Assembly (NCBI GenBank): GCA_039583875.1
Contig: CM077166.1
Location: 90,394,564-90,458,563, forward strand
Direction of reading: 5' to 3'
DNA length: 64,000 nt
Source of the DNA: Platanthera guangdongensis
Lineage: Eukaryota; Streptophyta; Magnoliopsida; Asparagales; Orchidaceae
Of this stretch, positions 1 through 64,000 are shown one piece after another. The notes under the pieces are model-generated. The model was not told the origin of the DNA, ran no database searches, and saw only the letters and a list, made by a program, of their open reading frames with translations. Within the stretch, counting starts at the first letter, position 1. Each line of letters starts with the position of its first letter. A program made the translations under genes and the position numbers.

Positions 1-672
1 TTAAAATTGCAAAAATTATGTTTTAAAACGCAAATGTTCATGTTTTATTTTCAATTATAACAAAATTCATAGCCGTTATTATGGCCGTTTTCATTCTCAA
101 ACTCTTTAAATTTGGATAGACTTAGGATTTTCATACTTCAAAATGCGCTTTTATGAACTTGTAAAACATTAAAAAAGGGTAGTTTTCATTCCTCTTAACT
201 TAGCTTTTACTTTGTCTTAACTATAAAACTACTGCTTCTTTTTAGCTTACTCCCTCTTTTTAAACCATTTTACAAGGCTATAGTAATGTATAAATTGTTA
301 TTTTTATTTTTCATCAACTTTCATTTTAAGTAGTTACAAAAAAATATTTTCGCTCGAACAATTTTTATTTTCACTTTTTTAGCATTTCTATCAAAATCTA
401 ACGGTAAAAATGTAACCGTTTTAATTTTTCGGGCACTTGCCTTTCTCACTTTAATTTGAAAACTTTTTGCTCAAACAATTTTATTTTGCATTTTTATGCA
501 TTTCTACTGCATTCCAGCGGTAGAAATGCAGTCATTTTAATTTTTCGATAACTTTGATTTTTGCAATTATTTTAGCACGAGTGTGTGCGTGTATGAGATA
601 TTTTTCAGCTCCTAAGTTAAATTATGCAAGTGTGTGTGTGTGTGTGTTTATTTATGTCGAGTGCGTGAGTAG

Positions 673-808
673 TTCTATTCAAGTAGAGTGCGTGTGTTGT
701 TTTTATTTTTCCGCCTACTCATTTGAGTTAATTGGCTGGATTCTATTCAAGTAGAGTGCGTGTGTTGTTTTTATTTTTCCGCCTACTCATTTGAGTTAAA
801 TGGCCGGT
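673..808. repeat. 68-bp direct repeat, two copies
   Basis: The segment starting TTCTATTCAAGTAGAGTGCG at 673 recurs at 741 with only a few changes. Both copies end in the CCTACTCATTTGAGTTAA version of the hairpin motif seen downstream. This is a local tandem duplication inside the AT-rich remnant. Confidence 0.8.
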
Positions 809-821
809 CTGTATTTTCAGT

Positions 822-1157
822 CCTACTCGTTTGAGTAGGACTTGTAATTTTCAATCTTTATTTTGTTTTTCCGCCTACTCACTTGAGTTAAATGGCTGGA
901 TTTGATTTTCCGCCTACTCGCTAGGAGTTTAATGGTCGGACTTTATTTTGATGTAAATATTTAAGAAAGCCCTGTAATCGCATTTATTTTCTCCTACTCG
1001 TTTGAGTAGGACTCGCTTTCATTTCAGTCCTACTCGTTTGAGTAGGACTTGCAATTTTCAGCTTTAATTTTCCGCCCCCACTCGTTTGAGTGGGACTTGC
1101 AAATTTCAATTATGCACTTTTCAGCTTTTATTTCCCGCCCCCACTCGTTTGAGTGGG
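822..1157. repeat. Hairpin minisatellite with 7-bp stems
   Basis: Perfect stem-loops CCTACTC-GTTT-GAGTAGG occur at 822-839, 993-1010 and 1029-1046. The variant CCCACTC-GTTT-GAGTGGG occurs at 1077-1094 and 1140-1157. The variant changes both arms in step, so pairing is kept. Degenerate copies with broken 3' arms lie near 712, 780, 871 and 912. Copies are followed by a shared GGACTTGCAAATTTCA-like spacer. Function unknown. Confidence 0.8.
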
Positions 1158-2136
1158 ACCTGCAAATGTCAATTATTCAATTTTCTCTTATGTGTAAATT
1201 AGTTTTATTTCTTCCTTTTATATGTTTGAATGAGTGCGGGTGTGTTTATTTGTAATAACTTTTCTAAAATTAGGTTATTTTGCTTTTCTTCTTATTTTCT
1301 TTATAACCTTTCAGCGAATAGTTTAGGACGCTCGCACAACCAAACATACAAGCTTTCCCCATTTCGATGAGTGGCTAATTGCTTTTAGCCCTCGGTATCG
1401 AAAAGCTTTGGGATCTAAAATGTTTTAAATAACCAAATGTCTAATTTTTCAATTTAATTAAAAACTTAAGGTTTACCCCGGGTTAACGACGCGTAGACCC
1501 ACATATCGATGTGTGGGCTCTATTTCCGTTATCCATACGCTAGCTAGCCGAGAGGCCGTGCATATGGACAGATCACCCCTGGGTAAATAGAGTTCCGCAC
1601 TAACCCTCGAGAGAGGAGGCGCGCTAACTCTACCGGATTGGGTTCCCCACCCAATAGCGGGGTTCTTAGCGTACTGCGGGCATTAAGGGGAATCCTTCGT
1701 CGGACGAGAGCCCGATCGAATAGCCTTAATGTCTAGGTGAGCGATATTCCTAGAGATAGGTGAGCTCATTATTTTGAACCTCCACGGCCAAGTTTCCGCA
1801 TTAATTAAATTGAAACTTTAGATATCTAGTTATTCAAATCTATTTTTAATCCTAACGCAATTCGATACCGGGAGTTATCTCTTCATCGACTACTTTCTTA
1901 AAATCTATTTTCGTTCCTATTTTACTTAAAACCCTCAACTTCTATTTCGGTAAAATAATAGTGTTTTCGGAGGAGTAGGGGTAATCAACCCGTTCCCGGG
2001 AATAATACGACCTCGGTATTCTCCCGAATATCGAGTACTACTTGCGATAGGTGCACTTGCCTCATCTAGCAAGCCCGCGGCGATCGACTCACCGAACCAA
2101 CCACAGTAAGAGTCTGTTCGCGGGCCAATCAGACGG

Positions 2137-3499
2137 ATTGCTGTGGAGAGACGGTCGTTTGTGCGTCCCAAGTGTGGGCAATTTACGGGTGGAGTTGTTG
2201 TACGAGGCGCACCATACCAAGTACTCGATTCACCCGGGGAGCACGAAGATGTACCGTGATGTAAAGAAACTGTTTTGGTGGCCGGGTTTGAAAAAAGATG
2301 TGGCGCTATACGTAGCAAAGTGCCAAACTTGCGCCTTAGTGAAGGCGGAGTGCCAAAAGCCGGGAGGATTTCTTAAGTCCTTGCCTATTCCGGAGTGGAA
2401 ATTCGACGACATCTCTATGGACTTTGTGCACGGTTTGCCAAGGTCGCAAAAAGGGTACGACGCCATTTGGGTGGTGGTCGATCGATTAACAAAGGTGTCG
2501 CATTTTATTCCGCATAGGAAGGATGATCCGGTGGAGAAACTGGCGAAGCTTTATGTAGATAATATAGTGCGGCTTCATGGTGTGCCCCGCAGCATCGTGA
2601 GTGACCGTGATGGGCGGTTCATGTCCAATGATTGGAGGCTGGTGTAGCAAATGTTGGGAACAAAGCTGAAGTTTAGCACAGCCTTCCATCCGCAAACGGA
2701 TGGGCAGACTGCGAGGGTCAATAGAACGATGGAAGACATGCTTCGCATGTGTGTCTTGGACATTGGAAAGCAATGGGAGGACCACCTTTATTTGGTGGAG
2801 TTCGCATACAACAACAGCTACCAAGCAAGTATTCAGATGGCGCCTTTCGAGGCCCTATATGGTAGAAGATGTCGCACGCCGTTGTCTTGGTTAGAAACGG
2901 GCGAGTCAAAGTTGTATAAGCGATCGGAAGTGGAGGATGCTACTTCTTTGGTAAGGACAATTCGGGAGAGGTTGCTTATCGCTCAGGACCGGCAAGCAAA
3001 GTACTATAATGCCAAACACAGGAACGTGGAGTTCGCTGTGGGCGATTATGTATACTTGAAGATCAAGCCGTTCAAGAGTGTCTCGCGGGTGCGGCGATTG
3101 AAAAAGCTAAGCCCGAGGTACCTTGGACCGTTCGAGGTTCTGGAGCGAGTAGGAGAAGCGGCCTATCGGCTGAAGCTTTCAGTGGAGCTAAGTGGTTTAC
3201 ATGATGTATTCCATATTTCGGTACTTCGGAAGGCGGTGCAAGAGCCTACGCAAGTGATCGCGGCCAATCAAGTGTCGGTGGATAGTGGGCTAATGACAAA
3301 GGTCAAGCCCGTGCGGATTGAGGACTCGGAGGTCAAGCGGCTACGCAATAAAGAGATCAGGATGGTCAAAGTCCGGTGGGACAATTGCGGTCGTGAGGAG
3401 CTCTCTTGGGAGCAAGAGCAGACGATGCTTGACGAATATCCGGAGTTGTTCCGCTCAGGTACAATTTTGTTTTGTACATGTTTTTTTTCCTTTATGTAA
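2137..3499 (+). pseudogene. G1 Ty3/Tekay pol 3' part: integrase and chromodomain
   Basis: This is the C-terminal part of a chromovirus polyprotein that inserts element cDNA into chromatin. Visible in order: the HHCC zinc module (HHTKYSIHPG, then CQTC); the integrase core with DFVHGLP and SDRDGR; the GPF segment; and a C-terminal chromodomain ([15 protein letters not shown], ending YPELF), which marks the Tekay/Del lineage. An in-frame TAG at 2645-2647 interrupts the core. At 2711-2713 the catalytic glutamate of the D,D(35)E triad is GCG (Ala), whereas G2 and G3 keep Glu there. Homology to G3 pol begins at about 2137; protease, RT and RNase H are absent, so the copy is 5'-truncated and dead. 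Confidence 0.9.
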
Positions 3500-3520
3500 T
3501 TTCGTGGGCGAAATTCTTTT

Positions 3521-3534
3521 AAGAGGGGTAGAGT
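3521..3534 (+). other. G1 polypurine tract
   Basis: AAGAGGGGTAGAGT lies immediately before the LTR start at 3535. This is the expected plus-strand priming site for reverse transcription. G2 has the equivalent purine run at 37701-37714. Confidence 0.8.
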
Positions 3535-3599
3535 TGTAACGCCCCGAAACTCAAAGAAGCAAAGGGGAATATTTTTGGGCCAATTTGAGTTCTGGCTGC

Positions 3600-3990
3600 A
3601 GGCACACGCCTGGGACACGGGCGTGTCCCAGGGCGTGTCAAGCCTGTGTCGACACTAAGGCGCGAAGTCGACACTTTGGTCTCGACATTGTGTCGAGACT
3701 GGGCACACGGCCTGCGACACGGGCGTGTCGCAGGGCGTGTCGACCCGTGTCGACACTTAGCCGTGAAGTCGACACAGTGCTTCGACGTTGTGTCGAGACA
3801 TGGCACACGGCCTGCGACACGGGCTTGTCGCAGGGCGTGTCGACCCGTGTCGACACTCGTCCCGCGAAGTCGACAGTTTTGTGTCGACAGTGTGTCGAGA
3901 CATGGCACACGGCCTGCGACACGGGCGTGTCGCAGGGCGTGTCGACCCGTGTCGACACTTATCCGCGAAGTGTCGAGACCATGTACACGG
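3600..3990 (+). repeat. ~100-bp tandem repeat in G1 U3
   Basis: The landmark CGACCCGTGT recurs at 3741, 3841 and 3943, so the unit is 100-102 bp. Each unit contains GTGTCGACAC, a GTGTCGAGAC variant, and the near-palindrome GACACGGGCGTGTC. Open frames on both strands here arise because the period is close to a multiple of three; I do not regard them as genes. Confidence 0.85.
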
Positions 3991-4527
3991 CCTGGAGCCC
4001 AGGCGTGTCAAGGTGACACGGGCAAGGACACGGGCGTGTCCTAGAACCCGTGCAGTGCTCGGGTTGAAAACGGGAGAAAATCATGGGGTACACGGCCAGC
4101 TACACGGCCGTGTCAGGTGGGACACGGGCGTGTCAGATCGAACACGGGCGTGTTCGATACCCGTGTGAGGTTCCAGGTGATTCGATTTTGACGGCGAATG
4201 AGGCACATGGCCCTGGACACGGGCGTGTGCCATGCCGTGTTCGGTCCAGATTGGGCATTTCAGTCCCGAATCGAAGCCGTTCATTTCTTTGACTGAAGAT
4301 CCAACGGCTGGGGGTTGTTCCTGAAGGGATATACCCGGGTTTTGACTTAGAAAACCCTCACTTTTTCCACTTGTTCTCTCTCCAAACCCTTGGAGAAAGA
4401 AGAGCTAAGGCAAGAAGAAGAGGAGCTAGATCCGCCATTGGAGGAGCTTCGGAGCTCCGAATCGCAAGCCGACTCCGGATCCACGGAGGCAACGCAAGTG
4501 CGGTGATTTCCATACGATTACTTTTCG

Positions 4528-4551
4528 ATGGCGCCAAAGAGGACCGCAAGG
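4528..4551 (+). CDS. Putative gag exon 1 in G1 LTR
   Basis: ATG plus seven codons (MAPKRTAR) ends exactly at a GTAACG donor at 4552. The same 24-nt layout sits at the equivalent place in the G2 and G3 LTRs, although much flanking sequence has diverged. Basic residues fit the N-terminus of plant chromovirus Gag. The acceptor cannot be seen because the internal region 5' of integrase is missing. The splicing role is inference from comparison. Confidence 0.5.
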
Positions 4552-5840
4552 GTAACGATCCTCATCTTGAGCATGAGTCGCTCTCTTTCTTTGCATAGGA
4601 AGCCCGCTCTCGCGAGTTTGCGGAGAGTTGGAGGCATTCCTTCGGGTAGATATGTGAAGTCCCCGTTGTTTAGAGTCCGTATGCGAGAACGGACATAGGC
4701 ATTTTGGTTGAAGCCTACCCGGACATGTTAGTTCGGATCGGTGTTGTTGCATTGCATAAGGCCGGAGAAGACTCCGTGCTATTGGGTGTTTTTCGGGTTT
4801 TCTACGCGGTAGATCGCAGCAGGGAGCCTTGGGGACTAACCCAAAGGTGCACCCGGAAAACTGGGCGGACACGAGGTCTTGCCAACTTGGGGGCCTGAGA
4901 GCCAACTTGAACATAACGGGTTTATGTGTCTTGCGGTAGAATGGGACTCGGTGAAAGTTTGACCCGCGCAAATGGCTTAAATTGTCGTTGCGATGTGAGC
5001 ACGGGTTAGATGGAGCCGTACCCGCTCTATGTCGTTCTGGTTAGAGAGACCTAAAGTTACATGGCACTCGCCGTTGGCATAGATGGGGGTCTTCGGTGGT
5101 CAATGGCTTAAATTGACGTGACCAATACCATGAAGACGAATTGCTCATAGGAATGGCCGTCTAAGTGGCGGTGGTGAATCCGGAATGTTAATGGCTTTAA
5201 TTGACGTGGCATCGACCGGTTCACCGAGAATGTGCCCTGAGTGCACGGGGCGTGTGGCCGTGCGAGCCAACGCCTGTGATGAAATGGCTATGGTTACAAA
5301 TTGCTCGCTTATGCTAATGAAATGCAGGGAAGGAGCATCGCCGCCCCGAGTTGGGGGCGGGATCGTTATAATTTGGTCAGCATTGCTGACCGTTGCCTTG
5401 TTTGCCACCGTGCGGTGGTTTGTTTGGTTGCAGGTGCAGCTGGACCAAGCGGTCAATAGCGGGCTAAAGCCCTTTTTGCGAAGCTGGCCCTCGAAGGCCC
5501 AAGTGGAAATGTTTTATGTTTTATTCATGTATGGCCGGCCTGCGTGCCGAGGTTTGTAAATCATGTAAAAGACAAGTGAAACATTTTGTAAGGCCTTAAG
5601 GCCGACTTTTGAGTATTTTGTAATAACATTCCTATTATCATGTTAGTGGGCATTCATGCTTGTTGCTGGGTTCTTGTTTTGCAACTTATATAAACTGCTT
5701 CCGCTAGAATGCTCTGTGTAGGACGTTGAGATTGGTTGGATGGTTTCCATAAGTAACCACCCGGTCTATCCGTGGTATATGGCGTCGGGCCCCGGCAGGA
5801 CCTAGTGCTATATGCTATGCGACGGATAGGGGGTGTTACA

Positions 5841-6673
5841 GTATGGGACGCTTATACATTAGGCCCTGCAAAACGACCCCTTGGTCTATAAGCTTGTGTG
5901 GGCAAGTTTATAAATTAAGGTTATTTCAATATTTATATGTTGCTTGTGATAACCGACACCCCAACGTATAAAGTGGTATGGGATATTTTATACGATGGGA
6001 GCCTTGTAGAAGATCCCTTGGCTTATGTGTATTCACATAAGTGAAGGTTATATTCCTTTCTTACTTTACTCATTATAACCTGATTATAAATTGCTAGCTA
6101 GGTCCCCCTGTCAACTGTTTTTGATTTCTCTCCTCTTTCACGTCCTTTCCTTTCTTCCTCCCCGCTCGGTGCCTAGGAGCATGGGGGAAGGGGTGGGGGA
6201 CGATAGGGCTTAGTCTTTTTGACTAATGGTTTTCGAACCACATCATATTAGGGGATCGTGGAGCCGAGTATGGAGGAGTAGCCCAGGAGACCGGTGCAGT
6301 TGGAGATAGGGCAGTCTAGCTCAGGAGTACAGCCAGCTGGGACCGTGAGTTTTGACTTCTAGTAGTAGTTTTGTTTTGCTTCCGCATGAGAGATCTGTAG
6401 TGAGGATATTGATATACCGGGCTTCAGCCCTTTTATTTTTGTACACTTTATTATTCTGTGGACACTCCCTTCGTGGAGATTTTTATATATATGTGATATG
6501 CTGTGGACTTGTCTTCTCTTGTACTGCTACTTTTGCGTCAGCTGCGATCGATTTGGCCGCAGGATCGGCGTCTTGTAGTGTCGACCTTCCCGGGTGCGAG
6601 GTGTCACCGCAAGGCGACGGTTCTGGGCCTAAGACCCCGGGGTTTTAAAGAAAAAAAAAGAGGGGGTCTTACA
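5841..6673 (+). mobile_element. GX LTR 3' remnant
   Basis: From 5841 the sequence parallels 56144-56790 (G5 LTR): shared blocks include CTGCAAAACGACCCCTTGGT, GATCCCTTGGCTTA and GTGGACACTCC. It ends in a purine/A-rich run and GGGTCTTACA at about 6673, a usual form for chromovirus LTR ends. G1 interrupts it on the left. On the right the leader, primer site and most of gag are missing, because Gag zinc-finger sequence follows at once. Confidence 0.7.
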
Positions 6674-8514
6674 CATGATGCAGTCCATTGCTGGAAGGAC
6701 AAGACCTGTTATTTATGTGGGCGGAAGGGGCATGTAAAGACCCGTTGCCCGCAGGCTCAGCCCCTGTTGTAGCTAGTGCCACTTCCGGCCTTGTCTCCAC
6801 CGCAGCTCATGGATAAAGGGAAGGGCAAGTTGAACGTAGTGTCCGCGGATGAAGCTCAGACTTCGACCCTAGTTATTTCAGGTTAGATCCTAACCTAGTT
6901 TTATTTTCTAGGTATGATCTAAATGTCAACGTTCTTTTCCTTTAGTCGTATATTTAATCTTATAGGAAAGTTTAAGGTAAGTAACCGCTGGGCGCATGTC
7001 CTTTTCGATTCTGGTGCTACCCACTCGTTCGTGGCTAGATCTTTTGTAGAGAGTCACTGTTTGACCCTGAATCCTGTTGGCGACCCGTTCTGTGCCAAGT
7101 TCCCCTCAGGTGATTTCGTGGTGTCAGATCAGGGAATTTAGGGTTGTCCAGTCCAGTTGGGAGATTTTCTCGCAGTTGCGGATCTAAAGGTTATAGACTT
7201 GGAAGATTTTGATGTAATCCTGGGCATGGATTGACTATCGAAGTACGATGCAGTAATCCAGTGCAAGGTCAGGTGCTTGGACTTCAAGATGGATGACGGT
7301 CAACGCAGGAGCGTTTATGGTTATTCGGGCCAAGATTCTCTGATCATTTCTGCGGTAAGTGCTCGAAAGATTTTGAATTCAGGATGCTTTGCCTGTTTGG
7401 TTTCAGTGTTGGCGAATGTTGTTAGTTTGCCGCTTGTGGAGGAGATTGATGTAGTGCGCTAGTTTCCTGACGTACTTCCTGATAATCTTCCTGGTCTTCC
7501 GCCTGAGAGAGATGTTGAGTTTGTCATAGATTTAGAACCGGGTACTCGTCCTCTCATTAAGGCTCCATACCGTATGGCACCGCGTAAGTTGGGGGAGCTG
7601 TGTACCCAGTTAGACGAGCTATTGCGGAACAGTTTCATTAGGCCAAGTTCGTCACCCTGGGGTGCTCCTGTTCTGTTTGGTAAAGAAGAAATGGATCAAT
7701 GAGGCTGTGTATAGATTACAAAGAATTGAATAAAGTGACCATCAAGAACAGATATCCCTTGCCGAGAATCGATGATCTGTTTGACCAGTTGCGTGGTTGC
7801 TCTGTATTTTACAAGATTGAGCTGCGTTCGGGTTATCATCAGTTGAGGATTCGTGAGACAGACATTCCAACGAACTACTTTTTGTTCACGGCATGGACAT
7901 TTTGAGTTCTTGGTAATGTCTTTTGGATTATTTAATGCACCCGCCGCATTTATGGATTTGATGAACATAGTATTCAAGGACTTCCTGGATCATTTTGTCA
8001 TCGTGTTCATAGATGACGTTCTAGTCTACTCCCGCAATGCTGAAGAGCATGAGTAGCACTTGCGACTGGTTTTGTCAACTTTGAGAGAGCATAAGTTGTA
8101 TGCTAAGTTGAGCAAGTGCGGGTTTTGGCTACCTAAAGTCTCCTTCTTGGGCCATGTGGTGAATAAAGATGGGATAACGGTTGATCCGGAGAAGATAGCT
8201 GCAGTGATGGATTGGAGTAGGCCTACCACTCCCAAGGAAATAAGAAGTTTTTCTAGGGGTGGCAGTTCTACTATAGAAGGCTTGTGGAGGGATTCTCTAC
8301 ATTATCTGTGCCTTTGACAAAGTTGACGCAAAATCATGTAGCCTTTATTTGGAGTGATAAGTGTGAAGAGGCGTTCCAGGAGCTGAAGAGGAGATTATGC
8401 ATTACACAGTTTTGACCCTGCCTTTTACTGAAGGACTGGAGTATGATGTGTATATGGACGCATCACATGTTGGGCTCGGATGCGTGTTGATGCAGGAGGG
8501 CAAGGTTATTCCCT
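6674..8514 (+). pseudogene. GX decayed chromovirus gag-pol
   Basis: A Gag CCHC knuckle (CYLCGRKGHVKTRC) is at about 6705-6750. Protease follows from about 6966 (VLFDSGATHSFV, then DVILGMD near 7230), with stops after it. RT is at about 7490-8320: [20 protein letters not shown], the FIDDVLVYS catalytic box, and [13 protein letters not shown]. An RNase H start (DASHVGLGCVLMQ) is near 8460. Several frameshifts and stops make it non-functional. An intron-like insert separates gag from protease (separate entry). The element ends at about 8514, where Tat-type sequence begins. Lineage: chromovirus close to Tekay, judged from motifs only. Confidence 0.85.
6882..6965 (+). other. Putative gag-pro intron in GX (84 bp)
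   Basis: Reading frame arrives at VISG and resumes at KFKVSNRWAHVLFDSGATH. Between them lies GTTAGATCC...CTTATAG with GT and AG ends. Removal restores one frame through a phase-1 junction (G plus GA). The insert length is a multiple of three but contains an in-frame stop at its start, so simple frameshifting does not explain it. The same place is interrupted in G2 and G3. Confidence 0.5.
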
Positions 8515-8632
8515 GATCAGGTAGTAGTCCGACCATCCATTACGCAAGATCTTTGAATGGGTAGAACACTCGGGGGCGGTTGGCTAAGTGGTCCATTGAG
8601 CTCAGACGAATTCGACGTCTCTTTTGTGTCGA
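8515..8632 (+). pseudogene. Tat-type Ty3 RNase H, left fragment
   Basis: In the best frame this reads NTRGRLAKWSIEL followed, after a small indel, by EFDVSFVS. This is the connection between RT and RNase H typical of Tat-lineage Ty3 elements. The last five bases, GTCGA (8628-8632), are the target duplication of C1. Joining to 20895 restores a continuous reading into the RNase H at 20895-21195. Confidence 0.75.
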
Positions 8633-9513
8633 TGAAAGATATGGTACCTAAACACCTAGAGGGGGGGGGGGTGAATAGGTGACCTAAACTTTTTTAACTT
8701 TTGTTTGACAGCACAACAGTTTATCACAGATTATTACAGTTAACAGCAATTTCAGAAATCACACAGAAAAGCCACAACACAGCACAGCACAGCAGACACA
8801 CTAATTTTATAGTGGTTCCCCAATCTTTGGGTACATCCACTTTCCCCCTTCGCCTATCTAGCAGTGTACTAGATTCGGCCAAACTTCTCCACTAGCTCAG
8901 AACCCAACAAGGTTCCTACCTCAGGCCCAAAGCCTTACACTCAGCAAAAGGCCTACACTCAGCCACCCAGGCCTACACTCAGCCAATCAAAGGCCTACAC
9001 TCAGAGTTCTTCAACTCCTACACTCAGGCACCAAGCCCTACCCTCAGCCTTTATAAAATAGGCTTACAATCACTCAGATCCAATGGATCTTACAAGTTAT
9101 AATAGAAATTACAAAATTCTAACTCTACAACTCAGAAGGAATGAGAGGAGTTGAGAGTTTCTTGGAGAGTTCTTGGAAGAACTCAGCTTGATCCAAACTG
9201 ACTTAGCTTTCTTCAAAGCTTCTTGAGTAGAACTGAATTAGTCTGAATCTTCTGCAGTTGATCCTTGATCTCTGCTTCTTGAAATCCAGATGACTCTGAA
9301 TTCTTCTTCTCAGCCTTAGTTCCAAAGACTGAATCCTTGGTTGGAGCTCTCTCTCTCCAACTACTTAGATCTGCAGTTGGACTGCCTGATCTTCTTGTGT
9401 TGATCTTCTGTGTATCACTTCTTGATTTAGTCTGATCAACTACTTCAATCACACCATGTAATGTTTGTGAACTTCTTAATTATTATCACTCTACATTCTG
9501 TAGACTGTGGGTG

Positions 9514-9525
9514 CCTATTTATAGG
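9514..9525 (-). promoter_or_regulatory. C1 LTR TATA box
   Basis: Plus-strand CCTATTTATAGG reads CCTATAAATAGG on the minus strand, a strong plant TATA box. The palindrome array starts about 130 bp upstream of it. The same box is at 19727-19738 in the 5' LTR and 57700-57711 in C2. Confidence 0.75.
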
Positions 9526-9654
9526 CTTCCTTCATGGTAACCGGCTGATCCGGTTTATAACAGTCTTTTGACTTTGCTGACAGTTGCTGTAGACCGGCTG
9601 GATTGGCAGCTGTCATGTCAACCAGTCACTTCTTGAAATTCTCTAACTGTCAGT

Positions 9655-10512
9655 TAGTGTCGAGACTTTCTGTTCTTAAGTGTCGACACTTATAGACCAA
9701 GTGTCGACACATGTTGTGTAAGTGTCGACACAAGTCTACAAGGTGTCGACACATTCCTTGTATGTCTCGACACAGTTTCTTCTGCATGTGTCGACACTGA
9801 AATTGAGTGTCGACACAAGCACTTGTACTTCATTCTTTCTGTATTCTTCTAAGTGTCGACACATCTCCTTTGTGTCGACACATCTTCATGTGTAGAAACT
9901 GTCAAGTGTCGACACTGCTTCTTGGTGTCGACACAAGTCTTCATTCTTGATTCTTCAGCTGAGTGTCGACACATTCCATTAGTGTCGACACTTATACTTA
10001 GAATATTTTACAAGTTTTCTGTTCTTTGCTAAGTGTCGACACAGCTCCTTGTGTCGACACTTTCTTCAAGTGTTGAGTCTTCTGGTTATGTGTCGACACA
10101 TTGTGCTGAGTGTCGACACATTCTTTAAGTGTTGACTTCTTTGAGTGTGTGTCGACACATTGTGCTGAGTGTCGACACATTCTTCATATGTTGACTCTTT
10201 GATTGAGTGTCGACACATTGTGTTGAGTGTCGACACTTGTACTTAGTCTCTGCAGAATTATGCTGAGTGTCGACACAACTCCAAGTGTCGACACTGTCTG
10301 GTGTTGACTCAGCTCTTCAAGATGTCGACACTTCTGCTAAGTGTCGACACAGCTTTTCTGCATCCTTCTACACTGAGTGTCGACACAGCTCCAAGTGTCG
10401 ACACTTTCTGACTGGTGTCGACTCTTCTTCCCAGGTGTCGACACAATGACTCCAAGTGTCGACACAAGCTTTCTCAAGTGTCGACACTTTGCCTCTGGGT
10501 GTCGACACATGG
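9655..10512. repeat. GTGTCGACAC palindrome array in C1 3' LTR
   Basis: About 30 copies of the 10-bp palindrome or close variants (GTGTCGAGAC, GTCTCGACAC, GTGTTGAC) occur. Neighbours are often 18-22 bp apart centre to centre, for example GTGTCGACAC plus ATTGTGCTGA plus the next copy. Spacers are not conserved, which separates this from an ordinary satellite or a CRISPR array. Confidence 0.9.
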
Positions 10513-10653
10513 ACTTAGAAATTTTCAGCTTCAGTCCAGTGTATATCTAACCTGCACAAATAACTCAAACAAACATCAAATACATTCTGATGTATATCAT
10601 TGAGTTAGGTGAGGCTTCTTCAAATCAGGTACATTTGACCAATGTACCCAACA

Positions 10654-10668
10654 ATCTCCCCCTATTTG
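10654..10668 (-). other. C1 polypurine tract
   Basis: On the minus strand AAATAGGGGGAGAT abuts the start of the 3' LTR. Identical sequence is at the same place in C2 (58865-58879), and a close relative is in C4 (49910-49924). Confidence 0.85.
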
Positions 10669-10957
10669 GAGAAGTATAAAGTCATAACCCTTAGTCAATG
10701 ATATACACCACTCATAATTAAAAATTACAAAATGATGTAAAACATATAAATGACAACAGGGTAAACTTGAACATGTAATAAACCACACATGTATACTTAT
10801 TAAACATTGCAGAACAATTAAGAAACACACATATTTCAGAACATTCAAACTATATTTATCATATACTGTTCCAATAATGTTTCTTATACATTTTCAATGA
10901 AGTATTACAATGTTTTTCTCTTAACAAATTACAATAAGCAACAAGTTAATTCCTAAT

Positions 10958-13739
10958 CTAGTGCTGATCAGGTTCTTTGATAACAATCCCTTTTCCAGCT
11001 TTAACTTGAGCTTTCACAGCAGCAGCAGCAGCAGCAGCAGCCTCAGCTTCAGCAGTCTTCTTCCTTTTAGATCTTGCTTATCTGCCTTGATCTTCTGCCT
11101 TTCAAAATAATGATAGGCTTGGGAAAGTACTTGCTAGGCTCCACAGCTGTTGGAGGTAGCTTTCCTAACTTGCCTTCCTTCTGTGTTGGACAATGGCTTC
11201 TTGTCTAATCTCATGCTTTCTCCATTCAGCCTCTGAGAACCACTTGTTTCTCTCATGGGCATTATCCTTGGCTGCTTTCCAGGCTGTAAGAATTATGTTT
11301 CTAGAAGTAGGGCTCCATTGTTCAAAATCTGGCTTTTGCTCAGCAATTTCCCTAAACTTCTTCTTTGACAGCCTAGTTTCTTCTTCTTTATCCAATGCCT
11401 CTTGCATAGCAGCTGTGATAGGTTGAACAACCTTTTCCAGAATAACATTTGGCTTGCCAGCAGTTGGACTATACATAGTGCTTACATCAGCATGAATCAT
11501 TTCAAAGTCTGGAGGTGGATAGATTACATCAGCCACTGCTTGTTGCTCACCTCCAAGAAATGTTCCTTGAATACCAGATTCACCTACTTCATTGTCATCA
11601 CACAGGGGAGGATATCCAAGTGTAGCCCTTATAGAATTTGAAATCCATTTTGCATGCTCAGAACTGGCCTTGACTAACACTCTCTCCCCCTTTATGACTT
11701 CTTGAGCCATATGATCCCTTACATCATCTTTCTGAAACCGGATTTGGCTATCCAAATATCTTATGCCCTCTTTAAAGAAAGGTCTAAGCTTTGTAAGCTG
11801 TTCTGATATGACCTTCTGGGAATCTTTTATGGCATTTTTAACAGCAGCAATCTCTGCTTGAAATATCTTATCAAAATCAGCTTTGGCAGCAGCTGAGGAA
11901 GTTGAAGGTTCATCTGACTTATTCTTATTTCAGTGACATTGCATTGTGAGATGCAGTCAAGTTATCATTCATCCTCAACTGATTCTCCAGCACATAGCCT
12001 TGCTTGACTGCTATATCATCCACTTTCTCTTTAATTTCTTCTTGATGTTTAGCTAGATAGACCACAGCATTAGCACCCTTGGTAAAACAATCAGTCATTG
12101 CTGTTTTATTAAGGTTCATTTCAAACCTTATAGACTTGATTTCCTGGCCCAGATCAGATTGTAGTGCTTTGTGCCCTTCATCAACATAAGTTTCTAAGGC
12201 TTTCCTTTGTTCATCCATCTTGATTTGCATTGCAAGCAGTAGAGCACTATAATCAGTGGATGGAGCTTGTTGAACTAGTGAATGCTGAGCAACTGTTTGT
12301 AGAGCCTTCTTATAGCTTTGGCTCCTCCTCTTGAATACAAAGAACTTCTTTTTCTTAGCTTGCTCAGCTTCCTCATCTTCAGAGTCAGATGTACTTGCTA
12401 TATCCACCCTATCCTTAGGGCTGGATGTTCTTTCAGTATGCACATCTTGTGCCTGCTCAGAATCTAGCCTTATAGGCTCTTCTATTATATCCAAAGTCTC
12501 CCCCTCAGCAACAGCATCCTTCACTGCATCAGCAGCAGTCTTTTCCATATCAAAATCTTCTTGATCCAAGTTCAAAAACAGATCTTCCATGGTATACTCT
12601 GGTGGAGACTGTGCAGGAGATGTCCTTGGTTCTTCAACCACTGCATCAGGTATCACAACAGATGTGTCTGGAAGAACAACATCTGGTTCTTGTGCTTGCT
12701 GAGTTTGCTGATGGTCATCAGACAAATCAGAATTTGATATAGAAAAATTCAAATGTTAAGATCAACAAGTACCTCTTGAATGATGAGAGTAGCCTGCTCA
12801 CTATCCAGTGTAGATGGATGTTCTACAGCTGGAGGCTCCCCCTGGATATCAGCTGGCTCCTGAGGAGCAGGTGACTTTGCTGCAGTCACATCTACTGGAC
12901 TTTCAGGAGTGAAGACCACCTGTTCTTCACTGCCTGAGCTGCTTGAGGACTCTTGAGGCACAGCAGCTGTCTTCCTTTTCTTCCTGGGAGGAGAGTCTGT
13001 CTTAGAAGTTTGTTTCTCAGGGGTGGCCAAGTCCTTTGACACCAGCACCCTTTCCCATCTTGAGAATATTCTGGAGTCCATTCTCCTCATATGATTTATC
13101 TTTGTTCCTGCAGCAGTGCTCATTACCTCTGGAATGGATCCAGCCAGGTAGAGACTTATAATCCTGCCCAGATTGGGCTTCTTCAGGCTTTCCTTCACTT
13201 TCTCAAAAACCACCATTGACCAATCTGTCTTCAGAGTGAAGATGATTCTGGTCATTACTTCAAACATGGAGGCAGACACCCTGTCATGCCCTCCTGGTTT
13301 GCACAGAATTACCTTGCCCACTACTTCTGACAAGAACTTGCCTTGATTGTTCATCCCCTTCCTATTGAAGACTGATCCCACCTTCATCTGTGAATCCAGT
13401 CCACACCAAGTAAGAGCTTCCCTGGTCTTAGAAGCAGTTACCTCCTCTTCTTCTTGAATCTTAGGTAGCTGAAGTACCTTTCTCAAAGACTTGGGGATAG
13501 TTTGACTTTGGTGCCATGCACCCTGGACTTGATTCTGAATCCAGAGTCGTCCACAGTTGCTTGAGTAAGAAATTCAATACTTCTTTCTTCCAGATTTTCG
13601 TTGGTTCTGAAACCAAGAATTCCAGTCCTGAATCGCTGACTAGGGTAATCACCGATTTGAATTCCTGATCGCTGTCGTCAAATGCGCCTCGCACGAGCTC
13701 ATAGCCCTCGTTGACGTTCTCTTCCAGCTTGGGAGCCAT
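10958..13739 (-). pseudogene. C1 ORF3, large nuclear-type protein 3' of pol
   Basis: The start is the ATG at 13739 (MAPKLEENVNEGYELVRG); the intended stop is at 10958. A copy free of indels would have about 926 codons. The N-terminal half is globular (ALTWCGLD, SVFNRKGMNNQGKFLS, RIIFTLKTDWSMVV, IFSRWERVLV). It is followed by an NLS-like PPRKKRKTAA, a Ser/Glu-rich acidic middle, a charged, probably coiled-coil segment (MQIKMDEQRKALETYVDEGH), and a Lys/Ala-rich tail with an alanine run at 11019-11043. No signal peptide or membrane helix is evident. SIRE-type elements are known to carry an 'envelope-like' ORF here; this protein looks nuclear instead. Frameshifts relative to C2 occur near 13500, 12750, 11930 and 11760. 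Confidence 0.75.
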
Positions 13740-13773
13740 TAGGGTTTGAAGATTTAGTCTTGAGAAGAGAGAA

Positions 13774-14213
13774 ATGTCGACACAAGAGTTTAGGTCTCGA
13801 AACTTTGAAAGCGTGTCGACAATCAAAGACAGAACCCTATTTATACCTTTCCTGTTTGAAGACGAACAGGCGGGAGGAATTTCTAATGATGTGTCGACAC
13901 TGTCAATAAGTGTCGACACTGACCTATAATGTCTCGACACTCATGTGTCGACACAAATTTAGTTAACAGATTCTATGTGTCGACACTTGGTTAAGTGTCG
14001 ACACCACTATACTCGACATGTGTCGAGACTTTACTTAGAAAAATTCTGAGTAAAACTTAAGTGTCGACACCTTAGTGGATGTGTCGACACCTACTCGACA
14101 TGTGTCGACACTAACATTCTGAAGTGTCGACACTAACTTCCTAGATGTGTCGACACCATTTTCTGAAGTGTCGACACTTACTATTCTGTGTCGACATAGA
14201 CTTGTCTATGTGT
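13774..14213. promoter_or_regulatory. C1 internal promoter region with palindrome array
   Basis: Between pol and ORF3 lie about 15 GTGTCGACAC copies or variants, mostly 18-23 bp apart where paired. A minus-strand TATA box, TATAAATAGGG, is at 13835-13845, about 100 bp upstream of the ORF3 ATG. Most palindromes are upstream of the TATA; two lie between it and the ATG. The layout repeats that of LTR U3. C2 has the same region at 61981-62428, with its TATA at 62042-62052. Confidence 0.7.
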
Positions 14214-14251
14214 CGACACCTTTTTACTTAGCCAATTTTTGTTCTGTATAC

Positions 14252-17200
14252 TTAGTCTAAGTTTATCATACCTAGTTCAATTTTGAACTTATTAAACTTA
14301 GCTTCATCTAAGGGCTTAGTGAACATATCAGCTATCTGATTATCTGTTTTAACATATTCAAGTGCAATATCATTTCTTTCTACATGCTCCCTAAGAAAGT
14401 GATATTTTATCTCAATATGTTTAGTTCTACTATGAGATACAGGATTATTAGCTATGGAAATAGCACTAGTAGAATCACAATAAAGTGGAGTTCTACTTAC
14501 CTGACATCCATAGTCTTCTAGCTGATGTTGAATCCATAGAAGTTGAGCACAGCAACTTCCTGCAGCTATATACTCTGACTCAGCTGTGGAGATGGCCACA
14601 CTGGTTTGCTTCTTACTACTCCAAGAGATAAGTCTTCCACCTAGGAATTGACAGGATCCAGTTGTGCTTTTTCTATCTTCCTTGCATCCTGCAAAGTCTG
14701 CATCTGAATAGCCTGTTAGATCAAAATCTCCATTCCTAGGGTACCAGAGGCCTAGATAAGGTGTGCCCTTTAGATATCTCAAGATTCTCTTGACTGCAGT
14801 CAAGTGAGACTCTTTGGGGCAGGCTTGATACCTGGCACAAACACATGTAGCATACATAATGTCAGGCCTACTTGCAGTCAAGTATAGTAAGGAGCCAACT
14901 ATCCCTCTATACAAGGTTTCATCTACAGGTTTCCCTGCATCATCCTTGCTTAGAGACATACTTGACCCCATAGGAGTCTTCATGGTACTGGAGGAATCCA
15001 TACCATATTTCCTTATGAGTTCTAGGGTGAACTTAGACTGACATATGGAAAGACCACTTTCAGTCTGTTTAACTTGGAGACCCAAGAAAAACTTCAGTTC
15101 TCCCATACTACTCATTTCAAATTGACTCTGCATAAGCTTTGCAAACTTTTTGCAAAGGCTACTTTCAGTAGACCCAAATATAATGTCATCTACATATATT
15201 TGGACAAGTATTACTTTGCCTCTAGATTCCCTAAGGAATAGAGTCTTATCTATTTTCCCCCTTGTGAACTTGTTCTCAATGAGGAAACTAGATAGGGTTT
15301 CATACCAAGCTCTAGGAGCTTGCTTTAACCCATACAATGCTTTCCTAAGTCTATAGACATAATGTGGAAAAGTAGATCAACAAAACCTGAAGGCTGCTCC
15401 ACATATACTTCTTCTTTTAAATTACCATTAAGGAATGCTGACTTCACATCCATTTGGTATACTTTGAATCCTTGGTAGGTTGCATAGGCCAAGAACATCC
15501 TTATGGCTTCCAGTCTGGCTACTGGAGCAAAGGTTTGATCAAAATCAATACCTTCTTCTTGCCTATATCCTTTTGCAACCAATCTTGCCTTATTCTTAAT
15601 GATGACTCCTTGTTCATCTAACTTGTTTCTGTAGATCCACTTTGTTCCTATCACATTGTGATCTTTAGGCTTAGGAACTAAGTCCCAAACCTTGCACCTC
15701 TTGAACTGGTTTAGCTCTTCCTGCATAGCTTCAGTCCACTGTGGATCTTGTATAGCTTCTTCAAATTTCTTTGGTTCTATCTGAGACAGAAAACTTGAAT
15801 ATATTGCAGCATTCTGATTTCTGCTCCTTGTCTGAACACCTTGTCTTGGATCTCCAATGATCAGCTCCACTGGATGATCTCTTAGATGCCTGTTGGCTGG
15901 AGGCATCCTTACTTCTGGTTGTACTTCTTCATCATCTTCATCATGCTGAGTTCCTTGAACTTCTTCAGCTCCTGGTACATGTAGTTCTCCCCCTGGACAT
16001 AAGCCATCTTCTTCTACTTGCTGTCTTGCAGCAGGTACATCTTCTATGGTTAGCTTGTCCATCTTCTTAGAAAGACCTGTGGGGCTGCACACACTACTAG
16101 ACAACTCATTGTTAATAAGAAGTGTCTCATCAAAAACTACATGCACAGACTCCTCTACAACTTGTGTAGTCAAGTTGTAGACTCTATAAGACTTACTATT
16201 ACTGCTGTACCCAACAAACACTCCCTCTTGGGATTTGGCAGCAAACTTAGTTAAGTAAGTCTTCCCATTGTTAAGTATGAAGCATTTACAACCAAAAATC
16301 CTGAAATAGGATAGGTTTGGTTTCCTGCCTTTCACTACTTCATAGGGGGTCTTGTTTAACCTTTTAGTTATGGTAGCTCTATTTATCACATGGCATGCAG
16401 TGTTTACTGCTTCAGCCCAGAAATATTCTGGTAGTGAAGAATCACTTAATAGAGTCCTACCAGCTTCTATCAAGGTTCTATTTTTCCTTTCAGCAATGCC
16501 ATTTTGCTGAGGTGTTCTTGGTGAAGAGAATTCTTGAAATATCCCATAGTCTTCACATAGTTTTGTCATGCTTTCAGATTGAAACTCTGTACCATGGTCA
16601 CTTCTAATTTTGACCACTGTACAGTTCAATTCATTCTGAATTTGCTTAACAAAACTGTGGAAGACACTAGGTGTTTCAGATTTCTGCTTTAAGAAGAACA
16701 CCCAGGAAAACCTTGAGTAGTCATCAACAACTACAAAGGTGTAGACCTTCCTACCTAAGCTGTGAACTGGCATTGGACCAAATAGATCCATATGCAAGAG
16801 ATATAAACATCTCACAGCATCCTTGTTGTCAATGCTTCTAAAGGTGGATTTAGTCTGCTTGCCCTTTTGACAAGCTGAGCAAATGCCATCTTTGACACAC
16901 TTAACTTGAGGACCATTCCTCACTAACTCTTTACTAAAGAGTTTGCCAATAGTCTTGTAATTTAGATGAGCAAGCCTCTTGTGCCACTTGACACATTGAG
17001 AGACTGTCTCATCAGCTACAAGACAAACTGGAGAACTATTGTTCTCAACCATAATGTCTAAACAATAGACATTTCTCTTCCTATAACCTGTCAAAATGAT
17101 CTTTTGATCACTAGACCTCTTGATATGACAACCATTTTTAACAAATGAGATGTCATACCCTACATCACTTAATTGACTTATACTAATGAGGTTATGTTTC

Positions 17201-18729
17201 AAACCTTTAACATAAGCCACTTGAGTAATGGTAACTAAGTTAGAAGATATGTTACCAAACCCTTTGATGATTCCTTTTTCTGAACCACCAAAGGTCACCT
17301 TTGGACCATTCTTGATAGGGATGTAGTCCTTCAGTAGTCCCCTAGTTCCAGTCATGTGTCTGGAACATCCACTATCCAAGTACCATGTAGGGGTATGGTC
17401 ACTTGGATTCTCCTGACTGGGTCCTGGCTGCTCCAGGTTTTTGGTACTTTCAGTCAAAGCCATCAGTCCTTGGCTTTGACAGTCTTCTTGCTCATAGATA
17501 GATTCCATGATCTGCATGAACTCTTCTTCTTCTTCAGCAAATAGCCCAATATAGGCTTCAGCATCTGTCTCTGTGTCTGAAGAAGACATATCTGAAAGAG
17601 TCTTCTCATTCTTTGCAACAAAGGACTTCTCCTTCTTTCCTTTGAAGTGTGTTTTCTTCTTGTCACTGGATTCCTTCCTTCTTTCAGGACAGTCTGCAAT
17701 AACATGGCCCTGTCTATTGCAGCAGTAACAAATTATCTTGGATCCAGTTGCCTTACTTGTCTTGGTCCTTTTCTTGTCCTTCTTTGAAGGCTTCTTTTCC
17801 AGATACTGAACCTCTTTCCCTTTGGAAGATGAAGGTCTAGACCTCCACTGTTTCTTCTTAAGGAACTTCTGAAAATGTCTGGTGAATGCAGCAAAGTCTT
17901 CATCACTTTCACTGCTTGTAGATTTTGTACTTTCAGATTCTTCAGATTCTGATTCAACTACCTCAGGAGGAGGAGTTGATGACTTGGTCCTGCTCTTTCT
18001 AGGTACATCTGACTTAAAGGCAACAGTCTTTTCTCTGTATTCAGTCCTTGTTGACTTTTCTTCTTCTTTTCTTACTGACAATTGCATCTCATAGGATAAC
18101 AACTTGCCAAAAAGTGTGGGAGGAGGAATTTCTCCCAACTTTGCCATTTCTCTGATGGCACAAATCTTGGTGTCCCAGTCTTTGGTTAGGGACCTTAAGA
18201 ATTTGTCATTCAACTCATAGTTTGTGAACTCTCTTCCATATGACATGAGTTCATTTACAATTCTATAAAATTTCTTATAGCATTCAGTGATGCTATCTCC
18301 TCTTCCTTGCCTAAAACTCTCATATTCTTGATTAAGCAAGGACTTCCTATCTTGCCTTACTTCTTCAGAACCTTCCATGTAGACAATGAGGGTATCCCAC
18401 ATTTCTTTTGCAGTTTTACAGTGAATAAGGTTCTGGAAGGTGGCATCATCAATTGCACTGACTATAATGTTCTGTGCCCTTTTGTCCATAGTTGCTAGGA
18501 CAATCTCATCCTTGGTCATTTCAGAGAAATCCTTTGGAGTCCTCTGATTTGCATCCAAAACTGAAATCTTCATAGGCACATATGGCCCTTCTTTGACTGT
18601 GATGTATATTCTAGGGTCAGAGGCTTCCATAAACAGCCTAACCCTCTCTTTCCAGATCCCAAAGATCTCTTTTCTGCATATAGGTAGTTTCATTGAACCC
18701 AACTCCTTATGATTCTCTGAAGAACCCAT
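14252..18729 (-). pseudogene. C1 gag-pol polyprotein (copia), one frameshift
   Basis: It starts MGSSENHKE at 18729. Approximate residues: UBN2-type Gag 1-240; CCHC knuckle [14 protein letters not shown] near 335; protease [11 protein letters not shown] near 450; GAG-pre-integrase zinc module ([16 protein letters not shown]) near 590; integrase with HMDLFGP, SDHGTEF and [10 protein letters not shown] with [21 protein letters not shown] and the YVDDIIFGS box (near 15190); RNase H with DADFAGC and STAESEY. This order, integrase before RT, is diagnostic of Ty1/copia. One base is missing near 15376 compared with C2, splitting the frame (18729-15325 and 15337-14252). Gag and pol are otherwise a single frame. 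Confidence 0.95.
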
Positions 18730-18827
18730 GTTCTTGATTTTCTTGAAACTGTTTCCTGTTTCCTGACTTAACTGAATCTGCCAAACTGGATCTCCTCAGA
18801 CAGTTAGTCCTGATTTTGAGGAACCTC

Positions 18828-18840
18828 GCTTTGATACCAC
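18828..18840 (-). other. C1 primer-binding site (tRNA-iMet)
   Basis: On the minus strand TGGTATCAAAGCG lies one base from the 5' LTR. It is complementary to the 3' end of plant initiator tRNA-Met, the usual copia primer. The gag ATG is about 100 bp downstream. Confidence 0.9.
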
Positions 18841-18841
18841 T

Positions 18842-20889
18842 TGAAAGATATGGTACCTAAACACCTAGAGGGGGGGGGGGGGGTGAATAGGTGACCTAAA
18901 CTTTTTTAACTTTTGTTTGACAGCACAACAGTTTATCACAGATTATTACAGTTAACAGCAATTTCAGAAATCACACAGGAAAGCCACAACACAGCACAGC
19001 ACAGCAGACACACTAATTTTATAGTGGTTCCCCAATCTTTGGGTACATCCACTTTCCCCCTTCGCCTATCTAGCAGTGTACTAGATTCGGCCAAACTTCT
19101 CCACTAGCTCAGAACCCAACAAGGTTCCTACCTCAGGCCCAAAGCCTTACACTCAGCCAAAAGGCCTACACTCAGCCACCCAGGCCTACACTCAGCCAAT
19201 CAAAGGCCTACACTCAGAGTTCTTCAACTCCTACACTCAGGCACCAAGCCCTACCCTCAGCCTTTATAAAATAGGCTTACAATCACTCAGATCCAATGGA
19301 TCTTACAAGTTATAATAGAAATTACAAATTCTAACTCTACAACTCAGAAGGAATGAGAGGAGTTGAGAGTTTCTTGGAGAGTTCTTGGAAGAACTCAGCT
19401 TGATCCAAACTGACTTAGCTTTCTTCAAAGCTTCTTGAGTAGAACTGAATTAGTCTGAATCTTCTGCAGTTGATCCTTGATCTCTGCTTCTTGAAATCCA
19501 GATGACTCTGAATTCTTCTTCTCAGCCTTAGTTCCAAAGACTGAATCCTTGGTTGGAGCTCTCTCTCTCCAACTACTTAGATCTGCAGTTGGACTGCCTG
19601 ATCTTCTTGTGTTGATCTTCTGTGTATCACTTCTTGATTTAGTCTGATCAACTACTTCAATCACACCATGTAATGTTTGTGAACTTCTTAATTATTGTCA
19701 CTCTACATTTCTGTAGACTGTGGGTGCCTATTTATAGGCTTCCTTCATGGTAACCGGCTGATCCGGTTTATAACAGTCTTTTGACTTTGCTGACAGTTGC
19801 TGTAGACCGGCTGGATTGGCAGCTGTCATGTCAACCAGTCACTTCTTGAAATTCTCTAACTGTCAGTTAGTGTCGAGACTTTCTGTTCTTAAGTGTCGAC
19901 ACTTATAGACCAAGTGTCGACACATGTTGTGTAAGTGTCGACACAAGTCTACAAGGTGTCGACACATTCCCTTGTATGTCTCGACACAGTTTCTTCTGCA
20001 TGTGTCGACACTGAAATTGAGTGTCGACACAAGCACTTGTACTTCATTCTTTCTGTATTCTTCTAAGTGTCGACACATCTCCTTTGTGTCGACACATCTT
20101 CATGTGTAGAAACTGTCAAGTGTCGACACTGCTTCTTGGTGTCGACACAAGTCTTCATTCTTGATTCTTCAGCTGAGTGTCGACACATTCCATTAGTGTC
20201 GACACTTATACTTAGAATATTTTACAAGTTTTCTGTTCTTTGCTAAGTGTCGACACAGCTCCTTGTGTCGACACTTTCTTCAAGTGTTGAGTCTTCTGGT
20301 TATGTGTCGACACATTGTGCTGAGTGTCGACACATTCTTTAAGTGTTGACTTCTTTGAGTGTGTGTCGACACATTATGCTGAGTGTCGACACATTCTTCA
20401 TATGTTGACTCTTTTGATTGAGTGTCGACACATTGTGTTGAGTGTCGACACTTGTACTTAGTCTCTGCAGAATTATGCTGAGTGTCGACACAACTCCAAG
20501 TGTCGACACTGTCTGGTGTTGACTCAGCTCTTCAAGATGTCGACACTTCTGCTAAGTGTCGACACAGCTTTTCTGCATCCTTCTACACTGAGTGTCGACA
20601 CAGCTCCAAGTGTCGACACTTTCTGACTGGTGTCGACTCTTCTTCCCTGGTGTCGACACAATGACTCCAAGTGTCGACACTGCTTGTCTGGGTGTCGACA
20701 CAAGCTTTCTCAAGTGTCGACACTTTGCCTCTGGGTGTCGACACATGGACTTAGAAATTTTCAGCTTCAGTCCAGTGTATGTCTAACCTGCACAATTAAC
20801 TCAAACAAACATCAAATACATTCTGATGTATATCATTGAGTTAGGTGAGGCTTCTTCAAATCAGGTACATTTGACCAATGTACCCAACA
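18842..20889 (-). repeat. C1 5' LTR
   Basis: 2048 bp, TGTTGGGTAC...ATATCTTTCA on the minus strand. The palindrome array is at 19869-20752 and the TATA at 19727-19738. A run of 14 G (plus strand) starts at 18870. It keeps the palindrome at 20692-20701 that is missing from the 3' LTR. Confidence 0.95.
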
Positions 20890-21195
20890 GTCGAGGCTCT
20901 CCATCAAGGCACATGCGGTGGCTGACTTCTTGGCTGACTATGTCGCAGAGCTGGGAGAGGGGGAAGCACAGCCGAATGAGGCGTGGAAGATGTATGTTGA
21001 CGGGGCCTCAGGGAAGCATTCCCTGGGGGGAGGGGTAGTGCTGGTAAGCCCCCAGGGGGTCGCCATAGAGCAGGCGGTGTCGCTACACTTCCCGGTCACC
21101 AATAACCAGGAAGAGTACGAGGCCGTCATAGCCGGGTTGCGGTTGCCTAAGGAGCTCGGGTTTCACGGCGTGGAAGCGTTCACATATTCACTAGT
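20890..21195 (+). pseudogene. Tat-type Ty3 RNase H, right fragment
   Basis: After the GTCGA duplication the frame reads IKAHAVADFLADYV, then WKMYVDGASGKHSLGGG, VVLVSPQGVAIEQAV and NNQEEYEAVIAGLRL. This is the RNase H domain of Tat-lineage Ty3 elements (catalytic Asp in YVDGAS, Glu in EEYEA). It continues the fragment ending at 8632. Homology fades near 21195, and unrelated coiled-coil sequence follows. Confidence 0.85.
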
Positions 21196-21200
21196 GGTGG

Positions 21201-21708
21201 ATGTCGACCCGGCTGTTGGCCTACGACTCCACTCGCGCTTTGATGCGTGGGCTGGAGCTTGCGCACATGTGCGCCCGACGGAGCATTACGATAGACCGCA
21301 ACTTCCAAGACATGTTCAAGGCCAGGGACGATGCGGTGGCCCAGGCGGCCTCTCTGGCCAAGGAGCTGGCCGAGGCCCAGCAAATGTTATCCTAGCGCAA
21401 GCGGAAGGGGTAAGCGAGACCTTTCACAATCACTTGTTCTTGCCTTCCTAGCCCTTCTCTTATGCTAACCTTCCATCGTTCAGGATTCCGCTCAAGCCGC
21501 ACTTCGCGAGGAGCTATCACAGGCCCGATATGACAACATTCTCTTGCGGGAGCAGATCGCGTGCCTCGAGGCGAGTGCAGCCCCTCCGTTGGACGAGAGA
21601 TTGAAGAGCCAGTATTACTCGGCTTATGACATCGACAAGCTGCTCCAGGGGAACGCGCAAGCCACCGTAAAGTTGACGCTGAAGACGCGAGTGGCGCGAT
21701 TAGAATAA
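21201..21708 (+). pseudogene. Coiled-coil gene fragment with one intron
   Basis: Exon 1 reads from ATG 21201 (MSTRLLAYDSTRALMRGLEL) through a helical, Ala/Glu-rich stretch (ARDDAVAQAASLAKELAEAQ). A GTAAGC donor is at 21410 and a TCGTTCAG acceptor ends at 21483. Exon 2 (21484-21708) reads DSAQAALREELSQARYDN through LLREQIACLEA to a TAA. The donor is phase 0 in the frame that matches exon 2, but exon 1 reaches a TAG at 21393 one frame off, so a 1-nt indel has broken it. I do not recognise the family. It could be a captured host gene piece or an accessory ORF of a Tat element. Confidence 0.5.
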
Positions 21709-22199
21709 GTGATAAGTATATATATAAAGAGAGAAGAAAACAAAAACTATCACAGCAAACAGAAATAAATAATAGAGCATTCTAGACGACATAAAAAATT
21801 TATAGTGGTTCCCCTAAACTTGGGTACATCCACTCTTCTACCACCCTGGTAGGAATCCACTAACATGTTTTTGATCAGGTGCCCTGCCACCATAGGTTTT
21901 TACTCAGGTGCCTTATCACCACAAGATCTATTTTTTCATGGGAGATCGAACAACCCTTTTGAGCTTTTGATCAGGTGCCCAAAAACCAAACTAAGTCTTT
22001 TGATCAGGAGACATACCAACTAAAGGGGTTAACTTTTGAAGGGAGTTATAACCCTGTACACAGTTGGAAATAAAAAGTGATGTTATCTTCTCTTTCTCAA
22101 ACAACTAAGAAGACTTCAGTGGATGATGGTGTCAAAGCTTCCCCTGAGATGAAAAATGGTTCAGGAAGATGAGAGCTTTGCACAGGGTGTAAGCCTTGA
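21709..22199 (-). mobile_element. SIRE-like LTR fragment
   Basis: Similar in order and content to the C4 LTR (about 48070-48470): ACTATCACAGC, GGTGGTTCCCC-like, GTACATCC, 'TTTTGATCAGGTGCC' blocks, and GAATGGTTCAGGAAGATG. It joins pol sequence directly near 22200, so everything between has been deleted. Confidence 0.7.
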
Positions 22200-22881
22200 T
22201 GGAGATCCTCAGAAACATGTTTGACCCCATGGGAGTTTTCAAGATGGAGGCATTCTCCATCTCAAATTTTTTAATCAATTCCCTAGTATACTTAGACTGA
22301 GATATGGATAATCCATGGTCTGTCTGTCTTACTTGGAGACCCATAAGAACTTAAGTTGACTCATACTACTCCTCTCAAACTTCCCTTTCATAAGTTTGGC
22401 AAACATTTTGCAAAGGTTATCATCAGTAGATCCAAAGATAATGTCATCAACATATATCTGGACTAGGATAATCTTGTCTTTGGATTCCCTGAGAAATAGG
22501 ATCTTGTCTATCTCCCCCTTGAGAATTTGTTCTTATTGAGGAAGCTAGACAGGGTTTCATATCATGCTCTAGGAGCTTGTTTCAACCCATATAAAGCTTT
22601 CTTAAGTATATAAATAAAATTTGAATGGTTAGGAACAACTAAACTTGGAGGTTGTTCAACATAGACTTCTTCCTTCAAGTCTCCATTCAGGAAAGTTGAC
22701 TTTACATCCATCAGATAGACTCTGAATCCTTGGTATGTAGCATATGCAAGGAATAGTCTGATGGTTTCTAGTATTGATATAAGGGCAAAGGTTTGATCAA
22801 AGTCAATACCTTCTTCCTGTATATACCCCTGAGCTACCAGTCTAGCTTTGTTCTTGGTTATAATGCCATTTTCATCAAGTT
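22200..22881 (-). pseudogene. SIRE-like copia RT fragment
   Basis: Minus-strand reading frames give [51 protein letters not shown] and [13 protein letters not shown]. After a frame break come [15 protein letters not shown] sequence and GLQVRQTDHGLSISQSKYT. It is 70-80% like C1 RT by eye. It is cut on the right by the C3 LTR and on the left by a deletion. Confidence 0.85.
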
Positions 22882-23263
22882 TGTTAGAAAGTAGCAAAAA
22901 GAAGCGAAAAGTAGAGAACCAGCGAATAAACTTTTGAATAATTGAAATTTTATTATCCAAAAAAAGATATCATTTACAAAGGTATGACCTCCCTTATATA
23001 GAATGGAGGAGATAAGAAGAGAGTATACAAACAATGTGGGACTAAACATTTACAGTACTGAGCGGATAGAATAATGGAGACCGTACAGGCCGCGCGGTTA
23101 GACAGATGGGTTAACCGCTCGGCAACTCCAGCAGGATAGAACAGGCCGCAGAGGTAGACCGATAGACCGCCCGGTTAACAAACCGCTGGATCAGACCGCT
23201 AAGCCGCTCGGTCAACAAACCGCTGGATCAGACCGCTAAGCCGCCCGGTCTAATACTTCAACA
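22882..23263 (-). repeat. C3 3' LTR (382 bp)
   Basis: On the minus strand it starts TGTTGAAGTATTAGACC and ends TTTCTAACA. U3 (about 23070-23255) repeats ACCGC/CGGT half-sites such as GACCGCTAAGCCGC. A minus-strand TATATAAGGG box is at 22991-23000. The polypurine tract CTTGAGGGGGAG abuts it at 23264-23275. It is inserted in the SIRE-like RT. Confidence 0.85.
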
Positions 23264-23270
23264 CTCCCCC

Positions 23271-24168
23271 TCAAGCTGGAGCATAGATATCAATCATGCC
23301 CAGCTTGTCACAAATGCGGAAGAAGGAAGTAGAAAACGGCTTGGTGAAGATATCTGCCAACTCTTTGTCAGAGGTGACAAAAGGAGTACAAATCTGTTTC
23401 TTCAAAATCTCTTCCCGAATGAAGAGACAGTCAACCTCTATATGCTTTGTTCTCTCATGGAAGACCGGATTTCTGGATATGTGTATAGCGGCCTTGTTGT
23501 CACAGAACATAGGGAGAGGACAGTCATATACCTCGCCCAGGTCAAGCATGAGAGCCGCAACCACTTTAACTCACACGTGGTTGAGGCCATACTCCGGTAT
23601 TCTGCTTCGGCACTGGATCTGGAAACAACGGATTGTTTCTTGCTCTTCCAACTCACGAGATTAGCTCCAACAAAGGTACAAAAACCTGATGTGGATTTAT
23701 AATCGCCTTTGTCATCCGCGTAACTTGAATCTGAGTAGGCCTCAACCCTCAGATGACCATTCTTATGAAAGAGTAACCCTCTGCCCGGTGCTGCTTTGAT
23801 ATACTCTAAAATCTTCAGGGCGGACTGAAGATGGCACTCCATGGGAGCTTGCATAAACTGACTGACCTTGCCTACAGCGTAGGCGATGTCGGGTCTAGTC
23901 ACCGTGAGATAGATGAGTTTGCCTACCAAATGTCTGTACCGTGTGACATCAGATAGAAGAGGCGAATCATCCGTCCACGTTTTGTCTTCTCCAACAGCCA
24001 TGGGAAAACGAGCTGGTTTGGCACCTGTCAATCCTGCTTCTCGTAGAAGATCAAGTGCATACTTCCGTTGAGAGAGAACCAAGGAGTCAAGTTTCCGAGA
24101 GATTTCTATCCCCAAAAAGTATTTTGGGGAGCCCATATCCTTCGTGACCAAGTGCTGACGGAGGTGCT
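23271..24168 (-). pseudogene. C3 copia RT end and RNase H
   Basis: A short-LTR copia element of a different clade from C1. The frame runs VTKDMGSPKYFLGIEISRK, LVGKLIYLTVTRPDIAYAV, YSDSSYADDKGDYKSTSGFC and SSAEAEYRSMAS. A frameshift near 23570 leads into [27 protein letters not shown] and a stop at 23271. The upstream RT, integrase and gag are missing; the copy ends at about 24160 against the 5S module. Confidence 0.85.
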
Positions 24169-24580
24169 TGAATGTGAAAGGCTGACTACCAGTGGTGGGC
24201 CCGGGTCTGGACCCTGGTAGGCCGGCGGTTCCAGCGGGTTCCCATGGGATGGGCCTGGACCGTTACAAAAAGTGCACTTTTGCTCAATTGGTGATGAGAG
24301 TTGAAAGAACTCCATAGTTAAGCGTGCTCGGGCAGGAGAAATTCTGGGATGGGTGACCTCCTGGGAAGTCCCCGTAGTGCGGGCTTGACTATCGAGTTTA
24401 CCTCATCAAAGGGAGGCTGCGGCCACCAACAACCCGCCGGTGGGCTGGAGAGGGGTTGGGGTGCATGGCCTGCAGGCTTGAATGTGAAAGGCTGACTACC
24501 AGTGGTGGGCCCGGGTCTGGACCCTGGTAGGCCGGCGGTTCCAGCTGGGTCCCATGTTGATGGGCCTGGACCATTACAAA
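24157..24580 (+). repeat. 5S-rRNA-derived module flanked by ~105-bp direct repeats
   Basis: Two copies of a repeat starting GCTTGAATGTGAAAGGCTGA (near 24156 and 24474) flank a centre with clear 5S rRNA similarity at about 24303-24382. Both pol III internal elements are recognisable: AGTTAAGCGTGCTCGGGC (24316-24333, box A) and GGATGGGTGACCTCCTGGGA (from 24347, intermediate element and box C). The first third of 5S is not recognisable. A Cassandra-type TRIM LTR or a 5S-derived SINE are the likely sources; I cannot decide which. Confidence 0.65.
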
Positions 24581-24584
24581 TACA

Positions 24585-25943
24585 CCTTTCAAGAAAGCAG
24601 TAAAGGGTACAAGAAGGAAGCTGGCAGCTAAGGAAGAAGTGTCAGAAGAGGCCGCGTGGACTGAAGAGCGTAGCTGGCAGGACGTGCGGTTAAGGGAATC
24701 GGGACATCGCGTGGACTGCAAAACTAGAGGCCGGCAGGCCGCACGGCTAAAGGCGCAGAAGGGGGTGCAGACTGAAAAGTGGAGTCCGCAGGAGAAGGTC
24801 TTGCTGGCTGACTTCAAGCATGAGAACCTTGGTGATGAACCCCTCCACTCATATGAGAGGTATGGGGGCCTATTTATAGGACCAAGGAGGTAACGGCTTG
24901 TGGTTACATTACCCCTAGTGAGACGGTAACTTGAGCGAGAAGGAGACAGAGTCCGCCGAGTTCGCAATAGGCCGCGCGGACATGGACTTGGTACTGAAGC
25001 CGGTGCTGCTGACGGCAAAATGGGAGACTTAGTGGCAGACTGCGATGCGGGTTCGCGGAGTCCGTCACTGCTAAGCTGGGACTGTCCGCCTACTGCTGGG
25101 GTGGCGGATGCTGGTGGACAAGAAGCAGACTGCAAGGAGAATCCGCTAAGTCCGCTGCTGCTGAACTGAGCGAGCTGTAAGGGCTGCGAGAAGGAGAGTG
25201 CCCGCGGAGTCCGGCGAGTCTGCACTAGGTTATGCGGACTAGTACTGCCTTCTGGATGATCTGATCCATTGCGGGCTGGAAGGAGTCCGCCACTACTGTC
25301 TGAATCCGCACCAAGACTGCGGACTGAGGGAGACGTCTGCTACTACTAGCTAAGCCTGTGACAGGCCTGCGGACTGAGGAGGAAACTAGTACTGCTGCCA
25401 AGAAGCTGGTTCTGACTAAGGAAAGGGCGGACTACATAGGGAGTCCGCCAAGTCCGTTGAGTCCGCGGCTGCTGCAAAGTTGAGTCTTCTTACATTGGAG
25501 ATGGAGAGCCTGGCTGTTGAGGCTGTTGGGGTTCACCAATGAAGGCAGACTGGAAGTATTGATCGCAATTCGAGTCTGCCAGCTCGCGAGGAACTTGGAC
25601 GTTGATGCTGGTCTTGGCGGGTAGCCGGAGTTGGCGGCCTGGGCTAGGTAGGTAGTTCAGTCCGGCAGAGAGAGACCTGCGGAGACAACCTTGCGGTTAA
25701 GCTGAAAAAGGGGGGCGGCCTGTAGAGGCGTACTGCAAAAGCAGTCCGCAGACCCTGCCGACTAATGGAAGGCGTGCGGCCTGGTCAGTCAGACCGCTGA
25801 GACCGCGCAAGGCGCACGACCTCAGCGGACAGAGAATTATGTCCGCCCTCCCTAGTGCATCACAGCCTCCAAGAGGAACCCAGGGCAGGCCGTGACGAGC
25901 GTGCTGCACGGCTTGGGAAGGATCGCCGATTTCGGGGTTAACA
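24585..25943 (-). repeat. Element E 3' LTR (~1.36 kb)
   Basis: This sequence matches 40404-41762 over its whole length, from CCTTTCAAGAAAGCAG to GGGTTAACA. On the minus strand the LTR starts TGTTAACCCC at 25943, next to a purine-rich GTGCGGGGATTA. A TATA box (CCTATAAATAGG) is at 24869-24880; upstream of it (24930-25850) the motif AGTCCGC or its complement recurs many times. The LTR's 3' end appears truncated at 24585 by the 5S module. Confidence 0.75.
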
Positions 25944-26235
25944 TAATCCCCGCACGTTTTCGAGTTCCGAATAAAACTTCGAAAAAGTTGGAGACCCACG
26001 AAAATCATGATCCACCCCAACGGAAAGAGAATGGGGCAAGGAGAGATAGAACCTGAAGCCTCTCCTTAGGAGTTTGGTGTTGCCTGTCTATTTTTCTTCA
26101 AGAGGAAAGTTAGGGGTAGGCATGTACGGGAGGTACATCGTGTGTGTACCTAAGTTTGCTTTTGCAAAATGAAGAAGATGTGTCTTCCGCTAAGTTTTGA
26201 AAAATGAAAGTGAGAGGAAAACATAAAAGCATAAT
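25944..26235. other. Non-coding 3' internal part of E
   Basis: A purine-rich tract (minus strand) lies next to the LTR, then unique-looking sequence. No coding signal is seen. Confidence 0.5.
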
Positions 26236-26237
26236 AA

Positions 26238-26875
26238 CTTGCAAGTACCTGATGGATGCTTGCAAGCACCTGTTATCCTCTACAAAAAAGGAAGGATGAA
26301 GAGTATACAAGAAGGAAAAATGAGCTGCAAGTACCTCGAAGGAACTTGCAAGTCTTTGCTGGTTTCTGCAAAAGAAGAGTTAGAGGTATGCACAATATAT
26401 GAAAGTAACTTGCAAGTACCTGTGAAGAAACTTGCAAGTATCGGATGATCTCTACAAAATGAGAGTTAGGAACAAACATGGTATTTGTGAGTTGCTTGCA
26501 AGTACCTGTGAAGAAACTTGCAAGGGTCTGCTGATCTCTGCAAGAAGAGAGTTAGGAGCAGGTATTGTATAAAAAAAAGCTTCAAGTACCTGGATATGAC
26601 TTGCAGATGTCTGCTAGTCTCTGCAAGAAAAGAGTTAGGAGCAGATAAAACATGAAAATTGCTTGCAAGTACCTGTGAAAAAGGCTTGCAGGTGTCTGCT
26701 AGTCTCTGCAAGAAAAGAGTTAGGAGCAGACAAAATATGAAAATAGCTTGCAAGTACCTGTGAAGAAGGCTTGCAAGTGTATGCTAGTCTCTGCAAGAAA
26801 AGAGTTAGGAGCAGACAAAACATGAAAATATTTTGCAAGTACCTGTGAAGAAGGCTTGCAAGTGTTAATTGTTGA
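26238..26875. repeat. 85-bp minisatellite, about 8 units
   Basis: The landmark (C)TTGCAAGTACC starts at 26238, 26324 (GCTGCAAGTACC), 26409, 26495, 26580 (CTTCAAGTACC), 26662, 26747 and 26832, so the period is 82-86 bp. Each unit also has TCTCTGCAAGAAAAGAGTTA. It lies between gag and the 3' LTR of E, where Tat/Ogre-type elements often carry tandem repeats. Confidence 0.9.
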
Positions 26876-28085
26876 TGAAATTAGGTGGACATTACCAAAT
26901 TGCAAGGAAAATGCCTGATGAACTCTTTATCATGAAGCCCAGAACAATAAATCGAGCGTTAACTATTGATATGGCTGGATGGACATGATCAGATTAGCAG
27001 ATAAGGAACTTGACAAATTCTGCCAATCTTAACTAGATTGCAATAGTATGGATTGACGATCGAGGAGAGTAAGATTCTTTGATAAATGTTTGATGCCATT
27101 AGATTTTGATAAGAGTAACGAATAGCTCTGTGAATCATCATCTGATAGAGCTTGAGCAAGCAATGTATATGAAATGAGCATAAGCAGAGCGGATGCTGGA
27201 AATCCTTTTGGTAGGTCAGATTAACCTGTTCACCTGTGAAAGAAGGCAGTTGACAAAAAAGAGAGGTCTATACTCGGAGATGACTAAGAAAGACTGGATG
27301 CCGCCACAGGAGATCACCCGTGGGCCTTATGCATCGCTTCCCTGAGAAAAGTCATCCCGAGTATAGTCCTACTCAAAGTGGGCTGGCCGCGCATCCTCTA
27401 GGAGGGCACAAAGGAGAAAAGCAAATGGAAATCCTGAGAAGGATCGCTAGAGGCACTGATCACATGCTTCGGGTTGAGCCAAGAGACCTATAGCTTTTCT
27501 GTGGATTGATCAATGGAGTAGAGGACACCGCGAAAGCATGGATGGGGAGCACTAGAGAACGCTCGGCCATCACAGTCGTGAGATGATCGAAGAGACAAGG
27601 CTACGCTTGGTCGTCATTGCTTGTCAAGCAAAGATCATCATAACTGTGATGTATCCTAACAGAGCACAATAGAGCTAACAAATGGGGCCTCCATAGCACG
27701 CACTCTGTGTTAGATGTCGGCTAGGATCCAAAGTCCAGTATTCCTCTGCATGAGAGTTGGATAGCCCCCACTACACACATATGCGAAATCTCCCCGCGAT
27801 ATGTTGTCAATGTGGTCTTACGCCGGAATCCAATCCCAAGGGGGTCTATAACAAGACTCGGCGACATCTCTGTGGCTCAGTGACCTCTCGGAAAAGAGAG
27901 AATAGAGGAGAAAGCAATACAAGAAGGGAACTGTGTCAGTATGGGATCCCTGATAAAAGCTTTGTTGAAAAGCAAAAACGAACACTGAGAAGTGTTTTGT
28001 AAAGAGAATGTTTGAAAAGGCAGGAATAGAGATAACCCATCATGGTTGTGAGAGAATTTGGAGGACTATGAAGTCCTTTGCTGGC
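26876..28085. other. Non-coding internal region of E
   Basis: No convincing reading frame, RNA gene or repeat was seen on either strand. In an autonomous relative, pol would be expected here. Confidence 0.4.
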
Positions 28086-29738
28086 TTAGAATAGCCTTCC
28101 AAGCACACCCTCGTCATCGGCATCGAAGTACTCGACAGTTTTGTTAACAACGAGGAGATGGGGTTCTTCGACTAAGTTCACACCTTTTGAGGAGCAAGGA
28201 ACATCTGAAACTTCTTTGCCCTTTGTGTTTGATGGATCAGGGCGATCTTCTTTGGAAAGCAGGTCTCGCATCTTACCCTGACAGAGCATCCTTTACACAA
28301 GCTGGCTGAGTGCTCGGCAGTTCTCGATCAGGTCACCTGGCTCTTTGTGGAATTCGTAGTAAGGCTCTGAATCTCTAGACCTTTGATCGGCTGGTTCATA
28401 AGGCTTTTTGCAGCTAGCCCTATCTTTCATGATCTGGCTTACTTCTAGCATAACTTCATCTAGTTCGGACTCATGCAAGTCATCATCTCGCTGATGGCAG
28501 ACTGCAGCTATTTGAGAGGAAGCTAGCGGTAGGAACGAATCTTAAGCACGATCACGGCTCAGGAAAGAGTATCGATGGCGCTGAAACCTTTTTTCTTTCC
28601 TTGAATGAGTTGGCAAATCATTGTGTGGAGACCTCAGAGGCTGTTTGTGAAAAGGATCTTTCTCTGATATGAGCTTGGAGATGAAGCCTGGGTTGCTTTT
28701 TTCACCTCGGATGTATGAGTTGGCTAAGGCAATCACCTCTTGGTATGCTCTTGGTGCACGGACATTGGCTTCAAACTTGAGAGGCCCTTCATGGAGACCG
28801 TAGATAAGAGCAACTCGGTACATTTCTTGACTGACAATCTCGATGTCCAAGATTTCTCTTTGGAAACGATCAACGAACTGAGACCAAGTTTCATTCTCTC
28901 GTTGCTTGATCTCGAAGAGGGCTTCAGGACCACCCTTTCTCTTGGTGGAGGTAGAGAACCTGAACAAGAACTCTCTTCGTAGATTAACGAAGAAAGTGAT
29001 GGAGTGAGGACGAAGGCCATAGAACCAGTCCCTCACTTGCCCATCAAAAGTTGTTACAAGGAGCTTGCACTTGGTTGCATCTGACAAAGTCTTCAGAGCA
29101 ACAGCCGATTCGAAGGCTTGAAGGTGCTTTACTGGATCAATCTCTCCGGTGTAGATTGGTAATCGGGGTTCTCTGAAATTTGCTAGAGTTGGTTCATGAC
29201 GAACATTCTCTGCAAATGGCGAAGGCTCTTCCTACTCTCCTACAGCATAAGTATAAAAAGGAGAATACGTTGCAGTTGTAAAGGGAGCAGGAGGGTAAAA
29301 GGGAAAAGTTGTTGTAGGAGGAGCAAATGCAGGAGCTGCGGGGTAAGGGTGGCTTCCCTAAAAGTGGAAAAATCTGGCAGGGCATCCCCGGGCTGCTTCC
29401 CAGAAGAAGTTTTGGCGAGCAGCAAATTCTTCATCTTGAGGTCGCAGAGGAGCCGCTGGCCCTTGCGCGAAGGTTGCTGTGTAAGGAGGATAGATTGGCG
29501 GGCAAGCTTGAGGATAAGCTTGTTGATGTTCCAATGTTGGTGTTGGGTTGATTGGTACAGCTGGAGCAGCTCGAGCAGCTGTAGGATGAGTGCCTAATCA
29601 TTGTGTGATTGCAGTGAGCATTTGGTTGATTTCTTGGAACTGCTGAGCATTTTCAAGGCGCGATTGCTCAAAGGCCTCCCAGAGAGGATCATCTCTAGGA
29701 GTTGGAGCAAAGTTCTTGGCTGGTTGACGATCTGACAT
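28086..29738 (-). pseudogene. Element E gag (Tat-like)
   Basis: The start is ATG 29738 (MSDRQPAKNFAPTPRDDP). A Gln/Pro-rich N-terminus follows, with a TGA near 29597. The retrotransposon Gag core is at about 29200-28750 (YTGEIDPVKHLQAFES, SDATKCKLLVTTFDGQVRDW, RFSTSTKRKGGPEALFEIKQ, ETWSQFVDRFQRE, YGLHEGPLKFEANVRAPRAY). A C-terminal stretch reads YYEFHKEPGDLIENCRALSQ and QGKMRDLLSKED, the pattern found at the end of Tat-type Gag. Frame breaks near 29240 and 28500 and stops near 28290 disable it. No CCHC knuckle is obvious. Confidence 0.75.
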
Positions 29739-30180
29739 GGGAAACTGTCGATGTTCACCGTCTGTTCGAATCTGAAGGCCGCGTGTTAACTGTTGATGCT
29801 CGAAAACGGCACCGGGCTGCTAACACGGAGGGGGTGTGTTCGGTCTCACAAGCTGAGTGGAGAAAGGGATAGAGGTAGCGGGGAAAGAAGGATGAAGGAA
29901 GCTTCTGAGTGCTCGGGAGTGGAGCAAACGCTTGTCAAGGAGTTGCGGGGATAGAGGAGAAGATGCTAAGAGCGGCCGGGAAGGCTGATGAGAGGAGGAG
30001 GTTGATCAGGAGCTGTCGAGCAGACGGTTACTTTGACGGTTGTGCTTGCAGGTTGGTTGCCGAGGGAGCTGAGCTTGGAAGAAGGGAGAGAGAGGGGGCC
30101 GCTAGCAGCGGCAACATCAGACTTCGCCCGCCGCGACATAAACGCCACTCTTGCGACGGGCTTTCCTTTTATTAGTAGCG
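29739..30180 (-). other. Element E 5' leader
   Basis: About 440 bp between the gag ATG and the 5' LTR. The LTR/leader boundary is unclear. TGGCGTTTATGTCGCGGC (minus strand, near 30130-30150) is a possible weak primer site, but I could not match it to a tRNA with confidence. Confidence 0.35.
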
Positions 30181-30289
30181 AGAGTTACAACTTGCTAATA
30201 CACCTTTTGTAACACCCCAGTTTTTGCAAGAGGTTCAGTCTGCAGTTCTGAACATTTTTGGGTTTCTGGCAGGGGACACACGTCCTGCG

Positions 30290-30720
30290 ACACGGGCGTG
30301 TCGCAGGGCATGTCGAGGCCGTGTCGACACTCGGCCCAAGTGTCGACACTTTCGCTCGACAAAGTGTCGAGAGTGGGGCACACGGCCTGCGACACGGGCG
30401 TGTCGCAGGGCGTGTCGAGGCCGTGTCGACACTCGGCCCAAGTGTCGACACTTTCGCTCGACAAAGTGTCGAGAGTGGGGCACACGGCCTGCGACACGGG
30501 CGTGTCGCAGGGCGTGTCGAGGCCGTGTCGACACTCGGCCCAAGTGTCGACACTTTCGCTCGACAAAGTGTCGAGAGTGGGGCAAACGGCCTGCAACACG
30601 GGCGTGTCGCAGGGCGTGTCGAGGCCGTGTCGACACTCGGCCCAAGTGTCGACACATTCGCTCGACAAAGTGTCGAGACTGGGGCACACGGCCTGTGACA
30701 CGGGCGTATCACAGGGCATG
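30290..30720 (+). repeat. 102-bp tandem repeat in G2 U3
   Basis: TTCGCTCGAC recurs at 30351, 30453, 30555 and 30657, exactly 102 bp apart. Each unit carries GTGTCGACAC twice (19 bp apart), GTGTCGAGAG, and GACACGGGCGTGTCGC. 102 is divisible by three, so open frames on both strands are artefacts. The 3' LTR copy is at 37790-38230. Confidence 0.9.
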
Positions 30721-31314
30721 TCCCGCTTGGTCGACGATCTTCGCTCGACGTTTTTCCGCGGTGTCGACACAAAGCCTATCGACGGGTGTCGAGACTTGGC
30801 ACACGGCTTGGGACACGGGCGTGTCCCAGGCCGTGTCATCTCTCGGGTTGGTTTTGGGGCCGTGTTGTTGGAGACACACGGCCGGCCACACGGCCGTGTC
30901 ACTGGGGACACGGGCGTGTCGGGTTGAACACGGGCGTGTCGGATGCCCGTGTGCGGTTCCAGGCGCGTCGATTTGAGACGGCGAATGAGGCACACGGCCC
31001 TAGACACGGGCGTGTGCCAGGCCGTGTTCGGCCTAGGTCTTTTATTTTCCAAGCGAATCGTGGCCATTCTTCCCAAGATTTTGGGATCTGACGGCTCAGG
31101 ACTGTTCTTGGGAAGTTAAGTCCGATTCTAGGGTTGGAAACCCTCATTTGTTTTCCAAGTCTTCACTTTCTAAGATCTTGAGAAAAACTAGAGCAAGGAG
31201 GAAGAAGAAGAAGGTCTTGGGCTGTAGGAAGGGTTTCAGAGCTCCAAATCGCGAGCCGAGTCCGGATCCGTGAAGCTTGGAGCGTTGCGAAGATTTCCAT
31301 CTGGCTATTTTGCC

Positions 31315-31338
31315 ATGGCAAGGAAGAGGAGTCGGAAG
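31315..31338 (+). CDS. Putative gag exon 1 in G2 LTR
   Basis: ATG plus seven codons (MARKRSRK), then donor GTAACG at 31339. Splicing to the acceptor ending at 33034 (TTGTTTTCCTGAAG) joins phase 0 to phase 0 and continues SASNEAGTSRARADL, giving Gag a basic N-terminus. The 3' LTR has the same exon at 38822-38845. An in-frame ATG at about 32960 would also allow unspliced translation, with an odd hydrophobic lead. Confidence 0.55.
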
Positions 31339-33034
31339 GTAACGACATCTCTCCTCTCGCTCCTTAGGATGCACGTATTAGCATCATTTAGTTTTCTTTC
31401 TCCCTAATTTTTGGGCACCGAACTCTCAAATGAGAGGGGTTTTGCTTTGCCAAGTTTCAAGAGGAACTTCCGGGTTGATTGAGTCCATCCCCGACATATT
31501 TTTGCATTAGAGATCCGCTTCGCTAGTGGATTAGGCATGGTGGGTGAAGCCGTAGTCGCGACCATTAGTCCGACTCGGTCATGTTGCATACGAACTTAGG
31601 GATTCGTAGAGATTTTCCGTTGCGGCAAGATGTCGTTTGTGTTTTGGTGGTGACTGTCCCGTTTATTTGCAAAGGTACGTGTAGTCGGACCCGGACAAGG
31701 TTAGCTCCTCGTGTCGTAGATGGTTTCCTTGAGGGACAAGGTTAGCTCCGCACGAGTTGGAGATGGTTTCCTTGGTGCGCGGGAACGCTGCAGTACAATG
31801 AGGGATTTTGATGTATTTGGTCTTGGTTTGTGTTGTGCCAAGGCGTGGCTATATCTCTGTGGTCGGCTGGCTATCCCGTGACATGTGCGTCATGTGTGGA
31901 GAGTGTCCCGGCGAGACTAGTCCCCTTATGTGAGACTAATGAGAATGCCAAGATTAGGGCAAGCCCGGGCAAAGAGGCCATGAGCGGGTGGGGTCCAGCA
32001 AGGCTTCTTAGAATCGGTCGGTCTGTGTTTGTTGGAATCCTGACATGAGACGTCAGAGTTTGCAGGCAAGCCCGGGGCTAAGCCCACGAGCGGGTGGGGC
32101 CTTGGCAAGAATTCCATGTGGCGGCCTGTGCGCCGTTTGAGGAGTTGTGTCTCCCTCATTGTTTGCGGCTTTATGCCCATGGGGAAATGTGAGTACCCAA
32201 ATGTTGTGATGTTGTGCTAGTTGCATACGCAGTAGGGTGCCTTGGGCGAGGCCCGAGTGTTGCATACATGTTGCATAGTAGGCCCTTTTATTTCATGCTC
32301 AACCAGTAGAGAACGTGTTTGATGATTGAGACATCCAAGCATGTTTTAATGCTTTTCTATTTATAGATGATTATATTTCATACGAAGTGCTGACTTGCTG
32401 GTTGGAGGGTTCCCCGGGGTCCGTTAGGGGCAGCCGGGAGGAGATGTGTTGTTACACAGTTTGAGGTCAGCCTTTGCTGACCCACGTTACTAATGATTTT
32501 TTTACAGGGCAAGGATCGCATGTAGAAGCTAGCACGCCGGCCAGAAAGGCCTAAGCCCCATGAAGTGTTTTTCCCTTTTTGTAGCACTACAGTTATGATG
32601 ATGTTTGTTTGAGACTATTTTGTCCGGCTTGCATGCCGAGCTAGACTAGGAGTGCTGAGCACATTCATGTTTGATGTACTATTTCTTTTTGGACACTTGT
32701 TGTAAGGCCTTAAGGCCATTTATCTTACTCTTTAGTGGTGGATAACTTCTAGTCCTGTTTTGTTTCCGCTGTGTTGTGCTAGTGTTTTGAGTTTGGGTAG
32801 TCATATCAACTTATAATACTAAAGTTGTGGCGTTCGTATGCTGTGGGGCCCCGGCCGGACCCATATTATACGTCCACTACAAGGGAGGTGTTACAATTTG
32901 GTATCAAAGCCAGGTTAGATTCAAGGTCAGTGCGTAGAGAAGTTATCCACATAAGAGTAATGCGGGACCGTGAGTGTCCTTATGTTCTAGTCTTGAGATT
33001 GGAGACTAATCCCTTATTTCTTGTTTTCCTGAAG
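31339..33034 (+). other. Putative intron 1 of G2 (LTR to gag)
   Basis: 1696 bp from GTAACG in the LTR to a pyrimidine-rich tract (CCCTTATTTCTTGTTTTCCT) and GAAG before gag. It removes the rest of the LTR and the primer site, so a spliced RNA could be translated but not reverse-transcribed. Other acceptor-like sites exist within U5 (for example 32507). Confidence 0.45.
32899..32911 (+). other. G2 primer-binding site (tRNA-iMet)
   Basis: TGGTATCAAAGCC starts three bases after the 5' LTR. It matches the complement of initiator tRNA-Met, the standard primer for plant chromoviruses. Confidence 0.9.
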
Positions 33035-34195
33035 AGTGCAAGCAACGAGGCGGGCACTTCAAGAGCAAGGGCTGATCTCTCGGCGAGCAGTGCAACTGCT
33101 CCAGGCCTTCTGGGCACGGGTGTAAACCCGGCTGACTTCTGTCGTATGCTTGCAGAAGCGATGGTGGCGGCACAAGCGGCGGCTGCAACCCAGGTAGCAA
33201 CCCCTGCTACATCGGACACGGCGACGGCCGTGCCAGGCGGAGAAGCCAGGCGAGTGGAGCCTTTGGCAAAAAGGTTCGTGGTAGGGCTTGGAGACCGACA
33301 CATGAAGTATTTCCTGAGTTTCCATCCCCGTCTTTCAAGGGTGTAGGAACGCCAACGGACGCGGAGGATTGGTGGGTTGGTATTCAAGAACTGTTAAGGG
33401 CGGCAGAGACTCCAGAGGAGAAGAAATCCGAGTATGCGGCGTTCATGTTGGAAGGAGACGCCAAATTGTGGTGGGTGAGCCATAGCGGCCGCCTGTTCCC
33501 GGGGCGCACCCCGTAAGTGGAAGAGTTTGGGGACGCTTTTCTTAAGAGGTATATTCCAGTTTCAACACGGTTGGCCCTGCAGAGGCAGTTTCTGCATCTA
33601 ATGCAGCGAGACAAGACAGTGGATGAGTACGTGCAAGAGTTCACCCGTTTGGGTCGTTATGCGGGAACGACAATGGCGGATGATGTAGAGAGGGATAACC
33701 TCTTCTACCAAGGTTTGAGGGAGAATCTGAGACAGCCTCTCATCTCCATGAAGAGGGCGGGATTTAATGAGCTAGTTGAAGCCGCCAGGAGTTTGGAGAG
33801 TGATCTGGAGCGAACCCAGCGTCGAAAGGGTTTTACTCCCAAGCATGGGGAAGGGAAGCCCTCCCAATCTCATGTAAAGTCTGATGGGAGCAGGTGGAGG
33901 AGGAAGCCTCACCCTTCCAGGTCGGCTGAGAGGAGCACTTGGACGCCTGGGGCTTCTCACTCTAGGGGACCGCCGACGTGTTACAACTGCGAGAAGGTTG
34001 GGCACATAGCCCGTGCTTGTCAGCAAGGGGGAGCGGGGCAAGAGTCAAAGCAAGAGCAGTCTATGCGCTCGGGCCCCAGTGCTGCAGAGAAAGGAAAGAT
34101 GGCGGAGTCGAGCGCTTCTCGGTTCCAACCGGTGCAACCAAGGGCTTACAACCTTGGACAGCAAGAAGCGATCCGCCAAACCGATGTGGTGACAG
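33035..34195 (+). pseudogene. G2 gag
   Basis: It begins SASNEAGTSRARADL. The Gag core runs GVGTPTDAEDWWVGI, EGDAKLWWVSHSGR, EEFGDAFLKRYIPVS, DKTVDEYVQEFTRLGRYA and LRENLRQPLISM. A CCHC knuckle, CYNCEKVGHIARAC, is at about 33979-34020. The frame ends VDVVTG-like (TDVVTG) at 34195, at the donor of the gag-pro intron. A frameshift near 33340 (within the pyrimidine/purine run before GGTGTAGG) and a TAA at 33514-33516 disrupt it. Confidence 0.85.
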
Positions 34196-34269
34196 GTATG
34201 AAGAAAATTTAAATTTGCATTTGTGCTTCATACTTTTAGACCCCCTTTCCGTGTGTTGTCTTGTTGTAG
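34196..34269 (+). other. Putative gag-pro intron in G2 (74 bp)
   Basis: GTATGAAGAA...TTGTTGTAG. Phase-1 removal joins DVVTG to FVLVSGYPARVLFDTGAS in one frame. The insert holds a stop (TAA at 34210) and is not a multiple of three, so unspliced RNA stops after Gag. Confidence 0.55.
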
Positions 34270-37200
34270 GCTTCGTGTTAGTTTCTGGATACCCCGCTAG
34301 GGTATTGTTCGATACGGGAGCATCACACTCCTTTCTTGCGGAGAGCTTCGTCCGAAGGGTAGGAGTCGAGTCCTTCTTGGCGGACGCGGAACTGAAAGTG
34401 CGCATGCCCAATGGGTCATCTATGACCACCAGGGCTAGAGGGCGCATCTGTTGGGAGCTAGACGGAGTTGACTTCGTTTTGGAAGCGGCAGTGTTGCCGT
34501 TAGTAGAATTCGATGTCATTTTGGGCATGGACTAGCTTGCAGAGCAGCGCGCCAGCATTGATTGTTTGTCCAAGGTAGTGACCCTAAAGAGTAAGGGGCA
34601 ATCGGAAGTCAAATTTGTGGGCCTTTGTGGAGTAGCCCATTCCCAAATTACGGCCATGCAAATGATGCAGGCGGTTAACCAGGGAGGTGTGGCGCTGGTA
34701 GCGTTGTTGGAGGTTCGTCTCTCCCAGCTATCTTTTGAGGAAGTGCCTGTGGTGGCAGAGTTCAGAGATGTGTTTCCGGATGAACTTCCTGGAGCGCCTC
34801 CCCGGCGGGAGATCGACTTTTCGATCGAGTTAGTGCCGGAGGCTAGACCGGTGTCGCGTCCTCCTTTTAGGATGGCACCAAAGGAGTTGGCGGAACTTAA
34901 GGTACAGGTACAGGAACTGTTGGAGCAGGGGTATATTAGGCCCAGTTCCTCACCGTGGAGCGCACCGGTGTTGTTTGTAAAGAAGAAAGACGGTAGCATG
35001 CGCCTGTACATAGACTACCGAGAGCTGAATAAATTGACCGTCAAGAATAAGTATCTGATCCCTCGGATAGATGATTTGTTCGACCAATTGGTGGGGTCAG
35101 TGGTATATTCGAAGTTGGACTTGAAGTCAGGCTACTATCAGCTGTGAATTCGGGACGAGGACATACCCAAGACTGCCTTTGGTACAAGGTATGGACACTT
35201 TGAGTTTACGGTGATGTCGTTCGGGTTGACGAATGCACCATCGGTGTTCATGGACCTTATGAATCGGGTATTTCGGGAATACTTGGATTCGTTTGTGGTT
35301 GTCTTCATTGATGACATTTTGGTGTATTCCAAATCGCAAGTGGAGCATGAGACCCACTTGAGAATAGTTTTGCAAGTGTTGAGGGAGAATGAGTTGTATG
35401 CAAAATTCTCCAAATGCGAGTTCTGGCTGGAGAATGTGGCATTTTTGGGCCACGTGATTAGTGGTGATGGGGTGGCAGTGGATCCGGCGAAAGTGGAGGC
35501 CATCAGAGACTGGCCGGTGTTGAGGATCGTTGCGGAAGTCCGAAGTTTTCTTGGACTAGCCGGGTACTATAGGAGATTCGTGGAGAATTTCTCGAAGTTA
35601 GCTCTACCCCTCACCTCACTCACTCGTAAAGACCATAGGTTTGTGTGGACCCAAGAGTGCAGTCAAGCATTCGAGGCACTGAAGGAGAGGCTTATGACAG
35701 CTCCGATCCTGAGTTTATCGCAAGGGACCGATGGATTTCAGATTTTCAGTGACGCATCGGGATGCGGTTTGGGTTGCGTGTTGGTGCAACATGGCAAGGT
35801 AATAGCTTTTGGGTCTCGACAGCTGAAACCTCATGAGAGGAATTACCCCATCCATGACTTGGAGTTGGCGGCGGTAATCTTCGCATTGAAAATATGGCGA
35901 CACTATGTGTATGGCGCAAGGGTGGAGATCTTCACGGACCATAAAAGCCTGAAGTATCTCTTGGATCAGAAGGACTTGAACATGCAGCAACGCAGATGGG
36001 TTGAATTCCTTGGAGACTACGAAGTGGCGATTCAGTATACGCCGGGTAAGGCCAATGTGGTGGCGGATGCGTTGAGTAGAAAGTACTCGGGGCAAGGAAA
36101 TTGGATCGAAGCTCATGATGAGCGGTTGGTTCGGGAATGGGAGTCCCTTGGGTTGGAATGTGTTGCGAGAGGCGAGTCTACCGTGGCTCGGTTGAACTGG
36201 ATTGAAGTGCAAAGCGACTTGTCCGATCGTATTCGGGAAGCGACTCGATTGGATGTGGAGTTTCAACCTTTTGTGTTGGAGGCTCAAAAGGGCGAGAGTA
36301 GCGCCTGGGAGATGAATGGGGGAATCTTGAGAAAGGATGGAAGGGTTTGTGTACCGCAGTTTGGCAATCTCCGTGATGAGTTGATGTTTGAGGCTCACTT
36401 CTCAAAGTACTCCATTCACCCTGCCAGTACAAAGATGTACTTGGATATGAAGAAATCCTTTTGGTGGCCGGGGTTGAAGCGAGATGTAGCTTTGTATGTG
36501 AGTCGTTGCCAAACATGTGCCTTGGTGAAGGCCGAATGTCAGAAACCGGGCGGGTTCCTGAAGCCCCTTCCAATTCCTGAATGGAAATTTGAGGACATCT
36601 CCATGGACTTTGTGCATGGTTTGCCTAGATCGCAGCAAGGTAATGATGCTATTTGGGTGATCGTGGATCGCCTAACTAAGGTGGCTCACTTCATCCCAAA
36701 TCGGAAAGAGGACAGCGTGGAGAAGCTGGTGGAGTTGTATGTTCGCAACATTGTGCGACTGCACGGAGTTCCTAAGAGCATAGTCAGTGATCGAGATGGA
36801 CGATTTACGTCCAAGGACTGGAGATTGGTTCAGAAGAGCTTGGGCACGAAGCTAAAGTTTAGTACGACGTTCCATCCTCAAACGGATGGGCAAACGGAGA
36901 GAACGAACCGTACTATGGAGGACATGTTGAGGATGTGCGTTCTTGATTTTGGCAAGAGGTGGGAGGATCACCTCTTCATGGTAGAATTTGCGTACAACAA
37001 CAGTTTTCAAGCTAGTATAAAGATGGCGCCATACGAAGCTTTGTATGGGAGGCGGTGTCGAACGCCAATGTCATGGGCAGAGGCGGGAGACACCAAACTT
37101 TTGGGAAAGGGTGCGGTAGTTGACGCTTGTGAGTTGGTACAGACCATCCAAGAGCGTATGAAGGTGGCGCAAGACAGGCAAGCAAAATATTTTAATGCTC

Positions 37201-37655
37201 GTCACCGGAAGTTGGAATTTACAGTTGGTGATTGGGTTTATCTGAAGGTCAAGCCGTTCAAAGGCGTCTCACGGATTCGCCGACTCAAGAAGTTGAGTCC
37301 AAGGTTTTTGGGGCCTTTTGAAATTGTTGAGCGGGTAGGAGAAGCAGCATATCGGTTGGCATTGTCCGCAGACTTGAGTGGGTTACACGACGTCTTCCAC
37401 GTCTCCGCTTTGAGGAAAGCCTTGGTGGAGGCTAGCGTGGTGATAGAGCCGGCATCGGTGCCGATTGAGGAAGACTTGAGGACGCGAGTCCTCCCAATTG
37501 CTATAGAGGATTCGGAGACTCGGCAGTTGCGGAATAAAGAAGTCAAACTCGTGAAAGTTCGATGGGACAACTGCGGTCGTGAGGAGTTCTCTTGGGAACG
37601 AGAACAGGCCATGCTAGAAGATTATCCAGAACTCTTCATGTCAGGTACAATTTAA
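34270..37655 (+). pseudogene. G2 protease, RT, RNase H, integrase, chromodomain
   Basis: Protease: VLFDTGASHSF and VILGMD, with TAG at 34533-34535 in place of the expected Trp. [37 protein letters not shown] and the FIDDILVYS box near 35300; TGA at 35145-35147 replaces Arg. RNase [14 protein letters not shown] and [14 protein letters not shown], then [15 protein letters not shown]. Integrase: [44 protein letters not shown] (catalytic Glu kept). Chromodomain: [14 protein letters not shown], ending YPELF. 35211-37655 is open for 814 codons, and the catalytic residues seen there are intact. Both stops can be explained by single C-to-T or G-to-A changes. Confidence 0.92.
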
Positions 37656-37700
37656 GTTTTGTACCCTTTTGTTTTGAAAATTTCGGGACAAAATTCTGTT

Positions 37701-37714
37701 AAGTGGGGGAGAGC
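37701..37714 (+). other. G2 polypurine tract
   Basis: AAGTGGGGGAGAGC abuts the 3' LTR at 37715; the usual plus-strand primer. Confidence 0.85.
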
Positions 37715-40403
37715 TGTAACACCCCAGTTTTTGCAAGAGGTTCAGTCTGCAGTTCTGAACATTTTTGGGTTTCTGGCAGGGGGCACACGGCCTGCGACAC
37801 GGGCGTGTCGCAGGGCGTGTCGAGGCCGTGTCGACACTCGGCCCAAGTGTCGACACTTTCGCTCGACAAAGTGTCGAGAGTGGGGCACACGGCCTGCGAC
37901 ACGGGCGTGTCGCAGGGCGTGTCGAGGCCGTGTCGACACTCGACCCAAGTGTCGACACTTTCGCTCGACAAAGTGTCGAGAGTGGGGCACACGGCCTGCG
38001 ACACGGGCGTGTCGCAGGGCGTGTCGAGGCCGTGTCGACATTCGGCCCAAGTGTCGACACTTTCGCTCGACAAAGTGTCGAGAGTGGGGCACACGGCCTG
38101 TGACACGGGCGTGTCGCAGGTCGTGTCGAGGCCGTGTCGACACTCGGCCCAAGTGTCGACACATTCGCTCGATAAAGTGTCGAGACTGGGGCACACGGCC
38201 TGTGACACGGGCGTGTCACAGGGCGTGTCCCGCTTGGTCGACGATCTTCGCTCGACATTTTTCCGCGGTGTCGACACAAAGCCTGTCGACGGGTGTCGAG
38301 ACTTGGCACACTGCTTGGGACATGGGCGTGTCCCAGGCCGTGTCATCTCTCGGGTTGGTTTCGGGGCCGTGTTGTTGGAGGCACACGGCCGGCCACACGG
38401 CCGTGTCACTGGGGACACGGGCGTGTCGGGTTGAACACGGGCGTGTCGGATGCCCGTGTGCGGTTCCAGGCGCATCGATTTGAGAGGGCGAATGAGGCAC
38501 ACGGCCCTGGACACGGGCGTGTGCCAGGCCGTGTTCGGCCCAGGTCTTTTATTTTCCAGGCGAATCGTGGCCATTCTTCCCCAGATTTTGGGATCTGACG
38601 GCTCTGGACTGTTCTTGGGAAGTTAAGTCCGATTCTAGGGTTGGAAACCCTCATTTGTTTTCCAAGTCTTCTCTTTCTAAGTTCTTGAGAAAAACTAGAG
38701 AAAGGAGGAAGAAGAAGAAGGTCTTGGGCTGTAGGAAGGGTTTCAGAGCTCCAAATCGCGAGCCGAGTCCTGATCCGTGAAGCTTGGAGCGTTGCGAAGA
38801 TTTCCATCCGGCTATTTTGCCATGGCAAGGAAGAGGAGTCGGAAGGTAACGACATCTCTCCTCTCGGTCCTTAGGATGCACGTATTAGCATCATTTAGTT
38901 TTCTTTCTCCCTAATTTTTGGGCACCGAACTCTCAAATGAGAGGGGTTTTGGTTTGCCAAGTTTCAAGAGGAACTTTCGGGTTGATTGAGTCCATACCCG
39001 GCATATTTTTGCATTAGAGATCCGCTTCGCTAGTGGATTAGGCATGGTGGGTGAAGCCGTAGTCGCGACCGTTAGTCCGACTCGGTGATGTTGCATACGA
39101 ACTTAGGGATTCGTAGAGATTTTTCGTTGCGGCAAGATGTCGTTTGTGTTGTGGTGGTGACTGTCCCGTTTATTTGCAAAGGTACGTGTAGTCGGACCTG
39201 GACAAGGTTAGCTCCTCGTGGCGGTAGATGGTTTCCTTGAGGGACAAGGTTAGCTCCGCACGAGTTGGAGATGGTTTCCTTGGTGCGCGGGAACGCTGCA
39301 GTACAATGAGGGATTTTGATGTATTTGGTCTTGGTTTGTGTTGTGCCAAGGCGTGGCTATGTATCTGTGGTTGGCTGGCTATCCCGTGACATGTGCGTCA
39401 TGTGTGGAGAGTGTCCCGGCGAGACTAGTCCCCTTCTGTGAGACTGACGAGAATGCCAAGCTTGGGGCAAGCCCGGGCAAAGAGGCCATGAGCGGGTGGG
39501 GTCCAGCAAGGCTTCTTAGAATCGGTCGGTCTGTGTTTGTTGGAATCCTGACATGAGACGTCAGAGTTTGCAGGCAAGCCCGGGGCTAAGCCCACGAGCG
39601 GGTGGGGCCTTGGCAAGAATTCCATGTGGCGGCCTGTGCGACGTTTGAGGGAGTTGTGTCTCCCTCATTGTTTGCGGCTTTATGCCAATGGGGAAATGTG
39701 AGTACCCAAATGTTGTGATGTTGTGCTAGTTGCATACGCAGTAGGGTGCCTTGGGCGAAGCCCGAGTGTTGCATACATGTTGCATAGTAGGCCCTTTTAT
39801 TACATGCTCAACCAGTAGAGAACGTGTTTGATGATTGAGACATCCAAGCCTGTTTTAATGCTTTTCTATTTATAGATGATTATATTGCATACGAAGTGCT
39901 GACTTGCAGGTTGGAGGGTTCCCCGGGGTCCGTTAGCGGCGGCCGGGAGGAGATGTGTTGTTACACAGTTTGAGGTCAGCCTTTGCTGACCCACGTTACT
40001 AATGATTTTTTACAGGGCAAGGATCGCATGCAGAAGCTAGCACGCCGGCCAGAAAGGCCTAAGCCCCATGAAGTGTTTTTCCCTTTTTGTAGCACTACAG
40101 TTATGATGATGTTTGTTTGAGACTATTTTGTCCGGCTTGCATGCCGAGGTAGACTAGGAGTGCTGAGCACATTCATGTTTGATGTACTATTTCTTTTTGG
40201 ACACTTGTTGTAAGGCCTTAAGGCCATTTATCTTACTCTTTAGTGGTGGATAACTTCTAGTCCTGTTTTGTTTCCGCTGTGTTGTGCTAGTGTTTTGAGT
40301 TTGTGTAGTCATATCAACTTATAATACTAAAGTTGTGGCGTTCGTATGCTGTAGGGCCCCGGCCGGACCCATATTATACGTCCACTACAAGGGAGGTGTT
40401 ACA
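37715..40403 (+). repeat. G2 3' LTR
   Basis: 2689 bp, near-identical to the 5' LTR. Differences seen by eye are mostly single-base transitions in the CpG-rich U3 repeats (37790-38230). It carries the same mini-exon at 38822-38845. A sharper acceptor-like TGCTGACTTGCAG is seen near 39909. Confidence 0.95.
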
Positions 40404-41762
40404 CCTTTCAAGAAAGCAGTAAAGGGTACAAGAAGGAAGCTGGCGGCTAAGGAAGAAGTGCTAGAAGAGGGCGCGAGGACTGAAGAGCGTAGCTGGCAGG
40501 CTGTGCAGTTAAGGGCATCAGGAGAACGTGCAGACTACAAAACTAGAGGCCGGCAGGCCGCGGGGCTAAAGGCGCAGAGGGGGTGAGGACTGAAAAGCGG
40601 AGTCCGCAGGAGAAGGGCTTGCTGGCTGACATCGAGCGTGAGCAACTTGGCGATGAACCCCTCCCCTCATATGAGAGGTATGGGGGGCTATTTATAGGCC
40701 CGAGGAGGTAATGCCTTCCGGTGATGTTACCCCTGGTGAGACGGTAACTTGAGCGAGAAGGAGACAGAGTCCGCCGAGTCCGCAATAGGCCGCGCGGACT
40801 GGGACTTGGTACTAAAGCCGGTGCTGCTGACGACAAAATGGGAGACTTAGTGGCAGACTGCGATGCAGGTTCGCGGAGTCCGTCACTGCTAAGCTGGGAC
40901 TGTCCGCCTACTGCTGGGGTGGCGGATGCTGGAGGACAAGCGGCGAACTATAATTAGAATCCGCTTAGTCCGCCGCTGCTGAACTGAGCGAGCTGTAAGG
41001 GGTGCGAGCAGGAGAGTGCCCGCGGATTCCGGCGAGTCCGCACTAGGTTATGCGAACTAGTACTGCCTTCTAGATGATCTGATGCATGGCAGGCTGGAAG
41101 GAGTCCGCCACTACCGTCTGAATCCGCACCAAGACTATGGACTGAGGGAGAAGTCTACTACTACTGGCTGAGTCTGTGACAGGCCTGTGGATTGAGGAGG
41201 AAAGTGGTACTGCTGCCGAGAAGCTGGTGCTGACTAAGGAAAGGGCGTGCTGCATAGAGAGTCCGCCAAGTTCGCTCAGTCCGCGGCTGCTGCAAAGTTG
41301 AGTCCGCTTAAGTTGGAGATGGAAAGCCTAGATGTTGAGGCAGTTGGGGTTCACCAATGAAGGTGGACTGGAAGTCTTGATCATAATTCGAGTCCGCCCA
41401 GCTCGCAAGGAACTTGGACGTTGCTGCTGGTCTTGGCGGGTAGCCGGAGTTGGCGGCCTGGGGTAGGTAGGTAGTTCAGTCCGGCAGAGAGAGAGTTGCG
41501 GAGACAACCTTGCGGTTAAGCTGAAAAAGGGGGGCGGCCTGTAGAGGCGGACTACTGAAGCAGTCCGCAGACCCTGCCGACCAAGGGAAGGTGCACAGCC
41601 TGGTCGGTCAGACCGCTAAGACCGCACAAGCCGTGCGGCCTGAGCGGATAGAGAATTCTGTCCGCCCTCCCTAGGGCATCACGACCTCCAGGAGGAACCC
41701 AGGGCAGGCCGTGACGAGCGAGCTGGCCGACTTGGGAAGGATCGCTGATTTCAGGGTTAACA
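40404..41762 (-). repeat. Element E 5' LTR, main part
   Basis: Homologous to 24585-25943. It is separated from its last bases (30181-30207) by G2. TATA-like CCTATAAATAG at 40688-40698; AGTCCGC-type motifs upstream of it. The right boundary, TGTTAACCC (minus strand), is followed by CCAAG, a candidate target duplication whose partner was not found. Confidence 0.75.
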
Positions 41763-41794
41763 CCAAGTTTAGCTGATAGAGTTGTGGTTTTGGT

Positions 41795-43711
41795 TGTAAC
41801 GCCCCAAAAATTGTTATCGAGATGGTCGCGTCCTATGAAATTTTTGGTGTCTATATAGGGGTACACGTCCTGGGACACGGGCATGTCCAAGGCTGTGTGG
41901 TTCTCTGTGTTAGCCGGCTGTGTCCAGAGAAGGACACGGCAGGAAATACGGCAGTGTGACACAGGCTTTTCAACTGACACGGGCATGTGCATACCCGTGT
42001 CACCACCCGTGTTCCCAAGAGTCGTGTCAGTTGGCGTGGCGGTTTTCTGTGACACAGCCCTAGGTCATGGGTGTGTCAGGACACGACCGTGTCTAGATCG
42101 AGGCACATGGCCCGGGACACGGTCGTATGCGAGGCCGTGTTCGGCCAAGGTTTGAGGATTTTTGGGCATATTTGAGCCGTTTGTTTTCTTTAATTAAGAT
42201 CTGATGGCCTAGAAATGTTCCTGCTCTGTTAAGGTCCGGAATGGAGGTTGTATTCCTCATTTGCTCTTTAACATTCTCTTTCTAAGAAGATTGAGAGAGG
42301 AGAGAGCAAGGAGGAAGAAAGGGGAGGTTTCCGGCTGCCGACGGAGCATCGGAGCACCGAATCGAGAACCGAGAGCGGATCCGCGGAGGAAGTTCCATTG
42401 TGAAGCTATCTATCCGTTTAGTTTTTCCATGGCGCAAAAGCATACTATAGGGGTAAAGATTCTCTACTTGAGCATGTGAAGCTCTCCTTCTTTTGCATAA
42501 GGACACCCGCTCGTGCGAGTGTGCGGTGAGTGTGCGGTGTTCTTTGGGTTTGACGGGAATAGTCCCCCTTGTGTTGCATATAGAGTCCGGAATCAAAGTA
42601 CGGACATATGCATTGTGTGTGAAGCCTACTCGGACGTGTTCGTCTAGATCAGTGATGTTGCATTTTGTATGATTTGTCGGAGAAGACTCTGTGCTTTGTG
42701 TTTTTTGGGTTTCTACGCGGTAGATTACAGCAGGGATCCTTGGGGATTAACCCCAAGGCGCACCCGAAAAGCTGAGCAGAAATGTAGTTCTGCTAACTTG
42801 GTGGCCGGGGAGCCGGCCTTGTACATATCTTGGTTATATTATGTTTGGAATTGATGCGGGATACGAGAGAAGATTGGCTCGTGTGTACGTCTTAAGGTGA
42901 CTACGTGATGTGAGCAACGGGCAAGTGGAATCAGACCTGGGCTATGTGGTTCGGTGCGAGAGACCCAAGGAGGGACTGGCTGTTGGCATAGTCAGGAGCC
43001 TTAGACGGTGGTCAAAAAGGCTAAAATGCTCACGATGTTGCCATCCCGGTGATAGTGGTGAAGCCACGGAATTGACCGGATTCACCGATAATGTTCCTTG
43101 AGTGCACGGGGTGTTTGACCGTGTGAGCCTACACCTGTGGCGAAGTATGATTGTATTTTATTATTTACCTGGGATAATGAAATGCAGGGAAGGAGCACCG
43201 ATGTCCCAATTAAGCGGCGGGGTCGTTATAATTTGGTCAGCTTTGGCTGACCATTACTTTGTTTGCCACCATGCGGTGGAATGTTGCTTGCAGGTGCTGC
43301 AGAGCCAAGTACCAAATAGCGGGCTGAGGCCCATGTTGTTGAGCTGGCCCTCGAAGGCCAAAGCTAATTGTTATTTTACTGTTGTCATGTGTGGCCGGCC
43401 TGCAAGCAGATGTATGTAAAACATTACTTTGTTAAGTGAAACTCTTGTAAGGCGATAAGGTCAAGTACTTTCAGTGTATTTGTTGTTTTATTCCTATAGT
43501 GTTCTGTGGACATTCATGATAGTTGGTTTTCAATTTTGGGTTCTTGACAACTGTTTAAAAGCTTCCGCTAGAATGCTCTGTGTTAGGGTGAGTAGTCGTA
43601 GTTGCAATGTTTAGATATTCTTACCCAACCCTTCCGACTGTCCGGGGTATATGGCGTCGGGTTCCAGCTGGACCTTCTGTTATATGCCATATGACGGATG
43701 GGGGTGTTATA
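41795..43711 (+). repeat. G3 5' LTR
   Basis: 1917 bp, starting TGTAACGCCCCAA and ending GGGTGTTATA (the usual TTACA with one change). U3 has scattered ACACGGGCATGTCC and ACACGGTCGTATGC-type half-palindromes but no GTGTCGACAC. It is closest to the G1 LTR at its 3' end. A degenerate primer site (TTTGGTATCATACTT) follows at 43712. Confidence 0.85.
42429..42452 (+). CDS. Putative gag exon 1 in G3 LTR
   Basis: ATG plus seven codons (MAQKHTIG), then GTAAAG at 42453. A phase-0 acceptor, TTTTTGCTATTTTAG, ends at 43934, and gag continues AARSGAGQSE. In unspliced RNA the TAG of the acceptor is itself an in-frame stop directly before gag, so no upstream in-frame ATG is available. Confidence 0.5.
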
Positions 43712-43934
43712 ATTTGGTATCATACTTCTGGTTTCGGTCAACTTAAATGAATTCGTGGACGAATTCTTTTTAAGGGGTGGTGAGCACATGTGTGCGTTAT
43801 CGTTATAACATCAAAAAGAACCAATGAATGTCCACTTAGGAATGAAAAATACACTTGTTTTGAGAAATCTGAGTGTTCCAATCATTGCTTTTTGCAATCT
43901 ATTTGTCGTCTAATCAAGGTTTTTGCTATTTTAG
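42453..43934 (+). other. Putative intron 1 of G3 (LTR to gag)
   Basis: 1482 bp from the LTR donor to the T-rich acceptor before gag. Like the G2 intron, it spans U5 and the primer site. It also contains acceptor-like AATGAAATGCAG near 43187 and GTTGCTTGCAG near 43293, which have counterparts in G1 (near 5327 and 5430). Confidence 0.45.
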
Positions 43935-45077
43935 GCAGCTAGGAGCGGTGCTGGGCAATCAGAATGCCCGCAATCGGTGGAAAGTAGTGCACCGAGGGAC
44001 GTTCCTACAACACATCCTTCAGCGGAAACCATCAGATTTGTTGCTGAAGCAGTCTTTGCTATGATAAATGCCCAACCTACAGATTAAATGCATCATGCAC
44101 CACCTGTAAATGAGTAAGAATGGATTAGGGCGACAGAGACGGGAGTGGTAGAGCGCGCGACAGTTGATCAGGAAGCACTAAGGGGAGCTACGGAGAAGCA
44201 GCTCAAGCATGTAATGAGCTTTAATCCTCCGAGGTTCGACAGGATTAGAACCCCAACTCAAGCTGAGGATTGGCTCTCTATGATAAAGCGGGTCTTGAGG
44301 GCCACAGAAACTGTTGTGTGGCAGAAGACCACCATAGTGACATTCCTTTTGGCTGGTGAGGCGAGGATGTGGTGGGACGAGCTGGAGGTTCACATCTTAG
44401 TGTGAAGGCAACTTGCAGATGTGCCTATGGAGAAATTCTCAAGGTTGTTATTGGCCAGATATCTACCCTCTGCTCAGAAGCTTGGGATGGAGAATCAATA
44501 CTTTGTTTGACTTAGGGAGACAGAAGCGTGGATGAGTATCTCCACGAGTTTACGTGGTTGGGTTGTTATGCTGGTGTTATGTTTACTGAAGAGGTGAGGA
44601 AGACCAACCGACTTTATGAGGGTCCACGTGGCAACCTACAGCTACTCCATGCTACGCCTAAGGCATAGGGCTTCCAAGACTTGGTCAATTCGGCCCGGTC
44701 GTTGGAAAAGGTCGTGAAGAAAGTGCAAGAGAAGAAGGACCCAGGGGAAAAGAAGTCAGAGTTCAAAGTTCCAAATTCAAAGCCTGGTTTTCGCAGATGG
44801 AACAAGAAGCCGAAGACTTCGAGCTCAGCCCCTTCATCCGGTGCGGCGGGGGCAACCACAAGTCGAGTCCCAGGAGCATGATATAACTGCAGAAAGATGG
44901 GGCATTTAGCTCGTGAGTGTTGGAGCGGACGTGCAAAGTCCGAGAGGAAGGATGGAGCAACCTATGAAGAGAAAGGGAAGGCGGTGGAGTCAACCGCATC
45001 CCACCATGCTCCAGCCCAGCCTAGAGTTTATAACCTTGGTCTGCAAGAGGCTATAGAACAAGTTGACGTGGTGACAG
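43935..45077 (+). pseudogene. G3 gag
   Basis: Starts AARSGAGQSE. Recognisable blocks: PSAETIRFVAEAVFAMINAQ, KQLKHVMSFNPPRFD, QAEDWLSMIKRVLRA, LLAGEARMWWDELE, a broken middle, LVNSARSLEK, and a CCHC knuckle, YNCRKMGHLARECW (near 44883-44925). It ends VDVVTG at the intron donor. Several stops and frameshifts (near 44080, 44110, 44403 and 44870). Confidence 0.8.
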
Positions 45078-45155
45078 GTATGAGTTAAATTATAGCAGTT
45101 TAACTTTATGTATTTATTACCTTTTTATATGTTAGCTTACATTTGTTGGTGCGAG
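45078..45155 (+). other. Putative gag-pro intron in G3 (78 bp)
   Basis: GTATGAGTTAAAT...GGTGCGAG. Phase-1 removal joins DVVTG to FELIFDCPARALFDTGAS, the same residues as in G2. The length is a multiple of three but holds an in-frame TAA. A second AG at 45134-45135 would give the wrong frame. Confidence 0.5.
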
Positions 45156-47927
45156 GCTTTGAGTTGATTTTTGATTGTCCGGCGAGAGCCCTGTTTGATA
45201 CGGGAGCTTCGCATTCCTTCCTGTCCGAACGATTTGTATCGCGCATCGGAGTGCCTTCCTCGATGGCTAAAGACAAGTTGGATGTGTTGTTACCAAATGG
45301 GTGCTCAATGCGCGCGGATAGAGTCTGTGTGGTTAAGATTCGGATTGGGGATCAGGAGTTTGACTTACAAGCATCGATACTACCGTTAGTGGAGTACGAC
45401 ATAATCTTTGGTATGGACTGGCTCTTAGAGCAGCGAGCATGTATTGATTGCAACCAAAAGGATGTTAAGTTGGGACTAAACACTAATCAAGAGATTACGT
45501 TTGCTGGCATGAAGGGGACAGGTAAAGTTTTAATGTCGGTCCTTCAGGTGATTAAGGCAGTTCGGTCTGGGGCATAGGTGTTTGTCACATTAGTGCAGGA
45601 TTAAACGCCTAAGCCGAGTCTGGGCAATATTCCAGTTGTGTCCGAGTATCCTAATGTGTTCCCAGATTATCACCTAGGACCACCTCATTAGCGGGAGATT
45701 GATTTTATTATTGAGCTGGTGCCGGGTTCCAATTCGGTGTCATGCTCTCCATATCAGATAGCGCCAAGAGAGATGGCGGAGCTGAAGGTACAACTGCAAG
45801 AGCTGTTGGAGCAAGGGTATGTGCATCCAAGTTCGCCACCTTGGAGCGCACCGGTCCTTTTCGTTAAGAAGAAGGATGGGAGCTTGCGACTCTATATTGA
45901 CTATCGGGAGTTGAACAAGCTTACAAAGAAGAATATGTATTTGATCCCAAGGATTGACGATCTATTTGATCAGTTGGTTGGGTCTACGGTATATTTTAAG
46001 TTGGATCTCAAATCTGGTTACTACCAATTGAGAATAATGGAAAGCGACATCCCAAAGACAACATTCAACCTGCGGTTTTGGCATTACGAGTTCACGGTCA
46101 TGCCATTTGGGTTCACCAATGCACCATCCATTTTTATGGATCTGATGAACAAGACGTTCAGAGAGTACCGGGATCGTTTCGTGTTTGTATTTATCGACGA
46201 TATCTTGGTGTACTAGCAGTGTGAGGATGATCACTACAAGCATCTGCCTATGGTGTTGGAGACGTTGAGTAGGAATCAGTTGTATGCTAAGTTCTCCAAG
46301 TATGAGTTCTGGTTATCCTCAGTAGCGTTACTTGGTCTTGTTGTTAGTGGAGAAGGGATAGCGGTGGATCTGGCGAAGATAGTGGCAATATGTGAGTGGC
46401 CTGTATTAACTACAGTGGCGGAAGTCTGGAGCTTTTTGGGGCTTGCCGGCTATTACAGGCACGTCGTAGAGAACTTCTCGCGGATAGCTCTACCACTCAC
46501 GAAGTTGACAAGGAAGGATCAAAAGTTTGTGTGGTCGCTGGAGTGCGAGCAAGCTTTTGAAGAGTTGAAGAGGCGGTTGACCACAGAGCCTATTTTAAGT
46601 TTGCCGAGTGGACCCGAATGGTTTGAAATTTACAGTGATGCTTCAGGAAGTGGTTTGGGTTGTGTTCTGCTACAGCATGGGAGTGTGATATCCTATGGTT
46701 CACGACTTTTGAAGGTTCACGAGAGGAATTATCCGGTTCACGACTTAGAGTTAGCGGCCATGATATTTGCTTTAAAGCTGTGAACGCACTATCTGTACGG
46801 TGTCAAGGTCGATATCTGCACCGATCATAAGAGCCTGAAATACCTGTTAGATCCGAAGGACCTGAACATGAAGCAGCGGAGGTGGTTGGAGTTCCTGGGG
46901 GACTACACCTTTAAGATACATTATGTGTCTGGGAAAGGAAATGTAGTGGCAGATGCGTTGAGTTGCAGGGCTCCTGCGCGAGCCAGCTGGTTGTCAGTAC
47001 ATGATGGGAGTTTGGTCCGTGAATTGGAGGCATTGGAGATAACTTGTGTCGACAAGCAGTCTAGTGCCGAGGCAAAATTTTTTTGGATAGAGGTGCAGTA
47101 TGACCTAGCAGATAGAGTTCGACGAGCTTTGGTTCAGGATAGCAGCATGAAGCAGATCTTAGATGAATCTTTGGATGGGTCAAATTCCCAATTTGCTGTT
47201 GAGGATGGACTACTATGGAGGGACGGTCGCCTATGCATTCCTAGTGCGGGTAATCTTCGGGAGGAGTTGATGTATGAGGCTCATCATACCAAGTACTCAA
47301 TCCACCCAGGAAGAACAGAGATGTATAAAGACATGAAGAAGTTGTTCTGGTGGCCAGGACTAAAGAAGGATGTAAGACTTTGTGTGGCCAAGTGCCAGAC
47401 GTGTGCCTTGGTGAAGGCGGAGTGCCATAAGCCCGGAGGTTTCTTGAAGTCCCTACCTATCCCGGAGTGGAAATTTGACGACATTTCTATGGATTTTGTG
47501 CATTGTTTGCCAAAGTCGCAGAGGGGAAACGATGCCATCTGGGTGTTCGTGGATAGATTGAGAAAGGTGTCGCATTTCATCCCGAACAGGAAGGAAGATC
47601 CGGTGGAAAATTTAGCCAAACTCTATGTGGATAATATTGTGTGATTGCATGGTGTGCCCCGCAGTATTGTTAGTGACCGAGATGGATGCTTCACGTCGAA
47701 TGACTGGAGGCTGGTGCATAGTCTGTTGGGTACTAAGTTGAGTTTCAACACAGCCTTTCATCAGAAGATGATGGTCAGACCGAGAGGGTCAACCGGATGA
47801 TGGAGGACATGCTTCGTATGTGTGTCTTGGATTTCGGAAAGCAGTGGGAAGATCACATGTACATGGTGGAGTTTGCATATAACAATAGTTATCAGGCGAG
47901 TATTGGAATGACGCCTTTCATGGCCTT
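45156..47927 (+). pseudogene. G3 protease to integrase, truncated
   Basis: Protease ALFDTGASHSFLS and [53 protein letters not shown]. RNase [43 protein letters not shown]. Integrase: [34 protein letters not shown]. Stops at 45575, 46214, 46781 and 47642, and a deletion near 47770. The frame is cut at 47927 by C4, after TPFMAF-like sequence; the rest of integrase and the chromodomain are not in the window. Confidence 0.9.
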
Positions 47928-49009
47928 TGAAAGTGAGGGGTTAGATCTAGAATACTCTAGAGGGGGGGGGGGGGGGGTGAATAGAGTATTTATGGTTTTT
48001 ATAAAATTTTCTAACTTCTTTAATCTAGTCCTAGTGCTGCAGTAATTAAATTAAAGCACAAACACAACAATCCTAACTATCACAGCCACATCAAGAAACA
48101 AAAGAAAAGCGCAACCAGACAATACAAGCAGTTTTTGGTGGTTCCCCAACCTGTGTACATCCTCTCTTCTACTACCATGGTCGGAATACACGCAGATTTT
48201 TGATCAGGTGCCTTACACAAATGAGCTTTTGATAAGGTGCTCAAAAACTAAACCTCAAGTCTTTTGGTCAGTTGACTTGCAAGCAGGAATAACTTTTGAA
48301 GGGAGTTAAGAAACCTTTATACAGTGGGGGTGAGAGATTGATTTTGTATTCTCTTTTTCAATGTACAACTAAGAAGACTTTTGTGGATCTTGATGTTAGC
48401 AAAAGGATCCACCTGAGATGTTGAATGGTTCAGGAAGATGGAGCTTTACTTTAGGGTGATAGGCTTTCAGACTTTCAGCTTTGACCAGATAAAGTACAGG
48501 AACTTCTTGACAGAATGAATATGTGTTGTCCTTTGAAAAATCCTGGAATAAGACAGAAGAAGACTCTTGATTTTGATTGTTTATTCTTCTTCCTTCTTCA
48601 ACTTGCTAATGGTTCACTAGTCTAGGGCTTGTTTTGTTGTATCACTGTATTCTGTATTGCTGTAAGATTGAAGTTCATGCAGAGAGCTGTGTATTGTCTT
48701 CTCTATTTGTGTGTATTATTTCTCAGTCACTATCGAGAGGAGGAAGAAAAATCCCTTTTATATTTTCAAGATTATCTTCCTTTTGAAATTTGAAATCTCT
48801 TCTGCATTCATTGCTGACGGCCTGGAGAATGTTTTGCATTGATTGAGTTTCCCCAACTATCCCATGGAAAAATGGCAAGAAATAATCCTGCAGAAGACCA
48901 TAATTAATGCACCGTCTAACGGTAATATTCAGAGAATATTTTAGCATTAATTACTCAGGAATTATTATAGTAGGAAAGGGACAGAAGGATGGAAATAACC
49001 AAGTCTGGA

Positions 49010-49270
49010 TTCGTCAAACAGAGAACAGAAATCGTCGAGCTGAGTCCACTGTTTGTCGAGCTGAGGAGTTGTGTTCGTCGACCAGATGGCTTGTGTTCGT
49101 CGATTTGAGTTCAAAGATCATCGAGCTGAGAAAAGATAACTGCATTCTCTAGAACCATGCCTTTTTTGAGAACTGGGTTCGTCGAACTGAGAACTAGTTT
49201 CGTTGGGCTGAGAACTTTGAACTGCTGCTAGATATCTCTTGCCAATGTGGTCTAAGTTCGTCGAGATGAG
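49010..49270. repeat. TTCGTCGA/CTGAG motif array in C4 U3
   Basis: About eight imperfect copies of (T/A)TCGTCGA followed by GCTGAG-like sequence, for example ATCGTCGAGCTGAG, TTCGTCGAACTGAG and TTCGTCGAGATGAG. Spacing is about 20-50 bp. It lies between the TATA box and the palindrome array. Confidence 0.75.
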
Positions 49271-49307
49271 TCCACAGTTCTTCATTAACTTCTTGACACA
49301 GCTCCTG

Positions 49308-49748
49308 TAGAATGTGTCGACACAAGTCCTTTGTGTCGACACAATTGCTTCTTGTCTTGACATAGTTGTTGTTTTGATAGAAATCTGGAGTGTGTTGACA
49401 CAAGTCCGGTGTGTCGACACAATTGGTGTCGACAGATGTTCTGGGTGTCGACACAAGTCATGTATGTCGACATAATCTGGCTTCTGGTGCCGACATAGTT
49501 GATGTCGACAGATGTTCTGTGTGTCGACACAAGTCCTGTGTGTCAACATAATCTGGCTTCTAGTGTCAACACAGTTGATGTCGACAGATGTTCTGTGTGT
49601 CGACATAAGTCCTGTGTGTCGACAAAATCTGGCTTCTGGTGTTGACACAATTGATGTCGACAGATATTCTGTGTGTTGACACAAGTCCTATGTGTCGACA
49701 CAATCTGGCTTTTGGTGTCGACACAGCCTTTCTAAAGTGTCGACACAA
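49308..49748. repeat. GTGTCGACAC array in C4 U3
   Basis: About 20 copies or variants (GTGTCGACAC, GATGTCGACAG, GTGTTGACAC, TGTCGACATA). Some are 19 bp apart (GTGTCGACAC plus AAGTCCTTT plus the next copy). More degraded than in C1/C2. Confidence 0.85.
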
Positions 49749-50112
49749 TTACTTGAGTCTCTGGCAGTCTGTTGAAGGCTGTACCATGTGATGTTGATTC
49801 TAAGGACTTGGCCTAGACTCTAGGACACAACCATGACCCTGGCTATACATGATGGGTCATATGATCCTAACTTAGTGAACCTACCTCAAATCAAACTAGG
49901 GATCGAACAATCTCCCCCTATTTGGGTAAGGTCACTAATTACAGACTCATAAAAAAATCAAAAAAATTTACAAAGCATGAAAACATATATCTCAGGAAAA
50001 ATAAACACATGCAACAGATATATATTTATATATACAGTAAGCTTTGTATCAAGAAATTAATAAGTAGTTTCAAAATAACACAAACTTATCAGTTCAGGTT
50101 TCACTTCCTCTT

Positions 50113-51866
50113 CTACTCCTTGTGCTTATCCTCTTTAGATCTTTCACCAGACTTAGTAAATATAATTTCCCTGTTCGGATCTGCAGCTTGTACCTTTGTC
50201 ATAGTCATGTCAGCAGCCCTTATGATATTTAGAGATGTAGCCCTTGGGACCACTGCTTCTGGAAGCAATTTCGTGTAGTCATCAACATTGAAAAATTTAT
50301 TAGCTTCTTCATACCTATTGAACTCTTTCTTCCTGTATTTTGACATAGTTGTATATTCTGACGGATCCTTCCCTTCAGCTCTGGCTTTGTTGATCATAGA
50401 AAGGCCAATCAGTTCTTGGAGCCTGGCCATCCTAGCTGTTGTTGCTGTTTCAGGATCTTCATATGGTACAGGTGGGTTAGCAGGTCTCTTGGGGCTTTCA
50501 TCTTTTTGATGTTTAGGGAGTTATTGCTGTAGCTGTTGTTGATGCTGCTGCTGTTGAGGTTTGTGCTGCTTGCCTGAAGAGTAGTATCTCTGCTGGCTTC
50601 TTCCTGAGGATGAGGACCTTCCCTGATTCCTTTTATAAGTTTGAAACTGAGTAGTCCTTTGAGATGTGCCTGAAGAACTAGCAGCTGGAGGTGGAGGTGG
50701 AGGTGGATCCTTCCTGAATCTTTGTGGAGGTGGAGAATATCTTCTACTTCTCGTTATTTCTTTCTGTTCATTTTTGGACAACCACATCCAAGAAGGCATT
50801 CCCATATAAGGAGTGATTTTCTAGAGGATGTAGTAGGTGGTGTCATTTGCTGGATTGAGCTTTGGAGTAGGAGGTGGAGGTGCTTTCCTCTTCTTAGAAA
50901 CTTTACTTTTCTTGTGATCTTCATCCGAGTCCTCATCTTCATCATCATCATCAAAATCTGGAGGAGCATCATATAAGGCATAAATGGCCTTTAGTAATGA
51001 TTTGTCAATTTGCTTTTCATCCTGAGTAGTAGCTGGAGGAAGAGCTGCGAATGGGCCTGGAGCAGGAGCTAGAGAGCTATATACTTTAGTGCTTTCAGCA
51101 ACTGACTTATTTTCCTCTTGTATATCAGCCAAGATCAGTTCATCCATATCAGGCATGGGGGAATCATCCATTGTAAAAACTGGAGCAGAAATGGTTTCTG
51201 GAGGGGATGAAATGATGACTGAGTCAGCCTTAGGTGGAGATGAGGTGGCTGGGGACTCTGGAGTAGCAAAGATTGCCTTAAGTTGCTTGGCAACTTTGGG
51301 GCTTATTGGTTTGGTGTATGGGATTATAGCCAAAGATGGCTTAGTACTATCTTCTGGAAGAAAGCTCAAATAAGCTGTATCAAAAATTCTTAACATGCTT
51401 GATAAATCAACTATGTGATAAATGATATAATCACCACCAGTACTGATTTATTCTGTTACTGAGTCATCTATGTCCATGTCAGTTTCAATAAAATGAATAA
51501 AATCAAATAAATCTTCATCATCTGCTCGAGATAAATCTACATCATCTGCTGCTGCTGCTACTACATCTACTGGAACTGTTACTGCTGCAGCTTCTTCATC
51601 AAGTATCTCCCCCTGCCTGGTTTCAGTGCTAACTGGAGCAAGGCCCCTAACTGAAGAGGGGGCAGCAGAGAGGGCATTTATTTGAGCAGCAAGGGAGGAT
51701 ATAGAAGTAGCAAGAGGTGAAATAGCCACTGCTATAAGATTTTTGAGGAGGGGAGTAAGTAGTGCAATAAGAGATGAAATAGTGGAGGGTTCCAAGGGTA
51801 GATTTAAAGATAGAGGAATGGAATTTGTTTGAGGGGAAACAGATGGAGGAATGGAAGTTGATGGTG
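50113..51866 (-). pseudogene. C4 ORF3 fragment
   Basis: Same position as C1 ORF3 (between polypurine tract and pol) but little sequence similarity visible. It reads, from high to low coordinates, a Pro/Ser-rich part with a hydrophobic stretch (SSLIALLTPLLKNLIAVAIS), an acidic part, KKSKVSKKRKAPPPP (NLS-like), a Pro/Gln/Ser/Arg-rich part (SSSSGRSQQRYYSSGKQH), and a basic C-terminus ending RSKEDKHKE. Frame breaks at 51450, 50820 and 50520. Cut upstream by the G5 LTR. Confidence 0.6.
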
Positions 51867-51871
51867 GAGTA

Positions 51872-54800
51872 TGTAACATCCCATTTCCAACTAGACCCCT
51901 AAGAGTATTTTTGGTCATGACAAGGTCATGACAATACCCTAGGAAGCCCAATAAGACCAAGTGAGCTAAGACATGAAGTTGAAAATCATCATGGTCTGCA
52001 AATAGTAGAATTCTGAACAATAGGTTAGGATGACCATGGGGCTTCACCATGATCCCAACACCCTACCACCACACCCCCAAACATTTTGGGAGACCCATTA
52101 GAACCATAAGGACCCATTGGGGTCAATCAAAGAGACTCAGTTGACCCCAGCCAACCCAAACCCTAAATGGGTCAAACTAGTCTACTTAGGGTCAATTGAC
52201 CTACCCCTAGCCAAGTGGACCCCACCTATGCCCTCCTAACCCTAAAGTGAGGTCAATGGGTCACTAATGACACATTGGGGTCAGCCCTAGAGGCCAAGTT
52301 GACCGAAGTCAACTCAAGCCCCTAATCTGGTCAAAGTACCCTTACTAAGGGTAGGTGACCTCCAAAGTGTAAGGTAACCCTACATAACCCTGCATAGGCC
52401 TTAGGGGAGGCCAATGGGTCACCAAGGACCCAATGGGGTCAACCCAAATGTTAAAATTGACCTAATTCAACCCTAACTTAAGACAAGTCAAACCTAGCCC
52501 AAATGGGCTAACCCAAGCTCAAGTCATTTCTCCCTTACGCTAACCTCACTTTTCATAATCATTATGACTAAGTGGGTTGCACATAGCCCATGGTTTTGAC
52601 CAGTCAACATGGGTGACTAGGAGAGAGAAAGGAGCTTCCTTTCATGATAATGGTGGAGAGAGAAATTGGGGGAGAGGAAGGGAAGGGTGGGAGCCAGCCA
52701 ACAACCACTCTTTATGGCTGCAATCAACTCCTCTAGGGAAGTGGAGTTGATTCCAGCCATTTCCCGGCCACCAAGAGGAAGATTCTGCCCCCCCCCCCAC
52801 TCAACCCGAGCCAAGCTTTCAAGAGCATTAATGGTCATTGATGTTTGGCCTCTCCCCTCCCCCAACTGATGATTTAAACACCATCAGTGATATGAGAGGA
52901 ACCCTTCCCACCATTTATCTGAGGAATTCGAGCAACATGACTGTACTGTTGCAGAAATCCAGCCAGGGGCACCACTACAATGGCAACCCGAAGATCGACT
53001 CGCATTCAGGCCGCCAGGAAGGTCCTTCTCCTCTCCTTATCTCATGGGTAGATCGTAGATTTCTTTAGGTTCAAGGTTCAGGATCAATTGAGCCCGATCC
53101 AAACCATGGTTTTCATGGTTTTCGGCAAAAAATATTCCTACTAGAGCCGCCGAAAAACACCCCTCCGGCGACTGTGCCGCCGCCTGACGACAGCCACGAC
53201 CTCAACGGAGGTGGTGGTGGCGGTGGTCGGCCGGTGAAGGGGCTGGATCGCCGGCGACAGAGCTTGGAAGTGCCTCCAGGCAGGATGAATCCTGGCCATC
53301 GGCTCAAGGAAGGAGATGAATGGATTCCGTCCCTTTTGAGCCAAGATTCGTGCTGCTTCCGATTTAAAACTATAGGATATATTTTTATAATAATGTGATT
53401 TATGTCACAGATTTTGGTATTAATGGTTTTAAATTGTAAAAATACTTAGGCTCACCTGGTGGGAAAACCTTCAACATGAAAGTTGTAGCCCTTTGGGTCT
53501 ACTTCATTTTCAAATTAGTTTGCACCAATTTGGGTGCATGGTTTGACCAGGGCACCCATTTTGGTGGGACCTATACCTAGGGCTAGGCAGTCATTAAACT
53601 GAGTGCCCATAGTTCATCCTTGGTCCAAAGTACTTGAAATTTTTGCAGGGAGTCTAACCAAGCTATACCTAGGGCCTGCCCAAAACTCAGAATTTTTAGA
53701 CACAAGTTGCCTAAAGTTTTTACTTTTTTTTTAATAATGCTAGGGTATTTTAATAAAGTTGTCTAATGACCTCCAAACCCTCCCAAATTTTGGCGAGTGG
53801 TCCCCGGCATCAATACCTAGCTCTGTACAAAATTTCAACTCATTTGGATAGGTTTTGGTTAGGGAATCACCAAACCCTAGTTTGGCCTTAAGGAGGTATT
53901 TTGATTAAAAGTGCACTATGGACTTAGGGTGGTCACCTCCGCTCAACAGAGGCTGAGGTTTTGGACACTGACTTGGCATGGCCAATGTCACCCTCTTAAG
54001 GAACATGGGATGATTTAGGCTTGATTTACCCTAGGGTTCAACCTCAAACCCTAAGAAAGGACTTTTGGGGGTTGTGACGGACATAGGGGCTAATACCCCT
54101 GTATGACCATGAAAACTTAGTAGAATTGAAGGTAGCGTAATCTAAGTTATCTGGAAGAAATATTAGGGGACTGGGAGGAAGGTAGGCACCTCAAAACCCT
54201 AACCCTAGTTTTAGGGTAGAAGCACAAATTTGTAAATTCAGCCACTAAATCTTAACCAAAAGTTATGGAACTTGGATAAAGTAGGTTTTAGACCATCTAG
54301 AACCCCGGGTAATTTTACTAGAATTTTACGGATTATATTTCTGGTACTTCATTTGTTAATTATCAAAGGGCCCAAAATGATGTTTAAATTAATTCTTGTT
54401 ATTCTGTTTATTTGAATCTGATGGAACTTGGTCAGAAGATAATCCAGGCCTAAATGAATAACCCTGAATTTTATTATAATTTTTACTTGATTTTATTTAG
54501 CACTTCCTTCACAAGTTTTGGAAAGGGGCTTTGGTAGAATAAAATTAATTATTGATGATGTATCTGTTGAAAAATCATGAGACTTAGGTTTTGATGATTT
54601 CAGGCCAAAAGGTACTTGTATAAATTTATTCATAATTTTTAGAAGGATGTTTACAGTACTTCCTTTACAAGTCCATAATTTTGAGACATTGATATTTAAT
54701 TACTTCAGAGAATAATTCTTTCTAAATAATTATGAAACTTTATCTAGAGGCTTTATGTGTCCTTATAATCATCTTGGAATTTTCTCTGAATTTTTGGAAG

Positions 54801-56791
54801 TATTATTGTTGTACATCCCCTTTAAATGATTTATTATTGAATAAATTTGAAATAAAATTTAAGGGTCTAACCCTTACTGCAAAATTGGGAGATTCTGGAT
54901 TTTGAGATGATTATTCATTTTGCATTTAACATAAATTTAGTGGAATTTTATCATATATAAAACTTGTTCTTCATGTTCAAAATTGGAGCTTCTGGTTATT
55001 AGAATAAATAAATAAATTATCAGTTAAATTATGAAAATTAGGAAATTATGGATTTATGCTACAAATGCCAGTATAGCCCTCCAATAATTATTATATGAGT
55101 ACTGGATGACCATTTGGTATACTTCCCATTTTACGGGTCATATAGCTTAAGTGGTCTGCATTTAGTAAAACTGCAGGAAATAAGTTGGGATATGAGTTAG
55201 AGCACATGAGTTGGGTTTAGTGGTTTGCTGGAAGGGATAAATAGAATTAGGAGCCTCATTGGAAGATAAAATGAGTAGAGTGTTGTTTTGGCTAGGGTTT
55301 AGAGGCGCTCGGGTTCGACGAAAGATCGTCCTCCCCGAGGTGAGGTAGAGTCAAATCACCCAAGGATTAGCCTATCGTAACATGAGAAAGTAATGGGTAA
55401 GGGAATCAACCAATAATAATAATAATAAGTACCTTGCGAAAGGGAACGTTGGGCGTAATCCCAACATAGTTCATAGTGCCCCTTAAGAGCCCTTCAAAGG
55501 GAATACCAGGGGGAGTCCTGTGCTAACGTAAACTGTATTAACAAGCTGAAAAGAGTAACTTGGTAATTAGGGTTGCACATTTCACGAACACAGATAGCAC
55601 ATGAAGATAGCTGGGAGCTTCGGCTCGGATGGTTAAGACACGGACGTTTGTGTCCGCGGAGCTTCGGCTCGATTGTTTGAGACAGACATTTTGGTCCGGG
55701 GAGCTTCGGCTCGGTTTTTGATTACGCTAAATTTGCATGTGCATAAAAGGAAAGGAAATTAAGGTGGTGGGTCTTCGGTATTGGAGGGTCGATGCTCCAA
55801 TGTCAATACGCTGACTCGGCAAGTGTGGTTAGCACTTCGCCAACAGAAGTCCGGTGCGCCAGCCGGCAAGAGTACGCAGGAGTCCGCTTCATGCACCAAG
55901 CGTTGAGGCGTACGATAGGTCTGACCGGTAGTGCTTTACTGGTTTAGAGGTGGGCGATGCCCAACCCACCGCTTCCATCTGCCACTACGGAGGTATCCTG
56001 GGAGGTTATGGCTCCAGAAAGGGGGAACTAAAGGTCTGTGTGCACAGAGTCGGGTGCTTGTATTTCACTTGCATGTACCATCATACCCACTTGCATGTCA
56101 TAGCATAATCGATTCATTTAACCCCGACACCTAAAGTATAAGTGGAATGGGACGTTTATACTTTATGTCCTGCAAAACGACCCCTTGGTCTATAAGCTTG
56201 TGTGGGCAAGTTTATAAATTAAGGTCAATTTTGATATATATTTACTGCTGTTTGATAACCGACACCCCAATGTATAAATTGGTATGAGACTTTTTATACG
56301 ATGGGAGCCTTGCAGAAGATCCCTTGGCTTATCTGTTCTCACATAAGTGAAGGTTACTTTTCATATTTCATCTTATTGTCAATATCTATTATAGATTTGC
56401 TAGTATAGGTCCGCTGCCATCTATTTTTGATATTCTCCACCTTCAAGTCCTCCCCTTTCTTCCTCTCCGTTCGGTGCCTAGGAGCCATGGGGGAAGGGGT
56501 GGGGGATGATAGGGCTTAGTCTTTTAGACTAACGGTTTTCGAACCGCATCATTTAGGGTGTCGTGGAGCCCAGTATGGAGGAGCAGCCCCAGAGACTGGT
56601 GCGCTTGGAGATGGGGCAGTCTAGCTCCGTAGTTCATACAGCTGGGACTGTGAGTCTCGACGTTGAGTAGATTTTCAGCATTTGCTTCGGCATGAGTGAT
56701 TTGTAGTGAGGATATGATGTACCGGGCATAAGCCCGTATTTTTGGTACTCTGATATATTATTTTGTGGACACTCCGTTCGTGGAGATTATC
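51872..56791 (+). mobile_element. G5 LTR, very long, interrupted by C2
   Basis: It starts TGTAACATCCC inside C4 ORF3 (left flank GAGTA). Its right part (56104-56790) matches the GX LTR (5850-6485), which has about 190 bp more to its end; the full LTR would be about 5.1 kb. No coding region is credible. A GATAAATAG TATA-like box is near 55236. A GGAGCTTCGGCTCG motif recurs three times (55616-55712). C2 is inserted at 56792. Confidence 0.6.
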
Positions 56792-58864
56792 TGAAAGATA
56801 TGGTACCTAAACACCTAGAGGGGGGGGGGGGGGTGAATAGGTGACCTAAACCTTTTTAGACTTTTGTTTGGCAGCACAACAGTTTTTCACTGATTACTAC
56901 AGCTAACAGCAAATACAGAAATTAAGCATTCAATTCACAGCACAGCACAGAAGACATACTAATTTTATAGTGGTTCCCCAATCTTTGGGTACATCCACTT
57001 TCCCCCTTCGCCTATCTAGCAGTGTACTAGATTCGGCCAAACTTCTCCACTAGCTCAGAACCCAACAAGGTTCCTACCTCAGGCCCAAAGCCTTACACTC
57101 AGCCAAAAGGCCTACACTCAGCCACCCAGGCCTACACTCAGCCAATCAAGGCTTACACTCAGCCAATTAAAGGCCTACACTCAGAGTTCTTCAACTCCTA
57201 CACTCAGGCACCAAGCCCTACCCTCAGCCTTTATAAAATAGGCTTACAATCACTCAGATCCAATGGATCTTACAAGTTTAAAATAGAAATTACAAATGCT
57301 AACTCTACAACTCAGAAAGGATGAGAGGAGTTGAGAGTTTCTTGATGAGTTCTTGGAAGAACTCAGCTTGATCCAAACTGACTTAGCTTTCTTCAAAGCT
57401 TCTTGAGTAGAACTGAATTAGTCTGAATCTACTGCAGTTGATCCTTGATCTCTGCTTCTTGAAATCCAGATGACTCTGAATTGTTCTTCTCAGCCTTAGT
57501 TCCAAAGACTGAATCCTTGGTTGGAGCTCTCTCTCTCCAACTACTTAGATCTGCAGTTGGACTGCCTGATCTTCTTGTGTTGATCCTCTGTGTATCACTT
57601 CTTGTTTTAGACTGATCAACAACTTCAATTATTATCACACCATGTAATGATTGTGAACTTCTTAACCACTTAACAACCTCATTCTGTAAACTCTGGGTGC
57701 CTATTTATAGGCTTCCTTCATGGTAACCGGCTGGTCCGGTTCATAACAGACTTCTGACTTCTCTGACAGTTGATGTAGACCGGCTGGATTGGCATCTGTC
57801 ATGTCAACCAGTCACTTCTTGAAATTCTCTAACTGTCAGATAGTGTCGAGACTTTCTGTTCTTAAGTGTCGACACTTATAGACTAAGTGTCGACACATGT
57901 TGTGTAAGTGTCGACACAAGTCTACAAGGTGTCGACACAATTCCTTGTATGTCTCGACACAGTTTCTTCTGCATGTGTCGACACTGAAATTGAGTGTCGA
58001 CACAAGTACTTGCACTTCATTCTTTATCTGTATTCTTCTAAGTGTCGACACATCTCCTTTGTGTCGACACATCTTCATGTGTTGAAACTGTCAAGTGTCG
58101 ACACTGCTTCTTGGTGTCGACACAAGTCTTCAATCTTGTTTCTTCAGCTGAGTGTCGACACATTCCTTTAGTGTCGACACTTGTACTTAGAATATTTTAC
58201 AACTTTTCTGTTCTTTGCTAAGTGTCGACACAGCTCCTTGTGTCGACACTTTCTTCAAGTGTTGAGTCTTCTGGTTATGTGTCGACACATTGTGCTGAGT
58301 GTCGACACAATCTTCAAGTGTTGACTCCTTTGAGTGTGTGTCGACACATTGTGTTGAGTGTCGACACATTCTTCATATTTTGACTCTGCTGATTGAGTGT
58401 CGACACATTGTGTTGAGTGTCGACACTTGTACTTAGTCTCTGCAGAATTTTGCTGAGTGTCGACACAACTCCAAGTGTCGACACTTTTTGATGTAGACTC
58501 AGCTCTTCTAGGTGTCGACACTTCTGCCAAGTGTCGACACAGCTTTTCTGCATTCTTCTACACAGAGTGTCGACACAGCTCCAAGTGTCGACACTTTCTG
58601 ACTGGTGTCGACTCTTCTTCCCAGGTGTCGACACAATGACTCCAAGTGTCGACACTGCTTGTCTGGGTGTCGACACAAGCTTTCTCAAGTGTCGACACTT
58701 TCCCTCTGGGTGTCGACACATGGACTTAGAAATTTTCAGCTTCAGTCCAGTGTATAACTAACCTGCACAAGTAACTCAAACAAACATCAAATACATTCTG
58801 ATGTATATCATTGAGTTAGGTGAGGCTTCTTCAAATCAGGTACATTTGACCAATGTACCCAACA
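56792..58864 (-). repeat. C2 3' LTR
   Basis: 2073 bp, TGTTGGGTAC...ATCTTTCA (minus). TATA at 57700-57711; palindrome array at 57842-58732 with the extra unit lost from the C1 3' LTR. A run of 14 G (plus strand) starts at 56820. Confidence 0.95.
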
Positions 58865-59166
58865 ATCTCCCCCTATTTGGAGAAGTCATAACCCTTAGTC
58901 AATGATATACACCACTCATAATTAAAAATTACAAAATGATGTAAAACATATAAATGACAACAGGGAAAACTTGAACATGTAATAAAGCACACATGTATAC
59001 TTATTAAACATTGCAGAACAATTAAGAAACACACATATTTCAGAACATTCATACTATATTTATCATATATTGTTCCAATAATGTTCCTTATACATTTTCA
59101 ATGAAGTATTACAATGTTTTTTTTTTTACTCAACAGATTACAACAAGCATCAAGTTAATTCCTAAT

Positions 59167-61946
59167 CTAGTGCTGATCAGGTTCTTTAATAACAATGCCT
59201 TTTCCAGCTTTAACTTGAGCTTTCACAGCAGCAGCAGCAGGCTCAGCTTCAGCAGTCTTCTTCCCTTTAGAGTCCTTCTTCTTCTGTTCTTCAGTCCTTG
59301 ATCTTTTGTCTTTCAAAATAATGATAGGGCTTAGGAAAGTACTTGCTAGGCTCCACAGCTGTTGGAGGTAGCTTTCCTAACTTAGCCTTCCTTCTATATT
59401 GGACAATTGCTTCCTGCCTACTCTCATGCTTTCTCCATTCAGCCTCTGAGAACCACTTGTTCCTCTCATGGGCATTGTCCTTGGCTGCTTTCCAGGCTGT
59501 AAGAATTATGTTCCTAGAAGTAGGGCTCCACTGTTCAAAATCTGGCTTTTGCTCAGCAATTTCCCTAAACTTCTTCTTTGACAGCCTAGTTTCTTCTTCT
59601 TTGTCCAAAGCCTCTTGCATTGCAGCTGTGATAGGTTGAACAACCTTTTCCAGAATAATATTAGGCTTGCCAGCAGGTGGACTATACATTGTGCTTATAT
59701 CTGCATGAATCATGTCAAAGTCTGGAGGTGGATAGATTACATCAGCCACTGCTTGTTGCTCACCTCCAAGATATGTTCCTTGAATGCCAGAGTTCAGCTA
59801 CATTGTCATCATCACAAAGGGGAGGATAGCCCAGTGTAGCCCTGATGGAATTTGATATCCATTTTGCTTGTTCAGAACTGGCCTTGACTAACACTCTCTC
59901 CCCCTTTATGACTTCTTGGGCCACATGATCTCTCACATCATCTTTCTGGAATCTGATTTGGCCATCCAAATACCTTATGCCCTCTTTAAAGAAAGGTCTA
60001 AGCTTTGTAAGCTGTTCTGAAATGACCTTCTGTGAGTCTTTATGGCAGTCTTTACAGCAGCAATCTCTGCTTGAAAGAGTTTATCAAAATCAGCTTTGGC
60101 AGCAGCAGAGGAAGTTGAAGGTTCATCTGACTTATTCTTGAGTTCAGTGACTATTGCATTGTGAGATGCAGTCAAATTATCATTCATCCTCAACTGATTC
60201 TCCAGCACATAGCCTTGTTTTACTGCTATATCTTCTACTTTCTCTTTAATTGTTTCTTGATGTTTAGCTAGATAGACCACTGCATGAGCACCCTTAGTAA
60301 AACAATCAGTCATCTCCTTTTTATTAAGGTTCATTTCAAACCTTATTGACTTGATTTCCTGTCCCAGATCAGATTGTAGAGCTTTGTGCCCTTCATCAAC
60401 ATAAGTTTCTAAAGCTTTCCTTTGTTCATCCATCTTGATTTGCATGGCAAGCAGTAGAGCACTGTAATCAGTGGATGGAGCTTGTTGAACTAAGGAATGT
60501 TGAGCAACTGTTTGGAGAGCCTTCTTATAGCTCTGGCTTCTTCTTTTGAAAACAAAGAACTTCTTTTTCTGAGCTTGCTCAGCTTCATCATCTTCAGAGT
60601 TCTGATGTACTGGCTATATCCACCCTATCCTTAGGGCTGGAGTGTTTTTTCAGTATGCACATCTTGTGCCTTCTCAGTATCTAGCCTTATAGGCTCTTCT
60701 TGAATATCCAAATTCTCCCCCTCAGCAGCAACATCCTTTACTGCATCAGCTGCATTCTTTTCCATATCAAAATCTTCTTGATCTAAGTTCAAAAAGAGAT
60801 CTTCCATTGTATATTCTGCTGGAGACTGTGCAGGAGATGTTTGGTTTCATCAGCTACAACAGATGTGTCTTGGAGAACAACATCTGGTTCTTGAGTTGCT
60901 GGCTGATTTTGCTGATGATCATCAGACAAATCAGAATTTATTATAGAAAAATTCAAAGTATTAAGATCAACAAGTACCTCTTGAATGAGGAGGGTGGCTT
61001 GTTCACTCTCCAGTGTAGATGGTTCTGCTACACCTGGAAGCTCCCCCTGGATGTCAGCTGCCTCCTGAGGAGCAGGTGTCTTCTCTGCAGCCACATCAAC
61101 TGGACTTTCAGGAGTGAAGACCACATGTTCTTCACTGCCTGAGCTGCTGGAGGACTCTTGAGGCACAGCAGCAGTCTTCCTCTTCTTCCTGGGAGGAGAG
61201 TCTTTCTTAGAAGCTTGCTTTTCAGGGGTGGTCAATTCCTTTGACACCAGCACCCTTTCCCATCTAGAGAATATTCTTGAGTCCATCTTCCTCATATGAT
61301 TGATCTTAGTTCCTGCAGCAGTGCTCATTACCTCTGGAATTGATCCAGCCAGGTAGAGACTTAGTATCCTGCCCAGATTGGGCTTCTTCAGGCTTTCCTT
61401 CACTTTTTCATAAACCACCATTGACCAGTCTGTTTTCAGAGTGAAGATGATTCTGGTCATGACTTCAAACATGGAGGCAGACACCCTGTCATGTCCTCCT
61501 GGCTTGCTCAGTATTACCTTGCCCACTATTTCTGACAAGAACTTGCCTTGATTATTCATACCTTTTCTGTTAAAGACTGATCCCACCTTCATCTTTGGAT
61601 CCAGTCCACACCAAGTAAGAGCTTCCCTGGTCTTAGAAGCAGTTACTTCCTCTTCATCTTGAACTTTAGGTAGCTGAAGTACCTTTCTTAAAGACTTGGG
61701 TGAAATCTTGACCTTGGTGCCATGCACCCTTGACTTAATCCTGTAGCCTGAGTCATCTACAGACGCGCCAGAAAGGAATTCAATGACTTCCTTCTTCCAT
61801 ATTTTCGTTGGTTCTGAAACCAAGAACTCCAACCCTGAATTGGCAATTAGGGTTATCACTGATTTGATTTCTTGGTCGCTGTCGTCAAATGCGCCTCGCA
61901 CAAGCTCATAGCCTTCGTTTACGTTCTCTTCCAGCTTGGGAGCCAT
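59167..61946 (-). pseudogene. C2 ORF3
   Basis: Starts MAPKLEENVNEGYELVRG at 61946. This copy is open from the start to about 60790, longer than C1: the N-terminal domain, PPRKKRKTAA and the acidic region are one frame. Frameshifts near 60840, 60600, 60040, 59790 and 59320 break the rest, which again shows the MQIKMDEQRKALETYVDEGH helix and WSPTSRNIILTAWKAAKDNA. The intended stop is at 59167. The alanine run near the C-terminus is shorter (three GCT codons) than in C1 (about eight). Conservation of the protein in both copies implies it was under selection in the source element. Confidence 0.75.
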
Positions 61947-61980
61947 TAGGGTTTGGAGAATTAGTCTTGAGATGAGAGAA

Positions 61981-62428
61981 ATGTCGACACAAGAGTTTAG
62001 GTCTCGAAACTTTGAAAGCGTGTCGACAATCAAAGACAGAACCCTATTTATACCTTTCTTGTTTGAAGACGAACAGGCGGGATGAATTTCTAATGATGTG
62101 TCGACACTGTCAATAAGTGTCGACACTGACTTATAATGTCTCGACACTCATGTGTCGACACAAATTTAGTCAACAGATTTTATGTGTCGACACTTGGTTA
62201 AGTGTCGACACCACTATACTCGACATGTGTCGAGACTTTACTTAGAAAAATTCTGAGTAAAACTTAAGTGTCGACACTTGATTGGATGTGTCGACACCTA
62301 CTCGACATGTGTCGACACTAACATTCTGAAGTGTCGACACTAACTTCCTAGATGTGTCGACACCATTTTCCTGAAGTGTCGACACTTACTATTCTGTGTC
62401 GACATAGACTTGTCTATGTGTCGACACC
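61981..62428. promoter_or_regulatory. C2 internal promoter region
   Basis: TATAAATAGGG on the minus strand at 62042-62052, about 100 bp before the ORF3 ATG, with about 15 GTGTCGACAC copies, mostly upstream. Positions of palindromes match C1 (13774-14213) with few changes. Confidence 0.7.
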
Positions 62429-62459
62429 TTTTTACTTAGCCAATTTTTGTTCTGTATAC

Positions 62460-64000
62460 TTAGTCTAAGTTTATCATACCTAGTTCAATTTTGAACCTAT
62501 TAAACTTAGCTTCTTCTAAGGGCTTAGTAAACATATCAGCTATCTGATTATCTGTTTTAACATATTCAAGTGCAATATCATTTCTTTCTACATGCTCCCT
62601 AAGAAAGTGATATTTTATCTCAATATGTTTAGTTCTACTATGTGATACAGGGTTATTAGCTATGGAAATAGCACTTGTAGAATCACAATAAAGTGGAGTT
62701 CTACTTACCTGACATCCATAGTCTTCTAGCTGATGTTGAATCCACAGAAGTTGAGCACAGCAACTTCCTGCAGCTACATATTCTGACTCAGCTGTGGAGA
62801 TGGCCACACTGGTTTGCTTCTTACTACTCCATGAAATGAGTCTTCCACCTAGGAATTGACAGGATCCAGTTGTGCTCTTTCTATCTTCTTTGCATCCTGC
62901 AAAGTCTGCATCTGAATAGCCTGTTAGATCAAAATCTCCATTCCTAGGGTACCAGAGGCCTAGATAAGGTGTGCCCTTTAGATATCTCAAGATTCTCTTG
63001 ACTGCAGTCAAGTGAGATTCTTTGGGGCAGGCTTGATACCTGGCACAAACACATGTAGCATACATAATGTCAGGCCTACTTGCAGTCAAGTATAGTAGGG
63101 AGCCAACTATCCCTCTATACAAGGTTTCATCCACAGGTTTCCCTGCATCATCCTTGCTTAGAGACATACTTGACCCCATAGGAGTCTTCATGGTACTGGA
63201 GGAATCCATACCATATTTCCTTATGAGTTCTAGGGTGAACTTTGACTGACATATGGACAAGCCACTTTCAGTCTGTTTAACTTGGAGACCCAAGAAAAAC
63301 TTCAGTTCTCCCATACTACTCATTTCAAATTGACTTTGCATAAGCTTTGCAAACTTTTTGCAAAGGCTACTTTCAGTAGACCCAAATATAATGTCATCTA
63401 CATATATTTGGACAAGTATTACTTTGCCTCTAGATTCCCTAAGGAATAGAGTCTTATCTATTTTCCCCCTTGTGAACTTGTTCTCAATGAGGAAACTAGA
63501 TAGGGTTTCATACCAAGCTCTAGGAGCTTGCTTTAACCCATACAATGCTTTCCTAAGTCTATAGACATAATGTGGAAGAGTAGGATCAACAAAACCTGAA
63601 GGCTGCTCCACATATACTTCTTCTTTTAAATTACCATTAAGGAATGCTGACTTCACATCCATTTGGTATACTTTGAATCCTTGGTAGGTTGCATAGGCCA
63701 AGAACATCCTGATGGCTTCCAGTCTGGCTACTGGAGCAAAGGTTTGATCAAAATCAATACCTTCTTCTTGCCTATATCCTTTTGCAACCAGTCTTGCCTT
63801 ATTCTTAATGATGACTCTTGTTCATCTAACTTGTTTCTGTAGATCCACTTTGTTCCTATCACATTGTGATCTTTAGGCTTAGGAACTAAGTCCCAAACCT
63901 TGCACCTCTTGAACTGGTTTAGCTCTTCCTGCATAGCTTCAGTCCACTGTGGATCTTGTATTGCTTCTTCAAATTTCTTTGGTTCTATTTGAGACAGAAA
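62460..64000 (-). pseudogene. C2 pol (RT-RNase H), partial
   Basis: 62460-63707 is one open frame covering the RT from [10 protein letters not shown] through [19 protein letters not shown] and RNase H ([17 protein letters not shown]) to DMFTKPL and the stop. It shows the base missing from C1 near 15376. A 1-nt deletion near 63818 breaks the frame before KNKARL in this copy. The rest of pol lies past the window end. Confidence 0.92.

Follow-up and report, generated by a model that had tools for sequence, protein, structure and literature searches.

It has long been asked how a single retroelement RNA is shared out between translation and reverse transcription. The window analysed here, i.e., the whole 64-kb stretch of plant DNA, which is crowded with LTR retrotransposons, raises this question in a specific form: why should three diverged LTRs each carry an ATG and seven further codons that end at exactly the same point, a donor-like GTAA(C/A)G? 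The first-pass annotation had read these codons as the beginning of Gag, joined to gag by an intron that contains U5 and the primer binding site.

Elements of the window

Three elements, called G1, G2, and G3 below, carry the arrangement (Table 1). G2 is structurally complete, with two LTRs (97.6% identity over 2690 columns), a target site duplication (the CCTTT flanking it on both sides), a primer site that we take to be of the tRNA-Met type, gag, reverse transcriptase (RT), RNase H, and integrase. Its domain order, gag–protease–RT–RNase H–integrase, is that of Ty3/gypsy (gag 33517-34209, RT from 34536, RNase H and integrase in 35148-37652), with the protease assigned from its position and the reading of its ORF alone, without Pfam. 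The coding region is interrupted by frame changes within gag and between gag and protease, and its ORFs are terminated by in-frame stops at 33516, 34535, and 35147; the protease ORF (to 34535) and the RT ORF (from 34536) lie in the same frame with a stop and no gap between them. G1 is present as a 3' LTR with pol upstream, so its gag lies outside the window. Gag regions are present in G2 and G3, but the G3 gag is decayed and the G2 gag-pol broken. Over an integrase stretch of 145 residues, identity to G2 is 79% for G1 and 76% for G3.

Among the best 120 of the 7961 matches listed for the G2 pol, the two best are both Platanthera proteins, the top one from Platanthera zijinensis with 86% identity over the whole query; an orchid is hence the probable host. 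We refer to G1-G3 as Tekay-type elements (chromoviruses of Ty3/gypsy), a name given by resemblance and without RT or integrase phylogeny. A chromodomain (PF00385) is matched at E 0.037 in G2, 0.0018 in G1, and 0.0089 in the intact relative L003 described below, the scores of G1 and G2 lying under the Pfam cut-off and that of L003 being likewise weak. In Beta chromoviruses, a tRNA-Met primer site lies close to the LTR (PMC3605345), and G2 also has its primer site near the LTR; Bongo elements have LTRs of ~2.5-3 kb (PMC3605345), a range that includes both G2 LTRs, those of G1 and G3 being shorter.

Table 1. Positions in the window of the elements and of the features of the LTR-to-gag arrangement (a slash marks the splice point)
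Feature	Position	Strand	Details
G1 3' LTR	3535..5840	+	2306 nt; pol 2135-3466 upstream
G1 exon-1 homologue, MAPKRTAR	4528..4551	+	ATGGCGCCAAAGAGGACCGCAAGG, donor AGG/GTAACG
G2 5' LTR, TGTAACACC...GGTGTTACA	30208..32895	+	2688 nt; CCTTT precedes at 30203-30207
CCTCATTT, candidate initiator	31142..31149	+	conserved motif, 172-174 nt upstream of the exon-1 ATG
G2 putative coding exon 1, MARKRSRK	31315..31338	+	ATGGCAAGGAAGAGGAGTCGGAAG, donor AAG/GTAACG
G2 proposed intron	31339..33034	+	1696 nt, spanning U5, primer site, and leader; acceptor TTTTCCTGAAG/AG; CTAAT 33006-33010
First base after rival U5 acceptor in G2, TTACTAATGATTTTTTTACAG/GG	32508..32508	+	top score of 146 AGs
G2 primer binding site, TGGTATCAAAGC	32899..32910	+	3 nt past LTR end 32895
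Rival in-frame ATG of unspliced G2 RNA	32960..32962	+	after the primer site; puts MRDRECPYVLVLRLETNPLFLVFLK before gag
G2 gag-pol, broken	33035..37655	+	frame changes, in-frame stops
G2 3' LTR	37715..40403	+	2689 nt; then CCTTT at 40404-40408
Exon-1 copy in G2 3' LTR	38822..38845	+	identical to the 5' LTR copy
G3 5' LTR	41795..43711	+	1917 nt
G3 exon-1 homologue, MAQKHTIG	42429..42452	+	ATGGCGCAAAAGCATACTATAGGG, donor GGG/GTAAAG
G3 proposed intron	42453..43934	+	1482 nt; acceptor GCTATTTTAG/GC; CTAAT 43910-43914
G3 gag-pol, decayed	43935..47928	+	two stops in the first 70 codons of gag

A putative start codon and a candidate donor inside the LTR

The coordinates, codons, and phases of the first-pass annotation proved correct. 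The spacing from ATGGC to GTAA is equal in G1, G2, and G3 (24 nt, starting ATGGC), and the acceptors directly before gag in G2 and G3 are phase 0, as is the donor, with the joined frame entering gag. A CCTCA(C/T)TT motif, our candidate initiator, is located upstream of the exon-1 ATG by 172 nt in G1, 173 nt in both G2 LTRs, and 174 nt in G3, with no other ATG in between; the nearest upstream ATG lies 296, 330, and 188 nt before that of exon 1 in G1, G2, and G3, respectively. After exon 1, there are 37 ATGs in G1 (to the LTR end), 41 in G2, and 34 in G3 (both to gag). Given an ATG-free leader and then so many ATGs, cap scanning cannot plausibly reach gag on the unspliced RNA.

This count bears on one rival explanation, that the intron is unused, Gag being made by internal initiation or reinitiation after the primer site, with the LTR ATG heading an upstream ORF. 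The first ATG past the primer site in G2, at 32960, is indeed in frame with gag, but it is itself one of the 41, and a start there would give Gag a hydrophobic N-terminus, i.e., the pyrimidine tract read as protein. The acceptor TAG of G3 had been taken to mean that gag has no start unless the RNA is spliced; the stop (43932-43934) does stand in frame directly before gag, but the G3 gag is decayed, and so this TAG alone proves little.

The peptides themselves are informative. MAPKRTAR (G1) and MARKRSRK (G2) resemble the Gag N-termini of Tekay elements (MPPRR, MPPKR, MARRMR); MAQKHTIG (G3), with one K, is a poor fit. For comparison, we used 23 database proteins whose capsid region falls at residues 20-170, found among 234 listed proteins (the best 120 of about 7950 per search): 16 of them have at least two K/R between residues 2 and 9, and in 8 the first residues are MPP(R/K/A). 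Please note that some of these starts are unsure, many being gene models, one lacking a Met, and one, of the L003 family, beginning upstream of MARRMR. Seven orchid proteins (P0121, P0122, P0124, P0127, P0128, P0130, and P0147) yielded no Gag N-terminus on reading, as they start within or after gag. At least three K/R occur in only 8 of the 171 stop-free ATG octapeptides on both strands of the three LTRs, and those of G1 (three) and G2 (five) are among the eight; this count and the T contents below were obtained with LTR ends at 5844 in G1 and 43713 in G3 and with the G2 5' LTR at 30209-32894.

Base composition and splice signals

Plant introns are marked by U-richness (BARE1 paper, PMC3735527), and the proposed intron is T-rich, as expected of a plant intron. 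The T content is 24.1% (G2), 22.8% (G3), and 19.9% (G1) in the leader, 31.4%, 31.6%, and 28.0% in the intron or, for G1, U5, and 18.3% (G2) and 19.7% (G3) in gag; with the leader taken from the candidate initiator, leader and intron differ at Fisher p values of 0.018 (G1), 0.039 (G2), and 0.013 (G3). A changepoint scan of T content was not significant in these three elements, the observed value being reached by 130 (G1), 58 (G2), and 62 (G3) of 300 shuffles. The best changepoint of G2 lies near the donor (31347); those of G1 and G3 are elsewhere, with T falling.

Splice sites were scored with a plant matrix. By these scores the exon-1 donors are mediocre candidates, ranking 6 of 248 in the G2 5' LTR and leader, 4 of 242 in the G2 3' LTR, 16 of 180 in G1, and 9 of 187 in G3. 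The gag acceptor ranks 6 of 146 in G2 and first of 111 in G3, with a CTAAT branch match 25 nt (G2) and 21 nt (G3) upstream; a CTAAY lies in the scanned range of 14 of the 146 AGs of G2 and 5 of the 111 of G3.

There are competing acceptors in U5, at 32507 in G2 (first of 146), 5433 in G1 (first of 71), and 43293 in G3 (third of 111), each preceded by a GTCAGC..GCTGAC inverted repeat. If the exon-1 donor joined them, the intron would lie within the LTR, the primer site would be kept, the LTR ATG would open a short upstream peptide, and Gag would have to be made from a different isoform or by reinitiation. The ranks, with the U5 acceptor above the gag acceptor in G2, and the inverted repeat common to all three LTRs speak for this explanation, and the best acceptor of L003 is located in U5, too. 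We nevertheless place it below LTR-to-gag splicing and consider it unlikely: the T-richness continues past the U5 acceptor (34% in G2 and G3), the peptides from such joining end inside U5, and an intron of this kind should be lost, since reverse transcription of a spliced RNA that still bears the primer site would yield copies lacking the intron. It also leaves the Gag-like octapeptide and the phase of gag unaccounted for. The U5 and gag acceptors may both be used. A model with an additional exon in U5 (5434-5551 in G1, 43294-43411 in G3, 32508-32641 in G2), three in all, was rejected; the U5 exon is open in G1 and G3 and has a stop before its donor in G2.

Conservation and chance

The first-pass annotation had proposed to test whether exon 1 and its donor are conserved above the flanking sequence. 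Exon 1 is not: 10 of its 24 columns are invariant across G1-G3, as against 69 of the 149 columns before it, with 5 of 6 in the donor hexamer and 35 of 101 after the hexamer. Without ATGGC, the exon has 5 invariant columns of 19, and by codon position the invariant columns number 4, 3, and 3 of 8. We also considered whether similarity between the LTRs falls off abruptly at the donor, and rejected this; the G1/G2 BLAST match stops at 4558/31345, but global alignment of G1 and G2 gives a similarity of 0.705 in the leader and 0.720 from +1 to +200, i.e., no drop at the donor.

These figures, together with the mediocre donors, favor coincidence in old copies, in which common LTR ancestry would have preserved the spacing of an ATG and a GT that have no function. 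Against it, dinucleotide shuffles seldom give the arrangement, i.e., at least 100 nt free of ATG and then a first ATG followed within 60 nt by a phase-0 donor scoring at least 5: 22 of 1000 shuffles did so for G1, 33 for G2, and 9 for G3, with start points and threshold picked after the sites had been seen. The three LTRs are homologous, and the three results are hence not independent events. The phase agrees as well, and in G1 and G2 also the type of peptide, and we regard coincidence as very improbable.

A distant relative with an intact gag-pol

A scan of bacterial and archaeal contigs brought up three plant-like contaminants. Two of them, L003 and L004, belong to one family, a plant contaminant of two bacterial assemblies, in which gag-pol is a single open frame (1504 and 1505 amino acids, respectively) and pol is 52.8% identical to that of G2; the third, L005, runs from protease to integrase only. 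Other searches were negative within their scope. The protein search of viral contigs gave no plant relatives (one stretch matched a pattern, and none was confirmed), and of three DNA patterns, one gave two viral loci (L001 and L002), neither with a tblastn match below E 0.03, and the other two gave none. Three plasmid records reached at most 35.7% identity, no relatives were found in phages, and a protein search with the G2 gag piece returned 314 candidates, none at E<=0.001.

The Gag of L003/L004 starts with MARRMRSTQ, after the primer site and contiguous with gag. An intact relative that has a suitable ATG downstream of the primer site had been named in advance as evidence against the LTR-to-gag intron, and at this distance there is one; a coding LTR exon is thus not shared by all such elements. 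The same start favors initiation after the primer site in the window's elements. The 3' LTR of L003 (the contig ends within it), however, has CTATAAATA at about 6064, an ATG-free stretch at 6093-6250, and, shortly before this stretch ends, its best donor of 115, AAG/GTAAGG at 6223/6224, a point against an unused intron. Having weighed this with the ATG counts and the pyrimidine-tract N-terminus above, we find it quite unlikely that the intron of the orchid elements is unused.

Composition in L003 changes in the same place: T makes up 39% of U5 after the donor against 20% of the A-rich expected leader, and the T changepoint at 6276, near the donor, was reached by 0 of 300 shuffles, the sole significant one of the four elements. 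Its acceptors are less clear. The best one, at 253 (first of 69), is that in U5; a second, at 534, is preceded by TGAGCAA..TTGCTCA and a C-rich tract and ranks 12 of 69; and those directly before the gag ATG are weak, with none in the 15 best of 69 in L003 and the twelfth of 89 in L004. Judging from this one outgroup, the L003 LTR donor may belong to an older U5-spanning intron with a non-coding exon 1, the start codon perhaps entering that exon only later, in the orchid lineage.

Proposed mechanism

We propose the following model. The LTR would carry the Gag start codon and first eight codons, ~173 nt past the candidate start site, and then the donor; splicing to the acceptor just before gag would discard the remaining LTR and the primer binding site. 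The product would be a capped mRNA in which a short leader free of ATGs precedes the frame of Gag(-Pol), with its basic N-terminus, while the unspliced RNA, which retains U5, the primer site, and many upstream ATGs, would act as the genome. A spliced RNA without primer site would not be reverse transcribed, and so the intron would survive retrotransposition. Translation would in this way be separated from replication.

The octapeptides of G1 and G2, the first-ATG position, the branch matches, and the T-rich intron agree with the LTR-to-gag intron of the first-pass annotation; column conservation, the U5 acceptors, and L003/L004 do not. On balance, we consider LTR-to-gag splicing the best single explanation of the arrangement in G1-G3, and a moderately probable one, with splice-site use deduced from the sequence. 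Only tentatively, and with clear reservations, do we go further and suggest that splicing from an LTR donor to gag, removing U5 and the primer site, is an old Tekay route to Gag mRNA, whose LTR exon received the start codon in the orchid lineage.

If the model is correct, an intron that bears the primer site settles the division of the RNA mechanically, i.e., what is spliced cannot be copied and what is unspliced can hardly be translated. Such an intron would likewise account for the kilobase or more of U5 in Tekay LTRs, and every solo LTR would be a portable promoter with a start codon and a phase-0 donor, able to trap host exons downstream of a basic peptide resembling an NLS.

Comparison with known systems

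In the open-licence literature searched, i.e., the titles, abstract openings, and passages of the matches listed, we found no LTR-to-gag intron in a plant element, in agreement with the earlier remark that none was known in this lineage; such an intron is not mentioned in the passages retrieved from an orchid Ty3/gypsy study (PMC9289625), PMC3485330, and PMC11963269. Plant LTR elements "generally lack introns," with Ogre and EVADE as exceptions (PMC12786077), and another paper names BARE1, Bagy2 env, Ogre, and CRR as cases of splicing (PMC3735527). Two sunflower elements have spliced isoforms with truncated Gag (PMC7730604). Comparable in outcome are BARE1 (Ty1/copia, barley; PMC3735527) and EVADE (Arabidopsis; PMC12786077), which, as proposed here, make a separate spliced Gag RNA; their intron, in contrast, is located where gag ends or across the protease and yields Gag without Pol, and the LTR and primer site are uninvolved. 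Ogre (Ty3/gypsy, Tat) is likewise a plant gypsy element with an intron spliced in a subset of transcripts (PMC6317226), but its intron is of the protease–RT type, whereas that proposed here is upstream of gag and G2 has no gap between protease and RT.

Within the chromoviruses, CRM (PMC3059260) and Beta chromoviruses (PMC3605345) have ORFs that run into the 3' LTR, and the passages retrieved do not mention a start in the 5' LTR. Retrosat-2 is placed under Tekay (PMC6317226). Rice Retrosat2/FRetro3 resembles the elements of the window in its long LTRs and unusual 5' coding layout, with an ORF0 upstream of gag-pol (PMC3485330), but ORF0 is a separate ORF, and splicing is not reported in the passages retrieved. 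L003/L004 share with G1-G3 the related gag-pol, a best 3' LTR donor (of L003) close to where an ATG-free stretch ends, and a basic Gag start, and differ in the position of that start, as described above.

Outside plants, single parts of the arrangement have precedents. In Ty1 of yeast, the Gag start codon is also within the 5' LTR, but it is read through the primer site without an intron. The env mRNA of avian leukosis/Rous sarcoma virus begins, as Gag would here, with a few codons that precede the donor; there, however, the donor is in gag and these codons start the spliced Env. Foamy virus Gag is made from unspliced RNA. The foamy viruses (Spumaretrovirinae) nonetheless come near in architecture, having their major donor within the LTR, in R, so that spliced RNAs lose U5 and the primer site (PMC5294762); the candidate LTR donor of G2 at 31338/31339, recognized by sequence only, would be its counterpart. 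The coding split is not the same: in foamy viruses, spliced RNA is the source of Pol and Env (PMC7828637), whereas here the frame joins exon 1 to gag, and Gag would be the spliced product, with its start codon in the LTR.

U5 inverted repeats and acceptor-like sites

The U5 of each of the three Tekay-type elements, G1, G2 and G3, carries a GTCAGC..GCTGAC inverted repeat that is followed by an acceptor-like site, with short GGCC-type inverted repeats also lying 3' of the GTCAGC..GCTGAC pair. In the distant L003 family, TGAGCAA..TTGCTCA is followed by a C/T-rich tract and CCCAG|G. These inverted repeats may represent a common U5 element of such LTRs. Just past the U5 acceptor, G2 has TAG in its 5'LTR (32523-32525) vs CAG in its 3'LTR (40031-40033); the peptide produced if LTR exon 1 were joined to this acceptor, instead of to gag, would therefore be shorter from the 5'LTR copy. 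Open gag-pol ORFs are present in L003 and in L004. L003, L004 and L005 are plant LTR-retrotransposon contigs that contaminate publicly available assemblies of the bacteria Geminicoccus harenae, Solirubrobacter sp. and Robertmurraya kyonggiensis.

Other repeats and elements

Tandem units of ~102 bp, present in U3 of both G2 LTRs and of the G1 LTR, carry GTGTCGACAC and ACACGGGCGTGT motifs.

Coordinates of repeats and additional elements
Feature	Positions	Location or strand
U5 inverted repeat and acceptor-like site, G2	32440-32660	U5
Same, G1	5300-5560	U5
Same, G3	43160-43420	U5
Same, L003 (contig coordinates)	475-600	U5
Tandem units (~102 bp), G2 LTRs	30208-30813, 37715-38218	U3
Tandem units (~102 bp), G1 LTR	3601-3971	U3
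Ty1/copia-type element	8661-20911; second copy in part, 56819-63817	minus
229-aa ORF	28542-29231	minus

The Ty1/copia-type element has long, near-identical LTRs, and a match to a primer site lies at 18839-18828. Its pol is followed, before the 3'LTR, by long ORFs (11165-13573). A second copy is present in part at the end of the window. By resemblance we take this element to be SIRE-like, and the 229-aa ORF resembles a gag of the Athila/Tat kind.
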